A stretch of DNA of 64,000 nucleotides from Candidatus Bathyarchaeota archaeon (GTDB taxonomy: Archaea; Thermoproteota; Bathyarchaeia; 40CM-2-53-6). The notes beneath the pieces are model-generated. The model made no database searches. It was not told the origin of the DNA and saw only the letters and a program-made list of their open reading frames with translations. A program made the position numbers and the translations under genes. Where the stretch lies: positions 29,292 through 93,291 of the forward strand of contig VBBN01000034.1 of assembly GCA_005888735.1 (NCBI GenBank). The letters run 5' to 3'. Within the stretch, counting starts at the first letter, position 1, and every line of letters begins with the position of its first letter. This document shows, in pieces, positions 1 to 64,000 of the stretch.

Positions 1-1050
1 GAGGTCCTCGATCACTTTTTCGGGCTCCATATGCCCATATGTCTCCATCTCTTGCTTGAAGGCGTCTCCTCCGATTCCGTCTTCGAGAGATGCCACTAAG
101 ATGACGGTGCTTTTTGGCTGGTGGTTTGGAATTGCTAGGTTTGAGGCGAAGGCTGCGGCTTTGAGTGCCTGGTAGAGGTTTCGTCCAGTGGGCCCGTCTG
201 CTACTGTGAGCACCAACGGGGAGGGTGTTGCGGTTGCTGCGTGTGCACGTCTGGAGAAGTTTTCGGCTAATTGCTGGTGCGCGGTGTTGGGGTCGCCGTA
301 TGATGCTTTGACCATGCTTCCGTCCTGGTTGAGGACGAAGTCGAGGATTCGATGCTCGATCTTCATGAATTCCTTGAGGACCGCGGGAACCTCGTTCATG
401 TCTTCCCTTAGAGGGTTGCCCTTGATTGCGAGCTCCCGGCAGCTGGGGTTGCCGATGACCATGCCGTGGTTGGTCGTGATGGTCTTGAGCCCGGAGCATC
501 CGGGAAGAAGGGCCTTAGCCCCGCCTTCGTAGCCAGCGAAGTAGTGAGGCTGCACGTTCAGGGTTGAGATTAGCAAGTCGCGGTCGAACAGTTCCTTATT
601 GAGCTCGACGGGCGTGTTTCTGCTTGTGACGCCTATCCATTCATACTTGCTCGTTGGGTTCTTTGTGGCGCTTACCCGGATGCTTTTCTGGTATCGTTTG
701 TAGAGGTCTTCGCCGAGGACTTTCTTGATGAAGTCGGGGTCTGAGGGAACATGTGTTCCTCCCGCGAATATGATCTTGATGTCGTCTGTCTTTGGCTCAA
801 TCGTGTTGATGAGGTGTGGTATGTAGGGTGAGTATTTTCGGGTGTAGTCGCTGATGATTATGGCTGGGCTCCAGCATTTCTCCCTGTCGAACGGTTTTGC
901 CCCTACAGGGTTGGCTAAAGCTTCTTTGAAGGCTAGGTCTAAGGGTTTGGTTGGGAGGGGGTTTGGCTGGACCCATCTTATCCTCTCAGGTGTGAGAATG
1001 CTCGTGCCGCCGTATTGGTCGAGAACCGAGAGGGTCACCGTCGCGGTCAA
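1..1050 (-). CDS. Lactate racemase domain (LarA/DUF2088-like) protein, partial, runs off left edge
   Basis: Manual minus-strand translation (not in ORF track because it has no stop in the window): ...IIISDYTRKYSPYIPHLINTI...DDIKIIFAGGTHVPSDPDFIKKVLGEDLYKRY...LNVQPHYFAGYEGGAKALLPGCSGLKTITTNH...; TTG start at ~1050 is a guess. Confidence 0.8.
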   Translation of the reverse strand, partial: MTATVTLSVLDQYGGTSILTPERIRWVQPNPLPTKPLDLAFKEALANPVGAKPFDREKCWSPAIIISDYTRKYSPYIPHLINTIEPKTDDIKIIFAGGTHVPSDPDFIKKVLGEDLYKRYQKSIRVSATKNPTSKYEWIGVTSRNTPVELNKELFDRDLLISTLNVQPHYFAGYEGGAKALLPGCSGLKTITTNHGMVIGNPSCRELAIKGNPLREDMNEVPAVLKEFMKIEHRILDFVLNQDGSMVKASYGDPNTAHQQLAENFSRRAHAATATPSPLVLTVADGPTGRNLYQALKAAAFASNLAIPNHQPKSTVILVASLEDGIGGDAFKQEMETYGHMEPEKVIEDL

Positions 1051-1160
1051 AGCTCGACACCTGACATATCTCGTTGGAGCTGATTTAAGGGTTATACGAA
1101 ATCGTGCTTAGATTGGATTTTTGCGGCCGGGTCTTGGCTGTAAAAAGAAAGAATCCGCCC

Positions 1161-1541
1161 TTACTGGTTGGGCGGATTGTAGGATCGGCCCGAGGTTTGG
1201 GTTTGGGTTTTGGTAGTGGTCTTGAAGCTGTATCCTAGGAACCCGCCGATAAGCCCGAGTATCAATCCGATGAAGTTTAGGGATATCAGCGAGAAGACTA
1301 GGGCTAGTATTGACCCGAGTTTTCTCTGGGCCGCGTTGTTGTAGAGCAGCCATGAACCGGCTATGATGAGGAGGCCTGCGAAGGCTCCCCAGAGTTGTAC
1401 CATTGACTGCATTGCGGGGTCGGTGAGTAGGAAGATTGGTGTGCTGTTCGGTAGCACGAACGCGAGCACTATTGTCAAGATGCCTGCGATGACTGACAGC
1501 GCGAAGGCTGCTGTTGGCTTTGCCTCAACACTTACTGCCAA
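1161..1541 (-). CDS. Small multi-TM membrane protein
   Basis: 126-aa ORF with about four hydrophobic segments. Confidence 0.6.
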   Translation of the reverse strand: MAVSVEAKPTAAFALSVIAGILTIVLAFVLPNSTPIFLLTDPAMQSMVQLWGAFAGLLIIAGSWLLYNNAAQRKLGSILALVFSLISLNFIGLILGLIGGFLGYSFKTTTKTQTQTSGRSYNPPNQ

Positions 1542-2003
1542 GGCTCATCGAACACACATACATGGGCACGTGGCCTATCAAGAAACTGTAACCGGGGCGG
1601 GTGTTGACTTGAGTTGAGCCCCATAGATGATGCATAGTATTAGCAATGTTGGATTCCTCTCTCTCACGTCTCAAATGGCCGCGTCCGCACCCGGTCGTTT
1701 TTCTAGGGTCGTTTTTCTGTCTGGCGGGGAGAATAGGCGATTTTTCTCTGATAGGGCGTGAAATGGGCGAGTCTCGGAATTTTGAGGTATTGGGATCGTT
1801 GGTACTTTCGTTCGGGCCCTCATGGCGGGCGTTGATGGTCGGTGACAGATTGGGATTCAGGGCTTGTTCTGGGCGATTCACGTTGAAGATGGGGGAGAGT
1901 TCTTGAACGGTGATTTGGGATTTGTAGGATTGTCGACTACTGTGAGCCTGCCCTGTATGATTTATTTATAGACCGGGTTTTCACGTGAGATGAATCTCTA
2001 GAA

Positions 2004-2198
2004 TTGCTGAAACCGGAGGATGCGAAGAAGATGGATAAGTTTGCCAAGAATTTCTGGACGGAAGTCGTCATCATGCTAGTCTGGATCCTGTTCACTACGG
2101 CCGCCTTCCTTCGATATTCGAATCCTAATCTTCTGTTCGCGAGCGCTTTAGGGTTCACTTTCTACGTGGCGGCCAATATCGTTCTGTCGAGCCGCTAG
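2004..2198 (+). CDS. Small two-TM membrane protein
   Basis: 64-aa ORF, charged N-terminus followed by two hydrophobic stretches. Confidence 0.45.
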   Translation: MLKPEDAKKMDKFAKNFWTEVVIMLVWILFTTAAFLRYSNPNLLFASALGFTFYVAANIVLSSR

Positions 2199-2761
2199 TT
2201 CTGCGCCTGTGTGGCACGCCGTCTCGCGCGTCGCCTGCGGATGATTCTCTTCTTCTCCTCCTTCGAGAGCCGTTGTCTCATCGTCGCCCAGAGCCTCCGT
2301 ACCTCTCCTGCGTAGGTGGAGGATGGGCCGTGGATGTGGCGGTTGCCGAACACGGTGAAGAGGAGTCCTCCCCAAGCAACCCAGAGCACTGGTCCAGCGG
2401 CTGAGAGGAGGATCGGTACGCGTAGCAGGAGGTCTGAGAAGCCCAGTGTTGCCCCTATGCCGACCAGCTCCTTACCGGAGCGAAGATGGTTCTTGAGGCA
2501 GAGGAATCCTCCTAGGAGTACTGCGGGTCCGCTTGCACCTGTCAACACGGACATTGCGAACGCTAGGGCTGCGAAGATTGACAGCTCTGCCCCGTTGTTG
2601 GATAAGGTGTTGAAGAGGGTGTACCAGCCGTTGGTTCCCTGCTCGGGGAGCACTTTCGAGGAGACTAGTTGGACGAGTGCGAGTATTTGGACGGTTGTTA
2701 GGATGCTTCCTCCTATGATTGCTAGTGTGCTAGAGTAGCGATTGTCTATGTTGACTAGCAC
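2195..2761 (-). CDS. Hypothetical multi-TM membrane protein with basic C-terminal tail
   Basis: 188-aa ORF, several hydrophobic helices, RRRRARRR tail. Confidence 0.55.
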   Translation of the reverse strand: MLVNIDNRYSSTLAIIGGSILTTVQILALVQLVSSKVLPEQGTNGWYTLFNTLSNNGAELSIFAALAFAMSVLTGASGPAVLLGGFLCLKNHLRSGKELVGIGATLGFSDLLLRVPILLSAAGPVLWVAWGGLLFTVFGNRHIHGPSSTYAGEVRRLWATMRQRLSKEEKKRIIRRRRARRRATQAQN

Positions 2762-2851
2762 TGCGGAGGAGCCTTCTCAGATTCGGATGAAAGCTGAGTC
2801 GTAAAAGGGTACGGATACCGGGCGTTAATGGCTTCGGAACAATTCGGTCTG

Positions 2852-3436
2852 CTAGAGCTTGACTTGGAAGGGGGCGGGGAGGGACGAATCGATTACTGCG
2901 TCGATATTCTTTCTTACAGTGTTCAGGTCGATTCCCTGATAGCTGGCTCGTGTGCCTAGTTTCTGCTTCGCCTTTTTTAGCATGGCTATAGATCGTTCGG
3001 TTCTGTTTCGTTGTGCGTGAACGAAAGCGGCGGCTGTCAAGATTAGTCCTTGGATGATGTCTCGTTCTTCTCCCTCTGCGGGATGCCAGATTTGTTCTAG
3101 GACCTCGTGGCATTCCCAGAACCGCTCTTCGTTGAAGAGCGAGATTCCTTCTTTGAGGATCTCGAGCCTGTCTCCCGGAACCGGTGCTTTGTCGAGTAGT
3201 TTGAGGGTGATGATTCGTTCGAAATTCTTCTCGAGTGCTGCCTTGGACTTGTTGAGCGCCGGGCTGTTCTCGGCGAAGAGGTCGAACTCGACGGCTCGGC
3301 TGCTGATTCGGAGGTGCCCAATGGCCTCTTTAGCGCCTAGGACCTCCCGGACCTGTTTTGCGAAGCTCGAGGCATCTTTCGGAGTGTACTTCTGCTTGTT
3401 CTCTAATCGCACCAAATAGCGTGCCAAATTGTTCAT
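2852..3436 (-). CDS. DUF309 domain-containing protein
   Basis: LFNEERFWECHEVLEQIWHPAEGEERDIIQGLILTAAAFVHAQR motif. Confidence 0.85.
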   Translation of the reverse strand: MNNLARYLVRLENKQKYTPKDASSFAKQVREVLGAKEAIGHLRISSRAVEFDLFAENSPALNKSKAALEKNFERIITLKLLDKAPVPGDRLEILKEGISLFNEERFWECHEVLEQIWHPAEGEERDIIQGLILTAAAFVHAQRNRTERSIAMLKKAKQKLGTRASYQGIDLNTVRKNIDAVIDSSLPAPFQVKL

Positions 3437-3445
3437 TCTCTCTTG

Positions 3446-4390
3446 TTATTCGAAGCTGCTTTCCCTGAGGTGTCTTATCCTCATGAGGTCTTCCCCTGTC
3501 AGGGGCGGAAGCTCGGAGGCTTGAAGGTTCTCCTGGACCTGTTCAGGCGTCTTCGCTCCAGGGATCGTGGTTGAGACGTCTGGATTGTCGAGTGCGAAGC
3601 GAATGGCTGCTTGAGCTAGGGTCCGGCCTCTGTGTTCTAGGAATCTGAGCTTCTCCGCTGCCTGAGCCATGCCAGCGATGTACTTTCTGGGAAAGTTGTG
3701 ACGAATGTCACCCTCTGGGAAGGTCTCTTCGGGTTTGAGTTTGCCTGTAAGGAAGCCGTTAGCCAGGGGTTCTCGTGCGATGATGGCAACCTTGTTCGCT
3801 TTAGCCAATCCGAACAGCTCGTTCTTGGCTTCTTGTCGGAGGATGTTGTAGACGACTTGTATTGTGCTTGGACGTCCGGATTTCATTGCGAGTATTCCTT
3901 CGGCTGGGTCGTGGATGCTGATTCCGTAGTGGTGTATTTTCTTGGTCTTCTTGAGATCGTCGAGGAATTGGAAGAGGCGGGGGTTCTTGATGAGATGGCT
4001 GGGAGGGTTGTGGAGTTGATAGAGGTCTACGTGGTCTGTTTGGAGCCTGTCCAGGCTTTTTTGGAGTGCGAAGAGAATGTATTCGAGTGTGAAGTTCATT
4101 CGAGGCGCGCCGTGGTAGAAGTCGCCCCCGACCTTTGTTGCGATGACGACTTCGTCGCGTCGTCCTGCCAGTGCTTTGCCTAGGATTTCTTCGCTGTGGC
4201 CGTGCCCGTAGGCGTCTGCTGTGTCGAAGAAGGTGCAGCCTAGGTCGAGGGCCTTCTTGACGGCTTCGAGTGATGATTTGTCGTCGGTTGGTCCGTAACT
4301 GTTACCGTGAGCGTTTCCACCTATCGCCCAGGCTCCGAACCCGACCTCGCTAACCTTGACACCGGTCTTTCCCAGGACCCGGTACTTCAT
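3446..4390 (-). CDS. Aldo/keto reductase
   Basis: MKYRVLGKTGVKVSEVGFGAWAIGG, DTADAYGHGHSEEILGKAL, DHVDLYQLHNP. Confidence 0.92.
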   Translation of the reverse strand: MKYRVLGKTGVKVSEVGFGAWAIGGNAHGNSYGPTDDKSSLEAVKKALDLGCTFFDTADAYGHGHSEEILGKALAGRRDEVVIATKVGGDFYHGAPRMNFTLEYILFALQKSLDRLQTDHVDLYQLHNPPSHLIKNPRLFQFLDDLKKTKKIHHYGISIHDPAEGILAMKSGRPSTIQVVYNILRQEAKNELFGLAKANKVAIIAREPLANGFLTGKLKPEETFPEGDIRHNFPRKYIAGMAQAAEKLRFLEHRGRTLAQAAIRFALDNPDVSTTIPGAKTPEQVQENLQASELPPLTGEDLMRIRHLRESSFE

Positions 4391-4482
4391 CAGTGGTTTC
4401 GAAGGGAATTGTCTCTCGCTACTACATTTAGCCTCCTAGACTAAGGACGTCTCGGGGGCGACACACCCTGGAGATGTGGGTG

Positions 4483-7323
4483 TTAGTGTATCTGGATGTT
4501 TCCGCCTTGGAGCGTTCCTGATTTTGAGTATCCTGTTCCGAGTTGAATGGAAAACGTATCTTGGCCTGCACCTGGCTCCGCTTTGTCTTGGACTGCGATC
4601 GTGAATGTCGTGGCGAAGCCGTTCGTTGTGCCTGTACCTGTAATCGTGGCGGTGTTCCCCTTGAAGTTGGCCGAGGTTATAAGATTGGTTATGAAGTCGA
4701 CTCCGCTTGTAGAATCCTTGTATGCGGCCTTTCCACTTACCCGTCCGGAGGAGCTGACCTTTACTTCGATGCTGAAGCCTCCGCGGTCCTGTTGTGGGTC
4801 GACGAAAATGTAGCCTCCGCCAGTGACTTTGCATGTGGTGCCTAGCGGACAGTTGCTGGGTGTTTTGGTCATGCCGACGACATAGTCGAAGACTCGTGTG
4901 GCGTCGGCGTCCATCATTATTGGGTTGCCGCCGGTGAACCCGAAGGTGAGGGTTGTGACACTGTAGAGCTTGTCCCCGGTGATGGGGCTGCCGATGTTAG
5001 ACAGTAGCGCGGTTATTGTGATCGTATTGGTGGCGGCGTTGATGGTGCCGGTCGCCGGTTGCTCGGCTGGGTAGACGATGATCTTGCAGTTCTGTGGTGT
5101 GGTTGTGACGCAGCCGCTACCTCGAGGTAATCCAGTCGGGTTGGAGGTGGCGGATGTTCCTGTTCCTGCGAAGAACACCGGTGGCTGGCCGCCGGTGGAG
5201 TTGGCGCCGAGGTAGAATATCCGGTAGCTTTCTTCTCCGTTGTCCCCGGTGGTGTTGAACTGCCAACGTGTGAGCCAGAGTATGCCAGTTGCCCCTGTGG
5301 GCGGTGTGAGGGAGGCGAGGTTGTTCAGTTTCATGGTGACTGTGAGGTGGGAGGTGTCGGGCTGGGAGAGCTGGGTGGAGAGTAGGTCGAGGCTGAGCTG
5401 GTTGGCGCCTGCGCCGAGCGGTGAGAAGTGAGGGAGCTGAGCGTCGCCGGCGGGGTCTGTTACTGTGGCTATGCTGGGATTATTGGAGGTGAGAGTTGTT
5501 CCGTAGGCGGAGGGTCCTGCTACTTGTGTTAGCTCGAAGAGGCTTGCCCCGTGGTGCTGGTTTGTCAGGTCGTTGACTACTATGCGGGCTGCTCCGTTGC
5601 TGTCGATGGCTAGAGTGAAGAAGTCGGCCAGAGTCCTGTCTCCCATGGAGGTTGTGCGGCCTAGGCCTCCGGTGCATATCTGGCCGTAGTCTGTGGGGTG
5701 CTCGCTGGCTTTAACCTGGTATATGATGGGAGTGGTGGTGGTTGCTCCGGTTACCTGGACGAGGTAGACGAACCACTTGATCGCTGTCGCTGCTTGGCGG
5801 TTGATGAGCCAGCTGGGAAAGCTGTTCGGGTCCCCGGGGGAGGCGGTCCCGTAGAATGCGCTGTCGACTATTCCTGGGGCTCCTCTGATGGCCCAGGGCA
5901 TAACGTTGCTGTTGGCCGGGTCGCCGTTGACTTGGACGGGCGTGGTCCAGGTGGTTCCCTGGTTTATGGAGGAGCTGAGGTAGACGTTGTTATTCGCGGT
6001 ATCTACCCAGACGGCGTAGAGGTTCCCAGCGGAATCTGTTGCCACATCAGAGAATAAGCGTCCGAGTCCTATTGAGCCACCAGGGCTTGTTGGAGCGTTT
6101 ACCTCGGTAAATACTAGGCCTGTTCTCTGGTCTGGGGCGACTGATGCTTTCCATATCCTTTCATGGTCGGGCCTGTTGCAGGGCAAGTAGAGGACCCTGT
6201 TTACCGGGTCGAAAAGTAGCCTTCCGCAACGGCCATCTGTTGTGATGCTGCCGGTCGTGGTTGCGGCTGCGTTCTGGTAGATCACTCCGCCGACTGGATC
6301 TGTAGGTCCTGTGGAGCCAGGTGAGGAGTAGATTTGCCAGCCGAAGGCTTGCTGGTTGAAGACGAGGAAGACCGTGTTGTCGTTGGCGCTAGACGTGAGG
6401 CCATTGTCGATTGCTAGCCACTGCCGGTCGTCGGCAGGCTGCCCTGTGACTGGGTTCGCTCTCCAAGTGTTGCCGCCATCGTTGGTGACTGCGACGCTTA
6501 CGGCTGCCAGTCCTTCAAGGTCTGCGAAATAGGCGTTTCCTATGTCATCTGTTATTATGTCCGTGTCCCCGCCTCCTGACGCGGCCGGGTTCGGCCTCAA
6601 GCCGTTAGGCGAAACGATGTGGAAGGTGTCTCCGTTGTCGGTGGATTTTGCGACGAAACCTTGGGCGGTGCTGAAACCCCAGGGGCCTGTTTCCCATATG
6701 TTGCCGTACTTGTCGATGTGGTTCAAGGGCTCTCCTTCGGTTCGTTGTGGGTCGATGATTGTGTGGGGTCCGAAGGCTATTCCTCCGGTTGGGAATTGTG
6801 GGTTGACGACTGATCCGCCGCTTGTGTAGGCTAGGGTGGCGGAGCCTGTGTAGTCTGAGGCGATGACTAGGAAGGGTGCTGTTCGGACTTCATACATGCC
6901 TGGCATCGGGCTTTGGAGGACGACCTGTTCCGATGTGGTTCCTCCCTGGTTAGAATGGCCTACTTGCAGGCCATCGCTTTGCCGGTAGATGTAAAGGTCG
7001 AAGTCGTTGCTCGAGCTTACCCAATTGATTGTGATGGTGACGGTTCCAGTGTTGAGCTGCCAGAAGTTGCTGGCCAGATTGAGATTGATAATGAAATGGT
7101 CGCAGAGCAGATTGAGAGGATCAGCGGAAGGAGGGCACGTAGCCGGGTCCCCGTTGACGCCGAACGCGTAGGTTGCTCCCTGCCAGTTTAGGGAGAGGTT
7201 CCCAGTGGAGAGAGTGCCGCTAGAAGGGTTGGCGGCTTCGGAGCGTTGGGCTAGTATTCCGCTTCCTGATAGAAGGATAGCGGCTAACAGAAAGGTTACC
7301 CTAGCGGTTGTTCTAAGGGAAAT
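4483..7323 (-). CDS. Large secreted BNR/sialidase-fold protein; true N-terminus upstream of the ORF-track start
   Basis: 807-aa ORF plus in-frame upstream extension (I)SLRTTARVTFLLAAILLSGSGILAQRSEAANPSSG... carrying a signal peptide; BNR-like repeats. Extension has no ATG/GTG/TTG; ATT at 7321-7323 is a candidate start. Confidence 0.75.
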   Translation of the reverse strand: MSLRTTARVTFLLAAILLSGSGILAQRSEAANPSSGTLSTGNLSLNWQGATYAFGVNGDPATCPPSADPLNLLCDHFIINLNLASNFWQLNTGTVTITINWVSSSNDFDLYIYRQSDGLQVGHSNQGGTTSEQVVLQSPMPGMYEVRTAPFLVIASDYTGSATLAYTSGGSVVNPQFPTGGIAFGPHTIIDPQRTEGEPLNHIDKYGNIWETGPWGFSTAQGFVAKSTDNGDTFHIVSPNGLRPNPAASGGGDTDIITDDIGNAYFADLEGLAAVSVAVTNDGGNTWRANPVTGQPADDRQWLAIDNGLTSSANDNTVFLVFNQQAFGWQIYSSPGSTGPTDPVGGVIYQNAAATTTGSITTDGRCGRLLFDPVNRVLYLPCNRPDHERIWKASVAPDQRTGLVFTEVNAPTSPGGSIGLGRLFSDVATDSAGNLYAVWVDTANNNVYLSSSINQGTTWTTPVQVNGDPANSNVMPWAIRGAPGIVDSAFYGTASPGDPNSFPSWLINRQAATAIKWFVYLVQVTGATTTTPIIYQVKASEHPTDYGQICTGGLGRTTSMGDRTLADFFTLAIDSNGAARIVVNDLTNQHHGASLFELTQVAGPSAYGTTLTSNNPSIATVTDPAGDAQLPHFSPLGAGANQLSLDLLSTQLSQPDTSHLTVTMKLNNLASLTPPTGATGILWLTRWQFNTTGDNGEESYRIFYLGANSTGGQPPVFFAGTGTSATSNPTGLPRGSGCVTTTPQNCKIIVYPAEQPATGTINAATNTITITALLSNIGSPITGDKLYSVTTLTFGFTGGNPIMMDADATRVFDYVVGMTKTPSNCPLGTTCKVTGGGYIFVDPQQDRGGFSIEVKVSSSGRVSGKAAYKDSTSGVDFITNLITSANFKGNTATITGTGTTNGFATTFTIAVQDKAEPGAGQDTFSIQLGTGYSKSGTLQGGNIQIH

Positions 7324-7519
7324 GGGGCCAACTGGACACTGGTGACCGTTGCTGGGTTGTTGTGTCTAGGGATAAAACGAAAGTTTCGCAGGGGGATATT
7401 TTCTAGGTTCGAAAAGATTTCTTCTCGATATATCACCATTTGATATATTGGGAGGCTCGATTTGTCGTGCCAGCGTTTATCGGGGTCTTGAGGCTAGACT
7501 AAGTAACGGTTAGTACCGT

Positions 7520-7870
7520 TTGAGCCAGTCTCTGCAAGAGTGGATTCTTGGGCTTCCCGGCGTTACTCAGGCTCCTCATCGTTTTGGCGGGACCGAGTTT
7601 CAGGTTCACGGTTTGGAGTTCATGCATTCCCATGGGAGCTCGTACTTGGACATCAGACTGTCCCTGGAAGACCAGGCCCGGGTCTTGAAGGAGGGACGGG
7701 CTGAGCCGCATCGATTTGCGCCTCAGGGAGGCTGGGTGACGTTTCGAATTCGCGGTGACGGGGACGTTGAGAAGGCGAAGGAGATAATCCGATTGGCGTA
7801 TGATAATGCTGAGAAGAAGATGAAGGCTCACTCGGCGAGGCGTGGCGCGGGCCAGACTTCACTGGTCTAA
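7520..7870 (+). CDS. Luciferase-family/DUF5519-like protein
   Basis: HRFGGTEFQVHGLEFMHSHG...AEPHRFAPQGGWVTFRIRGDGDVEKAKEIIRLAYD; TTG start. Confidence 0.7.
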   Translation: MSQSLQEWILGLPGVTQAPHRFGGTEFQVHGLEFMHSHGSSYLDIRLSLEDQARVLKEGRAEPHRFAPQGGWVTFRIRGDGDVEKAKEIIRLAYDNAEKKMKAHSARRGAGQTSLV

Positions 7871-7893
7871 TACGAGCTAGAATCGAGCAGTGA

Positions 7894-8307
7894 TTATGAT
7901 TCTTTCAACGGGACGACTTGGAGAGAGTCCACCTCTTTTCCTTGATCGTCGAACAGCGTTGCAGTGTCTCCTTCATTGTTCCAGATGAATGCATGCTTTC
8001 CCCAGTATAGGTTCCACCTAGGCTGTTTTCCCTTGGTCTCCGAATCCTTGCTGCTGCCGCTGTGTAGAACGATCTGGTCTCGAGGTTTGAGGGTGATTTT
8101 CTCATCGAACGTGTATGTGTGGCGGCGTTCTCCAGTTCGGGTGTTGTCCATGATCTTCCAGCCTGCGAGCGAGACAGTGCTGTCTCCCATGTTTTCGAGA
8201 ACAATGTACTCCTGGTTCAAACTGTCGGGAGTGTCTTTTCCTTTTGGGTTGTAGTTGATGTGTTTGACGCTGACTCGTTTCAGGGTCATGTCTTGGGTGG
8301 CTTGCAC
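7894..8307 (-). CDS. Lamin-tail domain protein
   Basis: VSVKHINYNPKGKDTPDSLNQEYIVLENMGDSTVSLAGWKIMDN. Confidence 0.8.
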   Translation of the reverse strand: MQATQDMTLKRVSVKHINYNPKGKDTPDSLNQEYIVLENMGDSTVSLAGWKIMDNTRTGERRHTYTFDEKITLKPRDQIVLHSGSSKDSETKGKQPRWNLYWGKHAFIWNNEGDTATLFDDQGKEVDSLQVVPLKES

Positions 8308-8472
8308 GATTATGTTGCCTAGGTGAAATCGCGGTTATAAGTGTAGAGCGGATCAATCAACGCCAGTGTGTGTAACATTCCGCTGAGCCTCTAGGCGAGT
8401 CTGTCCTTTCGATGGCATGTTATGCTATTAGGATACCATCAGAGCCACAGAAAGAGCTTGAGGGTGTGGGTC

Positions 8473-9456
8473 TCACACCGTGATGACGATTTTTCCTCGG
8501 GCGTGTCCTTCCTCAAAGTAGCGGACAGCGTCGGGTACCTTGCTCAACGGGTAGCGGCTGTCTATCACCGGGGTCACCTTTCCTCTCTCGATGAGCTCTT
8601 TGAGTACAAGCAAGTCCGGTTTGTTTAGTTTCGCTATACGGAAGACCATCTTCTGGCTCACGAATGGTCTCAAGAAGAGTGATTTGATCGGGAGAGCGAG
8701 GGGTCCGATCCAGCGACCTTCTTTAGAATATGAACCCTTTGTGGCACCCACAATCACAAGAATTCCTTTGGGGACCAAGGCGCGCCTGTAATCTGACAAC
8801 GAACGGTTTCCCGCGTTATCTAGGATGAGATCGTATCGCTGCCCGTTTTTGGTGAAATCCTCCTTGGTGTAATCCACGACGTGGTCTGCGCCGAGCGAGC
8901 GGACTAGGTCCAGGTTCCTCGTGCTGCAGACACCGGTCACTTCCACTCCGAACGACTTTGCGATCTGGACGGCGAACGTACCCACGCCTCCCGACGCGCC
9001 GTTGATCAGGACTTTCTGCCCTGGCCGAATCTGGCCCCAGTCACGTAGAGCCTGCAGGGCCGTGATTGCCGCGATGGGAATGGCCGCCGCTTGCTCGAGC
9101 GTTATGTTGGCCGGTTTCCGCACGAGTTTATCTTCGGGGACGCATGCATATTCGGCGAAGGCGCCGCTACGCCCGCAGAAGACCTCATCGCCCTGTTGAA
9201 ACTCTGTTACGTTCTTGCCTATCGCTTCAACCACGCCGGCCATGTCAACTCCTGTTTTGGGGTCTTTTGGTCGGCGCAGCCCCATCGACATGCGGGCGAT
9301 GTATGGCAGGCCTGTCATGTAGTGCCAGTCAGCGGGATTGACGGAGGCCGCTTTGACTCGAACTAGCACTTCGTCATCTTGGACTACAGGCTTGTCCACT
9401 TCTTTGAGTTCCAGAACGTCAGGTGAGCCGTATCGCTGGTAGACGACTGCTTTCAT
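8473..9456 (-). CDS. Zinc-type/quinone oxidoreductase-like NAD(P)-dependent dehydrogenase (MDR family)
   Basis: MKAVVYQRYGSPDVLELKEVDKPVVQ; KVLINGASGGVGTFAVQIAKSFG; the ORF-track start at 9567 adds a doubtful N-terminus. Confidence 0.9.
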   Translation of the reverse strand: MKAVVYQRYGSPDVLELKEVDKPVVQDDEVLVRVKAASVNPADWHYMTGLPYIARMSMGLRRPKDPKTGVDMAGVVEAIGKNVTEFQQGDEVFCGRSGAFAEYACVPEDKLVRKPANITLEQAAAIPIAAITALQALRDWGQIRPGQKVLINGASGGVGTFAVQIAKSFGVEVTGVCSTRNLDLVRSLGADHVVDYTKEDFTKNGQRYDLILDNAGNRSLSDYRRALVPKGILVIVGATKGSYSKEGRWIGPLALPIKSLFLRPFVSQKMVFRIAKLNKPDLLVLKELIERGKVTPVIDSRYPLSKVPDAVRYFEEGHARGKIVITV

Positions 9457-9651
9457 CGTGCTCTTCTGGTCCGTCGCGGGAAGGGCCGGCTGGGTCACTT
9501 TACCAGGAGCTGGGATGGTTTCAAGGGTCAACTTAGGGTCTGCGTAACAATCGAGACTCGCATACAAAAGGGTGTACCTAGGTCATTAGCCGAGGTCTGA
9601 TGGTTGGGGGAGAAAGGCTGTTAGGACCCTTGTACTAGTGGGCTGTGGCAA

Positions 9652-10233
9652 ATGAAGCCTGTGTTCTTCTCTTCACCATCTGAGCTGCGCAAGTGGTTTG
9701 AGCAATATCACAAAAAGGCGCAGGAGCTGTGGGTTGGATTTTACAAGATGGGTTCTGGTCGGCAGAGTGTGACTATGCCGGAGGCTGTGGATCAAGCCCT
9801 GTGTTTCGGCTGGATTGACAGTGTCCGGAAGAATGTTGACGCGGTGAGTTACATGAATCGGTTTACTCCACGGAAGCCTCGCAGTATCTGGAGCTCTGTC
9901 AATTCCAAGCGGGCGAAGGAGCTGGTCGAATTGGGACTGATGCAGCCCGCGGGTCTCATGGCGTTTCGGGAGAGGGATGCGGAGAAGTCGGGGGTGTACT
10001 CGTATGAGCGAAAGAGTTTCAGGAAACTCCCTGAGGTATACGAGCGCAAGCTGAGGATGAACGGGGAAGCGTGGAGCTTCTTCAAGTCACAGCCTCCGTC
10101 CTACCAGAGGACAGCAGGATACTGGGTGGCAAGTGCGAAGAGAGAGGAGACGAGGTTGAAACGGCTCGACATTTTGATTCGATACTCGGAGAAGGGAGGG
10201 ACAATCCCACCACTGACCAGACCGAGTCCTTAG
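9652..10233 (+). CDS. YdeI/OmpD-associated family protein
   Basis: LRKWFEQYHKKAQELWVGFYKMGSGRQSVTMPEAVDQALCFGWIDSVRKNVD. Confidence 0.85.
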   Translation: MKPVFFSSPSELRKWFEQYHKKAQELWVGFYKMGSGRQSVTMPEAVDQALCFGWIDSVRKNVDAVSYMNRFTPRKPRSIWSSVNSKRAKELVELGLMQPAGLMAFRERDAEKSGVYSYERKSFRKLPEVYERKLRMNGEAWSFFKSQPPSYQRTAGYWVASAKREETRLKRLDILIRYSEKGGTIPPLTRPSP

Positions 10234-10344
10234 ATGAGTAGCTCTTGGAATGTTTCATTGGCATTGTCGGGTTTCTTTTTGGAAACCTACTGCTTAGGCG
10301 TCCTGGGCGAGGCTGTCTTGAGTCGGAAAGCTTAATTCCGCGGG

Positions 10345-10356
10345 CCCACTGGTGGG
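10345..10356. promoter_or_regulatory. Palindrome CCCAC-TG-GTGGG, candidate operator of the AbrB/PIN pair
   Basis: 12-bp palindrome 15 nt upstream of the antitoxin start, with an extra GTGGG half-site at ~10361. Confidence 0.35.
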
Positions 10357-10371
10357 AGATGTGGGAAGGAA

Positions 10372-10608
10372 TTGGCAAGAACTGCAACCGTAGACGTTGA
10401 TGAGAGAGGCAGGGTTCACTTGCCTGCATCGATGAGGCGGGAGTTAAAGACAAGCAGGTTCAAGATATCGCTCGACAGGGGGAGGATTGTGATGGAGCCG
10501 GTTCAGCCGGCCGAGGCCGTGAAGGGAAAGTACAAGGGGCTTCTCAAGGTCAACATGGAGGAGCTGGAAGAGTCTCAGGAGCGCTTTGTAGCTGCAGGCC
10601 GCCGCTAG
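10372..10608 (+). CDS. AbrB/MazE-type (VapB-like) antitoxin
   Basis: ARTATVDVDERGRVHLPASMRRELKTSRFKISLDRGRIVMEPV, swapped-hairpin AbrB pattern. Confidence 0.75.
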   Translation: MARTATVDVDERGRVHLPASMRRELKTSRFKISLDRGRIVMEPVQPAEAVKGKYKGLLKVNMEELEESQERFVAAGRR

Positions 10609-11050
10609 CCGGCTTCCTTCGCCGCTTCTAGTCGAGGCGGATCTTTTCATCTCATACCTCACCTCGGACCACCACCTCGTTCAACACTTTCGGCCTGTTG
10701 TAGATGCTAGTCTGGAGGGGAAGCTGGACCTTTTGGTTTCGTCAGAGGTGTATGACGATGTCGTGGCCTGCTTGAGAAGCCAGGAGGTTCCTCTGGAGAA
10801 GGTTCGAGCGTTCATCCAAGACATGAGGGCTATTCCACACACAGCTCTTCCGGTCACGCTTGACGTCGCAATTACAGCTCTCGACCTTTACGTTAAACAT
10901 GGGGGGTCGAGAAAGCTTCACTACTTTGACGCGTTTCACGTCGCAACATCTCAGCTTGAACGACTTCCCCTTCTTACGAGTGACAGGTATATATTGGAAC
11001 ATTCCAGCCGACTCGGGACCAAAACGATCGAGGTGCGAGGCATCAGGTAG
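10592..11050 (+). CDS. PIN-domain (VapC-like) toxin, start codon uncertain
   Basis: In-frame upstream extension of ORF 10733: LLVEADLFISYLTSDHHLVQHFRPVVDASLEGKLDLLVSSEVYDD...YFDAFHVATSQLERLPLLTSDRYI; no ATG/GTG/TTG before the conserved VEADLFISYLT. Confidence 0.7.
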   Translation: MQAAASRLPSPLLVEADLFISYLTSDHHLVQHFRPVVDASLEGKLDLLVSSEVYDDVVACLRSQEVPLEKVRAFIQDMRAIPHTALPVTLDVAITALDLYVKHGGSRKLHYFDAFHVATSQLERLPLLTSDRYILEHSSRLGTKTIEVRGIR

Positions 11051-11293
11051 GAAGGAGGACATTCTGTCCTAAAACTAGGCACAACATTGTTCTGATGTGT
11101 CGAGCTCGATTAGCCTCATGTCCCGCTCCGAGTCTGCGGATGTTTGCATGTCCTCTTGGGATGGTCTTGGAATTAGTGCTTGGAGAGTGACTTTGTATTC
11201 AAGATTGTTATTCCACCGCCGGTCTAGACATCTCTCAAGCGATTGACGAAAAAAAAGGAGGGTTAGGGGTCTGCTGGAATTCTGGTGTATTTT

Positions 11294-13168
11294 CTAGAAT
11301 GTGCCTTTTGCTATGGCGATGTCTTGCTGGTTGACTGTTGTGGGTACGAATTCGAAGCCGAACCACCATGTGACTGTTTGCTTGTTGTTGGTGTCGGCCC
11401 AAACGGCGTGGAAGACGTTGTCTTTGCCGACTGCGATGCTTGTGTAGTCGCCGATGAAGCCGCCTCCGAATCCATGGCGGGAGTTGATAGGATGAGTGGT
11501 TACGATTTGGCTTACGTTGGTTGTGATGTCTGCGACTGCGTAGTCTAGGCGTGCGTTGTTGATGTAGTTTCCGAGTGTTAGGCAGTTGATCCGGCCGACG
11601 GCTGTGGGTGTTGCGGGCTGGGCGCAGGTCTGCCAGGGGGAGATGATGTCGGCTGCGTAGGCTGAGATGTAGACGCGGCCGTTGGGGGCTGTTGCGACTG
11701 ATGGGAAGAAGGTTTCAACGCGGCCCGTGTTGGAGGGTGCCTTGAGTGTTGTGCCGTCGGGGTTTGTGGCTGGATAGCCGATTGGTGTCCGGTTGGACGC
11801 GTCTATTGCTGGGTTGAAGGATTGTGGTGTGGTCCAGGCGTTTCCGCCGTCTGTGGATTTGCCGTAGACTACTGAGCTGTGGCAGTTGGCCCGGACGCTT
11901 GCAACGCCGCTGATGAAGAAGGCGCAGACGGGGTCGATGGTGTAGCTGGTGGCTGTGTTGCGGACTTCCGAGTTCCAGGTTGCGTACAAGTCGCCGTTTG
12001 GTGCTATGTCGGCGGCTGGGAAGCTGTTGACTCGGAAGGCTGTGTTGGCTGGGTTGAGAATGTCTACGACTTGGCTGACTGCTACTGGCTGGGTCCATTT
12101 CTTTCCGCCGTCTGTTGACTTTACCATCCAGATGCTGTTGTAGGTGGCGAAGCGGTCGCTTCCTTCCCAGAAGGCGTAGATTGTTCCGTCTGGTCCGACT
12201 AAGACGCGGCTTCCTTGGTCGTAGAGGACGTTGCCGACTATTAGTTGTCCGTCGGTGAAGGTTCGTCCGCCGTTGCTGCTGCTGGCGAACATGATGGGTG
12301 ATTGGACGTACCGGCCTGTTTGTGGGCTGAATAAGAATCGCGTCCAGGTGACGTAGATGTTGTCGCGGAAGCGGCTGTTAGCGTTCTGGTCGACTGCGAT
12401 CCATTCCTTGTCGTTGAGGGTGCTCTTGCTGGTTGTCTGGCCGATGAAGGTTGGGGGTCCCCAGTGGAGATCGCCGTTATTGTCGAAGGTTCCCTTGTTG
12501 AAGGCTACCGTGTTGGGTGCTGATAGGCGGTTGAAGCCTAGGCCTGCGAAGTACACGTTTCCTCTGGTGTCGAAGGCTAGCGCGGGGTCTCCGCCTGCGT
12601 CGTAGATTCCGCCGGTTAGGCGTTCGACTCCGGGGATGAGGGTTGCGAGGTGTTGTGGGTCTGTTGCGATGCAGCACCAGGTTTGTCCGCCGTTGTTGCT
12701 GTAGTATGTTCCGCTGTAAGCCTCTCCTTGGGCGCTGCAAGGTGCGCCGTTGAACGTGCATGGCCAGACGCGTGTGATGTAGTCGTTGCTGCCGACGACG
12801 ATCCGGTTGGGATTGTTCGGGTCAACGGCGATGGCTGGCTCGTTTTGGGGTGCTCCTGCGGCGTCCTGGTTGACGGTTATGTCTGGTGATTGGATCGTGT
12901 TTCCGTCCAAGGGGCTGGAGAGGACATAGGTTGGGGTGATGGCTGTGCCTGGGTAGGGTGGTGGTGCTTGGTCGCTGTTGTCTGCTTCTTCCTGGAAGAG
13001 GCCGCTGAGGCGGATGTAGAGGCCGGGGGTGTCGTTGACGCTGGCGTTTCTGCCGGCTAGGGTGTTGGTGTCGTAGGTTTGTATTGTTGTGGCGGTTATT
13101 GCCTGTATTCCGCCGCTTATCATGGCTATTGAGAGGACGAGGAAGATAGCTAGGGTAATCTGCTTCAA
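11294..13168 (-). CDS. Secreted BNR/sialidase-fold protein
   Basis: Signal peptide MKQITLAIFLVLSIAMISGG; EPAIAVDPNNPNRIVVGSNDY, STDGGKKWTQPVAV, STDGGNAWTTP repeats. Confidence 0.8.
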   Translation of the reverse strand: MKQITLAIFLVLSIAMISGGIQAITATTIQTYDTNTLAGRNASVNDTPGLYIRLSGLFQEEADNSDQAPPPYPGTAITPTYVLSSPLDGNTIQSPDITVNQDAAGAPQNEPAIAVDPNNPNRIVVGSNDYITRVWPCTFNGAPCSAQGEAYSGTYYSNNGGQTWCCIATDPQHLATLIPGVERLTGGIYDAGGDPALAFDTRGNVYFAGLGFNRLSAPNTVAFNKGTFDNNGDLHWGPPTFIGQTTSKSTLNDKEWIAVDQNANSRFRDNIYVTWTRFLFSPQTGRYVQSPIMFASSSNGGRTFTDGQLIVGNVLYDQGSRVLVGPDGTIYAFWEGSDRFATYNSIWMVKSTDGGKKWTQPVAVSQVVDILNPANTAFRVNSFPAADIAPNGDLYATWNSEVRNTATSYTIDPVCAFFISGVASVRANCHSSVVYGKSTDGGNAWTTPQSFNPAIDASNRTPIGYPATNPDGTTLKAPSNTGRVETFFPSVATAPNGRVYISAYAADIISPWQTCAQPATPTAVGRINCLTLGNYINNARLDYAVADITTNVSQIVTTHPINSRHGFGGGFIGDYTSIAVGKDNVFHAVWADTNNKQTVTWWFGFEFVPTTVNQQDIAIAKGTF

Positions 13169-13528
13169 AGATTTTCGGGCGGGGTGAGTGCTTCTAACAT
13201 ATAAGCCTGAGAGGGGTGGAAGACCGGCGAATGTTAAACAGGGTCGAAGTCTTACCGAGTTATCGACTCGACTGGCGAGCTATCCCGGTCGGGGGTAGCT
13301 GGTGCTGAATGTGCCTGGTTCTCCATTCTCTTGTTCATCTAGTAGGAAAGGGCCATGAAACGCGGAAGTTATTTGCGGCTCAGGGGCTCATAAGGCTAAT
13401 GGAAGAATGGCTCTCTGGAGTGATTTTGTTTGAGAAGCACAAAAGTGAGGACAGGCTCAGCGTGAATTTTCTATTTTGAAAACGGCATCTCTCTTGAGCT
13501 GACCGCACTCCTTCAGGAGGCTCGACTC

Positions 13529-13879
13529 TTATGTCGAGGACGTTGGACCTGTCTGAGTCAGCTTGACTTTCCGTGCGCTATCCAATAGCTGGATGCAACG
13601 AGCCAGGTGTGATTCGAGAACCTGTCTTATCGCGCTCGGAATAGCAGGATGCACATCAATGACGAGTATCTTGGCTTTCGGGTTGGGATGCAACTCCAGG
13701 AAATCCGAGTCAAGCGTGATTACGACCTCCCCAGAGTGGGAGGCCTCCTCGGCGATTCGTCCGTTGCTTGACCCGGGTCCAAATACTTCACGAACCGTCC
13801 TGACTTGAAATCCTTTCTTCTTGAGAAGTTCAATAACGGATGATGGAACGTTCTCGTCAAGGAGAAACCGTACGGCCAA
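13529..13879 (-). CDS. DUF5615 PIN-like toxin
   Basis: VRFLLDENVPSSVIELLKKKGFQVRTVREVFGPGSSNGRIAEEASHSGEVVITLDSDFLEL. Confidence 0.85.
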   Translation of the reverse strand: MAVRFLLDENVPSSVIELLKKKGFQVRTVREVFGPGSSNGRIAEEASHSGEVVITLDSDFLELHPNPKAKILVIDVHPAIPSAIRQVLESHLARCIQLLDSARKVKLTQTGPTSST

Positions 13880-13881
13880 CC

Positions 13882-14112
13882 CTATGCGTCCGTCGTTGAC
13901 TTTAGCCTCTCATACCCAACGATTTCGTGGACCTTCTTAGCGAGATAGAGGACCATGACCAGATCGTCCCTCTTCAAATGGGGATATTCCCGAAGGATGT
14001 CGTCAACGCCGAGACCGGAGCCCACGAGCTCCAGTAAAAGGTCGACAGGGATTCTAGTGCCTCCGATTACGGGTTTCCCACCAAGAATTTCACGGTGCGC
14101 TTCGATGGCCAC
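13882..14112 (-). CDS. DUF433 antitoxin
   Basis: GKPVIGGTRIPVDLLLELVGSGLGVDDILREYPHLKRDDLVMVLYLAKK; adjacent to DUF5615. Confidence 0.88.
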   Translation of the reverse strand: MAIEAHREILGGKPVIGGTRIPVDLLLELVGSGLGVDDILREYPHLKRDDLVMVLYLAKKVHEIVGYERLKSTTDA

Positions 14113-14347
14113 AGCTAAGTCCCCATGAATAATCTACGGGGATGGCTAATAAGGAATACCGGAACCACCCACCCGTTTACCAATCAATCGGCTCCGAATC
14201 TGGTAGGTGGAATTCTCTCGGACTTGTTTCTCACGTCTGATGAAAAACCAAACATGAAGCAACGGCGATCTGGAACCTTCCTGAACGTACGCTCGGCTTC
14301 GGATTTCGATGGAATCCCTGGGATAGCTATCGATAGCAACTCCCAGG

Positions 14348-14860
14348 CTACGCCTGCACCGTAATGGTCCCGTGCATGAAGAGGTGGACTGTGCAGTAGT
14401 AGTGGTAGGTGCCTGCTGCGAGGTCGAAGGTGAAGCTGAACTGCTGGTCCCTCTTGAAACCATCAGAATACTGATTGTTAGAGTCGAAAGCTCGCGCACC
14501 TGACGTGTTGGACCCGGCTCCGTCGGGACAAGCAGCACTACTGTCGGAAGAGACGCATTCAGTCGCAGTGTGAGGCTTACCACCCATATTCGTCCACGTC
14601 AACGCCGTCCCGGCAGTCACGTTCTTCGACACCGGGCTGTACCCACAATTACTAGAGTTTGAGCAGAACCCATTATCCCACATCGTCACGTTAGGCCCAG
14701 TGGGCGGGAGAGGCGCAGCTCCCGGCCTGTTCGACACATAGGCCAAAGACCCGACCACAGCCACCGCCGCAATGACAACTGCTCCCAGGATAATCCAGAG
14801 TTTCCTCCTACGACGAGCCGGCTTCTCGCTCACCGTCATAGTTTCAATCCTCCACCCCAT
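14348..14860 (-). CDS. Membrane-anchored cupredoxin/plastocyanin-like protein
   Basis: N-terminal TM; VTAGTALTWTNMGGKPHTATE...FDLAAGTYHYYCTVHLFMHGTITVQA. Confidence 0.88.
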   Translation of the reverse strand: MGWRIETMTVSEKPARRRRKLWIILGAVVIAAVAVVGSLAYVSNRPGAAPLPPTGPNVTMWDNGFCSNSSNCGYSPVSKNVTAGTALTWTNMGGKPHTATECVSSDSSAACPDGAGSNTSGARAFDSNNQYSDGFKRDQQFSFTFDLAAGTYHYYCTVHLFMHGTITVQA

Positions 14861-15260
14861 GTCCGTGGCCTCGAAGATCCCGCATCATCCTGTCGAACTC
14901 TTCCTTCGTGACCTCACCCCTCGCATACCTCGCCCGAAGAACAGTGACAGCGTCGTCGCCCACATACCTCGAGTAACCGTACGGACGCGCTCCCCAAGGC
15001 CAGAAAACCCACCTAAACACCCAGAACAAAAGGAAGAAGGCGAATACTGCCCAAATCCAGCTGAAGCCAAACCCTCGATACTCCATCCATGGTCCGGGTG
15101 TCCACGCTCCAAAATAGATCCACAGACCAATCGAGACGGCGACAAGCCCCAGGACCAAAATGATTCCGTAGGCGAATATTTTCCGCGTCCGCCTCCATTC
15201 CTCCGACGCGGCATGTTGCAAGTTACTCATCTTCGAATTCCACCAGCCAATACTCCGCAC
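14844..15260 (-). CDS. SHOCT-domain membrane protein
   Basis: Two TMs then AVTVLRARYARGEVTKEEFDRMMRDLRG. Confidence 0.8.
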   Translation of the reverse strand: MRSIGWWNSKMSNLQHAASEEWRRTRKIFAYGIILVLGLVAVSIGLWIYFGAWTPGPWMEYRGFGFSWIWAVFAFFLLFWVFRWVFWPWGARPYGYSRYVGDDAVTVLRARYARGEVTKEEFDRMMRDLRGHGHGVED

Positions 15261-15339
15261 CGGGGAATTCTTATCTCAACGCCTAAACAACGGCCGACTT
15301 TCGGACATTCTTAATACAATCCCGTCCAAACCACGCCCT

Positions 15340-16257
15340 TTGTTGCTCCGCACCGACGACCTCCAGCTACGCATAATGCGCGAACTGACCAGCCCAGGCT
15401 CGTTCCGCTGGGACATCCGCGAATCCTACGCAGCCATGGCAGAACGTCTCAAAGTAGACGAGGAGACAGTCCGTAGAGGAGTCAACCGTGCACGCGAACT
15501 AGGCTTCCTGAAAACAATCCAGCTCGTCCTTAACCCCCACCTAATCGGACGCGAATCAGCCGGCATACAAGGAAACGTCGAAGACCCAGAAAAGAAACAG
15601 TCCACAGTCTCCCAAATAGAACAGCTCGACGGCGTCGTAATAATCATTAACCTCATCGGCAAACCCCTCCGCACCATCTTCTACTACCGAGATGAGAAGG
15701 CACACGCGAGAACAGTCCAGCAGATCAAGGCCATCTGCGGCTCCGGGGACACTGTCGAGTGGAGAGGCGGCTTCCCCCCCGCCAATCTGAACCTTCACAC
15801 CACAGACTGGCAGATCATCAAAGCCCTCCGCAAAGACCCCCGACGCCCAACATCAGACCTCGCACGCGACGTCGGCGTCTCAACAAAAACAGTCAAGAGA
15901 CGTCTCACCCTCATGACAGAAGGCCGAGCCTTCTACCTCCTCCCAGAACTCAACTACGACAAATACCCCGGCGTAGCCAGCGACTATCTCATCAGCATCC
16001 CAGACGAGGCAAAGAAAGCAACAATTGACAAGCAAATCCGGGCAAAACTCGACAGGCTAGTATTCTCGTTCACAGACGCGAAAGAATTCTCAATCTTCGC
16101 AAAAGTCTGCCTAAACATGAGCGAGGCAGACGAAACCCAAAAATGGATTCAAGGAATAGACGGCGTCAAAAACGTGAGAATGGACCTGATGAGAGAGACA
16201 ACGGTCGTAAAGGGCTGGCTGGACCGGGAGATAGAAACACGTCTCCAAAACGCGTGA
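15340..16257 (+). CDS. Lrp/AsnC-like transcriptional regulator with two wHTH segments
   Basis: IMRELTSPGSFRWDIRESYAAMAERLKVDEETVRRGVNRARELGFLK and LHTTDWQIIKALRKDPRRPTSDLARDVGVSTKTVKRRLTLM. Confidence 0.8.
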   Translation: MLLRTDDLQLRIMRELTSPGSFRWDIRESYAAMAERLKVDEETVRRGVNRARELGFLKTIQLVLNPHLIGRESAGIQGNVEDPEKKQSTVSQIEQLDGVVIIINLIGKPLRTIFYYRDEKAHARTVQQIKAICGSGDTVEWRGGFPPANLNLHTTDWQIIKALRKDPRRPTSDLARDVGVSTKTVKRRLTLMTEGRAFYLLPELNYDKYPGVASDYLISIPDEAKKATIDKQIRAKLDRLVFSFTDAKEFSIFAKVCLNMSEADETQKWIQGIDGVKNVRMDLMRETTVVKGWLDREIETRLQNA

Positions 16258-16291
16258 GCAAGTTTACCATATCTCGCGAACCTAGTCTGAC

Positions 16292-17053
16292 CTAATGAGC
16301 AACGCTCCCAAAGCCAACATCAAGGACGATGGAGTAGTGGTGACCAGAAGCCAGGGTTACCGTAAACCCGAAGATATTGCCGCGTCCCGTCACGACTCTT
16401 ATTGTGTATTGGTACCCGCTCGTGAAAGTGAATGCTGAACCATAGAGAGTGCACTGTGAACAACTCGAACCGATTCCGAATATTGTTGTCGTAACACTAT
16501 TCGCTGCAAGGGACGGACCGCTCCAGTTTGTGAACGCGTATTCGTTGCCGCTCGAGTCGGTGACGTAGTAAGATGTTAGGGTTGCAGTTCCGTTGCCATC
16601 GTTCAGAAGATCCGCAGCTACATGCGTGGAGTCTTGGAATACGGTGGAAGTCGGAACTATGTCTTCCGTGTAACTCGCTGATCTAGCAAAAGTGGTCATG
16701 AACTGGTTTCCGCACCACGTATTGACCGGAATCCCGATTTCGGAGTTAGCATCTTGGACCGTGGTGAATGTTCCGTTCTGTCCTGCCGCGATTGCCACGT
16801 TGATGCTGAACGACTGCGTTCCAAGTCTGTACGACGTGAGTCTCACCTCTTGCGACTGTGCGTTATGGACTGTGACTGTGTAGGAAGACTGCGTGCTCTG
16901 GCTTGCTGTGAAACCACCGGCTAGAAGGTTCGAGTTTTCAGCGCTGCAATACGACGTGGAGGTTGGCGGAACGCTGGGTGCTCCGGTTGCGAAGAGTCCG
17001 ATTACCCCTGCTGAGATTGCGATTACGAGTATTGCAATTACCCTAGTATTCAC
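16292..17053 (-). CDS. Secreted/pseudopilin-like protein of unknown function
   Basis: N-terminal hydrophobic segment followed by a beta-rich Ser/Thr-rich ectodomain. Confidence 0.55.
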   Translation of the reverse strand: MNTRVIAILVIAISAGVIGLFATGAPSVPPTSTSYCSAENSNLLAGGFTASQSTQSSYTVTVHNAQSQEVRLTSYRLGTQSFSINVAIAAGQNGTFTTVQDANSEIGIPVNTWCGNQFMTTFARSASYTEDIVPTSTVFQDSTHVAADLLNDGNGTATLTSYYVTDSSGNEYAFTNWSGPSLAANSVTTTIFGIGSSCSQCTLYGSAFTFTSGYQYTIRVVTGRGNIFGFTVTLASGHHYSIVLDVGFGSVAH

Positions 17054-17222
17054 CGTTCATCCTTCTCGGGACCATGAGCTTAACGTATTCAATCGTCTTG
17101 TAACTGGGCGTAGCGACCTCTCGATCAAGTTCTGTCAAAAAAAGTCCGAGTCAAACACCAACCGAAGAGAGATGGAAACTGGTGAGCCCGCCATCTTCAT
17201 CTTTGTCCTGCGCCTAAACCCT

Positions 17223-17279
17223 TTCTGAGGTATGATTGATCGAATCAAGAAAACTCTTGTAGTGGCTCTGACTACCTGT
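17223..17279 (+). repeat. Dispersed 57-bp repeat, copy 1
   Basis: About 46/57 identities by eye with 50596-50652. Confidence 0.55.
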
Positions 17280-17315
17280 AAAACCATGTCCCGAATCTAG
17301 AAACATTATCAGTTC

Positions 17316-18601
17316 ATGCCCAAGATACTCAGCACTGGGCCATCAAAACAGTTGGGCAAACCGACCATATCAACTTCAGCGCAAGTTGCAAGGCGTCTGG
17401 CCGTCACGAAGCAACGTCTTGCGGGCAAGCTGCCGGCAAAGGCAACACGGGAACATATCCTGTCAGTGGTGCGCGACCTAACCTTTGTTCAGTGGGACCG
17501 AATAGAGGTAGTCGCGCCATCGCATGTGCTGTCCCTTTGGAACAGGGTAGGCGACTTTCGACTGCCAGACCTGGAGAAACTACTGTGGGACGAGAAGAAG
17601 TTGTTCATACACTGGGCCAACTTCGCCGCCGCGCTCGTGCTTACCGAAGACTACCCACTCTACTACTCGATGATGAAACGATACCCAGAATCCATCGGCA
17701 AATCCTGGGGAGCGCGGAAGCCTAGAACGAGAAAGTTCCTCGCCGAGCACAAAAAGCTAGGCAGGTCAATACTGAATCAGCTCAAGAAGGGACCACTACA
17801 GCTGACCCAATTTAGAGAGCACGTTCCAACCAAGAGTGCGGACGGATGGACCTCTGGAAGCCTGGTCTCCAACATGCTCTTCCACTTGCATATGGGCGGA
17901 AAGGTCATGGTCGCGGGCCATCAAGGTAATCGGAACATATGGGCCCTATCCGATGAGTTTCTCCCGAAATCGGTGAAGAGAGAAGAACTTGCAGAAGAAG
18001 AGGTCGAGCGTACAGCCGCGCAGAGGGCTATCCGGGCCCTTGGGACAGCTTCTCCTCCCGAGATCAACTACTATTTCCCACGCGGCCGATATCAGAACCT
18101 GAAGAAGGCCTAGAAAGTCTACAGGAGGATTCTGCCATACACCGGGTTCACATCGCAGGCTTTCAAGAAAAGGGCGAGCGATACATCCATGATCTGGACC
18201 TGAGGCTCCTTGAATCGATGAAAGACGACGCCTGGCAGCCGCGGGTATCGTTGCTTCCTCCCTTCGACAATCTGATCTGCGGCAGAGGCAGAACAAACAC
18301 AGTCTTTGGCTTCGACTACAGTCACGAAATGTTCTTGCCTCTACATAAGCGAAAGTTCGGTTCCTACGTACTCCCCATCCTGTGGGGTGAGAGGTTGATA
18401 GGCAGAGTTGACCCACGTATGGACAGGAATAACGAGAAGCTCCTGATCAATTCGATACATGCGGAGCGTGGCGCACCACGCGATAAGGAGGTCTCGTCGA
18501 AGATCGGGGAGACGATAGAGCAGTTAGCAGAATTTCTCGGGGCTAAGGAAGTCGTGTACACACCCCGCGTCCCGACGGCTTGGAGGAATTCTCTTCGCTG
18601 A
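17316..18601 (+). pseudogene. YcaQ-like winged-helix (HTH_42) DNA glycosylase-family protein, frameshifted
   Basis: Frame 3 ORF 17316-18113 (...FPRGRYQNLKKA*) continues in frame 2 (...LESLQEDSAIHRVHIAGFQEKGERYIHDLDLRLLESMKDDAWQPRVSLLPPFDNLI...). Confidence 0.7.
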
Positions 18602-18797
18602 GTCGTAGTCTTTACCGGACAGCTATGGGGAATGTCGTAGTTGCGATATTGACGATATTCGATCTCTTGAAATTCCTTGCCGGGCCGATAGTCGTTTTCT
18701 CACTAATCGCAAGATTCACAGACATTTTCTAACGCGAGCCGGGTATTCAGAAAGGATTAGGGTTTCTTCCTGACCGATGCCTAAGTCTTTCAGCCGT

Positions 18798-19268
18798 CTA
18801 CGGGCTGGCTTGGGCGGCCATTCGCTTGCGCATTTCTTCCTCGGACAAGTCTTCCTTGTGCGTCGCAATCGTCCAGACATTGCCGAAGGGGTCCTTCACC
18901 GCACCATTCCGATCCCCGTAAAACGCATCCCTCAACTCCCGTACCGAGACCGCGCCAGCGGCCAACGCCTGCCTGTAAACAGCATCCGCATCACTAACGT
19001 ACATGTAAGCGCGCCCCGGCATAGCCGGCCACTCAGGGCCCGCCTCTCCCAGCATAATCCGCGAGTCCCCGATCAAGACCTCCGCATGCCCAACACTACC
19101 ATCAGGCATCCGGAACATCGCAGCCTCCCGGGCCCCGAAAGCCTTCTTCAGAAAATCCAGAAACCTATCAGCCCCAACCACAACCAGGCTCTGAGTAAGG
19201 GTTCGATATCCCTCGGGAACAGGTCGAACAGTCTCAACCATACTCGTCAATAATACTCGCCTCCGCAA
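18798..19268 (-). CDS. VOC/glyoxalase family protein (PhnB-like)
   Basis: RTLTQSLVVVGADRFLDFLKKAFGAREAAMFRMPDGSVGHAEVLIGDSRIMLGE...DPFGNVWTIATH. Confidence 0.88.
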   Translation of the reverse strand: MRRRVLLTSMVETVRPVPEGYRTLTQSLVVVGADRFLDFLKKAFGAREAAMFRMPDGSVGHAEVLIGDSRIMLGEAGPEWPAMPGRAYMYVSDADAVYRQALAAGAVSVRELRDAFYGDRNGAVKDPFGNVWTIATHKEDLSEEEMRKRMAAQASP

Positions 19269-19346
19269 GAGTCGAGAACCGGTCCTTTAAGCGTTACCCG
19301 TCTCAGCTCTGCTAACTCCGTGTCGGCACCCGGTCGGATTTGTTCT

Positions 19347-20375
19347 TCACTCGTTCGAGTGCCGTAGCTGTCTCCAGAACGACCTAGTCCCGGCATGTGG
19401 CTTCTTCCTGTCCTTCCCAGCCACCTCCGAATCCTTCGAGTCCTCCCCCAACGACCTCCCGGTTAACTCGAGAAACACATCTTCCAAGGACGGCTCCCTC
19501 ACTACGATCCTCGCCCCTCCGTACCCAGGGTCTGAGACAAACCGTTTCAGAATGTGCTGCAGAACCGGCTCCGGGTTCCTCGTCGCTATCAATCCTCTAT
19601 CCGAAAAAACCCTTCCGTCGGGGACAAGCTCGAAGATCTCCCGAGCCATCTCAGGGGAGCAGTCCATTCCCAGCTCGATAATCTTCCCCGGGCCAAGGTG
19701 CTCCTTCAATTCTCTCGGCGTACCAAGAGCTGCTATTCCTCCGTTGTCCATCAAGGCTATACGGTCACACAGAACCTCGGCCTCCTCCATGTAGTGAGTA
19801 GTCAATAGCACGGTCTTCCCCTTGGCCTTCAACTCCCATATTACACGCCAGACCTGCCTCCTACCATGCGGATCCAGGCCAACAGTTGGCTCGTCCAAGA
19901 AGACAAGTTCCGGGTCATGCACTAAGGCGAGCGCTATGTTCAGACGCCTCTTCATCCCATCAGAATAAGTCCGAATAAGATCATCCTGCCATCCTTCAAG
20001 CCCCACCAGGCCCAGAAGCTCGACAACACGTCCCTCTAGCATCCTGCGGCCCACGCCGTAGAGGCGCCCCTGAAACTTGAGGGCTTGCCGGCCTGTCAAG
20101 TGAGGGCTCGTCCTGAGCTCGTGAGCCGCAAGGCCAATCCTCCGCCTCAGCCTGCCCGTCTCCCGACAAGGGTCGCAGCCTAGAACCGACACCCTACCAC
20201 TCCCATATCGTATCTGAGAAGTCAAAACCGAACTGAGAGTCGTCTTCCCCGCCCCATTCGGGCCCAGAAGCCCGAATATCTCACCCCGGCACACCGTAAA
20301 GTCCACTCCGCGAAGAACATCCCTCCGACCGTACCGGTGCCACAGACCGTTAACAACGATGACTTCCTCTACCAC
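19347..20375 (-). CDS. ABC transporter ATP-binding protein
   Basis: GLLGPNGAGKTTLSSVL, YSDGMKRRLNIALALVHDPELVFLDEPTVGLDPHGR. Confidence 0.95.
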   Translation of the reverse strand: MVEEVIVVNGLWHRYGRRDVLRGVDFTVCRGEIFGLLGPNGAGKTTLSSVLTSQIRYGSGRVSVLGCDPCRETGRLRRRIGLAAHELRTSPHLTGRQALKFQGRLYGVGRRMLEGRVVELLGLVGLEGWQDDLIRTYSDGMKRRLNIALALVHDPELVFLDEPTVGLDPHGRRQVWRVIWELKAKGKTVLLTTHYMEEAEVLCDRIALMDNGGIAALGTPRELKEHLGPGKIIELGMDCSPEMAREIFELVPDGRVFSDRGLIATRNPEPVLQHILKRFVSDPGYGGARIVVREPSLEDVFLELTGRSLGEDSKDSEVAGKDRKKPHAGTRSFWRQLRHSNE

Positions 20376-20382
20376 CTGTCGC

Positions 20383-21546
20383 CTACCTCTCCCTCATCAC
20401 CATAATCGTCCCAAGCGAATACAGAACGGCCGCGAATATTCCAAGGCTGACAAGCTGCGGCAGAACCGTCTGAAGAGAAGCCCCGCCCACCATAACCATA
20501 CTAAGCGCCTTGTTTGCGTAAGTCATCGGCAGAGCAGACTGGACCAAGACGCTCAGAGCGCCGTGAGACAGGGGAATGTACTGAGACGAGAGGAAACCCA
20601 TCGGCAGATTGACAAGCGTGGAGAGGTAGAACGCCTCATCAGGGGTCCTAGAGAAATGCGATATGATCAGCCCAACCCCTATCACACTAACAACGGCAGC
20701 GGCGATCACCGGGAGGAGGTCGACGATTGAGCCGGCGATGTTAACGTTGAAGATGAAGATGGCAGTGGCGAAGAGAATGGCAAGTTGAAGGCTGATCAGA
20801 AAGAAGCTTGCCATCGCGCTTCCCAGCACGAAACCGATCCTAGACACGGGACTCATCAGTATGCGTCTCCTCGCGCCTGAGACCCGGTCCTCTACTGCCC
20901 CGACAGCTGAGCCTAGGACCCCGACCCAACCAACCTCAAGCCCCACTATCTCGGGAAACAGCACGTCCAGTAACCGTCTCTGATTCAGCTCAAACACCAA
21001 GCCTATGCGAAAGATCGCCAGTGCTGCACGGGCCAGCTTCACATCGTTCTCGCTAGAATAGAGGGGTTGCAGGTCGACCAACGGGAGCGCCGCAAAACTG
21101 CCCAAAACCGGTAGAGGCCTCGGGCCCGCAGCAGTCTCCACTCTGGACCCGTTATTGTCGAAGACCGCGTAGTAGTAGGCGGAGGATCCCTCGTCCACGA
21201 CGACGACAGACGTGTTCTGACCAGAGGGGACCACGTAAAGAGTTAGAGTTGCCGAGGCGTTCGTTGGAGACCGAAAGGAAGCTGCCAGAACCCTCACGGG
21301 ACCACCATGGCCTCCCGCAAGAGGCCCCAGAATTCCGAGGAGAGTGGCCAGACTCTGGTCGTTCCTCACCTGGTTGACAGAGGCGAGCTGAGAGCCGTCC
21401 GGCATCACAGGCACGTTCTCCCCTCCCAACGCCGCCCCGAACAATACCATCAAGAGAAGCGGCAGAAGAAACAGAAACCCCGCTAGCTTACGGCGGTGGC
21501 CCAGCTCCGCCACCTGTCGAAGGAAGATGTGAAATGCCCCGAGCAA
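20383..21546 (-). CDS. ABC-2 type permease
   Basis: N-terminal TM, ectodomain, C-terminal multi-TM block with PLSHGALSVLVQSALPMTYANKAL. Confidence 0.85.
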   Translation of the reverse strand: MLGAFHIFLRQVAELGHRRKLAGFLFLLPLLLMVLFGAALGGENVPVMPDGSQLASVNQVRNDQSLATLLGILGPLAGGHGGPVRVLAASFRSPTNASATLTLYVVPSGQNTSVVVVDEGSSAYYYAVFDNNGSRVETAAGPRPLPVLGSFAALPLVDLQPLYSSENDVKLARAALAIFRIGLVFELNQRRLLDVLFPEIVGLEVGWVGVLGSAVGAVEDRVSGARRRILMSPVSRIGFVLGSAMASFFLISLQLAILFATAIFIFNVNIAGSIVDLLPVIAAAVVSVIGVGLIISHFSRTPDEAFYLSTLVNLPMGFLSSQYIPLSHGALSVLVQSALPMTYANKALSMVMVGGASLQTVLPQLVSLGIFAAVLYSLGTIMVMRER

Positions 21547-21565
21547 ATGATACGGCTACTACATA

Positions 21566-21640
21566 GTTCATTTATAAACGGATATTTGAACCTACCTCAT
21601 CCATTCACAGCATAGTTCACCTAAAACCTAATAAATGAAC
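21566..21640. promoter_or_regulatory. Two tandem copies of (catA)GTTCA-N16-TGAAC in a divergent promoter
   Basis: 21566-21591 and 21615-21640, each exactly 26 bp, centres 49 bp apart. Confidence 0.6.
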
Positions 21641-21679
21641 CCACCGGCTTAGAACAGAGAGGCTTACAGGCGAACCAAC

Positions 21680-22084
21680 ATGGGTCGGCGAGCAAAAGCC
21701 AAAGAACTGATCCGAAGAGCCCTGCTCAGGAGAGAGCAGGGATGGAGCCAACTCTTGACGGAGACTGGTCTAGCAAGGGGAGCCCTGTCGACAAACCTCC
21801 GCCAGATGCGGAAAGAGAAGGAAGTAGTCCTAGAAACCCATAGCAGAGGAGGATCCAAGAAAGTGTACAAGCTCTCAGAGCGTGGGCTCATCCACGCCTC
21901 AGTGTCGGCCATCTCAAAAAGCATCGCGGGCCAGATCACTCACGTAGTAGAGAAAATAGGCCGAACCGATCCTTCGGAGATAAGGAACTGGACCACGGGT
22001 CGGAAAAAACTCTCCCTCGAGATTGAGGACCCGGAACTGGGAAAGATGAAACTGACCCTACACCGCGGGAAACGTACCGACTGA
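21680..22084 (+). CDS. Winged-helix transcriptional regulator
   Basis: LIRRALLRREQGWSQLLTETGLARGALSTNLRQMRKEKEVVLETHSRGGSKKVYKLSERG. Confidence 0.75.
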   Translation: MGRRAKAKELIRRALLRREQGWSQLLTETGLARGALSTNLRQMRKEKEVVLETHSRGGSKKVYKLSERGLIHASVSAISKSIAGQITHVVEKIGRTDPSEIRNWTTGRKKLSLEIEDPELGKMKLTLHRGKRTD

Positions 22085-22086
22085 CC

Positions 22087-22203
22087 TGGAATCACCCATC
22101 TACACTCGATCCGACCCCCGGAGAATTCCACTACATCTGCGGACTGCACGACCAGCTTGGCACGGCGGGCTCAGTCACCATACAACCGGCAGACGATAAG
22201 TAA
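22087..22203 (+). pseudogene. C-terminal cupredoxin fragment
   Basis: Manual translation WNHPSTLDPTPGEFHYICGLHDQLGTAGSVTIQPADDK*, ending in a type-1 copper motif (C..H). Confidence 0.6.
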
Positions 22204-22275
22204 TCCAATACAAGTCGTCAATCATCAGACTAGAAATTCGCCTAGGCAGTCGAACACAAACGAGAGATGATATAA

Positions 22276-22296
22276 CAAGGCCTCACCGAGGCCTTG
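22276..22296 (+). terminator. Perfect 9-bp stem hairpin CAAGGCCTC-ACC-GAGGCCTTG followed by T5
   Basis: Seen directly; T-run at 22302-22306. Confidence 0.4.
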
Positions 22297-22485
22297 AACA
22301 GTTTTTCCTCGCTAACGAGAGAACGAAACGGTGGAAGCCACCCCCGAGTTGAACTGCAGTCCATAGATATGCGGCGATCCCGAAGGAAAGTCCCTGCCAT
22401 TATCATATCATAATCGGAAATATCGTAACGCGAAATTCTCGAAAGTCAATCATTCTAGAACTCGAAAATTCCGCGAAGCGGAATA

Positions 22486-24512
22486 TTGGTCATAGGCTCG
22501 AGGCCCGTCACCCCCTCTCCGGTCACCATTAGGATGAAAAATTCGATTGATTCTACCAAACTGACAAGAACACTACTACTGGCAATCCTAGCAATCAAAG
22601 GCGCAGTCTTCGTAACCACCGCAACCCTACCGCACACCGCAGCCTGGGACAACGAAGGCGGAGGAGGAACGATCACTCCAGCACCCGCTACGTTCACCAA
22701 CTACGAAGTAGCGGGAAACCCGTTCCACCATAATAATCCCGACTTCAGTGTCGGAACCACCTGCCCAAACACCTCGAGAACTTGCCAGAATACCGAGGGA
22801 GAGCCCGCGATCCGGGCTGATAGGTCCGGCAACTTCTACGGCTCGTCAGAAAACGTGTTTTGCGTCATAGGCGGACAGTGCGGCGGAACCTTCGCCTGGA
22901 AGTCAGCTGACGGTGGCGCCCACTTCACGACTCTCCCACTCCCCGACAGTGTATCCTCAGGAAAGCTGCCTCCAACTTGTACAGATGCATGCAACGGCAT
23001 AGGTCTCTCTCCTGCGGGCGGCGACACTGACATAGCCGTGGCCCCTCGGAAGAACAACAACGGATTCTACAACATCTACGTAGCAAGCCTCCAAAGCACG
23101 CCCCCATTGGTCAACGTCTACGTTAGCACCAGCAGCAACGGTGGCGCCACTTGGTCCATCAACCCAGCAGGCGCAAGCATTCCGGTGGACGACCGAGAAT
23201 GGATCGCGGCAGACGGTGTCAGCAAAGTCTGCATATCTTATCACTCCACCCTGACCTCTAACGACATAGTGGTCGACTGTAGCAACAACGCGGGTTTCAC
23301 CTTTACACAACATGCCTCCGCCTTTGACCCAACTCACATAGCATTCCTGGCCGGTTTCAACAATGTAATTGGAAACATGGCCATCGACCCGAGCAACCAT
23401 GTAATCTACCAGGTTTTCAGTTCTATCGCCGACGCTGCCGAGCTGTCATCGTGCCTAGTCTCCTGCCACGTCCATACGGTCTGTATAGGAGTCTCCACCG
23501 ACGGGGGAAACACCTTCAAGGACTACACGGTGTACAACAATCCCAACGACCAAGTTGACTACGGACATCAGTTCATCAACGTGAGTGTTGACAGGGAAAC
23601 AACGTGTACGTTGTCTATAGTGACGACCACAACCTCTACTACAGTTTCTCCAAAACCTTCGGCCAAACCTGGTCTGGACCCTACCCCATCAATAAATCAC
23701 CGTCGAACACAGCAATCTTTCCCTGGAGCTCAGCGGGAGCCGCAGGCGGTCTCGACGTCATCTGGTACGGCACAGACTATTACAGCGCTGTCCACCCTGA
23801 CAACTATCCCCCCGAAGCGGCGAGGAAGGTCTACTTCAGCCAGAACCTCCAAGCCGCCACACCCAATAGTCCATGGACCCAGGTCGCAGCCTCGGGAGTA
23901 ATACACTACGGAGGCGTCTGCGAATCAGGGGTCACCTGTACCGGGAACCGGGATCCACTGGACGACTTTGGAGTAGCAGTCAGCCCGACCACAGGCCTTG
24001 CAGCGATAATCTACACCAACGACCAGTTCATCAACTCCACCGCTGAACCAGCTACAAGACGAGACTCAGGCAGCTACGTCTGCACAGCAGCCCTAACCAA
24101 TAGCGTGGACTGCTCCCACACGGACATTGCAATCCAAACCGGAGGATCAACCCTTAACCAGAGAAAACACCACTTCGAAATCGACGAAGAAGACTTTGAA
24201 GAAACAGACCTTCACAGCGACGGTGGACACGCACCAGAATTTAGCATGCACGGAACCAACACCGGAAACAGCCCCATCACCTCGATAACAGCCCAGATCT
24301 CAGGCCTACCCCTCACCGTCTCCTGGAACAAAGCCTTCCCACTACAACCCGGCCAAGATGCAACCGCCACTACCACAACCCTACCGCTCGGACTCTTGAT
24401 CACAGTCGGAGGAATCTACACCATAACAGTAACCGTGACAATGGCAGACGGAACAAAAGAAACCCAGACCACCAGCGCAATCTACACCCTAGGCGCGGGA
24501 CTCGGACTCTAA
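22486..24512 (+). pseudogene. Secreted BNR/sialidase-fold protein, frameshifted at ~23600
   Basis: Frame 1 ...HQFINVSVDRE|TTC... continues in frame 3 as (N)NVYVVYSDDHNLYYSFSKTFGQTWSG...; one missing A in GAAACAAC restores the frame. Confidence 0.75.
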
Positions 24513-24630
24513 AAACAGCCCAGTGCAGCCCCTCTACCCTTTTTTTCTCAGTTCACCTGCCCAGTGGCACGGACGTCCTCGTCCGCAGCTTATACCATTG
24601 AAATGAGCCCGTGATCTCATAGTCCCCTAG

Positions 24631-25446
24631 TTGAGCTCCATCCTAGACATACTTCCACCCCCGTTCGACGAGCGAATCCCATACGGCACCGACCCACGCC
24701 AGTTTGCCGAGCTACGATATCCTAAGGGCGGTGGACCCTTCCCGCTCCTCTTCGTGGTGCATGGTGGTTTCTGGCAGTCCGTTTATGACCTAAAACACAT
24801 CGGCGCTCTCTGCGCGGCTCTGACCAAGAAGGGAACGATCACGTGCAACCTCGAATATCGACGTCTCGGAGACCCTGGCGGAGGCTACCCGGGAACCTTC
24901 CAGGACATCGCGCACGCAACAGATCACATCCTAGAGACAACCCCGTCCGACCCGCGCTACGACCACGCCCACACCGCCATCCTAGGCCATTCGGCCGGCG
25001 GGCACCTCGCCCTCTGGACGGCCAGCCGACACCGCATCCCACAAACGAGCCCACTCCATAACCCATCCCCCAGAAAACCAGTCACCCGAGCCATATCCCT
25101 GGCCGGCGTCACCGACCTACGCGCCGCCTGGAAACAAAATCTCGGACACGGCATCGTCACACGACTCATAGGCGGAACACCAGACCAACACCCTGATCGC
25201 TACAACACCGCCAGCCCAATTGAGCTCCTCCCTACCGGAACAAGAACAGCCCTAGTCCACGGAACAGACGACGAAATCGTCCCGGTTTCCCAGTCCGAAA
25301 CGTACGTCGAAAGAGCCAGACAACTCGGCGACCAATCCACCCTCGTCAAACTCGACCAAGTCGGCCACTTCGAACTCATCGACCCAGAATCCGAAGCATG
25401 GCCAGTCGTAGCAAACGCCGTTCTACCCCTGCTCGGCCTAAGATAG
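24631..25446 (+). CDS. Alpha/beta hydrolase (acylaminoacyl peptidase/esterase-like)
   Basis: PLLFVVHGGFWQSVYDLKH...AILGHSAGGHLALWTA...ALVHGTDDEIVPV...VGHFELID. Confidence 0.88.
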   Translation: MSSILDILPPPFDERIPYGTDPRQFAELRYPKGGGPFPLLFVVHGGFWQSVYDLKHIGALCAALTKKGTITCNLEYRRLGDPGGGYPGTFQDIAHATDHILETTPSDPRYDHAHTAILGHSAGGHLALWTASRHRIPQTSPLHNPSPRKPVTRAISLAGVTDLRAAWKQNLGHGIVTRLIGGTPDQHPDRYNTASPIELLPTGTRTALVHGTDDEIVPVSQSETYVERARQLGDQSTLVKLDQVGHFELIDPESEAWPVVANAVLPLLGLR

Positions 25447-25526
25447 ACGCGTAAGCGGCCTCACAAAAGCAATCTTAGGATTTGAAATCCCAGCTTGTCG
25501 CCAACTGGAAAAGAGAACGGTAGGCA

Positions 25527-26372
25527 GTGAAAACCAGATATTTATTCCCGGTCTGGCCTGGGGCGCCCTACCTCAGCGCGTACTCTCTCCTAGAGGCGAG
25601 GATTGGCTCCCTCCGCCTCCTAGTCTCCTCCTCTAGCGGCTATGGTCTCCACCTCTTAGCGATCATCATAGTAGTCTTTGGCTATCTCGGCTCCCTCATC
25701 CTAATCGCCAGCTCACCATTCTACCAGCAAGCCGCTCCTTGGCGGTACCCAGGCTTTACCACGGCGTTCCTCCTAGTCTTCCTCATCGGCTTCTTCGCCC
25801 TCCTCTTCTGGGAAGAACACTCCGTTCCCAACTGGACCATGCGCCTCACCTCACGCAATCCCCGCCGACACAAACAGGTCCGGCCAATAGCAATCCGTCC
25901 TGGGCTCATCTTCCAAGAACTCTATGCGCTCATCGACGAACAGGAGGTATTGCTGAGGATAGAGGGTTCTCACAAGCATGTTCTGAACGCGCTCACCCTC
26001 GCGCGAATATCCATCCCAGAGAGAGCCTCGAGAAGAGGCACAATCTCTATTCCCATTGGCCGACCTGCGAAGACCTTGTTCGGTCCTCTGGTCAGAGGAT
26101 TATCCGAGACATCCGTCAACACAGGTGGCATCGCAATCCTTCTCTTCATCGGTGGTCTCTTCTCCCTCTACGTCTGGTACTTCATACAAGATCCGCTAAA
26201 CTGGATCTGGAGATTCGCCCTAGTCCTCTTCGGCTGGCTCGTAGTCATGATCGTCCAACTCATCGTGAGAAGTAGACGGTTCTATTGCTACAAGTGCGAC
26301 GGGTACGAAGTCTTCCTCCGCAAACATGGCGAGTGGAAGTGTCACAAGTGCGGAGAAGCCACAGCACTCTGA
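25527..26372 (+). CDS. Membrane protein with C-terminal zinc ribbon
   Basis: Multiple TMs; C-terminus FYCYKCDGYEVFLRKHGEWKCHKCGE (two CxxC). Confidence 0.6.
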   Translation: MKTRYLFPVWPGAPYLSAYSLLEARIGSLRLLVSSSSGYGLHLLAIIIVVFGYLGSLILIASSPFYQQAAPWRYPGFTTAFLLVFLIGFFALLFWEEHSVPNWTMRLTSRNPRRHKQVRPIAIRPGLIFQELYALIDEQEVLLRIEGSHKHVLNALTLARISIPERASRRGTISIPIGRPAKTLFGPLVRGLSETSVNTGGIAILLFIGGLFSLYVWYFIQDPLNWIWRFALVLFGWLVVMIVQLIVRSRRFYCYKCDGYEVFLRKHGEWKCHKCGEATAL

Positions 26373-26458
26373 CCGGTCCTCTGGTCCTACTCATGGCCCG
26401 ACTCCGAGCATCTCACACACCCTTATTTGAGAAGAAATCTTCCTCAAGCTGACGATCA

Positions 26459-27925
26459 TTGTCAGGTCCCGGCGGGCTCAAGAGCTGGATCAAAGGCCCG
26501 TCTCGGCCCCGTGAGAAAACGAAGAAGGGCCCCTTGCAGCTGGACCGGCGAAGAATAGCAGTCCTCCCCTTCTCAAACATGAGCCCCGACCCAAACGACG
26601 AATATTTCGCAGATGGAATAACAGAAGAGCTGATCGCGACAATCTCAAGGATTCGCGAGGTCAGCGTGGTCTCCCGGACGTCAATGATGCAGTACCGAAA
26701 GAACCCGAAGCCCATCCGGGACGTAGCTGAGGAGCTCCAAGCCGGCACTATTCTGGAAGGAAGCGTCAGGAAGGCCGGTAACAAGGTCCGAGTCACAGTT
26801 CAGCTAGTCGATGGAGCGCAAGACAAGCATGAATGGTCCGAAAGCTATGACAGAGGGCTAGAGGACATTTTCGCGATCCAGAGCGACATTTCCCAAAACG
26901 TGGCCGAAGTTCTCAAGGTTCAACTCCTCGCCCAGGAAAAACAGAGGATCCAGAACATTCCAACCCGTAGCGTCGACGCCTATACAGTCTTCCTGAAGGG
27001 CCGTGGCCACCTGAGTGAAAGGACGCAGCAGGGCTTTCAGAAGGCGACTCACTATTTCGAAGAGGCTATCAAGCGAGACCCCAAGTACGCAGCAGCCTAC
27101 TCGGGGCTGTCGGACTGCTACCATCTTCTGGAAAACTGGGGATTCGTACGACCCCAAGTCGCATGGCCCAAAGCTATGGAATACGCGGCAAAAGCTGTTG
27201 AAATGGACGACACCTCAGCGGAAGCCCACACTTCCTTGGCCATAAGCCTAGCATACTTCAAGCGGGACTGGAAGGGCTCCGAGAAGGAGTACAAGCGCGC
27301 TCTCGACCTCAACCCTAGCTACGCAACCGCACATCTCTGGTATTCTGTGCATCTGCTGCGGATTCAGAAGAGGTGGGATGAGGCGATTAGAGAGGTAAAA
27401 GAAGCGGAAAAGCTAGATCCGTTCTTCCCAATAATAGCCACGTTCGTGGGACTTGTCCTATTTCACGCAGGCCGGCGACAAGAAGGAATAGACCAGCTCA
27501 GACGTGTCGTGAAGAAGTACCCGGAGTTCGCCTACGCTCACGCCGAACTTGGCTCGGCTCTCATCTCAACGTCCTCTGTCGAGGAGGGAACCGCAGAGAT
27601 TGAGAAGGCGCTGGATCTTTCACCCGAGTCTACCTGGGCTAGAACTGAACTAGCCTATGCGTGCATGGCAGGAAACAGGAAGCGGGATGCCGAAGGCGTA
27701 CTACGAGATCTCAAGGAGGTCTCGAATGAAAGATACGTTCCAAGCACAGCCATAGCTGGAGTATATGCAATCCTCGGCGAGAAAGACATGGCGTTTGAAT
27801 GGCTGGATAGGGCTGTTGAAGACCGCACTAGTACGCTCGCCGAGAACCTGAACGAGCCCTTGTTTGACGGTCTCAGAACAGACTCACGTTTCCCGAGGAT
27901 TCTCGAAAGAATAGGCTTGTCGTGA
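26459..27925 (+). CDS. TolB-like/FlgO-like N-terminal domain plus TPR repeats
   Basis: IAVLPFSNMSPDPNDEYFADGITEELIATISRIREVSVVSRTSMMQYR...AGTILEGSVRKAGNKVRVTVQLVDGAQDKHEWSESYDR, then TPRs. Confidence 0.88.
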   Translation: MSGPGGLKSWIKGPSRPREKTKKGPLQLDRRRIAVLPFSNMSPDPNDEYFADGITEELIATISRIREVSVVSRTSMMQYRKNPKPIRDVAEELQAGTILEGSVRKAGNKVRVTVQLVDGAQDKHEWSESYDRGLEDIFAIQSDISQNVAEVLKVQLLAQEKQRIQNIPTRSVDAYTVFLKGRGHLSERTQQGFQKATHYFEEAIKRDPKYAAAYSGLSDCYHLLENWGFVRPQVAWPKAMEYAAKAVEMDDTSAEAHTSLAISLAYFKRDWKGSEKEYKRALDLNPSYATAHLWYSVHLLRIQKRWDEAIREVKEAEKLDPFFPIIATFVGLVLFHAGRRQEGIDQLRRVVKKYPEFAYAHAELGSALISTSSVEEGTAEIEKALDLSPESTWARTELAYACMAGNRKRDAEGVLRDLKEVSNERYVPSTAIAGVYAILGEKDMAFEWLDRAVEDRTSTLAENLNEPLFDGLRTDSRFPRILERIGLS

Positions 27926-27928
27926 CGC

Positions 27929-28222
27929 CTATTCCTTCATCGGGGCCCAGAGAATCGTAATTAGCTTCTCCTCCGACCCCTTGTGATCTGCCGGGGTACA
28001 AGCGTAAACATCTCCCGGTGGACCCGAGAACTTTCCAGGCCCCATAGCTTGCAGCTCTTTTCCAAACTTGGTCCAGGCATCGGCGAGTCCTCGGTAAGGT
28101 CCTTGAAAGACATACCATGCAACCTTCCCGTTAACATGCATCGAGGAAGGAAGTGTACCTGTCTGAATCTTCCCGTTGGCAAACCGGTCGTATTCTCTAT
28201 GAACTTGTTCGCAACGAGCCAA
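27929..28222 (-). CDS. GyrI-like/AraC effector-binding-like domain protein
   Basis: VAWYVFQGPYRGLADAWTKFGKELQ...VYACTPADHKGSEEKLITILWAPMKE. Confidence 0.55.
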   Translation of the reverse strand: MARCEQVHREYDRFANGKIQTGTLPSSMHVNGKVAWYVFQGPYRGLADAWTKFGKELQAMGPGKFSGPPGDVYACTPADHKGSEEKLITILWAPMKE

Positions 28223-28306
28223 AACACTCTCCCCGTGAAAGAGGGCCGACTTGTTTTGGCTAAAAAGGGTTCTGACTAGGGGCTAGGGCCGCGATTAAAT
28301 AATCAA

Positions 28307-29137
28307 ATGCCGGTTTCGGAGGGGATAACATTGGAACAAGGCTTTGTGAACGTTAAGGGCGGCAAGCTCTACTACGAGGTAGAAGGGAACGGAGCGCCTC
28401 TCGTTCTGATTCACGCCGGCTTTCTCGACAGTAGGATGTGGGACGAACAGTTCCGAATCTTCGCGAAACATAACAAGGTGATTCGTTACGATGTTAGAGG
28501 GTTCGGAAGATCTAGCAGGCCTAAAGAGGAATACTCGGACGCCGAAGACCTGTTTTCGCTGCTCAACCATCTCAAGATTCCAAAAGCCACCATCCTAGGC
28601 ATCTCGAACGGTGGCAGAATAGCCTTCGACTTCACCTCAACACACCCGGACATGGTCACCAGTCTGCTTCTGGTCGCCCCTGGGATACGTGGCTACGAGG
28701 GTTCACCGGAGGAAGACAAGGCCTGGGATGAAACAGGAAAACTGATGGACGCACAAGACCTCGCGATCAAGGAGAACAGGATAGACGACGCTGTGAGAAT
28801 GGACCTCGAAATCTGGGCCCCTGCGCAAGACGAGAAAAACAGAACGCGCCTCCTCCAAATAGCGACCGAGAATTCACACATTCACAAAGACCCGCCCAAC
28901 AGGCTACAAAAATCTCCTCAACCCCCGGCCTTCAAGAGCCTCGGCACGATCCGAATGCCAGTCGCCCTATTGGTGGGAGACAGAGACGTCAGGGGAATGC
29001 AGATGATGACCAAGAAGCTGCATTCACTATTGCCCGGGTCGAAATTTACAGTAGTGGAAGGCGCAGACCACATCGCCAACACGTCAAAACCAGACGAGTT
29101 CAATAGAGCAGTCTTGGACTTTCTATCATCCACCTAG
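28307..29137 (+). CDS. Alpha/beta hydrolase
   Basis: VNVKGGKLYYEVEGNGAPLVLIHAGFLDSRMWDEQ...RYDVRGFGRSSRP...ATILGISNGGRIAFDF. Confidence 0.92.
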   Translation: MPVSEGITLEQGFVNVKGGKLYYEVEGNGAPLVLIHAGFLDSRMWDEQFRIFAKHNKVIRYDVRGFGRSSRPKEEYSDAEDLFSLLNHLKIPKATILGISNGGRIAFDFTSTHPDMVTSLLLVAPGIRGYEGSPEEDKAWDETGKLMDAQDLAIKENRIDDAVRMDLEIWAPAQDEKNRTRLLQIATENSHIHKDPPNRLQKSPQPPAFKSLGTIRMPVALLVGDRDVRGMQMMTKKLHSLLPGSKFTVVEGADHIANTSKPDEFNRAVLDFLSST

Positions 29138-29886
29138 AGCCTAGCGTACCAGAGGTAGCTGGCCATTCCCAAGGCCGCAAACACAAGCGATGGGATCACC
29201 AGGACGGATATTGGGCCAATCAGGCCTTGAGCATGCGGCAATGACCGGAATGCTTCCACCGCCCAAGTCATAGGGTTGGACACGACTATTGGAACCAGAA
29301 AGCTCGGGAAAACGTCTGTTCGGTAGAAAAGAGTGCTGAGAAAAGAGAGATAGAGCTGGATAGCACTCCTCACGGTCACGAACACCTCAATACTCGACGC
29401 AAAAGCCGAGAGCGAGATTGACAACCCGACAATCCCGAGAGAAAACAGACCAACTATCAAAAACGCGGCAAAGACACGCGGGTCGAGAAGTATCCCGTAG
29501 AGATACGAAATCACTAACGTGCCGGGAAAAGTAGCGATAACACTTCTCGCCACGCCTCCAGCTATCCGTGAAAGAGCTAGAACACGTCGGGGGGCGGGGA
29601 GGGTGAGCAAGTATGACGCAAGGTCCTTGATGTACTTCTCACGCCACACGTCGCGGCCAGACTGAAACGCGGCGACCATCGCTGTCACGAAATTCGAGCC
29701 TGGAGCGATGTAGAGAAAGTAGTTCTCATGCAAGACGCTTTGCGGTATCAGCCTTCCGAACGTAGCCGCTGTGACAAAGAGGTCGATGCCGAAGTTCGCG
29801 AACATTATCCCGATCAAGAAAGTGTCTGAGAAAAGTATCCGTATGTCTCTCTCCACAATCAGCGGGACCAGTCTGAGATTGCTCAT
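29134..29886 (-). CDS. ABC-2 type permease
   Basis: Six-TM ABC-2 pattern, adjacent to second permease and ATPase. Confidence 0.85.
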   Translation of the reverse strand: MSNLRLVPLIVERDIRILFSDTFLIGIMFANFGIDLFVTAATFGRLIPQSVLHENYFLYIAPGSNFVTAMVAAFQSGRDVWREKYIKDLASYLLTLPAPRRVLALSRIAGGVARSVIATFPGTLVISYLYGILLDPRVFAAFLIVGLFSLGIVGLSISLSAFASSIEVFVTVRSAIQLYLSFLSTLFYRTDVFPSFLVPIVVSNPMTWAVEAFRSLPHAQGLIGPISVLVIPSLVFAALGMASYLWYARL

Positions 29887-30701
29887 GCGTACACTCCGCC
29901 CTCGAGCTTCCGGAAGTAGAAGGCCGAGCCGAGCCCCAGGAATATCACCACAAACGCGACAAGCCCCAAAAGGCTCGGGAAATTCAATGTTACATCCGTC
30001 AAAGCCGACCTTGTACTGTCAGCCGCAAAACTAACCGGTGAGAAAGGGGCCACAGCCGCCACGTAACTCGGCATGAAAGCTATAGGATACAGAGCCGTAC
30101 TCGCTCTCGACACAGCAAGCTCCAGCAACGCTAGCACAACGTCGAAACGGTTTGCGCTTCTGACGCTCACGGCCACTGTGATCGACAGTCCTGTCACTCC
30201 AAATGCGAGGAGAAACAGGTCGAGGACTGCAGCCGCCAATGAGGCAGGGTTGTTGAAATGCTCCAGAACTGCTACGATAACAAACATCGGGATGATGTAG
30301 ATCATGGCCCGTATTGCACCTCCCAGCGCCCGGCCGATTATGAACTGGCGTCTCGAGACTGGAAGAGTCAACAGGTAGTCAAGGACCCCCTCCTCGGCTT
30401 CTTCAAAGATGTCGTAGCCTATGATGAACGATATCGACGCTATCGTGCCGACGACACTGCCGACAGCGTAGTACTCGAAGAAGTAAGAGCTCGGACGGCC
30501 TGGAATGACCACGAGCTCGCTGATCAGGAAGGCGAATACGAAGAGCTGGATGATGAATGCGAGACTGCGTGATATGATTATCCAAGGGGTCCGGAACAGG
30601 ACCGAAATATCACGTAGTGCTATCTGGAGAATCGGCGACGCTGGCCCAGACGCTTGTGTCGGGCTATTCGAGGCGTTGCCCGGTGTAGGTGAGGAAGACA
30701 T
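29883..30701 (-). CDS. ABC-2 type permease
   Basis: Six-TM ABC-2 pattern; EGVLDYLLTLPVSRRQFIIGRALGG. Confidence 0.85.
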   Translation of the reverse strand: MSSSPTPGNASNSPTQASGPASPILQIALRDISVLFRTPWIIISRSLAFIIQLFVFAFLISELVVIPGRPSSYFFEYYAVGSVVGTIASISFIIGYDIFEEAEEGVLDYLLTLPVSRRQFIIGRALGGAIRAMIYIIPMFVIVAVLEHFNNPASLAAAVLDLFLLAFGVTGLSITVAVSVRSANRFDVVLALLELAVSRASTALYPIAFMPSYVAAVAPFSPVSFAADSTRSALTDVTLNFPSLLGLVAFVVIFLGLGSAFYFRKLEGGVYA

Positions 30702-31593
30702 CCTCCAGTGTAACCTCCTTCAAATGCACACTGCCGATCTTGAAACCCTGCTCCGTCAACGTTTCAACAATCTTCGGCAGCAGCAGGCGTCCAGAATTCA
30801 GGTAAACCACAACTTTGTTGTCGTCCACATGCACGTTGTGGACCTCGCTGAACTGGGTCAGTATGTCAGCGGTTAGCCCATGGCTCGACTCGACGGCAAC
30901 CTCCAAAACCTCTCCCCCCTTCTGAGTACTCTTCAACTGTTCCGGAGTTCCTGCAGCAACTAGCTTTCCCAAGTTCACGATCGCTACTCTATCGGAGAGT
31001 CTTTCGGCCTCGTCCATCATGTTCGTGGCAACGATGATTGTCGAGCCTCCGTCACGGAGTTTACGTATCATATCCCAAACCAGTAGCCGGCTCGGCACGT
31101 CAAGGAAGGCGGTTGGTTCATCGAACACCGCAATCTTCGGACGTTGACAGAGAACCTTCGCGTCTTCCACCTTTTTCCTCATCCCTCCACTCATCAACCA
31201 GGTTCGTTTGTTCCGTGCCTCCCAGAGGTCGAGGCTTCGAAGCACCTCTTCCACCCGTTTCTCACGCTGCTCTTTCGTCAGGCCGGTTGTCATTTTCAGA
31301 TGCCAGTTCAGTACGTCAAAAGCTCCAAGTATTCCGTCAACTCGGGGGTCCTGAAACGCAATTCCGATCTCTTTTCGGACCTCATTGGGCTGCTTGACAA
31401 CATCCAGACCGTCGACGGTAATCGTTCCACCTGTCGGGCGGTATACCGTTCCCATCATCAACATCAAGGTCGTTTTCCCCGCACCATTCGGACCAAGGAG
31501 GCCGAGAATCTCCTTGTCCTCAATTGTAAGAGAAAAGTCCTTGACAGCATCGACGTTTCCGAACTTCTTGCGCGCCCTGTCGAATATGATCAA
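30664..31593 (-). CDS. ABC transporter ATP-binding protein
   Basis: GLLGPNGAGKTTLMLMMGTVYRPTGG; LMSGGMRKKVEDAKVL; IAVFDEPTAFLD. Confidence 0.95.
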   Translation of the reverse strand: MIIFDRARKKFGNVDAVKDFSLTIEDKEILGLLGPNGAGKTTLMLMMGTVYRPTGGTITVDGLDVVKQPNEVRKEIGIAFQDPRVDGILGAFDVLNWHLKMTTGLTKEQREKRVEEVLRSLDLWEARNKRTWLMSGGMRKKVEDAKVLCQRPKIAVFDEPTAFLDVPSRLLVWDMIRKLRDGGSTIIVATNMMDEAERLSDRVAIVNLGKLVAAGTPEQLKSTQKGGEVLEVAVESSHGLTADILTQFSEVHNVHVDDNKVVVYLNSGRLLLPKIVETLTEQGFKIGSVHLKEVTLEDVFLTYTGQRLE

Positions 31594-31749
31594 GCCAGGA
31601 TTAGACCTTCTGGTTGGAGGTGAGGCTATGTGTCGTTCTCAGTATCACCGGAGCCGGCTCGGCGAATCGTTGAACCCGCTGATGGACGGATAAAAACCCG
31701 CTCTCCCTAGACGCTATTCTTTTTCAATAGTACACTTGGCCGTTGAACC

Positions 31750-32313
31750 ATGGAATTCGAGGAGGTCGTTAGGAAACGGCAGATGATTCGTGCTTTCAAG
31801 CCCGACCCTGTCCCGGAGAAATCTCTCACGCGAATATTGGACCTTGCTCAGCACTACCCAAGCGCCGGGTTCAGCCAAGGAGCGGCTTTCGTCGTGATTA
31901 CGGAGCCCAAGAGAGTCGCCCGAGTCAGAGAGCTAAACAGGTTGCGGGGAGACGCCCCCTTGCTGATAGTTCCATGTGTGAGCGAGAAAATTTACCATGA
32001 TAGGTACCATGAGCCTGACAAGATTCAGCCTGACGGAACCGAGATCGAGTGGCCTGTTCCCTACTGGCACTTTGACGTTGGCTGTGCCTCTCTATTGGTC
32101 CTCCTGGGAGCTGTCGACGAAGGTTTGGTCGCATATTTCGCCGGGGCATTCAGACCAGATTTGCTCAGCAAGGAGTTAGGGATTCCGGACCACTTCACGC
32201 CTGTCGGGGTAATCTCGGTCGGCTATCCTGACTATCAGAGCAATGTCCCATCGCCATCTCTAAAACGGGGGAGGCGACCCGTCAACGAGGTCGTCCGCTT
32301 CCAGCGATGGTAG
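31750..32313 (+). CDS. Nitroreductase family protein
   Basis: FEEVVRKRQMIRAFKPDPVPEKSLTRILDLAQHYPSAGFSQGAAFVVI. Confidence 0.92.
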   Translation: MEFEEVVRKRQMIRAFKPDPVPEKSLTRILDLAQHYPSAGFSQGAAFVVITEPKRVARVRELNRLRGDAPLLIVPCVSEKIYHDRYHEPDKIQPDGTEIEWPVPYWHFDVGCASLLVLLGAVDEGLVAYFAGAFRPDLLSKELGIPDHFTPVGVISVGYPDYQSNVPSPSLKRGRRPVNEVVRFQRW

Positions 32314-32391
32314 CATTTGCACCCTTGAAGTCAAGGACTTAGTGTTGGACCCTATTTTCTGGGACCTCGTCTTGTTGGCTGGTCCGAGTGT

Positions 32392-32844
32392 CTAGATATT
32401 GTCGTAGGTAGATCGGAGGTCTTTGTTCTGTTTGAGCACAGATTTCAGATTGGTGAGAAAGTATGCCCAGCCCGAGCAGGTGCCACCGTATGTCTCGATC
32501 CACGGTCTGCTGTTTCTGAAGCCCGAATGGGTCAGGTCGAGGATCGTCCCATCGTCCTTTGTCTTCAAGCGAAATGTTGCCCTAGTCATCCCGAGTGGCT
32601 TGCTCTTCCAGAACGCGGGCCATGAAAGGCTCAGGGTCCTATCCCTTGCGTAAGACAATACCTTTCCCGAATGATGGTAGCCACCGTGCCAGGTGAACGT
32701 GTAGTTTCCCCCTTTTCGCGGGGAAAGTTGGGCCGAGGCAATGAACCATCTTCTCAGCATCCGCGGCTGAGTGAGCGAAGCGAACACTTTCCCGATCGGG
32801 GTACGAATGAAATAGCGTTGCTTAACGGTTAGAGTCTTGGCCAT
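32392..32844 (-). CDS. SRPBCC/AHSA1 domain protein
   Basis: RYFIRTPIGKVFASLTQPRMLRRWFIASAQLSPRKGGNYTFTW. Confidence 0.85.
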   Translation of the reverse strand: MAKTLTVKQRYFIRTPIGKVFASLTQPRMLRRWFIASAQLSPRKGGNYTFTWHGGYHHSGKVLSYARDRTLSLSWPAFWKSKPLGMTRATFRLKTKDDGTILDLTHSGFRNSRPWIETYGGTCSGWAYFLTNLKSVLKQNKDLRSTYDNI

Positions 32845-32973
32845 GCGTGGGTCTATTCAGGGAATTGCGTGAATAAAGCTTGCTAATCGATTCCGGTACA
32901 TAATTACGCTCTCAGCCCGCGTTAACGATTCAACTTATTAACAAGCTAGCCGAATTCAGTCTATGAGCATTCG

Positions 32974-34494
32974 ATGAGAATCATCAGGTTCTCTCCGTTC
33001 CTTATCATCTTTCTCGCTGCACTCACAGTCTCACCCGCGACCGCGGCCCCCTCGCTGGGCCTCGGGAGCACCGCTTCCTACGAGTTGAATGCGACTCTTA
33101 CCAGGTTCGACAACTGCACCTCAACAAACTTGACGATTGCAGCTCTGGCCTGTGGGACGACCCTTCCCATTCAAACGGGTGCCTTCGTCTCGACTAATGA
33201 TGATGGTCGATGTTCTCCCGCACCTGACCCCGCGTGCCAGTTTAGTCCAATCAATGTAACGATAATCGTTTCAGGGACAGTTTCATGGCGCAACTTTGGA
33301 AGCCTAACGCATACCGTCACCTCTGACACAGGGGCCTTCGACTTCACTCTCCCGCGAAACAATTTCACATTCACTTCTCCTCAATTCACGTTCAAGTCCG
33401 CCGGGAATTTCAGCTACCATTGTAACTTCCATCCTTGGATGAAAGGAGAGGTTGACGTTGTCCAGTCAACTCCACTGCCGGCAACGATTCAGAGCTACAG
33501 CCTGAACGGCCCCGTCAATTGGAACATAGTGGGGTTGGACGACAAGGCGCAACTAGAAGTGAGCAACAAGCTCACATTCTACAATTCCTCTGCCACTCCA
33601 CCGGAGAGACTTTACAACCAATCCAGCGTTACGGGTGAGACGGTCGAACTCTCAACCAGAAAGGAGTCGTCGCCCGGTTTGAACCCGCTTACGTTCCTCT
33701 ACAGCCTACCGTTTCCGAACCAAGGACCGTTCCAATTTGGACCTGGCTTCGGCTATCCATACTTTTACCCGCCGCCAGAGTACTACACGGTCTGGTGGGT
33801 GAACGGCCCGCTGAAGCTTGGGTCCACCGTGGAAATCCTAACCGTACAGGCTGCGGTTCGTGGAGCTAACTCAGTTAATTTAGGTACTGGTCTTGGACCA
33901 CATGATGCTTGGACAGTTTCCTTCGAGAATCGGGATGCGTTCAATCAGACAAAACCCTCTTCCCAGTTCAGCTATTACTGCTACAATCGGTTCCCCTACC
34001 CCTATTCCGGAATAGCAGTGTTCAACCAGGGTCCGATATGCTACACAAGCGGTTCGAGCAACGTACTTTCACTCAAACTGGACTACGGAAAACAGTCTGA
34101 CCTTCTGTTCAACGTAGACGCGACGATTGACACGTACACCCAGACGACAACACTCTATCCCGCCGGCTCATTCATCTACGGGCAGTTCTACGGCCCCGGG
34201 ATAGTAGTGTCCTCGCCAGTGAACGTTGTCAGAACATCAAGGTCCACCACTTCCGTGAATCTGAAGCTCGCATCCACAAGTCTTGACCTTTCCAGCCGGA
34301 CAATTCCACCGCCCACCACAGATACCGGAAACCCAACCAGTAACACAATCCGGTCGATCGCCGCGTTATGGATGTATGGAGCGGTCAGCGCTTTCGCAGC
34401 AGGACTAGTAGGAGCAGGCGTCTGGGTGGTCTTGAGAGCACGCAGAAAGAATCAGCCCGTCCAAGGTTTCCAGCCGCCTCCAAGCGCTGCCTAG
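32974..34494 (+). CDS. Secreted cupredoxin-domain protein with C-terminal TM anchor
   Basis: Signal peptide; TVSWRNFGSLTHTVTSDTGAFDF...FKSAGNFSYHCNFHPWMKGEVDV; C-terminal TM then RARRKNQ. Confidence 0.85.
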   Translation: MRIIRFSPFLIIFLAALTVSPATAAPSLGLGSTASYELNATLTRFDNCTSTNLTIAALACGTTLPIQTGAFVSTNDDGRCSPAPDPACQFSPINVTIIVSGTVSWRNFGSLTHTVTSDTGAFDFTLPRNNFTFTSPQFTFKSAGNFSYHCNFHPWMKGEVDVVQSTPLPATIQSYSLNGPVNWNIVGLDDKAQLEVSNKLTFYNSSATPPERLYNQSSVTGETVELSTRKESSPGLNPLTFLYSLPFPNQGPFQFGPGFGYPYFYPPPEYYTVWWVNGPLKLGSTVEILTVQAAVRGANSVNLGTGLGPHDAWTVSFENRDAFNQTKPSSQFSYYCYNRFPYPYSGIAVFNQGPICYTSGSSNVLSLKLDYGKQSDLLFNVDATIDTYTQTTTLYPAGSFIYGQFYGPGIVVSSPVNVVRTSRSTTSVNLKLASTSLDLSSRTIPPPTTDTGNPTSNTIRSIAALWMYGAVSAFAAGLVGAGVWVVLRARRKNQPVQGFQPPPSAA

Positions 34495-34526
34495 TTTTAG
34501 ACTTCCACAATTTCTTCTATCGAAGC

Positions 34527-35222
34527 CTATTGAAGGTCATAGTATAATCTTCGATTCGTCTTACCCTTGTTCTCCAGCTTGAGAAGCTGAATCGTTCCGA
34601 TCTCGCTCAGCTTCTGGACGTGAAGTCCACCATCAGCTTGTTTGTCTATCCCCTCTATCTCGACGATTCGAAGCTGCTTCTCCGCGGGTGGAAAAGCCTC
34701 CGCGAGCTTTACCAGTTCAGGACGTTTCAGCGCTTCCTCGCGCTCCATGAAATATGTCTTGACAGCCGCGTCTTTCTGGATGAGACTGTTCGCTTCTTGG
34801 ACGAATCCTTCAATTTGGGCCCTATCGAAGGCTTCCAGGTTGAAGTCCATTCTTGAACGGTCAACGTCGATCTGGTTGCCTGTTATGCGGGCGTTCACTT
34901 TGGTGTAGAGTATAGCGCTGAGCAGGTGTCCAGCGGTGTGCATTCGCATCAGCCGGTGTCTTCTCTCCCAGTCCAACTCTCCGTGGACACTCTGTCCTTT
35001 CCCGAAACTCGGAACGAACGTGAGTGAATGGAGGATCTTGTCCTCTGACCTAATCGTTTCGACGACACTGGTCCCGCCTAAAGTTCCAATGTCGCAGGAG
35101 ACCCCTCCTCCTCTGGGATAGAATAGTGTCCGGTCTAGCACAACGTTGTTGCCGTCCAGCTCCTCGACCGTTGCGGTGAACTTGCGCGAGTACGGCTCGT
35201 CCCAGTACAGCTTCCGAGTCAA
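34527..35222 (-). CDS. alaX: Alanyl-tRNA editing protein AlaX
   Basis: VVLDRTLFYPRGGGVSCDIG...HTAGHLLSAIL...GGLHVQKLSEIGTIQLLKLENKGKTNRRLYY. Confidence 0.9.
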   Translation of the reverse strand: MTRKLYWDEPYSRKFTATVEELDGNNVVLDRTLFYPRGGGVSCDIGTLGGTSVVETIRSEDKILHSLTFVPSFGKGQSVHGELDWERRHRLMRMHTAGHLLSAILYTKVNARITGNQIDVDRSRMDFNLEAFDRAQIEGFVQEANSLIQKDAAVKTYFMEREEALKRPELVKLAEAFPPAEKQLRIVEIEGIDKQADGGLHVQKLSEIGTIQLLKLENKGKTNRRLYYDLQ

Positions 35223-35237
35223 GAGAAGACCGCTCTG

Positions 35238-36062
35238 TTAGCGTGCGCTCATCTTTGCGAGAACGGGCTCGCTGGTTTTCTTAGCTTCCTCGAAAACCTC
35301 CTTGGCTTCCCGCACCGAGGCCTCCTCGTGGACTATCTCTCGGATCGCCCGGATCATCGCCACCGGATGGTCTGATTGCCATATGTTGCGCCCCATGTCA
35401 ACACCGACCGCTCCTTGCCCAATTGCATCATGGGCCAGCTGGAAAGCGTCCATCTCCGTCTCGAGTTTAGGCCCACCTGCCACAACTAGAGGGACCGGAC
35501 ATCCCCTGACAACTTTCTCGAAATCGTCACAGTAGTAAGTCTTGACAAAGTGCGCGCCAATCTCAGCAGCTACCCGGCAGGACAAGGCCAGGTACCGAGA
35601 GTCCCGTTTCTCAAGCTCCTTTCCAACCGCCGTAACGGCTAGTACTGGGATGCCATAATCCTCAGCGTCGCTGACAAGCTTGCCCAGATTCGTGAGAGTC
35701 TGATGTTCATGTTCGGAGCCGACGAAGATTGACATCGCAACGGCGGCAATGTTGAGCCGGATTGCGGCTCGAATCGAAGTTGTTAACTGCTCGTTCGTCA
35801 GGTCCTTTCCGACGATACTTGCTCCCCCGGAGACTCTGAGCACTATCGGCACGCTTGCTTTCGGGTCTACGGAGGTCCTCAGCACTCCACGTGTAAGCAT
35901 GAGCGCGTCTGCGTAAGGTAGGAGGGGCTCAATGGTTTTACGCGGCTCTTCCAGTCTATGGGTTGGACCCATGAAATACCCATGGTCGACCGCTAACATT
36001 ACCGACCGGCCGGTTTCTGGTTTGATGATTCTAGACAGACGGTTTTCGATTCCCCAGTCCAA
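35238..36062 (-). CDS. LsrF/DhnA-type class I aldolase family protein
   Basis: SVMLAVDHGYFMGPTHRLEEPRKTIEPLLPYADALMLTRGVLR...HFVKTYYCDDFEKVVRGCPVPLVVAGGPK. Confidence 0.88.
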   Translation of the reverse strand: MDWGIENRLSRIIKPETGRSVMLAVDHGYFMGPTHRLEEPRKTIEPLLPYADALMLTRGVLRTSVDPKASVPIVLRVSGGASIVGKDLTNEQLTTSIRAAIRLNIAAVAMSIFVGSEHEHQTLTNLGKLVSDAEDYGIPVLAVTAVGKELEKRDSRYLALSCRVAAEIGAHFVKTYYCDDFEKVVRGCPVPLVVAGGPKLETEMDAFQLAHDAIGQGAVGVDMGRNIWQSDHPVAMIRAIREIVHEEASVREAKEVFEEAKKTSEPVLAKMSAR

Positions 36063-36151
36063 CGTTCAACGCGCCTAGGCTGAAGGGTCGGAATATTATG
36101 GTTTTAACTCGTCGGAGACGCCGGACTGAACGCAGACGTATCGTCTAGACC

Positions 36152-37138
36152 GTGATGAGCGGTGACAGAATTCCTAAATCCGCTACCGGCCCGGTTCGCT
36201 CGGACCTAGACAGTTCTGCACTGTTTGGAGCAAGGATTCGAATGATTCGACATGGATGGGCATATTTTGAGGACTATCCGTTCCAGGAACGGTTTCTCCG
36301 CCTCGACGGGCTCGAAATCCACTATGTGGACGAGGGATATGGAGGTCGGACTGTCTTGATGGTCCACGGAAACCCAGCTTGGTCTTACATTTGGAGAAGG
36401 CTGATTCCCCGAGTGTCAGCAGAGTACAGGGTCTTGGCATTTGACCTGATGGGATTTGGCAAATCCGACAAACCACACCCGGGACTCCACGATTTTCCTC
36501 ACCATGCGAGAATAGTCTCAGGGTTCATCGAATCCCTTGGCCTTCGCAACATCACTCTGGTTGCGCATGATTGGGGTGCGACCTTTGCAATGCAATACGT
36601 CGTGCGCCACCCGGCCAATGTATCAGGACTGGTCCTGATGAACACTTTTCTAACGACTGATTTTCGCATTCCGCCCGCCGCAGCGGCGAAGATTTCGCCC
36701 GCCACCATAAAGAGCTCTTGTCTTCATCCTGAGAATATTTCAGACTCGGCGATGGAGGCGTACTGGTCACCGTTCCCGGACGACGATGCGAAAAAATCCT
36801 ACCAGGCGTTCGCTCGAATGTTCCCGGACAGTCTGACCCACCCTAGCTACAAGCCGATGAAGGAAATCGAACAAGCACTACCAAATCTGAAGATTCCAAC
36901 GTCCATCATCTGGGGAACAGCACACGGGGGAGCTGCCTATGCGGAAAAGCTTGCGAAGACTATTCCCGGCGCCAAGCTTCACCCTGTCAACGCGGGCCAT
37001 TTCGTCCAAGAGGACACTCCTGCAGAGGTTGAGAAGCTCGTCATTGATAGTCTAGATGGAACGGCAATCGCTGGACTAGAGAATGAATTAAATCCCTCCA
37101 GCTCTAGCAAGCCTGGACGGGTAGACCTTGAAAGCTGA
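36152..37138 (+). CDS. Haloalkane dehalogenase-like alpha/beta hydrolase
   Basis: YPFQERFLRLDGLEIHYVDEGYGGRTVLMVHGNPAWSYIWRRLIP...LVAHDWGATFAMQYV. Confidence 0.9.
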   Translation: MMSGDRIPKSATGPVRSDLDSSALFGARIRMIRHGWAYFEDYPFQERFLRLDGLEIHYVDEGYGGRTVLMVHGNPAWSYIWRRLIPRVSAEYRVLAFDLMGFGKSDKPHPGLHDFPHHARIVSGFIESLGLRNITLVAHDWGATFAMQYVVRHPANVSGLVLMNTFLTTDFRIPPAAAAKISPATIKSSCLHPENISDSAMEAYWSPFPDDDAKKSYQAFARMFPDSLTHPSYKPMKEIEQALPNLKIPTSIIWGTAHGGAAYAEKLAKTIPGAKLHPVNAGHFVQEDTPAEVEKLVIDSLDGTAIAGLENELNPSSSSKPGRVDLES

Positions 37139-38216
37139 ACCCCTTCCCATCGAAGGAATAGATTATGTTGAATTATATGTAGGGAATGCAAAGCAGGCCG
37201 CATACTTTTACCAGAACGGTTTCGGCTTCGCTCCTTCCGCCTACAGCGGCCCAGAGACAGGGGTCAAGGACAGAACATCGTATCTGATGCAGCAGGGCGA
37301 CATTCGCCTACTGCTCACCTCAGCGCTCTCACCAGACCATCCGATTGCCCGCTACGTGATCACCCATGGGGACGGAGTCGCGGACATTGCGCTCCGAGTC
37401 AAAGACGTCGATTGGACCTACAAGGAAGCGGTCAAAAGGGGAGCGAGGGGAGTGAGGAATCCCTCGATTCTAAAGGACGACCATGGCGTGATTAGGGGCG
37501 CTGCGATCGCTGCTTACGGGGACACAGTTCACACTTTCATCGAACGGCATGAGTACAAGGGAGCTTTCGCTCCAGGTTTTGTGGCGTCCAAGGGGAACGC
37601 CGACCCTGTCGGACTGAAACGGGTCGACCATGTTGTGGCGAACGTCGAGGAGGGAAAGATGGACTATTGGGTCGAGTTCTACGGGAAGGTCTTCGGATTC
37701 ACCCAACTCATCAGCTTCGACGACAAAGACATCAGCACAGAATATTCCGCCCTCCGCTCGAAGGTCGTGAAGAACCCGACCGGCACCGTGAAGTTTCCGA
37801 TAAACGAACCGGCCACAGGAAGGCGCAAATCGCAGATTCAGGAATACTTGGATTACTTCAAAGGCGCGGGAGTCCAGCATCTCGCAATCTCTACCGATGA
37901 CCTCATTGCGACCGTTTCGCGCTTGCAGGGGCGGGGTATCGAGTTTCTCAACACCCCTGAATCGTACTATGACGGGTTGGCGAAGCGGGTCGGCGGCATG
38001 TCTGAGAAGATTGAGGATTTGAAGAAGCTCAGGATCCTAGTCGACAAGGATGACAAAGGGTACATGTTGCAGATATTCACCAAGCCCCTACAGGACCGGC
38101 CGACACTCTTCTTCGAGCTGATTCAGCGGAAGGGAAGCGAGTCGTTCGGTAAGGGCAACTTCAAGGCGCTCTTCGAGTCTATCGAAGCGGAACAAGCCAG
38201 GCGTGGAAACCTCTAG
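37128..38216 (+). CDS. hppD: 4-hydroxyphenylpyruvate dioxygenase
   Basis: GIDYVELYVGNAKQAAYFYQNGFGFAPSAYSGPETGVKDRTSYLMQQGDIRLLLTS...RVDHVVANVEEGKMDYWVEFYGKVFGF...GVQHLAISTDDLIATV. Confidence 0.95.
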   Translation: MKAEPLPIEGIDYVELYVGNAKQAAYFYQNGFGFAPSAYSGPETGVKDRTSYLMQQGDIRLLLTSALSPDHPIARYVITHGDGVADIALRVKDVDWTYKEAVKRGARGVRNPSILKDDHGVIRGAAIAAYGDTVHTFIERHEYKGAFAPGFVASKGNADPVGLKRVDHVVANVEEGKMDYWVEFYGKVFGFTQLISFDDKDISTEYSALRSKVVKNPTGTVKFPINEPATGRRKSQIQEYLDYFKGAGVQHLAISTDDLIATVSRLQGRGIEFLNTPESYYDGLAKRVGGMSEKIEDLKKLRILVDKDDKGYMLQIFTKPLQDRPTLFFELIQRKGSESFGKGNFKALFESIEAEQARRGNL

Positions 38217-38222
38217 CCTCAG

Positions 38223-39224
38223 TTGAAACTGGTCACCTACAGCGACAAAAAGAGACAGGAGAATACTCACGCTGGGATTCTCTGGGGAAACTGGATCCTC
38301 GACGCGCAGGATATAGGAAAGATAGCAACTAGCCTTCAAGTCAAGGTTCCGCCGACAATCCGGAAGCTATCGAAGACTCCGACTCTCCTCGAGCTCCTCG
38401 CAAGGGGCCCGCGACCGCTTGACGACCTCCGAAACCTTTCCTGGCGGGTTTTCAACAGGTCCGAGCTGGGAAACAAACGCTTCCTCAAAAGCGTAGAATC
38501 CGTCAAGCTTCACGCTCCTATTCCAAAGCCTCCAACCTTGAGAGACTTTTACTCGTTCGAAGACCATGTGAAGACTGCGCGGGCCAAGCGGGGCCAGGAG
38601 ATTCCCTCGGAGTGGTATGAGTTTCCTGCTTTCTATTATTCTAACCCAACGGTCGTGTATGGTCCGGATGATGATGTTCCGGCGCCGAGCTATACGAAGA
38701 TGTTGGATTTCGAGCTGGAAGTTGCCGCTGTGGTCGGCAAGCCCGGGAAGAATATTCCTGAGGCTGAAGCGGAGGCCTACATCCTCGGCTATACAATCAT
38801 GAACGATTGGAGCGCGCGCGACGTGCAGGCGAAAGAGATGAAGATTGGCCTGGGCCCGGCTAAGGCGAAGGATTTCGCGACGTCGCTGGGGCCATGGCTT
38901 GTAACGGCGGATGAGCTTGAGGACAGACGGGCTGGTCCTGGATTGTTTCATCTCAAAATGATGGCGAGGGTCAACGGGAAACCGCTTTCGCAGGGGAACA
39001 TGGACAAGATGCACTGGTCTTTCCCCCAGATGATTGCGAGGGCGTCGCAGTCCGTCCAGCTGAACCCTGGTGAAGTGTTTGGATCAGGGACGGTCGGCTC
39101 AGGGAGTATTCTAGAGCTTAGGGAGGTGAAGCAGAAGTGGCTGCAACCGGGTGACGTTGTCGAGCTCGAGATTGAGAGGCTTGGAGTGTTGAGAAACAGA
39201 ATAGTCAAGCAGAAAGATAATTGA
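38223..39224 (+). CDS. Fumarylacetoacetate hydrolase family protein
   Basis: RDFYSFEDHVKTAR...EWYEFPAFYYSNPTVVYGPDDDVPAPSYTKMLDFELEVAAVVGKPGKNIPEAEAEAYILGYTIMNDWSARDVQ. Confidence 0.95.
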   Translation: MKLVTYSDKKRQENTHAGILWGNWILDAQDIGKIATSLQVKVPPTIRKLSKTPTLLELLARGPRPLDDLRNLSWRVFNRSELGNKRFLKSVESVKLHAPIPKPPTLRDFYSFEDHVKTARAKRGQEIPSEWYEFPAFYYSNPTVVYGPDDDVPAPSYTKMLDFELEVAAVVGKPGKNIPEAEAEAYILGYTIMNDWSARDVQAKEMKIGLGPAKAKDFATSLGPWLVTADELEDRRAGPGLFHLKMMARVNGKPLSQGNMDKMHWSFPQMIARASQSVQLNPGEVFGSGTVGSGSILELREVKQKWLQPGDVVELEIERLGVLRNRIVKQKDN

Positions 39225-39278
39225 CTTAGATAGTATTATTAGCGAGTTCGAAGCAAGTCCCGTATAGGGATAGTCGAG

Positions 39279-40595
39279 ATGCGAGACCTCACCGGCCTCG
39301 AGTACCTTCTGAACGACCCGAGCATTGAACGCTGGCTAAGAAAAAGACCTGAGCTTACTCGATACTACTATCTGAAACGGTTTGACAAGTTCCTCTCATT
39401 CATCGGACCGGAACTTGGAGTAAAGGAACCCAAGGAGTTTCTTGCCTGGGCCAAGTCACGCACAGACAGCCTAGATGTTCTCGACATTGTAGAGAAGTTC
39501 GGGGAGAGCCAGTCGAAATACTCTCAGCGATTCGCTCAGGCTGTTGTCAGAAGTTATCTTAAACGAAATGGATATGCGAACCTGGGCACTATGACAGGGC
39601 GAGCAATCCACAAGGACATTCATCCGGAATACAAGCGGGAAGAAGTCATAGAGTTACTTGGGTTTCTTGACGACAAGATTCAGAAGCTCTACGTCTATTT
39701 TGCAAAGGATTCTGGACTCAGAGCTGCTGACATTCTTTCGCTAAGATACGGTCACGTCAAGGATGATTTTGAGGGTGAAAAGGGTTTCGTTCACATCGCC
39801 TTCGAGCCCCAATTCTATGAGCGTCGAAAAGCCTCAGGAATCACGTTCATCGGTCCTAACGCGGTCAAACTTCTCAGGGAACTTGTCAAAGCCGGAAAGA
39901 TTCGTGCCGAGTGTTCGTGCATACCAAGCAAAAACAAGGCGGTTCTTCACGAATGCCCGTTGATTTTCCCCTTCAAGTATCCCACCATAAATGTCGGTCT
40001 CAGGCTGGCGAGAAACAAGGCCGGACTGGACGCTCGAATTCAACCCAGTCACGGATTGCGCAAATTCTTCACGAATAGTCTAAGTCGAGTGGGTATGGAT
40101 CATCATCGAAAGCTACAGCTGGAAGGGCATTCGCTCGGTGTAGAATGGTCCTATACGGCCCAGGACATCGAAGAGTTACGCAAACTGTACCAGCAGGCCT
40201 ACCAGTTCCTAGACCTCTCCGAAGAAGCGGCCGCTGACAGCCGGCTTAAAGAACTAGAGAAGAGCCTGGCGGAGAAGACTCAGCATATCGAGGCTTTGAA
40301 AGCTGAGCTCGAAAAACGAGTTACCTTCCTCGAACACAAGAACAAAGAACTCATGGTCTACCATCTCGCAGGCGACGCTATCATACCGCTCGTGAAACTG
40401 GAGGACCTGCAGAGGATTCGCACAGAAGACCTCGAAGAAGCCCTGATGCAGTTTGTTCGCGCAAGAGCCCGAGAAGCGAGAAAGGGTCCAATCGACCCTG
40501 CCCTACAAGAGCTGGCACGTCAGATAGGCAAACGTGTCGGGGACCGGCGTAGAGAAGCCGAGACCAGACACGAACACTCGTTTGGATCAGAATGA
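39279..40595 (+). CDS. Tyrosine recombinase/integrase-like protein with coiled-coil C-terminus
   Basis: DSGLRAADILSLRYGHV (R), PSHGLRKFFTNSLSRVGMD (HxLR), LEGHSLGVEWSYT (H..Y); long Glu/Lys coiled coil after the catalytic region. Confidence 0.8.
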   Translation: MRDLTGLEYLLNDPSIERWLRKRPELTRYYYLKRFDKFLSFIGPELGVKEPKEFLAWAKSRTDSLDVLDIVEKFGESQSKYSQRFAQAVVRSYLKRNGYANLGTMTGRAIHKDIHPEYKREEVIELLGFLDDKIQKLYVYFAKDSGLRAADILSLRYGHVKDDFEGEKGFVHIAFEPQFYERRKASGITFIGPNAVKLLRELVKAGKIRAECSCIPSKNKAVLHECPLIFPFKYPTINVGLRLARNKAGLDARIQPSHGLRKFFTNSLSRVGMDHHRKLQLEGHSLGVEWSYTAQDIEELRKLYQQAYQFLDLSEEAAADSRLKELEKSLAEKTQHIEALKAELEKRVTFLEHKNKELMVYHLAGDAIIPLVKLEDLQRIRTEDLEEALMQFVRARAREARKGPIDPALQELARQIGKRVGDRRREAETRHEHSFGSE

Positions 40596-40614
40596 CCATT
40601 CTGAACGAGTGTTC
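40572..40614 (+). terminator. Long hairpin spanning the integrase stop codon
   Basis: GAACACTCGTT-(TGGAT bulge)-CAGAAT-gacc-ATTCTG-AACGAGTGTTC: 17 paired bp. Confidence 0.5.
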
Positions 40615-41096
40615 ACACACTCTGGACTGTCCGAGAAAGCTACAGACTGTACTGTTCCATCGTCAAGTCTCGAGAGAGGAACTCCGCGTGGTTCAGAATC
40701 AGATTGTTACAGCTGAGACTCAATTGAAAAAGCTGAAGGGCTGAACGTAAAGAACGGGCGAACCTTCTCTTCCGAACTTCGCCTCCATTATGTAGCCTTC
40801 GTTATGAAGGGAGCGAACCGCAACAGCCCACTTGCTTTCCACGAAACTCATTATAGCTATCTATTGCAGCTGCCAACGAAGCCCAACTCTGGTCAGCTCG
40901 CGAAGTCTCTCAGAAAGGGCTTACGATACAATTGGTCAAGTCGTTCTATCATTCTATCTCTTTGTTCCCGACACAGAGGCACAAACGCTTCGAAGCCTAG
41001 TCCTCGGTTTGACTTGAAGAGACCTTCTGGAAGCGGTCTCGTCCAGCCTCTTTAGGGGGCAGCGGACAGGTTACCGAAGCACTCCGTCGCGCCTAC

Positions 41097-41246
41097 ATGA
41101 GAGGCGTCGAGTTGCGGATGTTCATGGAAGGACTTGGCCGACGCGAAGCCAACGGGGGGATTACGCTAGAGGATTTCGAGAAGTTCCTAGACGTGTTCGT
41201 AAAACACCCTAGTAAACACCCTGGTAAACAGCAGCCGCCCCCCTGA
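41097..41246 (+). CDS. Small ORF, possibly remnant of a longer element-encoded gene
   Basis: MRGVELRMFMEGLGRREANGGITLEDFEKFLDVFVKHPSKHPGKQQPPP; in-frame upstream codons (LEETFWKRSRPASLGGSGQVTEALRRAY) also look coding. Confidence 0.35.
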   Translation: MRGVELRMFMEGLGRREANGGITLEDFEKFLDVFVKHPSKHPGKQQPPP

Positions 41247-41270
41247 CATGGCCGTAGGTGAAGCACGAGA

Positions 41271-41747
41271 ATGACCAAAGACCAGAAAAAATTGGCTACG
41301 ACGCAGAAACCCGGTCAAAAGAAGAACCCGGAAGTCGAAGAAGCCTCGAATAGTCGAATAGTCGAAAATGAGCATTCGACAGGGGCCGACACGGCCGACC
41401 CCAAAGTGATTCAGCAAAGAAAAAGACGGGAAACTCTCATGCCCGCAAACATAGAAGCCATACAAAGACTTCGCCGAACAGGCGGCAGCATAGAGGATAT
41501 ACACAAACTCACCGGCTTCGGCGTCGCGACCGTCAGCAAGTACACTCAAGGCATAGAGCCGCTGGCCAAATATGTCCCCAACGGTGGGCCCGGTGACCAG
41601 ACGACTCTCCCAACTCTGACCCCTCAACCTGCGAAGACTGAAGCAGAGATTCAGCAACAATATCCACCGCAAAAGGAGACGATTCTTCACCAGGAGACGA
41701 AGAGTTACCTGTTCGATGACATAGTCTACGAAGGCTCCCGTGAGTAG
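41271..41747 (+). CDS. HTH-domain DNA-binding protein, element-associated
   Basis: MPANIEAIQRLRRTGGSIEDIHKLTGFGVATVSKYTQG. Confidence 0.55.
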   Translation: MTKDQKKLATTQKPGQKKNPEVEEASNSRIVENEHSTGADTADPKVIQQRKRRETLMPANIEAIQRLRRTGGSIEDIHKLTGFGVATVSKYTQGIEPLAKYVPNGGPGDQTTLPTLTPQPAKTEAEIQQQYPPQKETILHQETKSYLFDDIVYEGSRE

Positions 41748-42115
41748 TCGCATCTCTTCCTCCTCCCGCTGCGGGGGGTTGCATGTATGCGGTGTGGTTC
41801 TGCAAGGGCTTCTCTGTTCAGGACCCTTTCGGGGTAGGCCTATGGATCCGGCCATCTTCTCCAGCATTTCTCTGGGCGTGAACTTGGGTTGTGGTGTGAT
41901 GACGGGGTTGGCCTGGGCGTAGATGTTGCGCAGGTATTCGAGCCCTTTCGACTGATATCGTGGTAGGTGTCCAGACCGCTAGCACGGTAGACTAGCGAGA
42001 ATTAGTGGGGTTGGGGGAAGACAGTGAATGAAGAAAATGGAAAATCAACATCGCATGTTCCCGGCCTGACCATCGCTGTATCCTTGTCATGGTAAGGGTT
42101 GATCTGTTTAATTGT

Positions 42116-42703
42116 CTATAGTTCCATTTGAGCGCGATGTTGCGAAATTAGTTGTCCTTCCGTCTGTTGCAACTGTTTCATCGATTCTATGACGTCCATG
42201 AAACGAATCGACTTCAGAAGACATATCGGATAAGCTATGACCATCATCTCAGACTTGAGACCTTGACGGCGCAAAGCTCTGTAAGATCCTGTGAAGTAGA
42301 GAATCTTAGATTGTTCCAGTACATCGAGGGCGATTCGTGTGTCCTTTGGAAGGGTCTCGTAGTTCGAAATAAGGAAGTATGACACGCCCGTGGGAGAATT
42401 GCTTGTCCCTTCCTTCTTGACACTTCTCATTTTCAGTTCGTCTACAATCTTGTAGTAGATCTTCTTAATGTCGCCTCCTTTGCGCAGAATCTCGTCCTCC
42501 CTTTGCCCACCAACCTGTCTAATCTTTTCCTCAGCAAGGGTTGCGTCGGCCCGGGATTTCTTTGCCTGCCAGATCTGTCTTGCTGTGAGGAAAAAATCAC
42601 GGGGATTCCCCATTGATGCCATGACAATTTTGTGAAAAGCGGAATCGGAGAAGAAGTCACTTATCTTATAGTTGAGTCTCAGTTCACCCAATCTAGCACG
42701 CAA
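42116..42703 (-). pseudogene. C-terminal fragment resembling an Orc/AAA-like P-loop ATPase
   Basis: YKISDFFSDSAFHKIVMASMGNPRDFFLTARQIW then winged-helix-like C-terminus; no Walker motifs present. Confidence 0.4.
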
Positions 42704-42975
42704 AAGTTGACACTAGCCGGGTTAGAAAAGATCCTCGGGGATACGAAGTACATCGGTAGCGTGATCGAGAAACAATTGGCAGAATTCATTGAAAACGCTC
42801 GTTCATTCCGAATGTCGACTGAGCAGATTCTCCAGCGTCTGAGATTAGCTACGCCACGTGTTCATCATTTCGGAAACCTTGGTCTTGCGGTTTTGCAAAG
42901 ATATGAGCGAGAATTGGCTTCGGAAGACCGAATCGATTTCTCAGACATGCTTTACCGGGCCGCGGACATCGTAGA
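42690..42975 (+). pseudogene. UvrD/SF1 helicase-like internal fragment
   Basis: ILQRLRLATPRVHHFGNLGLAVLQRYERELASEDRIDFSDMLYRAADIVEKG; no Walker A or downstream motifs. Confidence 0.5.
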
Positions 42976-43414
42976 GAAAGGTGCCGTCGAACTTACCGTC
43001 ATGGATGGCTGTGAAGTTGGAGCGAGTCTGCATGAAGGGTACGCCAAAGAGACCCGTCAAATGGTTGAATTCGATCTGGAACATCCTCGCCTCGCTAACT
43101 GGACCCGTCAGTGAAACATCCGGGTTCAGCTGCAATGTGGCCAGATCGGACGACGACAACGGCGAATCCATTCCGTCCAATAATCCGGCCCGGAAGGCGG
43201 CAACTTCTGATGGTGGATCTGAGTAGATCCTAATCAAGAGAAATGGAACGTTGGGCCCGAAAGGCCCCCATTGTGTAGGGTCGGAAATCGCCACGGCCCC
43301 CGTCGCGCGCGGAATAATTGGCAGGAACGTCCGAAGAGGTGAGAGAGGCGAAAATGCCATAAGAATTGAAAGTATGAATATGAAGGAAACCTTTGCACGG
43401 CCCAGAATACTCAT
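42970..43414 (-). pseudogene. N-terminal fragment of an ABC transporter substrate-binding (SBP_bac_5-like) protein
   Basis: Signal-like N-terminus, then PFLLIRIYSDPPSEVAAFRAGLLDGMDSPLSSSDLATL...; truncated at ~150 aa. Confidence 0.5.
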
Positions 43415-43691
43415 AAAGGAGGATTTTAGTATTCATTATGAATGATTTTTGGCCGTCGCCAAGGCAGCTGAGAACCCTCTGCACCTCTGCCTGAAAGAAC
43501 TGGGCCGCACGAGAGAATAGAGCGGGCTTCCAGAGATGTTGACCAGCGACCTCAACCAATGAATTTCCTGGGACTGAGGCCGGGTCTCTTTTCTTGGGAG
43601 TATTTTCTTGGGAGTACTGTTGGTCAATCCGTCCTTCAAGAACCTGCGAATGTCCAGAAGGAAAATAGTCCTGGGCTCATCCGAAAAGTTG

Positions 43692-43845
43692 TTAGGACGT
43701 TTGGATCTGTATGGTTACGGGTCCGTAGTAGTTGTAGTCGGGTGTTGAACTTGCACATGGAGGGTTACGGTTGCAAGGTCTGGTAGTGAAACGGGGGAAG
43801 TCGGTTGTGTAGAGTGTGAGGCCGGGCGTTACTGTGGCCCGAGAG
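43692..43845 (-). pseudogene. C-terminal fragment of a secreted beta-rich protein
   Basis: Manual translation GSRATVTPGLTLYTTDFPRFTTRPCNRNPPCASSTPDYNYYGPVTIQIQTS*. Confidence 0.35.
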
Positions 43846-43904
43846 CCTTAACGCAGTAGCCCTGAATATCCTCCCTATATCCTGGCGAATTCGCGAAAAC
43901 AGAG

Positions 43905-44270
43905 CTATTCGGCCGATGCATCGAGATAAGAGTGAGCGGCTTGAAGCATTTTCTTGATTGAGTCATAGTAGTACTTGTATTCTCGAGCAACTTCCCCGAC
44001 CCTAGTTTTTTCCGGAAACGTCGTAATGGATCGGTCGATCAGACGCTGAAGTTCATCATTCTCTTGGAGTCCCGTAAGCTTGCGAAGACTTGAGTCAGAC
44101 TTTGGAGCCTCCAAGACCGCCATTACTGCTGCAGCGACATCCGCATCGTACAAAATGAGCTCGTCGTGAAGCCGGCTAATCTCCTCTCCTCCATGTGCGG
44201 GTGGGAAACTTAGCCTACGAAATTCCTCGTAAAGTCTTTCAAGCTCCTTTCGACTATGTTCTTTCGTCAA
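43905..44270 (-). CDS. Hypothetical alpha-helical protein
   Basis: 121-aa ORF with coding-like composition. Confidence 0.5.
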   Translation of the reverse strand: MTKEHSRKELERLYEEFRRLSFPPAHGGEEISRLHDELILYDADVAAAVMAVLEAPKSDSSLRKLTGLQENDELQRLIDRSITTFPEKTRVGEVAREYKYYYDSIKKMLQAAHSYLDASAE

Positions 44271-44418
44271 ATTGGGATCGCCCTCAGTCGTACCAAAAGG
44301 AAACTATCTTGCCTTCTAGTGTGTAGATACCCTCAGGGCCCGGAGTAGGGATTTTCCACCCCATAGACGGTCAGTGGGCGGGCGCTATCGTGTCTAAAAC
44401 GCTGTTCGGGTCGGCTTC

Positions 44419-44568
44419 ATGGTTATGGTAGCGAATACGAGGCAGTCTCTGACCTACATACTACGGCACATCGTCCACGACGTTAACCATATCCTTAGGT
44501 CCATGAATGAGTCCGGGACACCAGAGATTCAGTGCCTCGTCTGCGGGGAGCGATTGGACTCCGAATAG
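44419..44568 (+). CDS. Small ORF with C-terminal CxxC motif
   Basis: MVMVANTRQSLTYILRHIVHDVNHILRSMNESGTPEIQCLVCGERLDSE*, shorter than the ORF-track cutoff. Confidence 0.35.
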   Translation: MVMVANTRQSLTYILRHIVHDVNHILRSMNESGTPEIQCLVCGERLDSE

Positions 44569-44931
44569 ACCGATGGAGCGCAGAGGAGAACGGCCACTGA
44601 GGGGATTAGTACTATAAGTTCACTCAGACTTATTGGAGGAGGTACGGGCACTCCCAGGAAGAAGATCCCGGCTTGATCTTCTGGAACCAAGAAGATATAC
44701 GAGATGGCCGCGATGCTCCCGAGAATCGTCGCGGTTCGGGGTCTCATGAAAATGAGGACAAAGGAAGCGATGCCACAGTATTACTGTGGCCAAGAAAATA
44801 GGGATCAATGCGTAGGACCTAAGCGTTGAGGGAGAACGAGTCTCCAATCCGGCAGGGGTCAAAAGGAAGCCGAATACTGCCATCACACCGAACGCGACCA
44901 CAAGGATCTTGCGGTTTCTAGAGAGTTCCAT
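44529..44931 (-). pseudogene. Frameshifted small multi-TM membrane protein
   Basis: MELSRNRKILVVAFGVMAVFGFLLTP...FLATVIL | GIASFVLIFMRPRTATILGSIAAISYIF... across two frames, shift near 44765. Confidence 0.5.
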
Positions 44932-45382
44932 CTGCTTGTCTGGGCGATTGATTGAGAGTGGTGATAAGTATTCGCTCGCTACTTAGATTCGAGCAGTAGG
45001 CATTCAAATCCAAATCATGGTCCAGGATACACCGCGGGTTCTACCGATCACTTCGCCTCCCGATAGTATATCGTTTCTCCCATGCCCCACGTACGCCGAT
45101 CTAGGTAGCACCTATCAACAAATAGGTTATTGTCATATTGCCAATCAATTCGGCACTTCAAAGTCCGTTGTCTGATCCAAGGTTCATGACGTTGTCGTGC
45201 AACCTGAAGAGTCTGAGGCTTCGATAGCATCAGGGCCCCGGGCCTCCAGGGGGGTCTTAGCCTGGAAGACTGCTCCACAGTACCTGCTAGCACGCTTCCC
45301 CTCTCTCGATTCGGATAGTTTCACTTTTCGCCGCCCCCTACCTCTCCTGTTTTTTTGCGCCCTGAAGAAGCAGCCGGGCTTC

Positions 45383-46129
45383 ATGCGTGGTTCTATTATT
45401 GGAAGACAGTTCTGTGTCATCAACCTGGCGAAAACGGGGGAGAGCGAAGGAAAAGTCCTGGGTGCCTGCCGCGAACTGATTGAGAAGAGCGCCAAGCTCG
45501 TCGTGGCAGATTTCAACTTCAAAGATGTCGACAGACTACGGACGTTTTACTCGATCGCAAGGAAAACCGGGAGAAAGCTCGCCGTAACGCTCGGAGACGC
45601 GTTTCTCCTGAAACACCTCACAAAGGACCCGAAGCTCCAGGTTCCCCCGCCCGACGACAGCCACGTAGTCATAATCGTTCCAAAGAGAGGAACCGGCCAG
45701 TATCGCAAGGAGGACTACGACAGCGATGAACGGCAGTTCCTAAGCCAGCCGAACGCTTGGACCGCGGACAAGTTGAGCAAGGACCAGGCGAAGCTAATAG
45801 CCCACGTTAGCTACTACAACATAGGCGAGCTAATCGACATAAGACCAGAGATCGGCAGCTCGTTCATACACTCTCTGAGAGAACCTTTCAACGAGGAGAT
45901 GCTGGGGGATTTCCAGCGCCTCCACAAATGGCTCGAACACTTCGGGATGTCTTTCACTCAGTCCCACGCGTCTGGGCACGCGACTGGCGAGGAGTTGAAG
46001 CAGATTATTAAGGAGATTGAGGCGAAGACGTTGTTTCCCATTCACACCGAACATCCAGAACTGTTCAGGGAAATGGCCAAGGAAACCAGGGCAGTTCAGG
46101 TGGGAAGGACTTACAACCTATCTGGTTAA
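45383..46129 (+). pseudogene. RNase J-like beta-CASP exonuclease, C-terminal half only
   Basis: KVLGACRELIEKSAKLVVADFNFKDVDRLRTFYSIARKTGRK...NEEMLGDFQRLHKWLEHFGMSFTQSHASGHATGEELKQIIKEIEAKTLFPIHTEHPELF; metallo-beta-lactamase N-terminal half absent. Confidence 0.75.
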
Positions 46130-46257
46130 CTAGCAACGATCTCAACGCCAATATTGACAAATTACTAGTGGCTCTAAAGCTTTTCAGAGAATGCTCTCTG
46201 TAGAGGTCGAGTCCGTCTTTTTATTCTTACACACACGTTGGCTGAGAAGGTGTAAGA

Positions 46258-47385
46258 ATGGAAAGACAGGCTCCGGAATCTCCTTTTGAGGACTTACCAG
46301 AGGCCTTGGTCGAGGAGATGCTTTCGCATTACAAGAGACTTGGTGAGCAGCTCTCGGCCTCTCTGCAAGAGATACAATCCAATAAGGAGAAGATAAGGGA
46401 ATCACTAGGCTCCCAGAATCTTCTCAGAGCCGACTCGGCAGTCATCCACTCGCACGCGTATCCGACCACCTGCGGTGTCGACGGGTCCTACGCGATAGAG
46501 AGATTGTTGTCGACTGACATAGCTGCGATGGCAGGGGTGGCAGTAGAGGGACTGACTCCCCCAAGCGAGAAACGACATTGGCCCCGTCCACACTATCTAT
46601 GCGATGTTTCTACCGTTGCCCATAGAGATGCCACCACCTTGATCATCCGGGCAGTTATGGTTACGATGGAATTGGAGTTGGCAGCGCTTGCCCCACATGA
46701 CGTTGTCTTTCTCGACGGGTCTCTTACAACTCCACTAATTCATCTCAACCAAGCACTTGCAAGGCTCGGTGAAGTTCCCGAAGAGCTGTCCCGGGTCTTA
46801 CTGGGTCGGATCGGGTCCGCGTTGGACCACTACGCGGAGATTCTCGCCTCTAAGAGAACGGACAAAATCTTTGCAGGCGTTCCAAAATACACTAGCAGAA
46901 ACGAGATTTCGTCGGCGCTCGGACTGTCCAAGCACGAAGATCGCTCTTTGCTTTCATACATTTTGAGAGGCGGCGAGGTGATTGGGCCTAGCGATATGAT
47001 CAAACCGGAAGAGGACTGGCATTTTGGCAGCTTGCCCAGTGCAATGAAGGACAAGGCTAACCACATAATTTCCTCAGTTTACGAGCTGAGTGTTCTGTAC
47101 TATAGACCGTACGACTATTTTCCAGCGCTTCGCATAGAGGTTTCTCCCTCAGTTGCGAAAAATCAGGCCAGGTTATCAATACTTCTTGAATCGTTCCAGT
47201 TGCAGTGTGGAGCTCCAGGAATTGTCGAGCCCTATCCATTATACCTAGCTGACAGAATGGTGAAGCATCTGAGTACAGCTCTACCGGCGATAAGAAAGGC
47301 GACAACGATGGAAATGGCGTCGGGGCCGACACAGGATGTTGGAAGTATTTTCCTAGCTATGCAGGGTTATCGGACCGAATATTGA
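46258..47385 (+). CDS. nurA: NurA domain nuclease
   Basis: TTCGVDGSYAIERLLSTDIAAMAGVA, DVVFLDGSLTTPLIHLNQAL, ALRIEVSPSVAKNQARLSILLES; directly upstream of HerA. Confidence 0.82.
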   Translation: MERQAPESPFEDLPEALVEEMLSHYKRLGEQLSASLQEIQSNKEKIRESLGSQNLLRADSAVIHSHAYPTTCGVDGSYAIERLLSTDIAAMAGVAVEGLTPPSEKRHWPRPHYLCDVSTVAHRDATTLIIRAVMVTMELELAALAPHDVVFLDGSLTTPLIHLNQALARLGEVPEELSRVLLGRIGSALDHYAEILASKRTDKIFAGVPKYTSRNEISSALGLSKHEDRSLLSYILRGGEVIGPSDMIKPEEDWHFGSLPSAMKDKANHIISSVYELSVLYYRPYDYFPALRIEVSPSVAKNQARLSILLESFQLQCGAPGIVEPYPLYLADRMVKHLSTALPAIRKATTMEMASGPTQDVGSIFLAMQGYRTEY

Positions 47386-47398
47386 GAGGCGAGGAACT

Positions 47399-49165
47399 AT
47401 ACCGACCGACCAGCTGAAAAATTCGTTCGACCACGCTGAAAGAATAGGTGTAGTCGGGTCCCCATCTTCAACCAACAGCCTCGTTCTTGACATACTCGGC
47501 ACCGCAGCGGACAAGAAGCTGGTGGGAAGTCTGAGCATGTTCAACTTCACACAGGAGGCTAGTGACCATTATGCGCTTGGTCAGATTACCGAGATCAGGT
47601 TGAGGAATGTTTGGAGCGAGGATCCTACCATGAGGGGACTAATTCGTCAGAAAGGAAGAGTGGACCCGATCACTGAAAGGCAGGATACACACAACGCGAC
47701 GATGTTGGTCAGCTCAGTCTTTGTAAAAACTGCTAATGGCTTTGAACCCAGCATGCTAGGCACGGTGCCCGCTACCGGCACTTCCATCAAGCTGGTAAAC
47801 GAGCAGATCATGCATGACCTGCTTGCAGATTATGCTGTCGAACTCTTCTACCTGGGAAAAGCGTACGGTTCTACGGTTCTTCTGCCCATGTGGTTCAAAC
47901 ACTTTGGGTTTGAAGAGGGGGGAGCAGGAGAAGCGTACCACATCGGGGTCTTCGGCAAGACAGGATCTGGAAAATCCGTCCTGTCAAAGATGCTGATGCT
48001 TGGCTATTCAAGGCACAAAGAGATGACTATGTTCGTTCTGGATCCCCAAGGCGAGTTTGCGAAGCTCCGCACTGATCCCCAGATTAGCGAAATTCTTGCG
48101 AAGAAGCTTTCGAAAGAGGTCAAAGTTTACGACCTCCACAACCTCGTTCTGACAGGAAACGCTCTTTTCAGAAAGGTTCTAACTCTATCCGGATTTTTCG
48201 ACAGGCTGGGGATATATCTCGACGAGAATCAGGCGAGAGCCGCCGATCAAATAGAGTCAATCCTCGGAGGAAAAAGGCCGGGTCTGTCAGGAATAGCCAG
48301 TGCGACCAAGCCATGGGACTACCACAAGCGTGAGACCTTCGACGCTGTCCACAGAGCGTTACAGAGTGAGGATGTTCTTCAGAACATTTACACAAGCAAG
48401 GAACTTCGTGAGCGAGTGAGATCCGCTCTTAGCGTGGCTAACAGCGACGACCTTTACGACCGCTGGGCGAAGGTTGCGAACTTGTTTGCTTACGAGGGTA
48501 GGAAAGAGTATGTCAAGATTAAGGATCTTACTGAAAGTGTGACTGCAGGAGCCAAGGGCCAGATAATCATGATCAATCTGTCCGAAACTGACGTTCCATT
48601 GAACATACTCTGGAATGATGACATCAGAATGATAGTGATCAACGAGTTCATAAGATCACTGACCTCTGAAGCACAGAGCACGTTCAAACAGGGAAAGGCG
48701 CTAAACACATTGGTCGTCTTGGACGAAGCTCACCGACTAGCACCACGAGAAAAGCAAGAAAACCCTGAATTCGAGCTTGTCAAGAGTACGCTGAAGGATG
48801 CCGTGAGAACGACCAGAAAGTACGGGCTAGGGTGGATGTTTGTGAGTCAGACTCTTTCCAGCCTTGATAGGGAGATAATCAACCAGATCCGAGTCTACAT
48901 CTTCGGCTTCGGATTGGCTTATGGAATTGAACTTCAGGCGCTAAGAGACATTATCGGCGGAAACGAGGAGGCCATAAGGCTCTACCAGCTCTTCAAAGAC
49001 CCCCAGAGTACTCCAAGACAAAAGGAATACTCTTTCATGACGGTTGGGCCTATTTCACCTCTCTCGTTTTCGGGAATCCCGCTCTTCTTCCAAGCGCTTC
49101 AATACACTGACGGATTCGTGCATGCAAACGCGTCCACCTTGAACCATCTCAGGACCACCCCCTGA
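47399..49165 (+). CDS. herA: HerA-family hexameric ATPase/helicase (DUF87)
   Basis: Upstream in-frame HAS-barrel start ERIGVVGSPSSTNSLVLDILGTAADKKLVGSL; Walker A FGKTGSGKSVLSKM; Walker B LNTLVVLDEAHRLAPR; SQTLSSLDREIINQI. Confidence 0.9.
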   Translation: MPTDQLKNSFDHAERIGVVGSPSSTNSLVLDILGTAADKKLVGSLSMFNFTQEASDHYALGQITEIRLRNVWSEDPTMRGLIRQKGRVDPITERQDTHNATMLVSSVFVKTANGFEPSMLGTVPATGTSIKLVNEQIMHDLLADYAVELFYLGKAYGSTVLLPMWFKHFGFEEGGAGEAYHIGVFGKTGSGKSVLSKMLMLGYSRHKEMTMFVLDPQGEFAKLRTDPQISEILAKKLSKEVKVYDLHNLVLTGNALFRKVLTLSGFFDRLGIYLDENQARAADQIESILGGKRPGLSGIASATKPWDYHKRETFDAVHRALQSEDVLQNIYTSKELRERVRSALSVANSDDLYDRWAKVANLFAYEGRKEYVKIKDLTESVTAGAKGQIIMINLSETDVPLNILWNDDIRMIVINEFIRSLTSEAQSTFKQGKALNTLVVLDEAHRLAPREKQENPEFELVKSTLKDAVRTTRKYGLGWMFVSQTLSSLDREIINQIRVYIFGFGLAYGIELQALRDIIGGNEEAIRLYQLFKDPQSTPRQKEYSFMTVGPISPLSFSGIPLFFQALQYTDGFVHANASTLNHLRTTP

Positions 49166-49330
49166 TCTTTCACTCGGTCCCATGTGTCTGGGCACGCGAC
49201 TGGCGAGGAGCTGAAGCGGATTATTGGGGAGATTGACGCAAAGACCTTGTTTCCTATTCACACCGAGCATCCGAGACTGTTCGTGGATATGGCCGAGGAA
49301 GCCGAACGTAGTCTTGGGACTCTTATCTAA
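49166..49330 (+). repeat. Direct second copy of the RNase J-like 3' end
   Basis: Manual translation SFTRSHVSGHATGEELKRIIGEIDAKTLFPIHTEHPRLFVDMAEEAERSLGTLI*; ~86% nt identity by eye with 45950 onward. Confidence 0.8.
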
Positions 49331-49686
49331 CTACTGACACTTTCCCTGGAATCCCCGATAGTGACAGCAATATGCTCCTAGGGTTTGATCTTCGAATAGT
49401 TTTCCTACGTCTGTGCCATCGTTTCACATATACTAGACCAGGCAACCCGGCCACCGTCAAAGACATGACCAGAACCACAATCAACCATAACGGTGGCGGG
49501 AGTGGCGGCGGGCTTGGGCCCTTCACGACGGTTACTCTTGAAGTATCTGCCGCAGAGTTTGCCAGCACCGTCTTTCACAATGAGCTCGACGTCGTACGAT
49601 CCCATGGTCGCATACCTGTGAATCACCGATCGGCCAGTTGCAGATGTCCCATCGCCAAAGTACCATTCATAGTTTGCTATTTCCAT
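49323..49686 (-). pseudogene. PKD domain-TM anchor C-terminal fragment, frameshifted
   Basis: YEWYFGDGTSATGRSVIHRYATMGSYDVELIVKDGAG | NSAADTSRVTVVKGPSPPPLPPPLWLIVVLVMSLTVAGLPGLVYVKRWHRRRK; shift at AAA run ~49558. Confidence 0.65.
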
Positions 49687-50020
49687 GTTGTCGGATGATA
49701 CGAAAGCGTCAAATTCCGACTACGGTTCGACACTGGCCTGGGTAGACAGATCCCTGGCGAACCTGCGGACAAAAGGGGTCTACGACGAGATCAATGGAAT
49801 GCTGGTTGGGCGTACATTAACAGCTGGTTTCAAGCCAGCATCGACAGGCATTGGTCTTGACAAGATAATCTTGGAGAACACGAGAGGCTATGACTTTCCG
49901 ATCATGATGAACATGGACTTTGGACATACTGATCCACAGATGACGTTGCCGATAGGTGTCAGAGCAACCATGCGTGCCGAGGAGAAGTATCTGAGTATTG
50001 ACGAGCCTGCGGTGTCGTGA
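49685..50020 (+). pseudogene. LD-carboxypeptidase (S66) C-terminal fragment
   Basis: RSLANLRTKGVYDEINGMLVGRT...YDFPIMMNMDFGHTDPQMTLPIGVRATM; N-terminal half with catalytic Ser missing. Confidence 0.65.
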
Positions 50021-50595
50021 CGCTGTTGAGGGATGGCTGAGACAGCCAGGTCCCAAGAAGAAGTGAGAGAAAAAAGAGGGTTGGAAGGCCTCAGTCGCGA
50101 GGCTCTTCCTTATACTGTTCCTTTCTAGCGGGCTTTTCGATAGCCCCCGGGGTACCACGGTGCACGCTCCCCGACTAAGCGATGCTGTGGTGCTGTGGAC
50201 TGACCACGGGCTCGAACCATCCCAGCTAGGCCTGACAAGTGTAATTGCTGGCGTAGGTCGCTTACGGGTCTGGAGCCGGAACGGCACTTAGCAGTGAGTG
50301 CTAGGAATGACCAGTTGCCATCAGCAGCTCTTGTTTCGCCGTGTTCACCCTGGCTCGAAGACTCTGTATCCGCCGTGTCTGGGGGGTGTGGTCGGCTTGC
50401 AAGTTCCCGTATATCATTCCTCCACGAGAAAATTCCCATTTATTGTGGCGAGATTTGCCACCTGATTCTGAAGGCTCTGCACGAGGCCGGGTCCAGAAGC
50501 ATCGAGTCAGAACTCCTTGACTTCAAGAGGCGACCAATAATCAACCGTACGAGTGCTCCGACAGCCAGAGACATCCGCGGCTGGACCCGACTGTG

Positions 50596-50652
50596 TTCTG
50601 AGGAATGATTGGTTAGATCAAGAAAACTCTGTTAGTGGCTTTGACTGTTTGT
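50596..50652 (+). repeat. Dispersed 57-bp repeat, copy 2
   Basis: TTCTGAGG(A/T)ATGATTG..ATCAAGAAAACTCT..TAGTGGCT(T/C)TGACT..TGT shared with 17223-17279. Confidence 0.55.
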
Positions 50653-50718
50653 CCGATGCCGTTAATTGATCTTGAATGCAATTAATCACGGCGCTCTAAT
50701 CGAATCATGACTACATTT

Positions 50719-51521
50719 CTAGTTCATCAGGGGACGGACCCCTGTCCCTATGTCTGCAAACATTATGTCGCGAGTTTTCTGATAGCCCAGTTTTTCGAGG
50801 ATTCTCAACGAGGGTTTGTTTCTAGATTCGACGTAAGCAATGGCCCTTTGTGATCTCTTGAGAGCTTCTATCGTTAACGCAGAAGTAACTGTTGTACCTA
50901 GCCCGAGCCCCCTGTAGCGTGGGTGTGTGTAGAGTCCCCCGAGCATCCATCCATGCCGGCTTTCGATGTAGGTGCCTGCAACACATACGATCTTTCCGTT
51001 TACGAAGATACCATAGACTGTTTGACTGCTCAGCCACTTTTCATAATTTGCTAACTTCTCGAACCAGCGGTTTGGCGGGGATAGAAGTCCAAGAGTTTCT
51101 CGGCCTCGGTAGACGGGATTTTGACCGGTTCATATTCTGAGCTGACTGATGAGATCGGGCTGTCTGTGAGGCTTAGCTCATTCTCAAGACAGCTCCATAT
51201 TGATCTGTATCTTTCCGCCACAATGTTGTATCTGGCTGGCGAGACGAGTATCGCAAATTTTTTCCATGATAAGACATCCATCAATTTTGAACCTATTTCT
51301 TCTGATTCTGCTTCTAGTATTGCCATTGGATGAGAGAGGCCGCTGTACTGCAGCAAGTAGCCTAGCATTCTGTTTCCCTCGAAACAGGAGTATAGTTTCG
51401 TGTTATCTGGATCCCGGGTCAAGTTCCAAATCGCGTATAGATTCTTAACTGGATCTCTCTCCAGCTCTCTGAGTAGTTTTGATCTTCCGACCTCGGCTGA
51501 CTCTAAGAGTTTGATTGTCAA
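50719..51521 (-). pseudogene. GNAT family N-acetyltransferase, frameshifted
   Basis: ...EAEKLLDFYPRQ | RWFEKLANYEKWLSSQTVYGIFVNGKIVCVAGTYIESRHGWMLGGLYTHPRYRGLGLGTTVTSALTIEAL; one missing A near 51071 restores frame. Confidence 0.75.
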
Positions 51522-51595
51522 TCACATCGCCTGCGACGACCCGGTTTTTCTCCTGGGTGATAGCAAGCGCATTACAACCGGAATTGAATGATGAT

Positions 51596-53221
51596 TCAGG
51601 ACGTCTCGTTGGGCGGGGTCGTTTTCGTCGTCGCTATTATCTTCGATATCCTGGCCTTGTCCATCTCCACGTCTTCCCAGATCGACGTGTAGCCGAGAAT
51701 CTCCAGTACTTTGCCCTCTTCCTCCTTTACCCCTGAGGCCTCGATTATCCCTAGAGCATCTGCTAGCCTCTCGACACCTCTCAGATTCTCGTCGATCTGG
51801 TTGAGCTTGGCCTTTGAGATTAGAAGATCACCGACTCTCACATACCCTTCGGGTTTAAAGTCCCGTAAGGCCATCCTTAGCGACGCCACCGCAACACCTT
51901 TCTCATCAGCAACCTCTTTAATGCTGACCACGTCCCCATTCAGCGCGATTGCCCCTCCTCTGTTGAGTTTGTCGGCCTGCTCCCTTACGATTGAAGCCTC
52001 CCTCTCCTTCAGATGCTCGATTATCGGTTTCATCGGCACGTCCTTCTTGTAGTATATCACCAGCGCTCTTCCCTTGAGCCTCTCGAGCTTGGAGCAGGCC
52101 AAACCCTCGTCGGCCGCGATGATCATATCTATCCCGGCGGCAATCGAGTTGAGCTTGTTTATCTTCCTCTCAAGATACTCGGGAGTCCAGAAACCGACCA
52201 CCTCAAGGTAGACCTTCACGCCATCCTTCTCGAAGCAAAAGTCCGGGATCAGCACGTGGGTGCCTGCGATGAGAGGCTCAGGCTCCCTCCTTAGTACCCA
52301 TCCTGTACCATGGGAGAGGAACGACCTGGAAAACCTCTCCTCTGTGCTGCTGTCGTACGGCTGGCCGGCCTGCGGCTGTTTCGCATTCTGACCAACTGTG
52401 TCGTCGACTCTTCCGACATTCGTGATGAGACCCTTCAGTTCTTCGCTATCGGCTTCGAAACTGTACACTTTTCCTCCCTTGCTTCTGGCGAGAATCTCTG
52501 CCTTGATCGCCCACGAATCTGACAATATTATTTGAGGGAGGAGCTTTGCTATCGATGTCCCATATCTCTCTGTCATCTTGAAGAGGGAGAAGGGGCCGTC
52601 GAGTGAGACCTTGAACTGGCCCTCTTCCCTGTCAATGGAGTAGATTAGACCCAGCCACTTCACGTTCCTGAAGATGTTCTTCCAGTTGCCGGATGCGGAG
52701 AACTCGACCCTGAGCGACTTGAAGAGTAGAGTCTGCGCTAGGGAGAGGTTGTAGTACTTGAGAAGCGTATCGGGGCCGGGGAACGGCTTGAAATCCCTCA
52801 GTATCAGTTCGTCCTCGATATCGCTGAAGAGTGTCCTCTCTAGTGCTTCAGAAGAGACGCCTAATTCGGTAGAGACCCTTTGAAGCACCGTGTTCTTCTC
52901 CCCTGGGCTTGACGCCCTGGTCCTGCTAGCCTCTCTGAATACGGTTCTTCTGGCCTCGACAGGGTTCAGCGCATTCTCGGCCTCAAAGGTCGATCTCCTA
53001 TCGAGAAGGATTGAGAGTCCTCTGACCAGCTTGAAGTCGTGTCCGTCGTTCTCTGCTTCCTTTAGGTTCTCTAGGAGTTCGCCTTTCCTTTTTCCCACTC
53101 CATCTCTATAGGTGCCCGTTATCCTCTCCGCCAGGGCCAAGCTGCCAGTATCGAGAGCTACGTAGAGTGGGCGTATCCTTCCTTTGGAAATTCTTGCCCG
53201 GAGCAGGTTTGACGGGAGCAT
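51596..53221 (-). CDS. bax1: Bax1 (DUF790) nuclease, XPB partner
   Basis: MLPSNLLRARISKGRIRPLYVALDTGSLALAERI...; PDFCFEKDGVKVYLEVVGFWTPEYLERKINKL. Confidence 0.9.
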   Translation of the reverse strand: MLPSNLLRARISKGRIRPLYVALDTGSLALAERITGTYRDGVGKRKGELLENLKEAENDGHDFKLVRGLSILLDRRSTFEAENALNPVEARRTVFREASRTRASSPGEKNTVLQRVSTELGVSSEALERTLFSDIEDELILRDFKPFPGPDTLLKYYNLSLAQTLLFKSLRVEFSASGNWKNIFRNVKWLGLIYSIDREEGQFKVSLDGPFSLFKMTERYGTSIAKLLPQIILSDSWAIKAEILARSKGGKVYSFEADSEELKGLITNVGRVDDTVGQNAKQPQAGQPYDSSTEERFSRSFLSHGTGWVLRREPEPLIAGTHVLIPDFCFEKDGVKVYLEVVGFWTPEYLERKINKLNSIAAGIDMIIAADEGLACSKLERLKGRALVIYYKKDVPMKPIIEHLKEREASIVREQADKLNRGGAIALNGDVVSIKEVADEKGVAVASLRMALRDFKPEGYVRVGDLLISKAKLNQIDENLRGVERLADALGIIEASGVKEEEGKVLEILGYTSIWEDVEMDKARISKIIATTKTTPPNETS

Positions 53222-53243
53222 CTCTTATCGCATCATCATTTTC

Positions 53244-54716
53244 CTACGCGACCACTACTTCTTCACCCTCGTCGTAAAAATCCTCTTTGTCCTTGCCGAA
53301 TTCATCTCTGACTTCCAGCCGTCCAGCCTTCCTCCTCTCCTCCCTCTGGCCGCGATCATGTTTCCTGTTCCGCGTCCTTCTGCTGCTCGTCCTAGTCTCG
53401 GAAGTCTCCCTCGATACGAGCTCTATCAGCCTCGCCTGCCCCTTTCCTTCGCTCTTCCTCAGGAGTCTGCCAAGGCGCTGGATGAACTCCCTCGAGCTGC
53501 CTGTCCCGCTCACGATGACCCCGAGAGAGGCCTCGGGCACATCGATCCCCTCGTCGAGCACCTTCGAGGTCACAATGGCCCTATAGCTCCCCTCCCGGAA
53601 GCCCTTCAGCACTTCGAACCTCTCCTCCTTTCCAGTGGTGTGGGTTATGAACGGGAGGAGAAACCGCCTCGATATCCTGTACACGAGGTCGTTGTGCTGG
53701 GTGAAGATCAATACTCTGTCGTCGGGATTCGAGTGGAGTATCTCCTCGAGCTTGTCCAGCTTCGCTTCGGAGTTGAACGCGACGGACATTGCCCTGTTCC
53801 TCGCCAGGAGAGCCTGCCTCGCCAACGGATCCCTCGAGCTCCTCATAATGAACCTCCGGAACGCGATAGGGGAGTTGAGCCATATCCTGTTCTCCTCCAA
53901 ATACTGCGTGAACACGCTGTAGTTCTTCTCGTACTCCGCCTTCTCCTCCTGCGTGAGCTCGACGTTCACCTTCTCGAGCCGAAAGGCAGAGAGATATCTT
54001 CCAGCAAGGTCTTCAGGCTTGAGCCTGTAGACCACGCCCCCGATTAGTCTCGGAAGCTCGAGGTGGAGCATGTCCTCCCTCTCGTAGGTCGCGGTCAGCC
54101 CCATCCTGTACGGAGCAGTGAACATCTCCGCTATCTGCCTGAAGCTCTCACCTGGAAGATGGTGCACCTCATCGAAGATGAGGAGGCTGAACCTGTTGCC
54201 GAGCTCTCCGGCCCTTATGTACGCGGATTCATAGGTGCAAATCGTAACGGCCTTGACACTGTTCTCTCCACCGCCGTACACCCCGACCTCGATGCCGAGT
54301 TCCTCCTGTACCCTCTTCCTCCACTGCTCCAGCAGGTCCAGCGTCGGAACGATTACAACGGCAGGCAGGTTCACAAGCTCGATTGCCTTCATGGCAATCA
54401 CCGTCTTTCCTGCACCGGTTGGCAGGACTATCACCCCGCGTCTTCCTGCCTTGTCCCACGCGCCGAGCGCCCTCTTCTGGTACCCCCTCATGGTTACGGT
54501 TCTGCATTTCATCAGGTCGGGATAGGGAGGCAGGTCCTGAACAGTGTCCTTGACTGTCGAGAGGTCGCTCTTGTTCAGAAACTCGACTATCTCCCCGTAG
54601 TATAGGCCCTGTGCTCTGAATGCCCGCACCCTATCGTCCCAAGTCGAGTAGGGAACCTTGGCATCGCTCTTTATCAGAATGGTTCCCTTGTTGAAGAAAA
54701 GGTAGGTGGGTTGCAT
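53244..54716 (-). CDS. xpb: XPB-like SF2 helicase
   Basis: RGYQKRALGAWDKAGRRGVIVLPTGAGKTVIAMKAIE; LLIFDEVHHLPGESF; RVLIFTQHNDLVYRISRRF; QRLGRLLRKSEGK. Confidence 0.93.
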   Translation of the reverse strand: MQPTYLFFNKGTILIKSDAKVPYSTWDDRVRAFRAQGLYYGEIVEFLNKSDLSTVKDTVQDLPPYPDLMKCRTVTMRGYQKRALGAWDKAGRRGVIVLPTGAGKTVIAMKAIELVNLPAVVIVPTLDLLEQWRKRVQEELGIEVGVYGGGENSVKAVTICTYESAYIRAGELGNRFSLLIFDEVHHLPGESFRQIAEMFTAPYRMGLTATYEREDMLHLELPRLIGGVVYRLKPEDLAGRYLSAFRLEKVNVELTQEEKAEYEKNYSVFTQYLEENRIWLNSPIAFRRFIMRSSRDPLARQALLARNRAMSVAFNSEAKLDKLEEILHSNPDDRVLIFTQHNDLVYRISRRFLLPFITHTTGKEERFEVLKGFREGSYRAIVTSKVLDEGIDVPEASLGVIVSGTGSSREFIQRLGRLLRKSEGKGQARLIELVSRETSETRTSSRRTRNRKHDRGQREERRKAGRLEVRDEFGKDKEDFYDEGEEVVVA

Positions 54717-54887
54717 CGCACTTCAGTGGTTAGCGTTGCGAACGCCGGTCAAAATCTCCCTATTAAATAGAAGAGGCATGTGAAACTGAGTGTCGGACAG
54801 CGTTCACCACTAGATTAGAGGTGCGATTCACACGTGAAGATTCTTGGAATAGTATAGGCTTGCGTAAGGACGCGCCGGTTTGAATCG

Positions 54888-55010
54888 ATGCTAGGCCTCT
54901 TCCGGGATGTAATGGGACTGAGCGTTGTTCACGTGGAGGACCAGTTCGTCGTATTACACACTGCCAACGGGGATACTGTCGAAGTGTTCGGAGAGAAGAG
55001 AGGCGAGACC
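54888..55010 (+). pseudogene. VOC/glyoxalase N-terminal-half fragment
   Basis: LFRDVMGLSVVHVEDQFVVLHTANGDTVEVFGE then unrelated sequence. Confidence 0.5.
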
Positions 55011-55998
55011 CATTTTTTCCAGAAGTTTATCATGCGACAATACCCTTCGAGCTGTCTTCTTGATCTGCTGATTACTGCCTGTAAACTGAGGCAAAATAGA
55101 TTAACACTTGCTTTCGAGTGGTTGATTCACTAGGTGAAGACAATTCGATGTCGTGGACCGATAGAGCGTTGCAGGTGGGCGGTGTGGTGTGCGTCTCCTC
55201 GATTATCGTCTCGACTCAACTATGGAATCGGTGCATAGGATGAAAATGCACCCACGAGGCGCGAGAGCATTGTCGACTTTCGAAGGCACCTCGAAGCCGT
55301 CTCCATACGAGGTGGAAACGTCGGAAGCCAGGTTACCTCCAATCTAGAAGGAAATGGTCGAGGTCCCTATTTTTCCATAGTCCTCCCGGACCAGTTAGGG
55401 GCAAGAGGTATCACACTGATCTGAGCGCAGTAGTGGACAAATTAACGACACGGGGACGGTGCGCCCGCCAGAATTGATCCAATAATCGAATTGACTTGTG
55501 CATTGTGCGTGTTACAAGCTAAATGCATTGAATTCTGTTACGCGAGCTTTGGTCACGTTAAGCCAAGTCGGAAGCTCGCCCACTCAAGCGTTGGAGAAAC
55601 TAGCCTGCACACTCTTGGCCTACCAGCAAAGAAACGAAGAGACCCAGCAAGGTTCCTACGGAAAAGGCTAAACTCAGAAGCAGCTAGTGGGAAACGTCCA
55701 ACCGGCAAGGCAATCGTTCAGGAAACAATTCCCATACCGGAAACACCGCCAATCGAATCCTGAAAGAGCGCAGAAAAATGGTCTTGAGAACCAAAGGCCT
55801 ATTCATGTCCTATTAGAGGCTCCTGACCCAACTCAGCACTCCCGATAGAAAGAGACCTGGTCTCAGTCCCAAGAAATTCATAGGTTGAGGTCGTTTCCGG
55901 AGCGGGGTGGACTCGCGCACCAGTTTACCTCTGCAAGAACCAAACGTATCATATAGAGCACTTCTCCGAAAAGACTCTCTATCCGAGAGGGATCGAAT

Positions 55999-57258
55999 GT
56001 GGCACTACAGTCTGACCCGGTGCTCCAAGCAATCGTAGCTGTTAGCATACTCCTGCTGGGAGCCAAACTTCTCGCGGAGCTATTCGCAAGGTTTCACCTT
56101 CCCATAGTTCTAGGAGAACTAAGCGCCGGCATTGTACTGGGGCCTCTCTATTTTGGTGGGCTCGTGCAGATCCAGCCCAATCTTGTCGAGGTCAATGACG
56201 TGGTTCTCGCGTTCGCTCAGATTGGCGGGATTGTAATTCTCTTCATTGCTGGTCTGGGAATGCCTTTTCGCGACTTTGTCAAGGGAGGCGCGGCCTCGTT
56301 TACCACCGGAACCTTGGGAGTCGTGCTTCCATTCTTCGGAGGGCTCCTATTATTCGCCGCGCTCGGTTTTGACGCAGCCACCAGCCTGATGGTTGCGGCG
56401 GCTCTGACAGCCACGAGCATCGCCATATCCATCGAGTCACTCCGCGAAGTGGGAAGGCTGAACAGTCCAGAAGGAAAGCTGGTAATTGGAGCTGCGGTTG
56501 TCGACGACGTTCTTGCGATAGCTGTGCTAAGTGTTGTCGTCTCTGTGATAACTAACGGTCAGGGCTCAATCAGCTTCCTAAGTGTGGCCTCCGTGATCGG
56601 CGAAGTCCTTCTCTTGTTCGGCATCCTGCTAGGGATTTCAGTCCTCGTTGAGCCACGCCTGACCCAGGCCCGGATTTGGAAAGCCCCGGGCAGTATTGAG
56701 ACCGTGGTCACCGCCTTCTTCTTCGGCATGGCAGCTCTGGCAGCCGCCATCGGCCTCTCACCAATCGTCGGGGCCTTCGCCGCAGGAATGGGCCTAGCAG
56801 GAGCAAATATTGCAGCACGCATGCGAGAGTACGTGGAGAAGCTCGAGCTCATATTCAGACCACTGTTCTTCGCTGTCATCGGAGCCAAAGTCAACTTGGC
56901 CGGGGTCACCCCGACAGTTGCCTTAATCGGCGTCGGCCTCATCGCAGTGGCCGTAGTCACCAAGTTTGTCGGTTGCGGATTTCCCGCCTCTCTGTTCCTC
57001 AAGAGCAGCATCAGCGGGCGGATAGTGGGAATCGCCATGATCTCCCGTGGCGAGGTTGGGCTAATCGTCGCTGGACTAGCAACCGCCTCAGGAGTAATCT
57101 CACCCGCCATCTACTCTATGATCGTCTTGATGGTAGTCGTCACCACAATCCTGTCGCCCATCTGGCTCAAACGAGCCACCGCTGTGCCTGCGAGTCTTCA
57201 TAGCTTTCCTCCGCGGGAGCATTTGGGCGAGGCGGGTGGGCCAACCAACAAGAAGTAA
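55999..57258 (+). CDS. CPA2-type cation:proton antiporter
   Basis: LLLGAKLLAELFARFHLPIVLGELSAGIVLGPLYFGG, ALTATSIAISIESLREVG, ISRGEVGLIVAGLA. Confidence 0.92.
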   Translation: MALQSDPVLQAIVAVSILLLGAKLLAELFARFHLPIVLGELSAGIVLGPLYFGGLVQIQPNLVEVNDVVLAFAQIGGIVILFIAGLGMPFRDFVKGGAASFTTGTLGVVLPFFGGLLLFAALGFDAATSLMVAAALTATSIAISIESLREVGRLNSPEGKLVIGAAVVDDVLAIAVLSVVVSVITNGQGSISFLSVASVIGEVLLLFGILLGISVLVEPRLTQARIWKAPGSIETVVTAFFFGMAALAAAIGLSPIVGAFAAGMGLAGANIAARMREYVEKLELIFRPLFFAVIGAKVNLAGVTPTVALIGVGLIAVAVVTKFVGCGFPASLFLKSSISGRIVGIAMISRGEVGLIVAGLATASGVISPAIYSMIVLMVVVTTILSPIWLKRATAVPASLHSFPPREHLGEAGGPTNKK

Positions 57259-57493
57259 GAATTGTTTCGCTTCACTATCTTAGGCGATAGGCCTCTTGAG
57301 GTTTCCTCTTGCAGTATCGTCTTGCAGCATCCTCGGTCATTTGCATTTCCCGCATAGTGGTGCGGGGGGTGGGATTCGCGCACCTCGCGATTCCAGATTT
57401 TGGACCAACATTCCCCTGGCAGTCGAGACGCCTTAGAAGGGAACCGGACTCAGGTTCAGCTCCTACCTGGGTAGCATCTGGAAGAGCCCGATA

Positions 57494-57517
57494 GGAGTCC
57501 GACTCTCCCCGGACTCC
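57494..57517 (+). other. Perfect 8-bp stem hairpin GGAGTCCG-ACTCTCCC-CGGACTCC
   Basis: Seen directly in intergenic DNA. Confidence 0.4.
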
Positions 57518-57629
57518 CGTTGAGCTCTCACCACTTTATCCGGAAAACGCTCTTTTTCCCTCAAGGAGACTCCAGAACCATTGCGCGCAGTTCTCCTCTG
57601 AACATGCATAAGGTATCATTCGGCTTATT

Positions 57630-58340
57630 TTGACCGACTATGGTCTTAGCAAGACTATTCTCGACGGCGAGTGGGCTCTCCGGATGTCAGATGATCAGGG
57701 AATCGTGAACCTCACCAGCGAACTATGTCGCCAGCTAGGTATAGCGCGTCTTAAGCCCAGCGACGTGATCTGGGTGGAGAGGCATCCGGCTGCGTCCCCA
57801 TATGTGAGAGCAATGATGCCTCCGGACATTCCCGTTTTCCAGCGTGGACACATCTGTTTGGCCAGCAGTGTTAGGGAAAAGCTGGAGGCAGAGGACTGGA
57901 GACCTATCATAGCATCTTCACTAATATTTACCTATCAACTAGGCGCGGAAAAGATGAGTTCGAACCTGCGCTGGACACTGGGCTGCCTAGCCTATCTGGG
58001 CGGATTCGCCATAGTTGGGAAAGTGATTGGAGGATTCTTCTCTTCCCTAACCGCTCTTTTTCTCGCGGTGGTTCCCCTTTTACCTGTGGGACTGGTTTAT
58101 GCTCTCCGCGTGGGAAAAACCGTCTACAGGCGGATGCTGAGGGCAGACTTGAGGACAGCAGAACTCATCGGAAGAGAGAGACTAATTTCGACGTTGAAGA
58201 AGATCGACAATATGCACCTTCCTGATGTTGAGAGGAACAACGATTTGCGCGCGAAGCGTAGCCTCCGTTCATACGGTCCGAGTCTTCCCGAGCGAATTGA
58301 CAACCTTCTCTCTGGAAGGGCTGAGCTCAACCCACCTTGA
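57630..58340 (+). CDS. M48-like membrane protein lacking HExxH
   Basis: LASSVREKLEAEDWRPIIASSLIFTYQL where M48 enzymes have LAHELGH; TMs; RMLRADLRTAELIGRERLISTLKKID...LRSYGPSLPERIDNLL resembles the M48 C-terminal ADR...HPs..RI. Confidence 0.55.
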   Translation: MTDYGLSKTILDGEWALRMSDDQGIVNLTSELCRQLGIARLKPSDVIWVERHPAASPYVRAMMPPDIPVFQRGHICLASSVREKLEAEDWRPIIASSLIFTYQLGAEKMSSNLRWTLGCLAYLGGFAIVGKVIGGFFSSLTALFLAVVPLLPVGLVYALRVGKTVYRRMLRADLRTAELIGRERLISTLKKIDNMHLPDVERNNDLRAKRSLRSYGPSLPERIDNLLSGRAELNPP

Positions 58341-58618
58341 ACTGCTGACGTTGAAGAAAGCCAATCCATGACAACAGGTATTCCTGCACAACTTCCACCA
58401 CTTGAAAAGAGTCCGCCTTCATAGTTGATTCTAACGCCATAACTGACTCCAGATTTCAGATAGAGTTGATATTGGTACTGGAAAGAGGCACTAGACTGTG
58501 TGACTGCCGAGCTTAGCGACTGTCCATCCTGACCATCAAAGAAAATTGTTGTGGGGCTTCCTCCGTATTTGTTGATGTCTCCGTGAACGAGCGTGACTCT
58601 CGTCAGACTTTGAAGCAA
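58340..58618 (-). pseudogene. C-terminal fragment of a secreted beta-rich protein
   Basis: LTRVTLVHGDINKYGGSPTTIFFDGQDGQSLSSAVTQSSASFQYQYQLYLKSGVSYGVRINYEGG... Confidence 0.35.
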
Positions 58619-58869
58619 GTGAAGCTGGTTCTGGACTTTGTTTATAGGCTCGGACTAGTACCGATTTTGCGTGGAGAGCGCCAACTATGAGAAGGGTGGC
58701 TTGAGTGGGAAAGGAGGATACTAGGAAGCGTAGGCAGCCGGCGCGTAATGCTCACAGCAGACGGGCCCGCCGCGGGAGACGATTCCAAAGAGACAAGCAT
58801 AGCGGTCGTCCACCCAATGACTAATGCGAGGGCAGCGGAGGAAGGCCGTTTGATGATGACGTCTGGAAT

Positions 58870-59335
58870 TTGGAGCGAGGGCTGAGGATGAGGAAGGGCA
58901 GGGGAGTATCAGGACCTCACATGCTGCTCAAGATTATAGAGGATTCGAAGATTCCTCTCGGAGAGGAAGAGACTAGGCTGCAATCAATTAAGGGCAAAGT
59001 GGAGCGGGACGCGCAATTGTCGAGGGACGATGAGGATTTCCTCGCCAGACTGGCTGAGAGAGCGAACGAGTGGCAGAGGGGAACGAAGAGCTCAGAGGCC
59101 ACTGAAACTGCAGACACGATGTCCGGATGAGAATGGAGAGCTGGAGAACCAGGAAATGAGCTCGGAGGATGTCGAGGCGAACAGTGGAGAGGATGATGAG
59201 GTCGATGAGGATGAAGAGCTGGAGGAGACTGAGGACGAGTCGGCGGAGCATGTTTCAGAGCAGATAACGGAGAAAGAGGAAGATTCGGAACATGGAAAAG
59301 AGAAACCCCCGAAACGCGCCAAGACGACAGGCTGA
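58870..59335 (+). CDS. Helical protein with very acidic C-terminal tail, possibly split by a 1-nt frameshift
   Basis: Frame 1 ...EATETADTMSG* and frame 2 ENGELENQEMSSEDVEANSGEDDEVDEDEELEETEDESAEHVSEQITEKEEDSEHGKEKPPKRAKTTG meet at ~59128. Confidence 0.35.
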
Positions 59336-59418
59336 GAGATTCGCTGACGCCGCGACTAGATAGCAAGCCGTGTAGATGGGCTTGTTAATGGATTGCACCG
59401 ACCGCCACAAACCCCCTG

Positions 59419-59688
59419 ATGCTCAGCGTCATTGCAGAGAAGAAATGCAAATGCCCTACAATCCTTGTGTCCTCAACAAATAAGAGACTTGAACCATATG
59501 CGATAATTGTTCATTACGAATCCATCGACGTGACTAGGGTCACACTAATCTTCCACTCAATACCAAACGGGGGAACAAGACTCACCCTTCACCAAGAAGG
59601 CTACTCCAAAAACTCGGAAACGAAAAAGACAAGAGACGAACATATAGAAGGCTTCAGGAAGTCTAACCAAGCAAGGATTACAAACTAA
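59419..59688 (+). pseudogene. SRPBCC/AHSA1 C-terminal fragment
   Basis: VTLIFHSIPNGGTRLTLHQEGYSKNSETKKTRDEHIEGFRKS. Confidence 0.45.
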
Positions 59689-60509
59689 ACCCTAGGAAAA
59701 CACTTCTCGCCTTCCCAGAAAATGGGATCTTCGGGAGCAGCACTGGCCAAAGAAGTTCACAGAACCCACCAACCAGCATCGCATGGTAATCTTAGGGTTG
59801 TCTTTCTCGTCTTGCCGTATTGTGATATGGTCTTTTTCAGAACGTAACTTTTTGGGCCGTAACCGTAAGTTCTGAGCCATAGCTTGACAATATGTCTGCA
59901 CCTCCGACAGCGTACCCTCTCTGCTTGGACCAGCTTCCTCTTCCATACTTCTCTGGTGGCGTTCCAACTTGCCTGGCTGGCCAATTTTAGCTGCCTGCTT
60001 CGGTTATAGTATTCTGTCCAATAGTTGAGTCAGCCTTCGTCTGTGACGGGAGAAGACTTTCCGTGCTCTACGGGATGGTGGCCAGCCATTCTATCTCAAA
60101 GTCCAATCCCTGGAGACATCTCTATCACCCTTTCCGTAACTGCAGTCTTTGTGAAAAACACCAGCTGAGAAGAGTTAACCGCATCCCAAATCATGCCTCT
60201 CTCGAGGACGGTAGTAGTTCAAATGTTAATTGGGACAATTCACGAATGGCAGAAGATACCGGCAAACGCCGGTACCTTGGCGAAACAGCCAAAGAAGACG
60301 CAATCGGAGGGACAGAGGGTTTGAAGCGAAGAAACTTGGTAAGATCGTCCCTCTTACATTCCTCTGTCTGCTCTATGACCGCGTTTTGAGCTACTCCAAC
60401 ATGGATCGCTTCGAGCCCCAGCACCACTCTTGGAAAACTCTACCAAGGCCAAAGACGGACACACAAAGAAACTATATAGGCCCGCATTCAAAACCATGAA
60501 TGTTTAGCC

Positions 60510-61013
60510 ATGCCCAAGAAGAAAGAACCTGCAACGGTCGTTAAAAAGACAAAGCCTGCGCTTGCTGTTAAGGAACCTCCGTCGAGTTGGAGCCCTTCAG
60601 TCGACAAGTTGTTGGACACAATGAGCCTAATTCCCTGGGACCCCTTCAGGGGATTCGAATGGCCAATTGAATATGAACTGCCAACGCGAATACCTTACGT
60701 TGATGTTATCGACTCTGACAGCGAATATGTCGTGAAAGCAGAGCTTCCAGGGTTGAAGAAGGAAACTCTGAATATTCAAGTTGGAACGAACGAGTTGTCG
60801 TTGTCTGCTGACTCTGACATGGAGAAGGAAGAGAAGGGAAAAACCTATTTGCATAGGGAAAGAGCTTTCTCTACATTCCGCCGAAACTTCGGCTTTGCCG
60901 AAAGCATAGATACAGAAAAAGTGTCAGCAAGTATGACTGAAGGTATTCTCGAAATAAAACTTCCCAAGCTTGAGCGCAGGTCTGAAAGGAAGACCAGAAG
61001 AATAACATTGTGA
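60510..61013 (+). CDS. hsp20: Hsp20 small heat-shock protein
   Basis: IPYVDVIDSDSEYVVKAELPGLKKETLNIQVGTNELSLSADS...ASMTEGILEIKLPKLE. Confidence 0.95.
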   Translation: MPKKKEPATVVKKTKPALAVKEPPSSWSPSVDKLLDTMSLIPWDPFRGFEWPIEYELPTRIPYVDVIDSDSEYVVKAELPGLKKETLNIQVGTNELSLSADSDMEKEEKGKTYLHRERAFSTFRRNFGFAESIDTEKVSASMTEGILEIKLPKLERRSERKTRRITL

Positions 61014-61785
61014 AGGCATCGCAAGAAGCCAGAGTTTCTCCATTTCCAGATTCCGGTCTTGAGACAACGACTTTGAATATGCCTTCGGCATCGAATGATG
61101 CAACCTGCTAATACCGGGCTCAGCGTCTTTAATCCTCTCGAAAAAGGGGACTTCATCAGCACGGCCAGTCTTGGTTCTCTTCCTTCAAGGCTGTCCATGC
61201 GAACCCGGCGGGTCCGCCACCCTTAGCGTGAATTTGTTCCGCTTCTCCAAAGCATCCGATTAACTAAAATTGCACACCTATGTTCGACTCTGTTCTTCGG
61301 GCGAAAGAGGACGACACGTAAGGAATGGCAGAAAAAGAGGAAAAAGATGGCCGGCAAGGAAGGACTGAGGAAAGGCAGGATTCGCTAATCAACGACCGAG
61401 ACTCTCTGACTCCTTCTCAAGGGACAGTACTCTATTCGGACTTGACCGGGGCCGCGAACCAGGAGACCAAACTTCGGACCCTCTTTTATAGCAACGCGCA
61501 TATGGACGCTATGTTGTTGGACTCCGAGATACTATGCAGCAGTCGTCCTTGATCATAGGGATGAGTCAACGCAATGAAAAATAAGACGGGTACGCTAACA
61601 TGCACTTTCAGAAACTCAACCCAGCGGGTCCGCCCAAGTGTCCAGAAAAAAGTCCTTGGGTAACCGCGCTCTCGAATCCAACGGTTGTTAGACTCATTGT
61701 TATCGTAAAGTTACGGTTTGCGAGTCTTCGTCTATTTCGGATACTAAAAACTTGGGGAAGGTCTACGAAGCTATATTTCGGATTG

Positions 61786-62325
61786 TTACGCTTTGAAGAA
61801 CGGTGCATAAGCGAGAAGTGTCTCGCCATGGAAGATGCCTTCGAGATTACTAACTTTCTCAACGGATTGCTTCACGATGTCTTCAGAGGTTCTTGCTTGC
61901 CAGAGTGCTACGATGTCGAACTGTCCTGGTACGGTGCATGCTTCTACGAAGCCTGGAATGTTGCTGAGCTGCTTAATGGTGTTCTCGATCGATGTGTGCT
62001 GAACGTTCAACAGTGAAACTCCCAGGGCCATTTGGCTCTCGAGCTTCTTGACCGGCTGAATACCGTCGAAGCCGGTGTGTGTAGTGGTGGTGCGTATGTC
62101 GCTGATCTCGCGGATTTGGTTGACTGTCTGGTATACATTCTGTGGTGTGTTGGCCTTCAGGCGTAGTACTAGGTCGTATCTGCCTGTGACCGGTGCGATG
62201 AGGTCTATCTGGCTGTTTCGCTTTAGCTCCGCGACCACGTTCGTCATGCGGCCCGGATTGACGGTCGCGAAGACGTAGGTCGGGAAATCTATATTGGTTT
62301 GCATTGTTGTTTTTTTCTCTTGCAT
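61786..62325 (-). CDS. Stand-alone double RAM (Lrp/AsnC ligand-binding) domain protein
   Basis: YVFATVNPGRMTNVVAELKRNSQIDLIAPVTGRYDLVLRLKANTPQNVYQTVNQIREISDIRTTTTH, then a second RAM-like half; no HTH. Confidence 0.75.
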   Translation of the reverse strand: MQEKKTTMQTNIDFPTYVFATVNPGRMTNVVAELKRNSQIDLIAPVTGRYDLVLRLKANTPQNVYQTVNQIREISDIRTTTTHTGFDGIQPVKKLESQMALGVSLLNVQHTSIENTIKQLSNIPGFVEACTVPGQFDIVALWQARTSEDIVKQSVEKVSNLEGIFHGETLLAYAPFFKA

Positions 62326-62339
62326 TTTATTGCAACATA

Positions 62340-62393
62340 GTAACAGGTGTTACTTGCTTATAAGACTTTTAATCTAAAATTAACGTCTGTTAC
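62340..62393 (-). promoter_or_regulatory. Two GTAACA-N2-(T/C)GTTA palindromes flanking a TATA box
   Basis: 62340-62353 GTAACAGGTGTTAC and 62380-62393 TTAACGTCTGTTAC, centres 40 bp apart, TATA-like CTTATAAG at ~62357-62364. Confidence 0.5.
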
Positions 62394-62499
62394 GTAGCAT
62401 CGCCGACTACGTCGACTGAGAAACCAGTACCTCACTAAAATCCGAAGCCTGGTGGTGGTCAGATCTTACCTCCGAAGCTGATGAAGATCAGCACACCAT

Positions 62500-62703
62500 T
62501 CAGTGAGAGTATAATCCAACGAAGATTATGGAAAAGATCGTCGTTAGCTTGCCGTTTGTGAATACTCCCATAATGTTCCTGTCTCTGGTGAACTTGACAA
62601 GCGGTAGCAAGGGCAGTGGAAGCATCAGGCTGAGAGCCACTTGGCTGTAGACCAGAATCAACAACGGGTCCAATCCTGCCAGTATCGCAAGGGTGGTCGG
62701 GAC
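62500..62703 (-). pseudogene. Nramp/MntH-family C-terminal fragment
   Basis: Manual translation TVPTTLAILAGLDPLLILVYSQVALSLMLPLPLLPLVKFTRDRNIMGVFTNGKLTTIFSIIFVGLYSH*. Confidence 0.7.
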
Positions 62704-63347
62704 CGTATCCTAAGAATTACGAGAGAGTTGTGCGGCGAACTCGGCATTACTAATTTCTCTCCCACTCAGCTGACCTTGCGTGACGAAATCTCTTCGGGGA
62801 AGGGTCCAGCTACATTCGTTGCTCCTGACAGGCCTGTGATCGGACGCAACCGAATAGTAGTTGCCCCTGTTATGCTGGGACGTCTTTCTCCGGAAGAATG
62901 GGTCCCCTTGTAGCATCGTCCTCGATTTTCTACAGGAAGATGTGGTGGAAGCAAAACAAGACCCATCATGTTTCGAACCGTCCTACCATTCATGATTATT
63001 CCAACAATCGTCACCTTTCTAATCCCCTTTTTGGTACCTTTCTCTGTAGGAAGGATACTGATTCTCAGCGTATGTCCCCTTCAACTTTGCATCATTAATA
63101 TTTGGCGCGTTAACCAGCGGCAAGCCCTTGAAGAAAATTGATGCTCGGAGCAGACCGGGAAGCAGCGACAGTCATTGGGAAAGAGCCATTGCTAGGCGTG
63201 CTGAGGAAGATTGAGCTTATTGGATTCAAGGATGTCGAGATGACAGAGAAGCACAAGTTCTTGAATTACTTGACCTCTAAGCCCAGTGTAAGAGAGAGAA
63301 TCGAAAATCTCACCCTTTCGAGCTCAATTAGCAATCCCAAGAGATGA
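62690..63347 (+). pseudogene. Degenerate paralogue of the 57630-58340 M48-like protein
   Basis: Pieces in several frames: ITRELCGELGITNF...APVMLGRLSPEEWVPL | VASSSIFYRKMWWKQNKT | MFRTVLPFMIIPTIVTFLIPFLVPFSVGRIL | LGADREAATVIGKEPLLGVLRKIELIGF...SVRERIENL. Confidence 0.6.
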
Positions 63348-63686
63348 TCGATTTCCCTGAGGTCGATCGTAGCACTCTCATTCCCCAGAGATGTTCGAAT
63401 GTCAAATTGCCTCAAAACATTAACCACTTCCCCTAGTCCCGGCGAGGCTTTCGCGTGCCCAAGATTATCGACTCTTTCACGAAGAGACTGAAACAGGTGG
63501 CCTATGAGATAGAAGAGGTTCCTCCCCCTTAGCCAGTGCAAGCGATTCTTGACATATCTGCAACGAATTGACCGTTTCTGTTGATACGGCTTTTGGAGTT
63601 ACGGATTCATCGTCTTGAGATTCGACACCAGCGGATGCAGACAGAGTGGCCCATGTGATAGAGGGCGCGGCATAATCCTTCTTCAT
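63266..63686 (-). pseudogene. Decayed coding region of unknown family
   Basis: TVNSLQICQESLALAKG in one frame and RNLFYLIGHLFQSLRERVDNLGHAKASPGLGEVVNVLRQFDIRTSL in another. Confidence 0.25.
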
Positions 63687-64000
63687 TTCCCCTTGAGTTG
63701 CCTACCATCCAGCACCGATATCAAATTCATCATAATGCTTCCAGCATCGGAGCGTGGCCCATCCTTACAATATTCCACTAAGGGGCTGAGACAGATGGGC
63801 TCCGCATGTGAGTCGTCCCGCTCGCCCGAAACCTGATTTGAGGTTCGATTCCCATCTTGTGGCGAAAAAGCTTGTGGGGAAGGGGGTTTGAACTTGCATT
63901 TGCACCCCCGCCCGAGGCGCTCAACTTGAAGGTCGAACCCCATGCCTTACAGGGTCGTGAGGGACCAGAAAAGGAATCGCCACCCTTGTGCGACCAGATT

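Follow-up and report, generated by a model that had tools for sequence, protein, structure and literature searches.

The window, a 64,000-nucleotide stretch of DNA from Candidatus Bathyarchaeota archaeon, contains on its forward strand a nurA gene (46258-47385) with a herA gene (47399-49165) immediately downstream. The nurA gene is predicted to encode an RNase H-like nuclease 375 aa long that matches the Pfam family NurA (PF09376) with 28.2 bits against a cut-off of 21 and the profile of the mobile family described below with an E-value of 9e-156. An AlphaFold2 model of the protein (pLDDT 92) found its best PDB matches in the NurA proteins of T. kodakarensis, S. solfataricus, and P. furiosus. 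Three putative catalytic residues, D75, E138, and D153, align to the DGG, E, and DGS motifs of 2ygk and are conserved in alignments of the family. By its profile match, its modelled RNase H-like fold and this putative D-E-D triad, the predicted protein belongs to the NurA nucleases. Neither PADLOC nor NCBIfam contains a model for a NurA of this type.

The herA gene is predicted to encode an ATPase of the hexameric DNA-translocase type. The protein matches Pfam DUF87 (PF01935; 50 bits, cut-off 23.2) and the family profile (E 9e-253, with the match beginning at 47396), and its alignment contains a Walker A motif (GKTGSGKS) and a Walker B motif (VVLDEAH). With a DUF87 core, both Walker motifs and nurA directly upstream, its sequence is that of a HerA ATPase. 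Matches to the PADLOC and NCBIfam models of defence HerA proteins were weak (HerA_antiphage_2, 28 bits against a cut-off of 850). The conserved herA frame reaches back to an ATA codon at approximately 47399, and no ATG, GTG, or TTG occurs in this frame before a GTG at 47522. This GTG is the first ordinary start codon, and its use would remove the conserved start of the HAS-barrel. The start codon of herA looks either lost or non-canonical. It is possible but rather unlikely that the window copy is turning into a pseudogene, having lost this codon and a partner gene, and is decaying among debris; the missing druA and the scrap-rich surroundings, both described below, are consistent with this. 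However, apart from this the nurA and herA frames run uninterrupted for about 960 codons and keep their motifs, GAGGCGAGG directly precedes the ATA at 47399, and the start base could be an assembly error or an alternative start could be used. The pair differs from its nearest relative mainly at third codon positions, which shows that selection has acted on it for most of its history. GC3 is 0.55 in nurA and 0.58 in herA, compared with 0.65-0.76 in four further window genes.

The pair is bracketed by direct copies of the 3' end of an RNase J-like gene, as a previous sequence-only reading of this DNA had noticed. Local alignment (blastn) of 45950-46084 with 49166-49300 gave 136 columns at 86.8% identity (E about 1e-37), by far the strongest match when the window was compared with itself. 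Treated as an ungapped family, the repeat is 138 nt long at 86% identity, with its left copy at 45950-46087 and its right copy at 49166-49303, both on the forward strand; the first base of the right copy adjoins the herA stop codon TGA (49163-49165). The left copy lies in a pseudogene scrap, the 5'-truncated C-terminal half of an RNase J-like gene (45383-46129, forward strand). The right copy lies in a second 3' end, a scrap of 54 codons on the same strand that abuts the herA stop codon (49166-49330). Both pieces match the RNase J C-terminal domain RMMBL from Pfam (E 5e-7 and 2e-7). Searches by tblastn with full-length RNase J showed that the left piece corresponds approximately to the C-terminal half of archaeal RNase J proteins of 440 aa, with homology from about 45431, and that it is without the N-terminal metallo-beta-lactamase half. 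The two ends noted earlier are thus real, and the inventory has to be extended by a third scrap on the forward strand at 50402-50587, which covers about residues 89-145 of the 440-aa protein (best tblastn E 8e-11). Instead of a functional RNase J with metallo-beta-lactamase, beta-CASP, and RMMBL in one frame, the window contains C-terminal pieces and one internal piece. The genome does have a full-length RNase J gene elsewhere, on contig C65, to which the left piece is not orthologous. Comparison of the RNase J tails gave dN 0.17 and dS 0.35 on 48 codons, which is too uncertain for dating the duplication or judging selection. The RNase J pieces appear to be debris of a decayed paralogue with no part in the nurA-herA module.

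The sequence-only reading had also suggested that the cassette was delivered next to, or recombined via, the end of an RNase J gene. Such an entry, whether through recombination or through site-specific integration into the 3' end of an RNase J paralogue with duplication of that end, would fit the position of the right copy just past the herA stop codon. It would also fit a tyrosine recombinase-like gene (39279-40592) about 5 kb to the left of the pair, and the direct repeats found near both sides of the pair at two related loci (L089 and L114). However, around this recombinase gene we found no target-site repeats beyond chance-like matches of 17-30 nt, and no integrase is encoded between 46130 and 49165, that is, between the two copies. 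RNase J adjoins nurA-herA at none of 80 related loci, nor at any of the other four loci found in the phylum, so we rejected it as a component of the cassette. Bracketing repeats were equally discarded as a hallmark of the cassette, since the 5 cases among 51 loci were no enrichment over a same-side control (5 of 33). In addition to the third RNase J scrap downstream and the truncation of the left gene at its own 5' end, about 11 kb around the pair is a mosaic of duplicated scraps that are also present on other contigs. These include the C-terminal scrap of an LD-carboxypeptidase of family S66 (49685-50020, forward strand; Pfam Peptidase_S66C), which is overlapped by a segment at 49814-50063 that is 97% identical to contig C27. 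Delivery via RNase J is unsupported by these results, and we regard it as very unlikely. In one genome (G025) an RNase J-like paralogue and herA share a contig, but 6 kb separate them and the gene on the NurA side is a different, long one; we took this to be a coincidence. Scrap duplication is also seen on the opposite flank of the pair, where a block at 41068-41704 matches contig C27 at 97-98% identity and, over part of its length, contig C65 at 89%. The Bax1 flank was missing in all 20 of the family relatives searched.

Classical archaeal HerA-NurA is thought to resect DNA ends together with Mre11-Rad50. The window pair shows neither linkage to such genes nor vertical inheritance in its clade: no mre11-rad50 was seen near it, and SMC/Rad50-type genes scoring over the cut-off lie on other contigs of the genome. 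It is also not the only such pair in the genome, because contig C57 carries another, distinct nurA-herA that does not match the profiles of the window-type family. Among 60 relatives from the same family, order, or class, HerA of the window type was absent save for distant matches (23-26% identity over most of the ATPase, or short). Within a sample of 400 genomes from the phylum it occurred in five including its own (four of 399 others), in differing contexts. A search with a single HerA sequence found nothing in the genome contigs, and an alignment of four archaeal HerA proteins was required to find relatives. This search yielded 157 HerA relatives in the genome collection, from both archaea and bacteria, and the best 80 of them are 44-66% identical. 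In a phylogenetic tree, the window member groups with a Nitrososphaeraceae MAG (support 99) within an archaeal clade that includes a spirochaete, and the archaeal members from Ferroglobus and G332 nest inside the bacterial clade. These sequence comparisons place the window pair in a distinct, hitherto unnamed NurA-HerA family that moves between archaea and bacteria. The earlier suggestion that the pair is transferable and not the housekeeping one has thus gained support from the pair on C57, the patchy spread in the phylum, the wide spread elsewhere, and the nesting across domains.

The loci of the best 80 relatives, a set retrieved with two conserved HerA peptides whose members are not independent of one another, have a recurrent gene order. 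Among them, nurA is directly upstream of herA at 75, druA lies within the locus at 57, and druA, nurA, and herA are consecutive at 50, with median gaps of 8.5 and 6 nt. The identity of DruA is given by Pfam (E 1.5e-99) and by PADLOC. Across the 400 phylum genomes, DruA over the cut-off occurred in one, about 0.4 kb from its nurA-herA. No druA was found either in the window or in the rest of its genome, which is 93% complete; druA is likewise absent at 13 of the 80 related loci with enough upstream sequence. Other neighbours of the pair include BrxL and PglZ of BREX (L089), type I restriction genes (L099, L101, and L135), an adjoining DruE-like helicase (L090), an AriA/GajA-like ATPase (L102), Vsr with a C5 methyltransferase and HATPase (L070), and AbiEii with a methyltransferase (L072). 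Several archaeal loci, such as that of the nearest relative (L088), have no obvious defence gene adjoining the pair. Because the family usually travels with druA, keeps company with anti-virus genes, and moves across domains, it is a testable candidate defence system.

Based on these results, we consider it likely that the window carries a horizontally acquired nurA-herA pair of a cross-domain family whose fullest form is druA-nurA-herA and which destroys invading DNA, with the window copy being an orphan without DruA. In this proposal, the genes at 46258-49165 would have been gained horizontally. By analogy with solved HerA-NurA complexes, HerA would form a hexameric pump for double-stranded DNA and pass the DNA to a NurA dimer for cutting. 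The patchy spread, the coupling to DruA, and the BREX, restriction, Druantia-like, and methyltransferase genes nearby point to invading DNA as the target instead of routine end resection. DruA, which may have a GNAT-like fold, could act as a partner that senses, licenses, or modifies. The window copy is presumably still expressed and would be a DruA-less orphan of a widespread defence module of the HerA-type translocase-nuclease kind.

A different reading of the same genes, which we regard as unlikely, is that they serve DNA repair as an accessory pair, a paralogue gained laterally that acts in ordinary end resection with Mre11-Rad50. The fold and motifs match those of repair NurA-HerA. Downstream of the pair in G332 come genes for a calcineurin-like phosphoesterase and an SMC/Rad50-like ATPase, and actinobacterial plasmids encode an ATPase of the SMC family close to the HerA gene. 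Against this are the other pair already in the genome, the separation from mre11-rad50, the patchy spread, and the company of defence genes. The cellular role of NurA-HerA is itself disputed between end resection and defence, and a study of T. kodakarensis HerA-NurA doubts a direct role in resection and suggests antiviral defence (PMC12977600). The pair could also be a module for the maintenance or transfer of plasmids or mobile elements that processes DNA for the element's benefit with no host defence, and we consider this quite improbable. HerA does weakly match conjugation ATPases and CedD, and relatives occur on large plasmids of Rhizobium, Natribaculum, Euzebya, Rhodococcus, Corynebacterium, and Dietzia. 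However, these plasmid relatives are distant (24-34% identity), many relatives adjoin host defence genes, and no HerA relatives were found in the phage collection or in viral contigs by peptide-based scans of limited sensitivity.

Returning to the defence proposal, the family resembles several known systems but differs from each. SIR2-HerA and DUF4297-HerA likewise couple a gene for a HerA-type hexameric ATPase to a nuclease or effector gene, are mobile, and reside in defence islands. By contrast, the partner in the window-type family is NurA, with DruA in relatives, which together with the 28-bit match to HerA_antiphage_2 places the window pair outside both systems. Archaeal and Deinococcus HerA-NurA of end resection share the two protein families, the adjacent genes, the NurA fold, and the catalytic residues, whereas the window-type family is distinct, patchy, and cross-domain and often has druA upstream. 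Druantia type I (DruABCDE) has DruA in common, and a DruE-like helicase adjoins the pair at L090, but druB, druC, and druD were not seen in the operon and nurA-herA stands in their place. In the window there is no DruA, and no DruE-like gene was found among the scanned proteins adjoining the pair, so the locus is not a Druantia type I system. A paralogous nurA-herA is also tied to antiviral immunity in the nurA-csm6-herA cluster beside CRISPR arrays in Pyrobaculum. Compared by description alone, that cluster differs in being coupled to csm6 instead of druA and in its reported vertical inheritance within the Thermoproteales (PMC3396285). Capture systems of the HerA/FtsK type, including DndFGH, also recruit such pumps against invading DNA but have another architecture, and the paper describing them does not mention NurA (PMC10853773).

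We came across no account of druA-nurA-herA in the literature searched. It is possible, and we propose it tentatively, that these genes form an undescribed cross-domain immune system. A GNAT-like DruA would sense or mark foreign DNA or license its HerA-driven shredding by NurA, and archaeal pairs without DruA would be a reduced form acting alone or with nearby restriction systems. With defence genes around it and an operon that includes druA, known from an established anti-phage system, this cross-domain family allows direct tests of the roles of both NurA-HerA and DruA. No solved structure similar to DruA was found by sequence, and the only matches by fold were GNAT acetyltransferases, at weak E-values (0.013 at best) and with probabilities of up to 0.99. 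Its domain, under the older name DUF4338, has been called GNAT-like (PMC10853773). Culturable carriers of the family include Tepidiphilus olei J18, Thermanaerothrix daxensis, and Caldanaerobacter subterraneus.

The window's genome (2.39 Mb in 72 contigs, 93% complete) contains a second, distinct nurA-herA pair on another contig, C57, that gave no match to family profiles built from the mobile NurA-HerA family to which the window pair belongs. No close relative of the window HerA was found in 60 genomes from the same family, order and class. Among 400 genomes of the phylum it is present in five, counting its own; the other four HerAs, two of them from a Nitrososphaeraceae MAG and Nitrosotenuis chungbukensis, are 66, 47, 42 and 36% identical to it and are each encoded in a nurA-herA pair, with a different context each time. 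The window pair (nurA, 46258-47385; herA, 47399-49165; both + strand) is not the housekeeping nurA-herA. The sequence-only reading had suggested that it may be a transferable module, and the second pair, the patchy spread in the phylum and the wide mobile family support and extend that view.

A profile search with four archaeal HerAs recovered 157 relatives of the window HerA in species-representative genomes, the best 80 of which are 44-66% identical to it over nearly the full length. The hosts of these 80 are archaea (Lokiarchaeota, Methanoculleus, Thermoplasmata and others) and bacteria (Chloroflexota, Bacillota, Nitrospirota, Bacteroidota, Acidobacteriota, Planctomycetota, Pseudomonadota and others). 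Tree building grouped the window HerA with that of the Nitrososphaeraceae MAG (support 99), inside a 16-member archaeal clade in which one member comes from a spirochaete MAG; an archaeal Ferroglobus MAG and genome G332 are nested in the bacterial clade. Errors in MAG binning could account for single cross-domain cases but not for the overall pattern. The window pair belongs to a large mobile family. More distant HerA relatives are carried on plasmids. On three large actinobacterial plasmids (loci L021, L023 and L025), the gene for a related HerA has an SMC family or AAA ATPase gene close by, in a similar gene order, possibly representing a further branch.

In 75 of the best 80 of the 157 loci, profile searches found nurA immediately 5' of herA. 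All-against-all clustering of neighbors identified one more conserved family adjoining the pair, DruA (Pfam E 1.5e-99; PADLOC E 3e-104), a component of the Druantia system. It is encoded within 57 of the 80 loci, and in 50 of them druA, nurA and herA are consecutive, separated by a median of 8.5 and 6 nt, matching an operon arrangement. In a control with the 400 phylum genomes, DruA exceeded the cut-off in genome G165 only, approximately 0.4 kb from its nurA-herA. The match to herA at this locus (L072, 8751-10328) contains one TAA, which interrupts the gene and suggests that the module is decaying there. No DruA was found in the window's genome, and its absence is usual in the archaeal branch of the family. 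The model of DruA is similar to GNAT acetyltransferases (best probability 0.99, yet E only 0.013), which fits PMC10853773, where DUF4338 is described as a GNAT domain, so DruA may modify protein or nucleic acid. The druA-nurA-herA arrangement was not reported in open-access PMC literature on DruA with NurA/HerA or on NurA-HerA with defense, and the claim of novelty is limited to that literature.

Across 44 relatives, NurA residues D75, G76 and D153 do not vary and E138 is nearly invariant; all four line up with the equivalent motifs in S. solfataricus NurA. The NurA model (pLDDT 92) matches the T. kodakarensis, S. solfataricus and P. furiosus proteins with a probability of 1.00. HerA retains GKTGSGKS, VVLDEAH and the RKYGLGW region, and differences between the window pair and its nearest relative concentrate at third codon positions. 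Both proteins look active. Upstream of GTG 47522 lies the coding sequence for the conserved HerA start of the family, ERIGVIGSPSST; from this codon back to the first stop the frame offers non-standard starts only, the likeliest being ATA 47399, behind GAGGCGAGG.

Neighboring genes at the relatives' loci were inspected rather than scored against background, making any enrichment a judgment. They encode PglZ and BrxL of BREX (L089), type I restriction proteins (L099, L101 and L135), a DruE-like helicase (L090), an AriA/GajA-like ATPase (L102), an HATPase with Vsr and a C5 methyltransferase (L070) or with a methyltransferase (L099), and AbiEii with a methyltransferase (L072). At L071 (G332, 7805-14799), nurA-herA of the mobile family is followed by genes for a Mre11-like phosphoesterase and a Rad50-like ATPase, forming a four-gene set. 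In known complexes a HerA hexamer pumps double-stranded DNA into a NurA dimer (PMC9960219, PMC12977600), and the window proteins would act likewise. DruA, we guess, might switch or aim the nuclease by modifying a protein or nucleic acid. HerA is antiviral when paired with other nucleases, as in SIR2-HerA and DUF4297-HerA (work cited in PMC12977600); the window family likewise combines HerA with a nuclease, but this nuclease is NurA. The family belongs with HerA-nuclease modules and fits a defense nuclease, with defense as its putative role.

The pair was also said to be flanked on both sides by direct copies of an RNase J-like gene end, and alignment confirmed this: 45950-46084 and 49166-49300 are 86.8% identical over 136 columns (E ~1e-37). 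Both copies correspond to the RMMBL domain, and the right one starts at the base directly 3' of the herA stop. The left piece (45383-46129, + strand) is the C-terminal half of an RNase J-like protein of ~440 aa, whose catalytic N-terminal half is missing. Residues 89-145 are present as another piece, at 50402-50587 on the same strand. Two or more broken copies, or else a rearrangement, are needed to give this order of C-terminal half, tail and N-terminal part. The intact RNase J of the genome, on contig C65, is only 38% identical to the window piece and falls inside the clade of the organism's own taxonomic family, the window piece falling outside it.

Direct repeats also occur at two relatives' loci. 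At L089 (Methanoculleus), copies of 237 bp (6199-6434 and 10246-10482, 91% identical) flank nurA-herA and overlap the end of a neighboring gene, as in the window. At L114, a G+C-rich 93-bp repeat (95%), which could be a repeated terminator or small mobile repeat, lies directly upstream of druA (5266-5357) and directly after herA (9639-9731). Both look like the window arrangement, for which delivery at an RNase J end had been proposed as a possibility. RNase J adjoins the pair in no relative's locus, and direct repeats span the cassette in 5 of 51 loci versus 5 of 33 in a control with two same-side halves, a background within which the L089 and L114 repeats fall. Delivery by this route is not supported.

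The RNase J repeat by itself is no cassette marker; it is one more, and probably older, example of scrap duplication in the debris that surrounds the pair. Within the 11 kb around the pair, two blocks, 41068-41704 and the broken end of an S66 carboxypeptidase gene at 49814-50063, share 97-98% DNA identity with contig C27, reflecting recent duplication of gene scraps, and there is 89% DNA identity to C65. The C27 counterparts (10538-11413 and 13017-13264) are 1.6 kb apart with one inverted, and the window blocks flank nurA-herA. Approximately 5 kb separate the RNase J scrap from a tyrosine recombinase-like gene to its left (XerA/phage integrase; 39279-40592, + strand; weak match, 39 bits against a cut-off of 220), for which no att-like repeats were found. 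To the right, on the - strand, are a GNAT acetyltransferase gene apparently broken in two (50719-51521; FR47 assigned to the C-terminal part only) and a Bax1 (DUF790) and XPB helicase pair (51596-54716). A search of 20 other genomes from the organism's family did not find Bax1 in any of them; a 35-aa Bax1 scrap, 80% identical, lies within the window's genome on contig C17.
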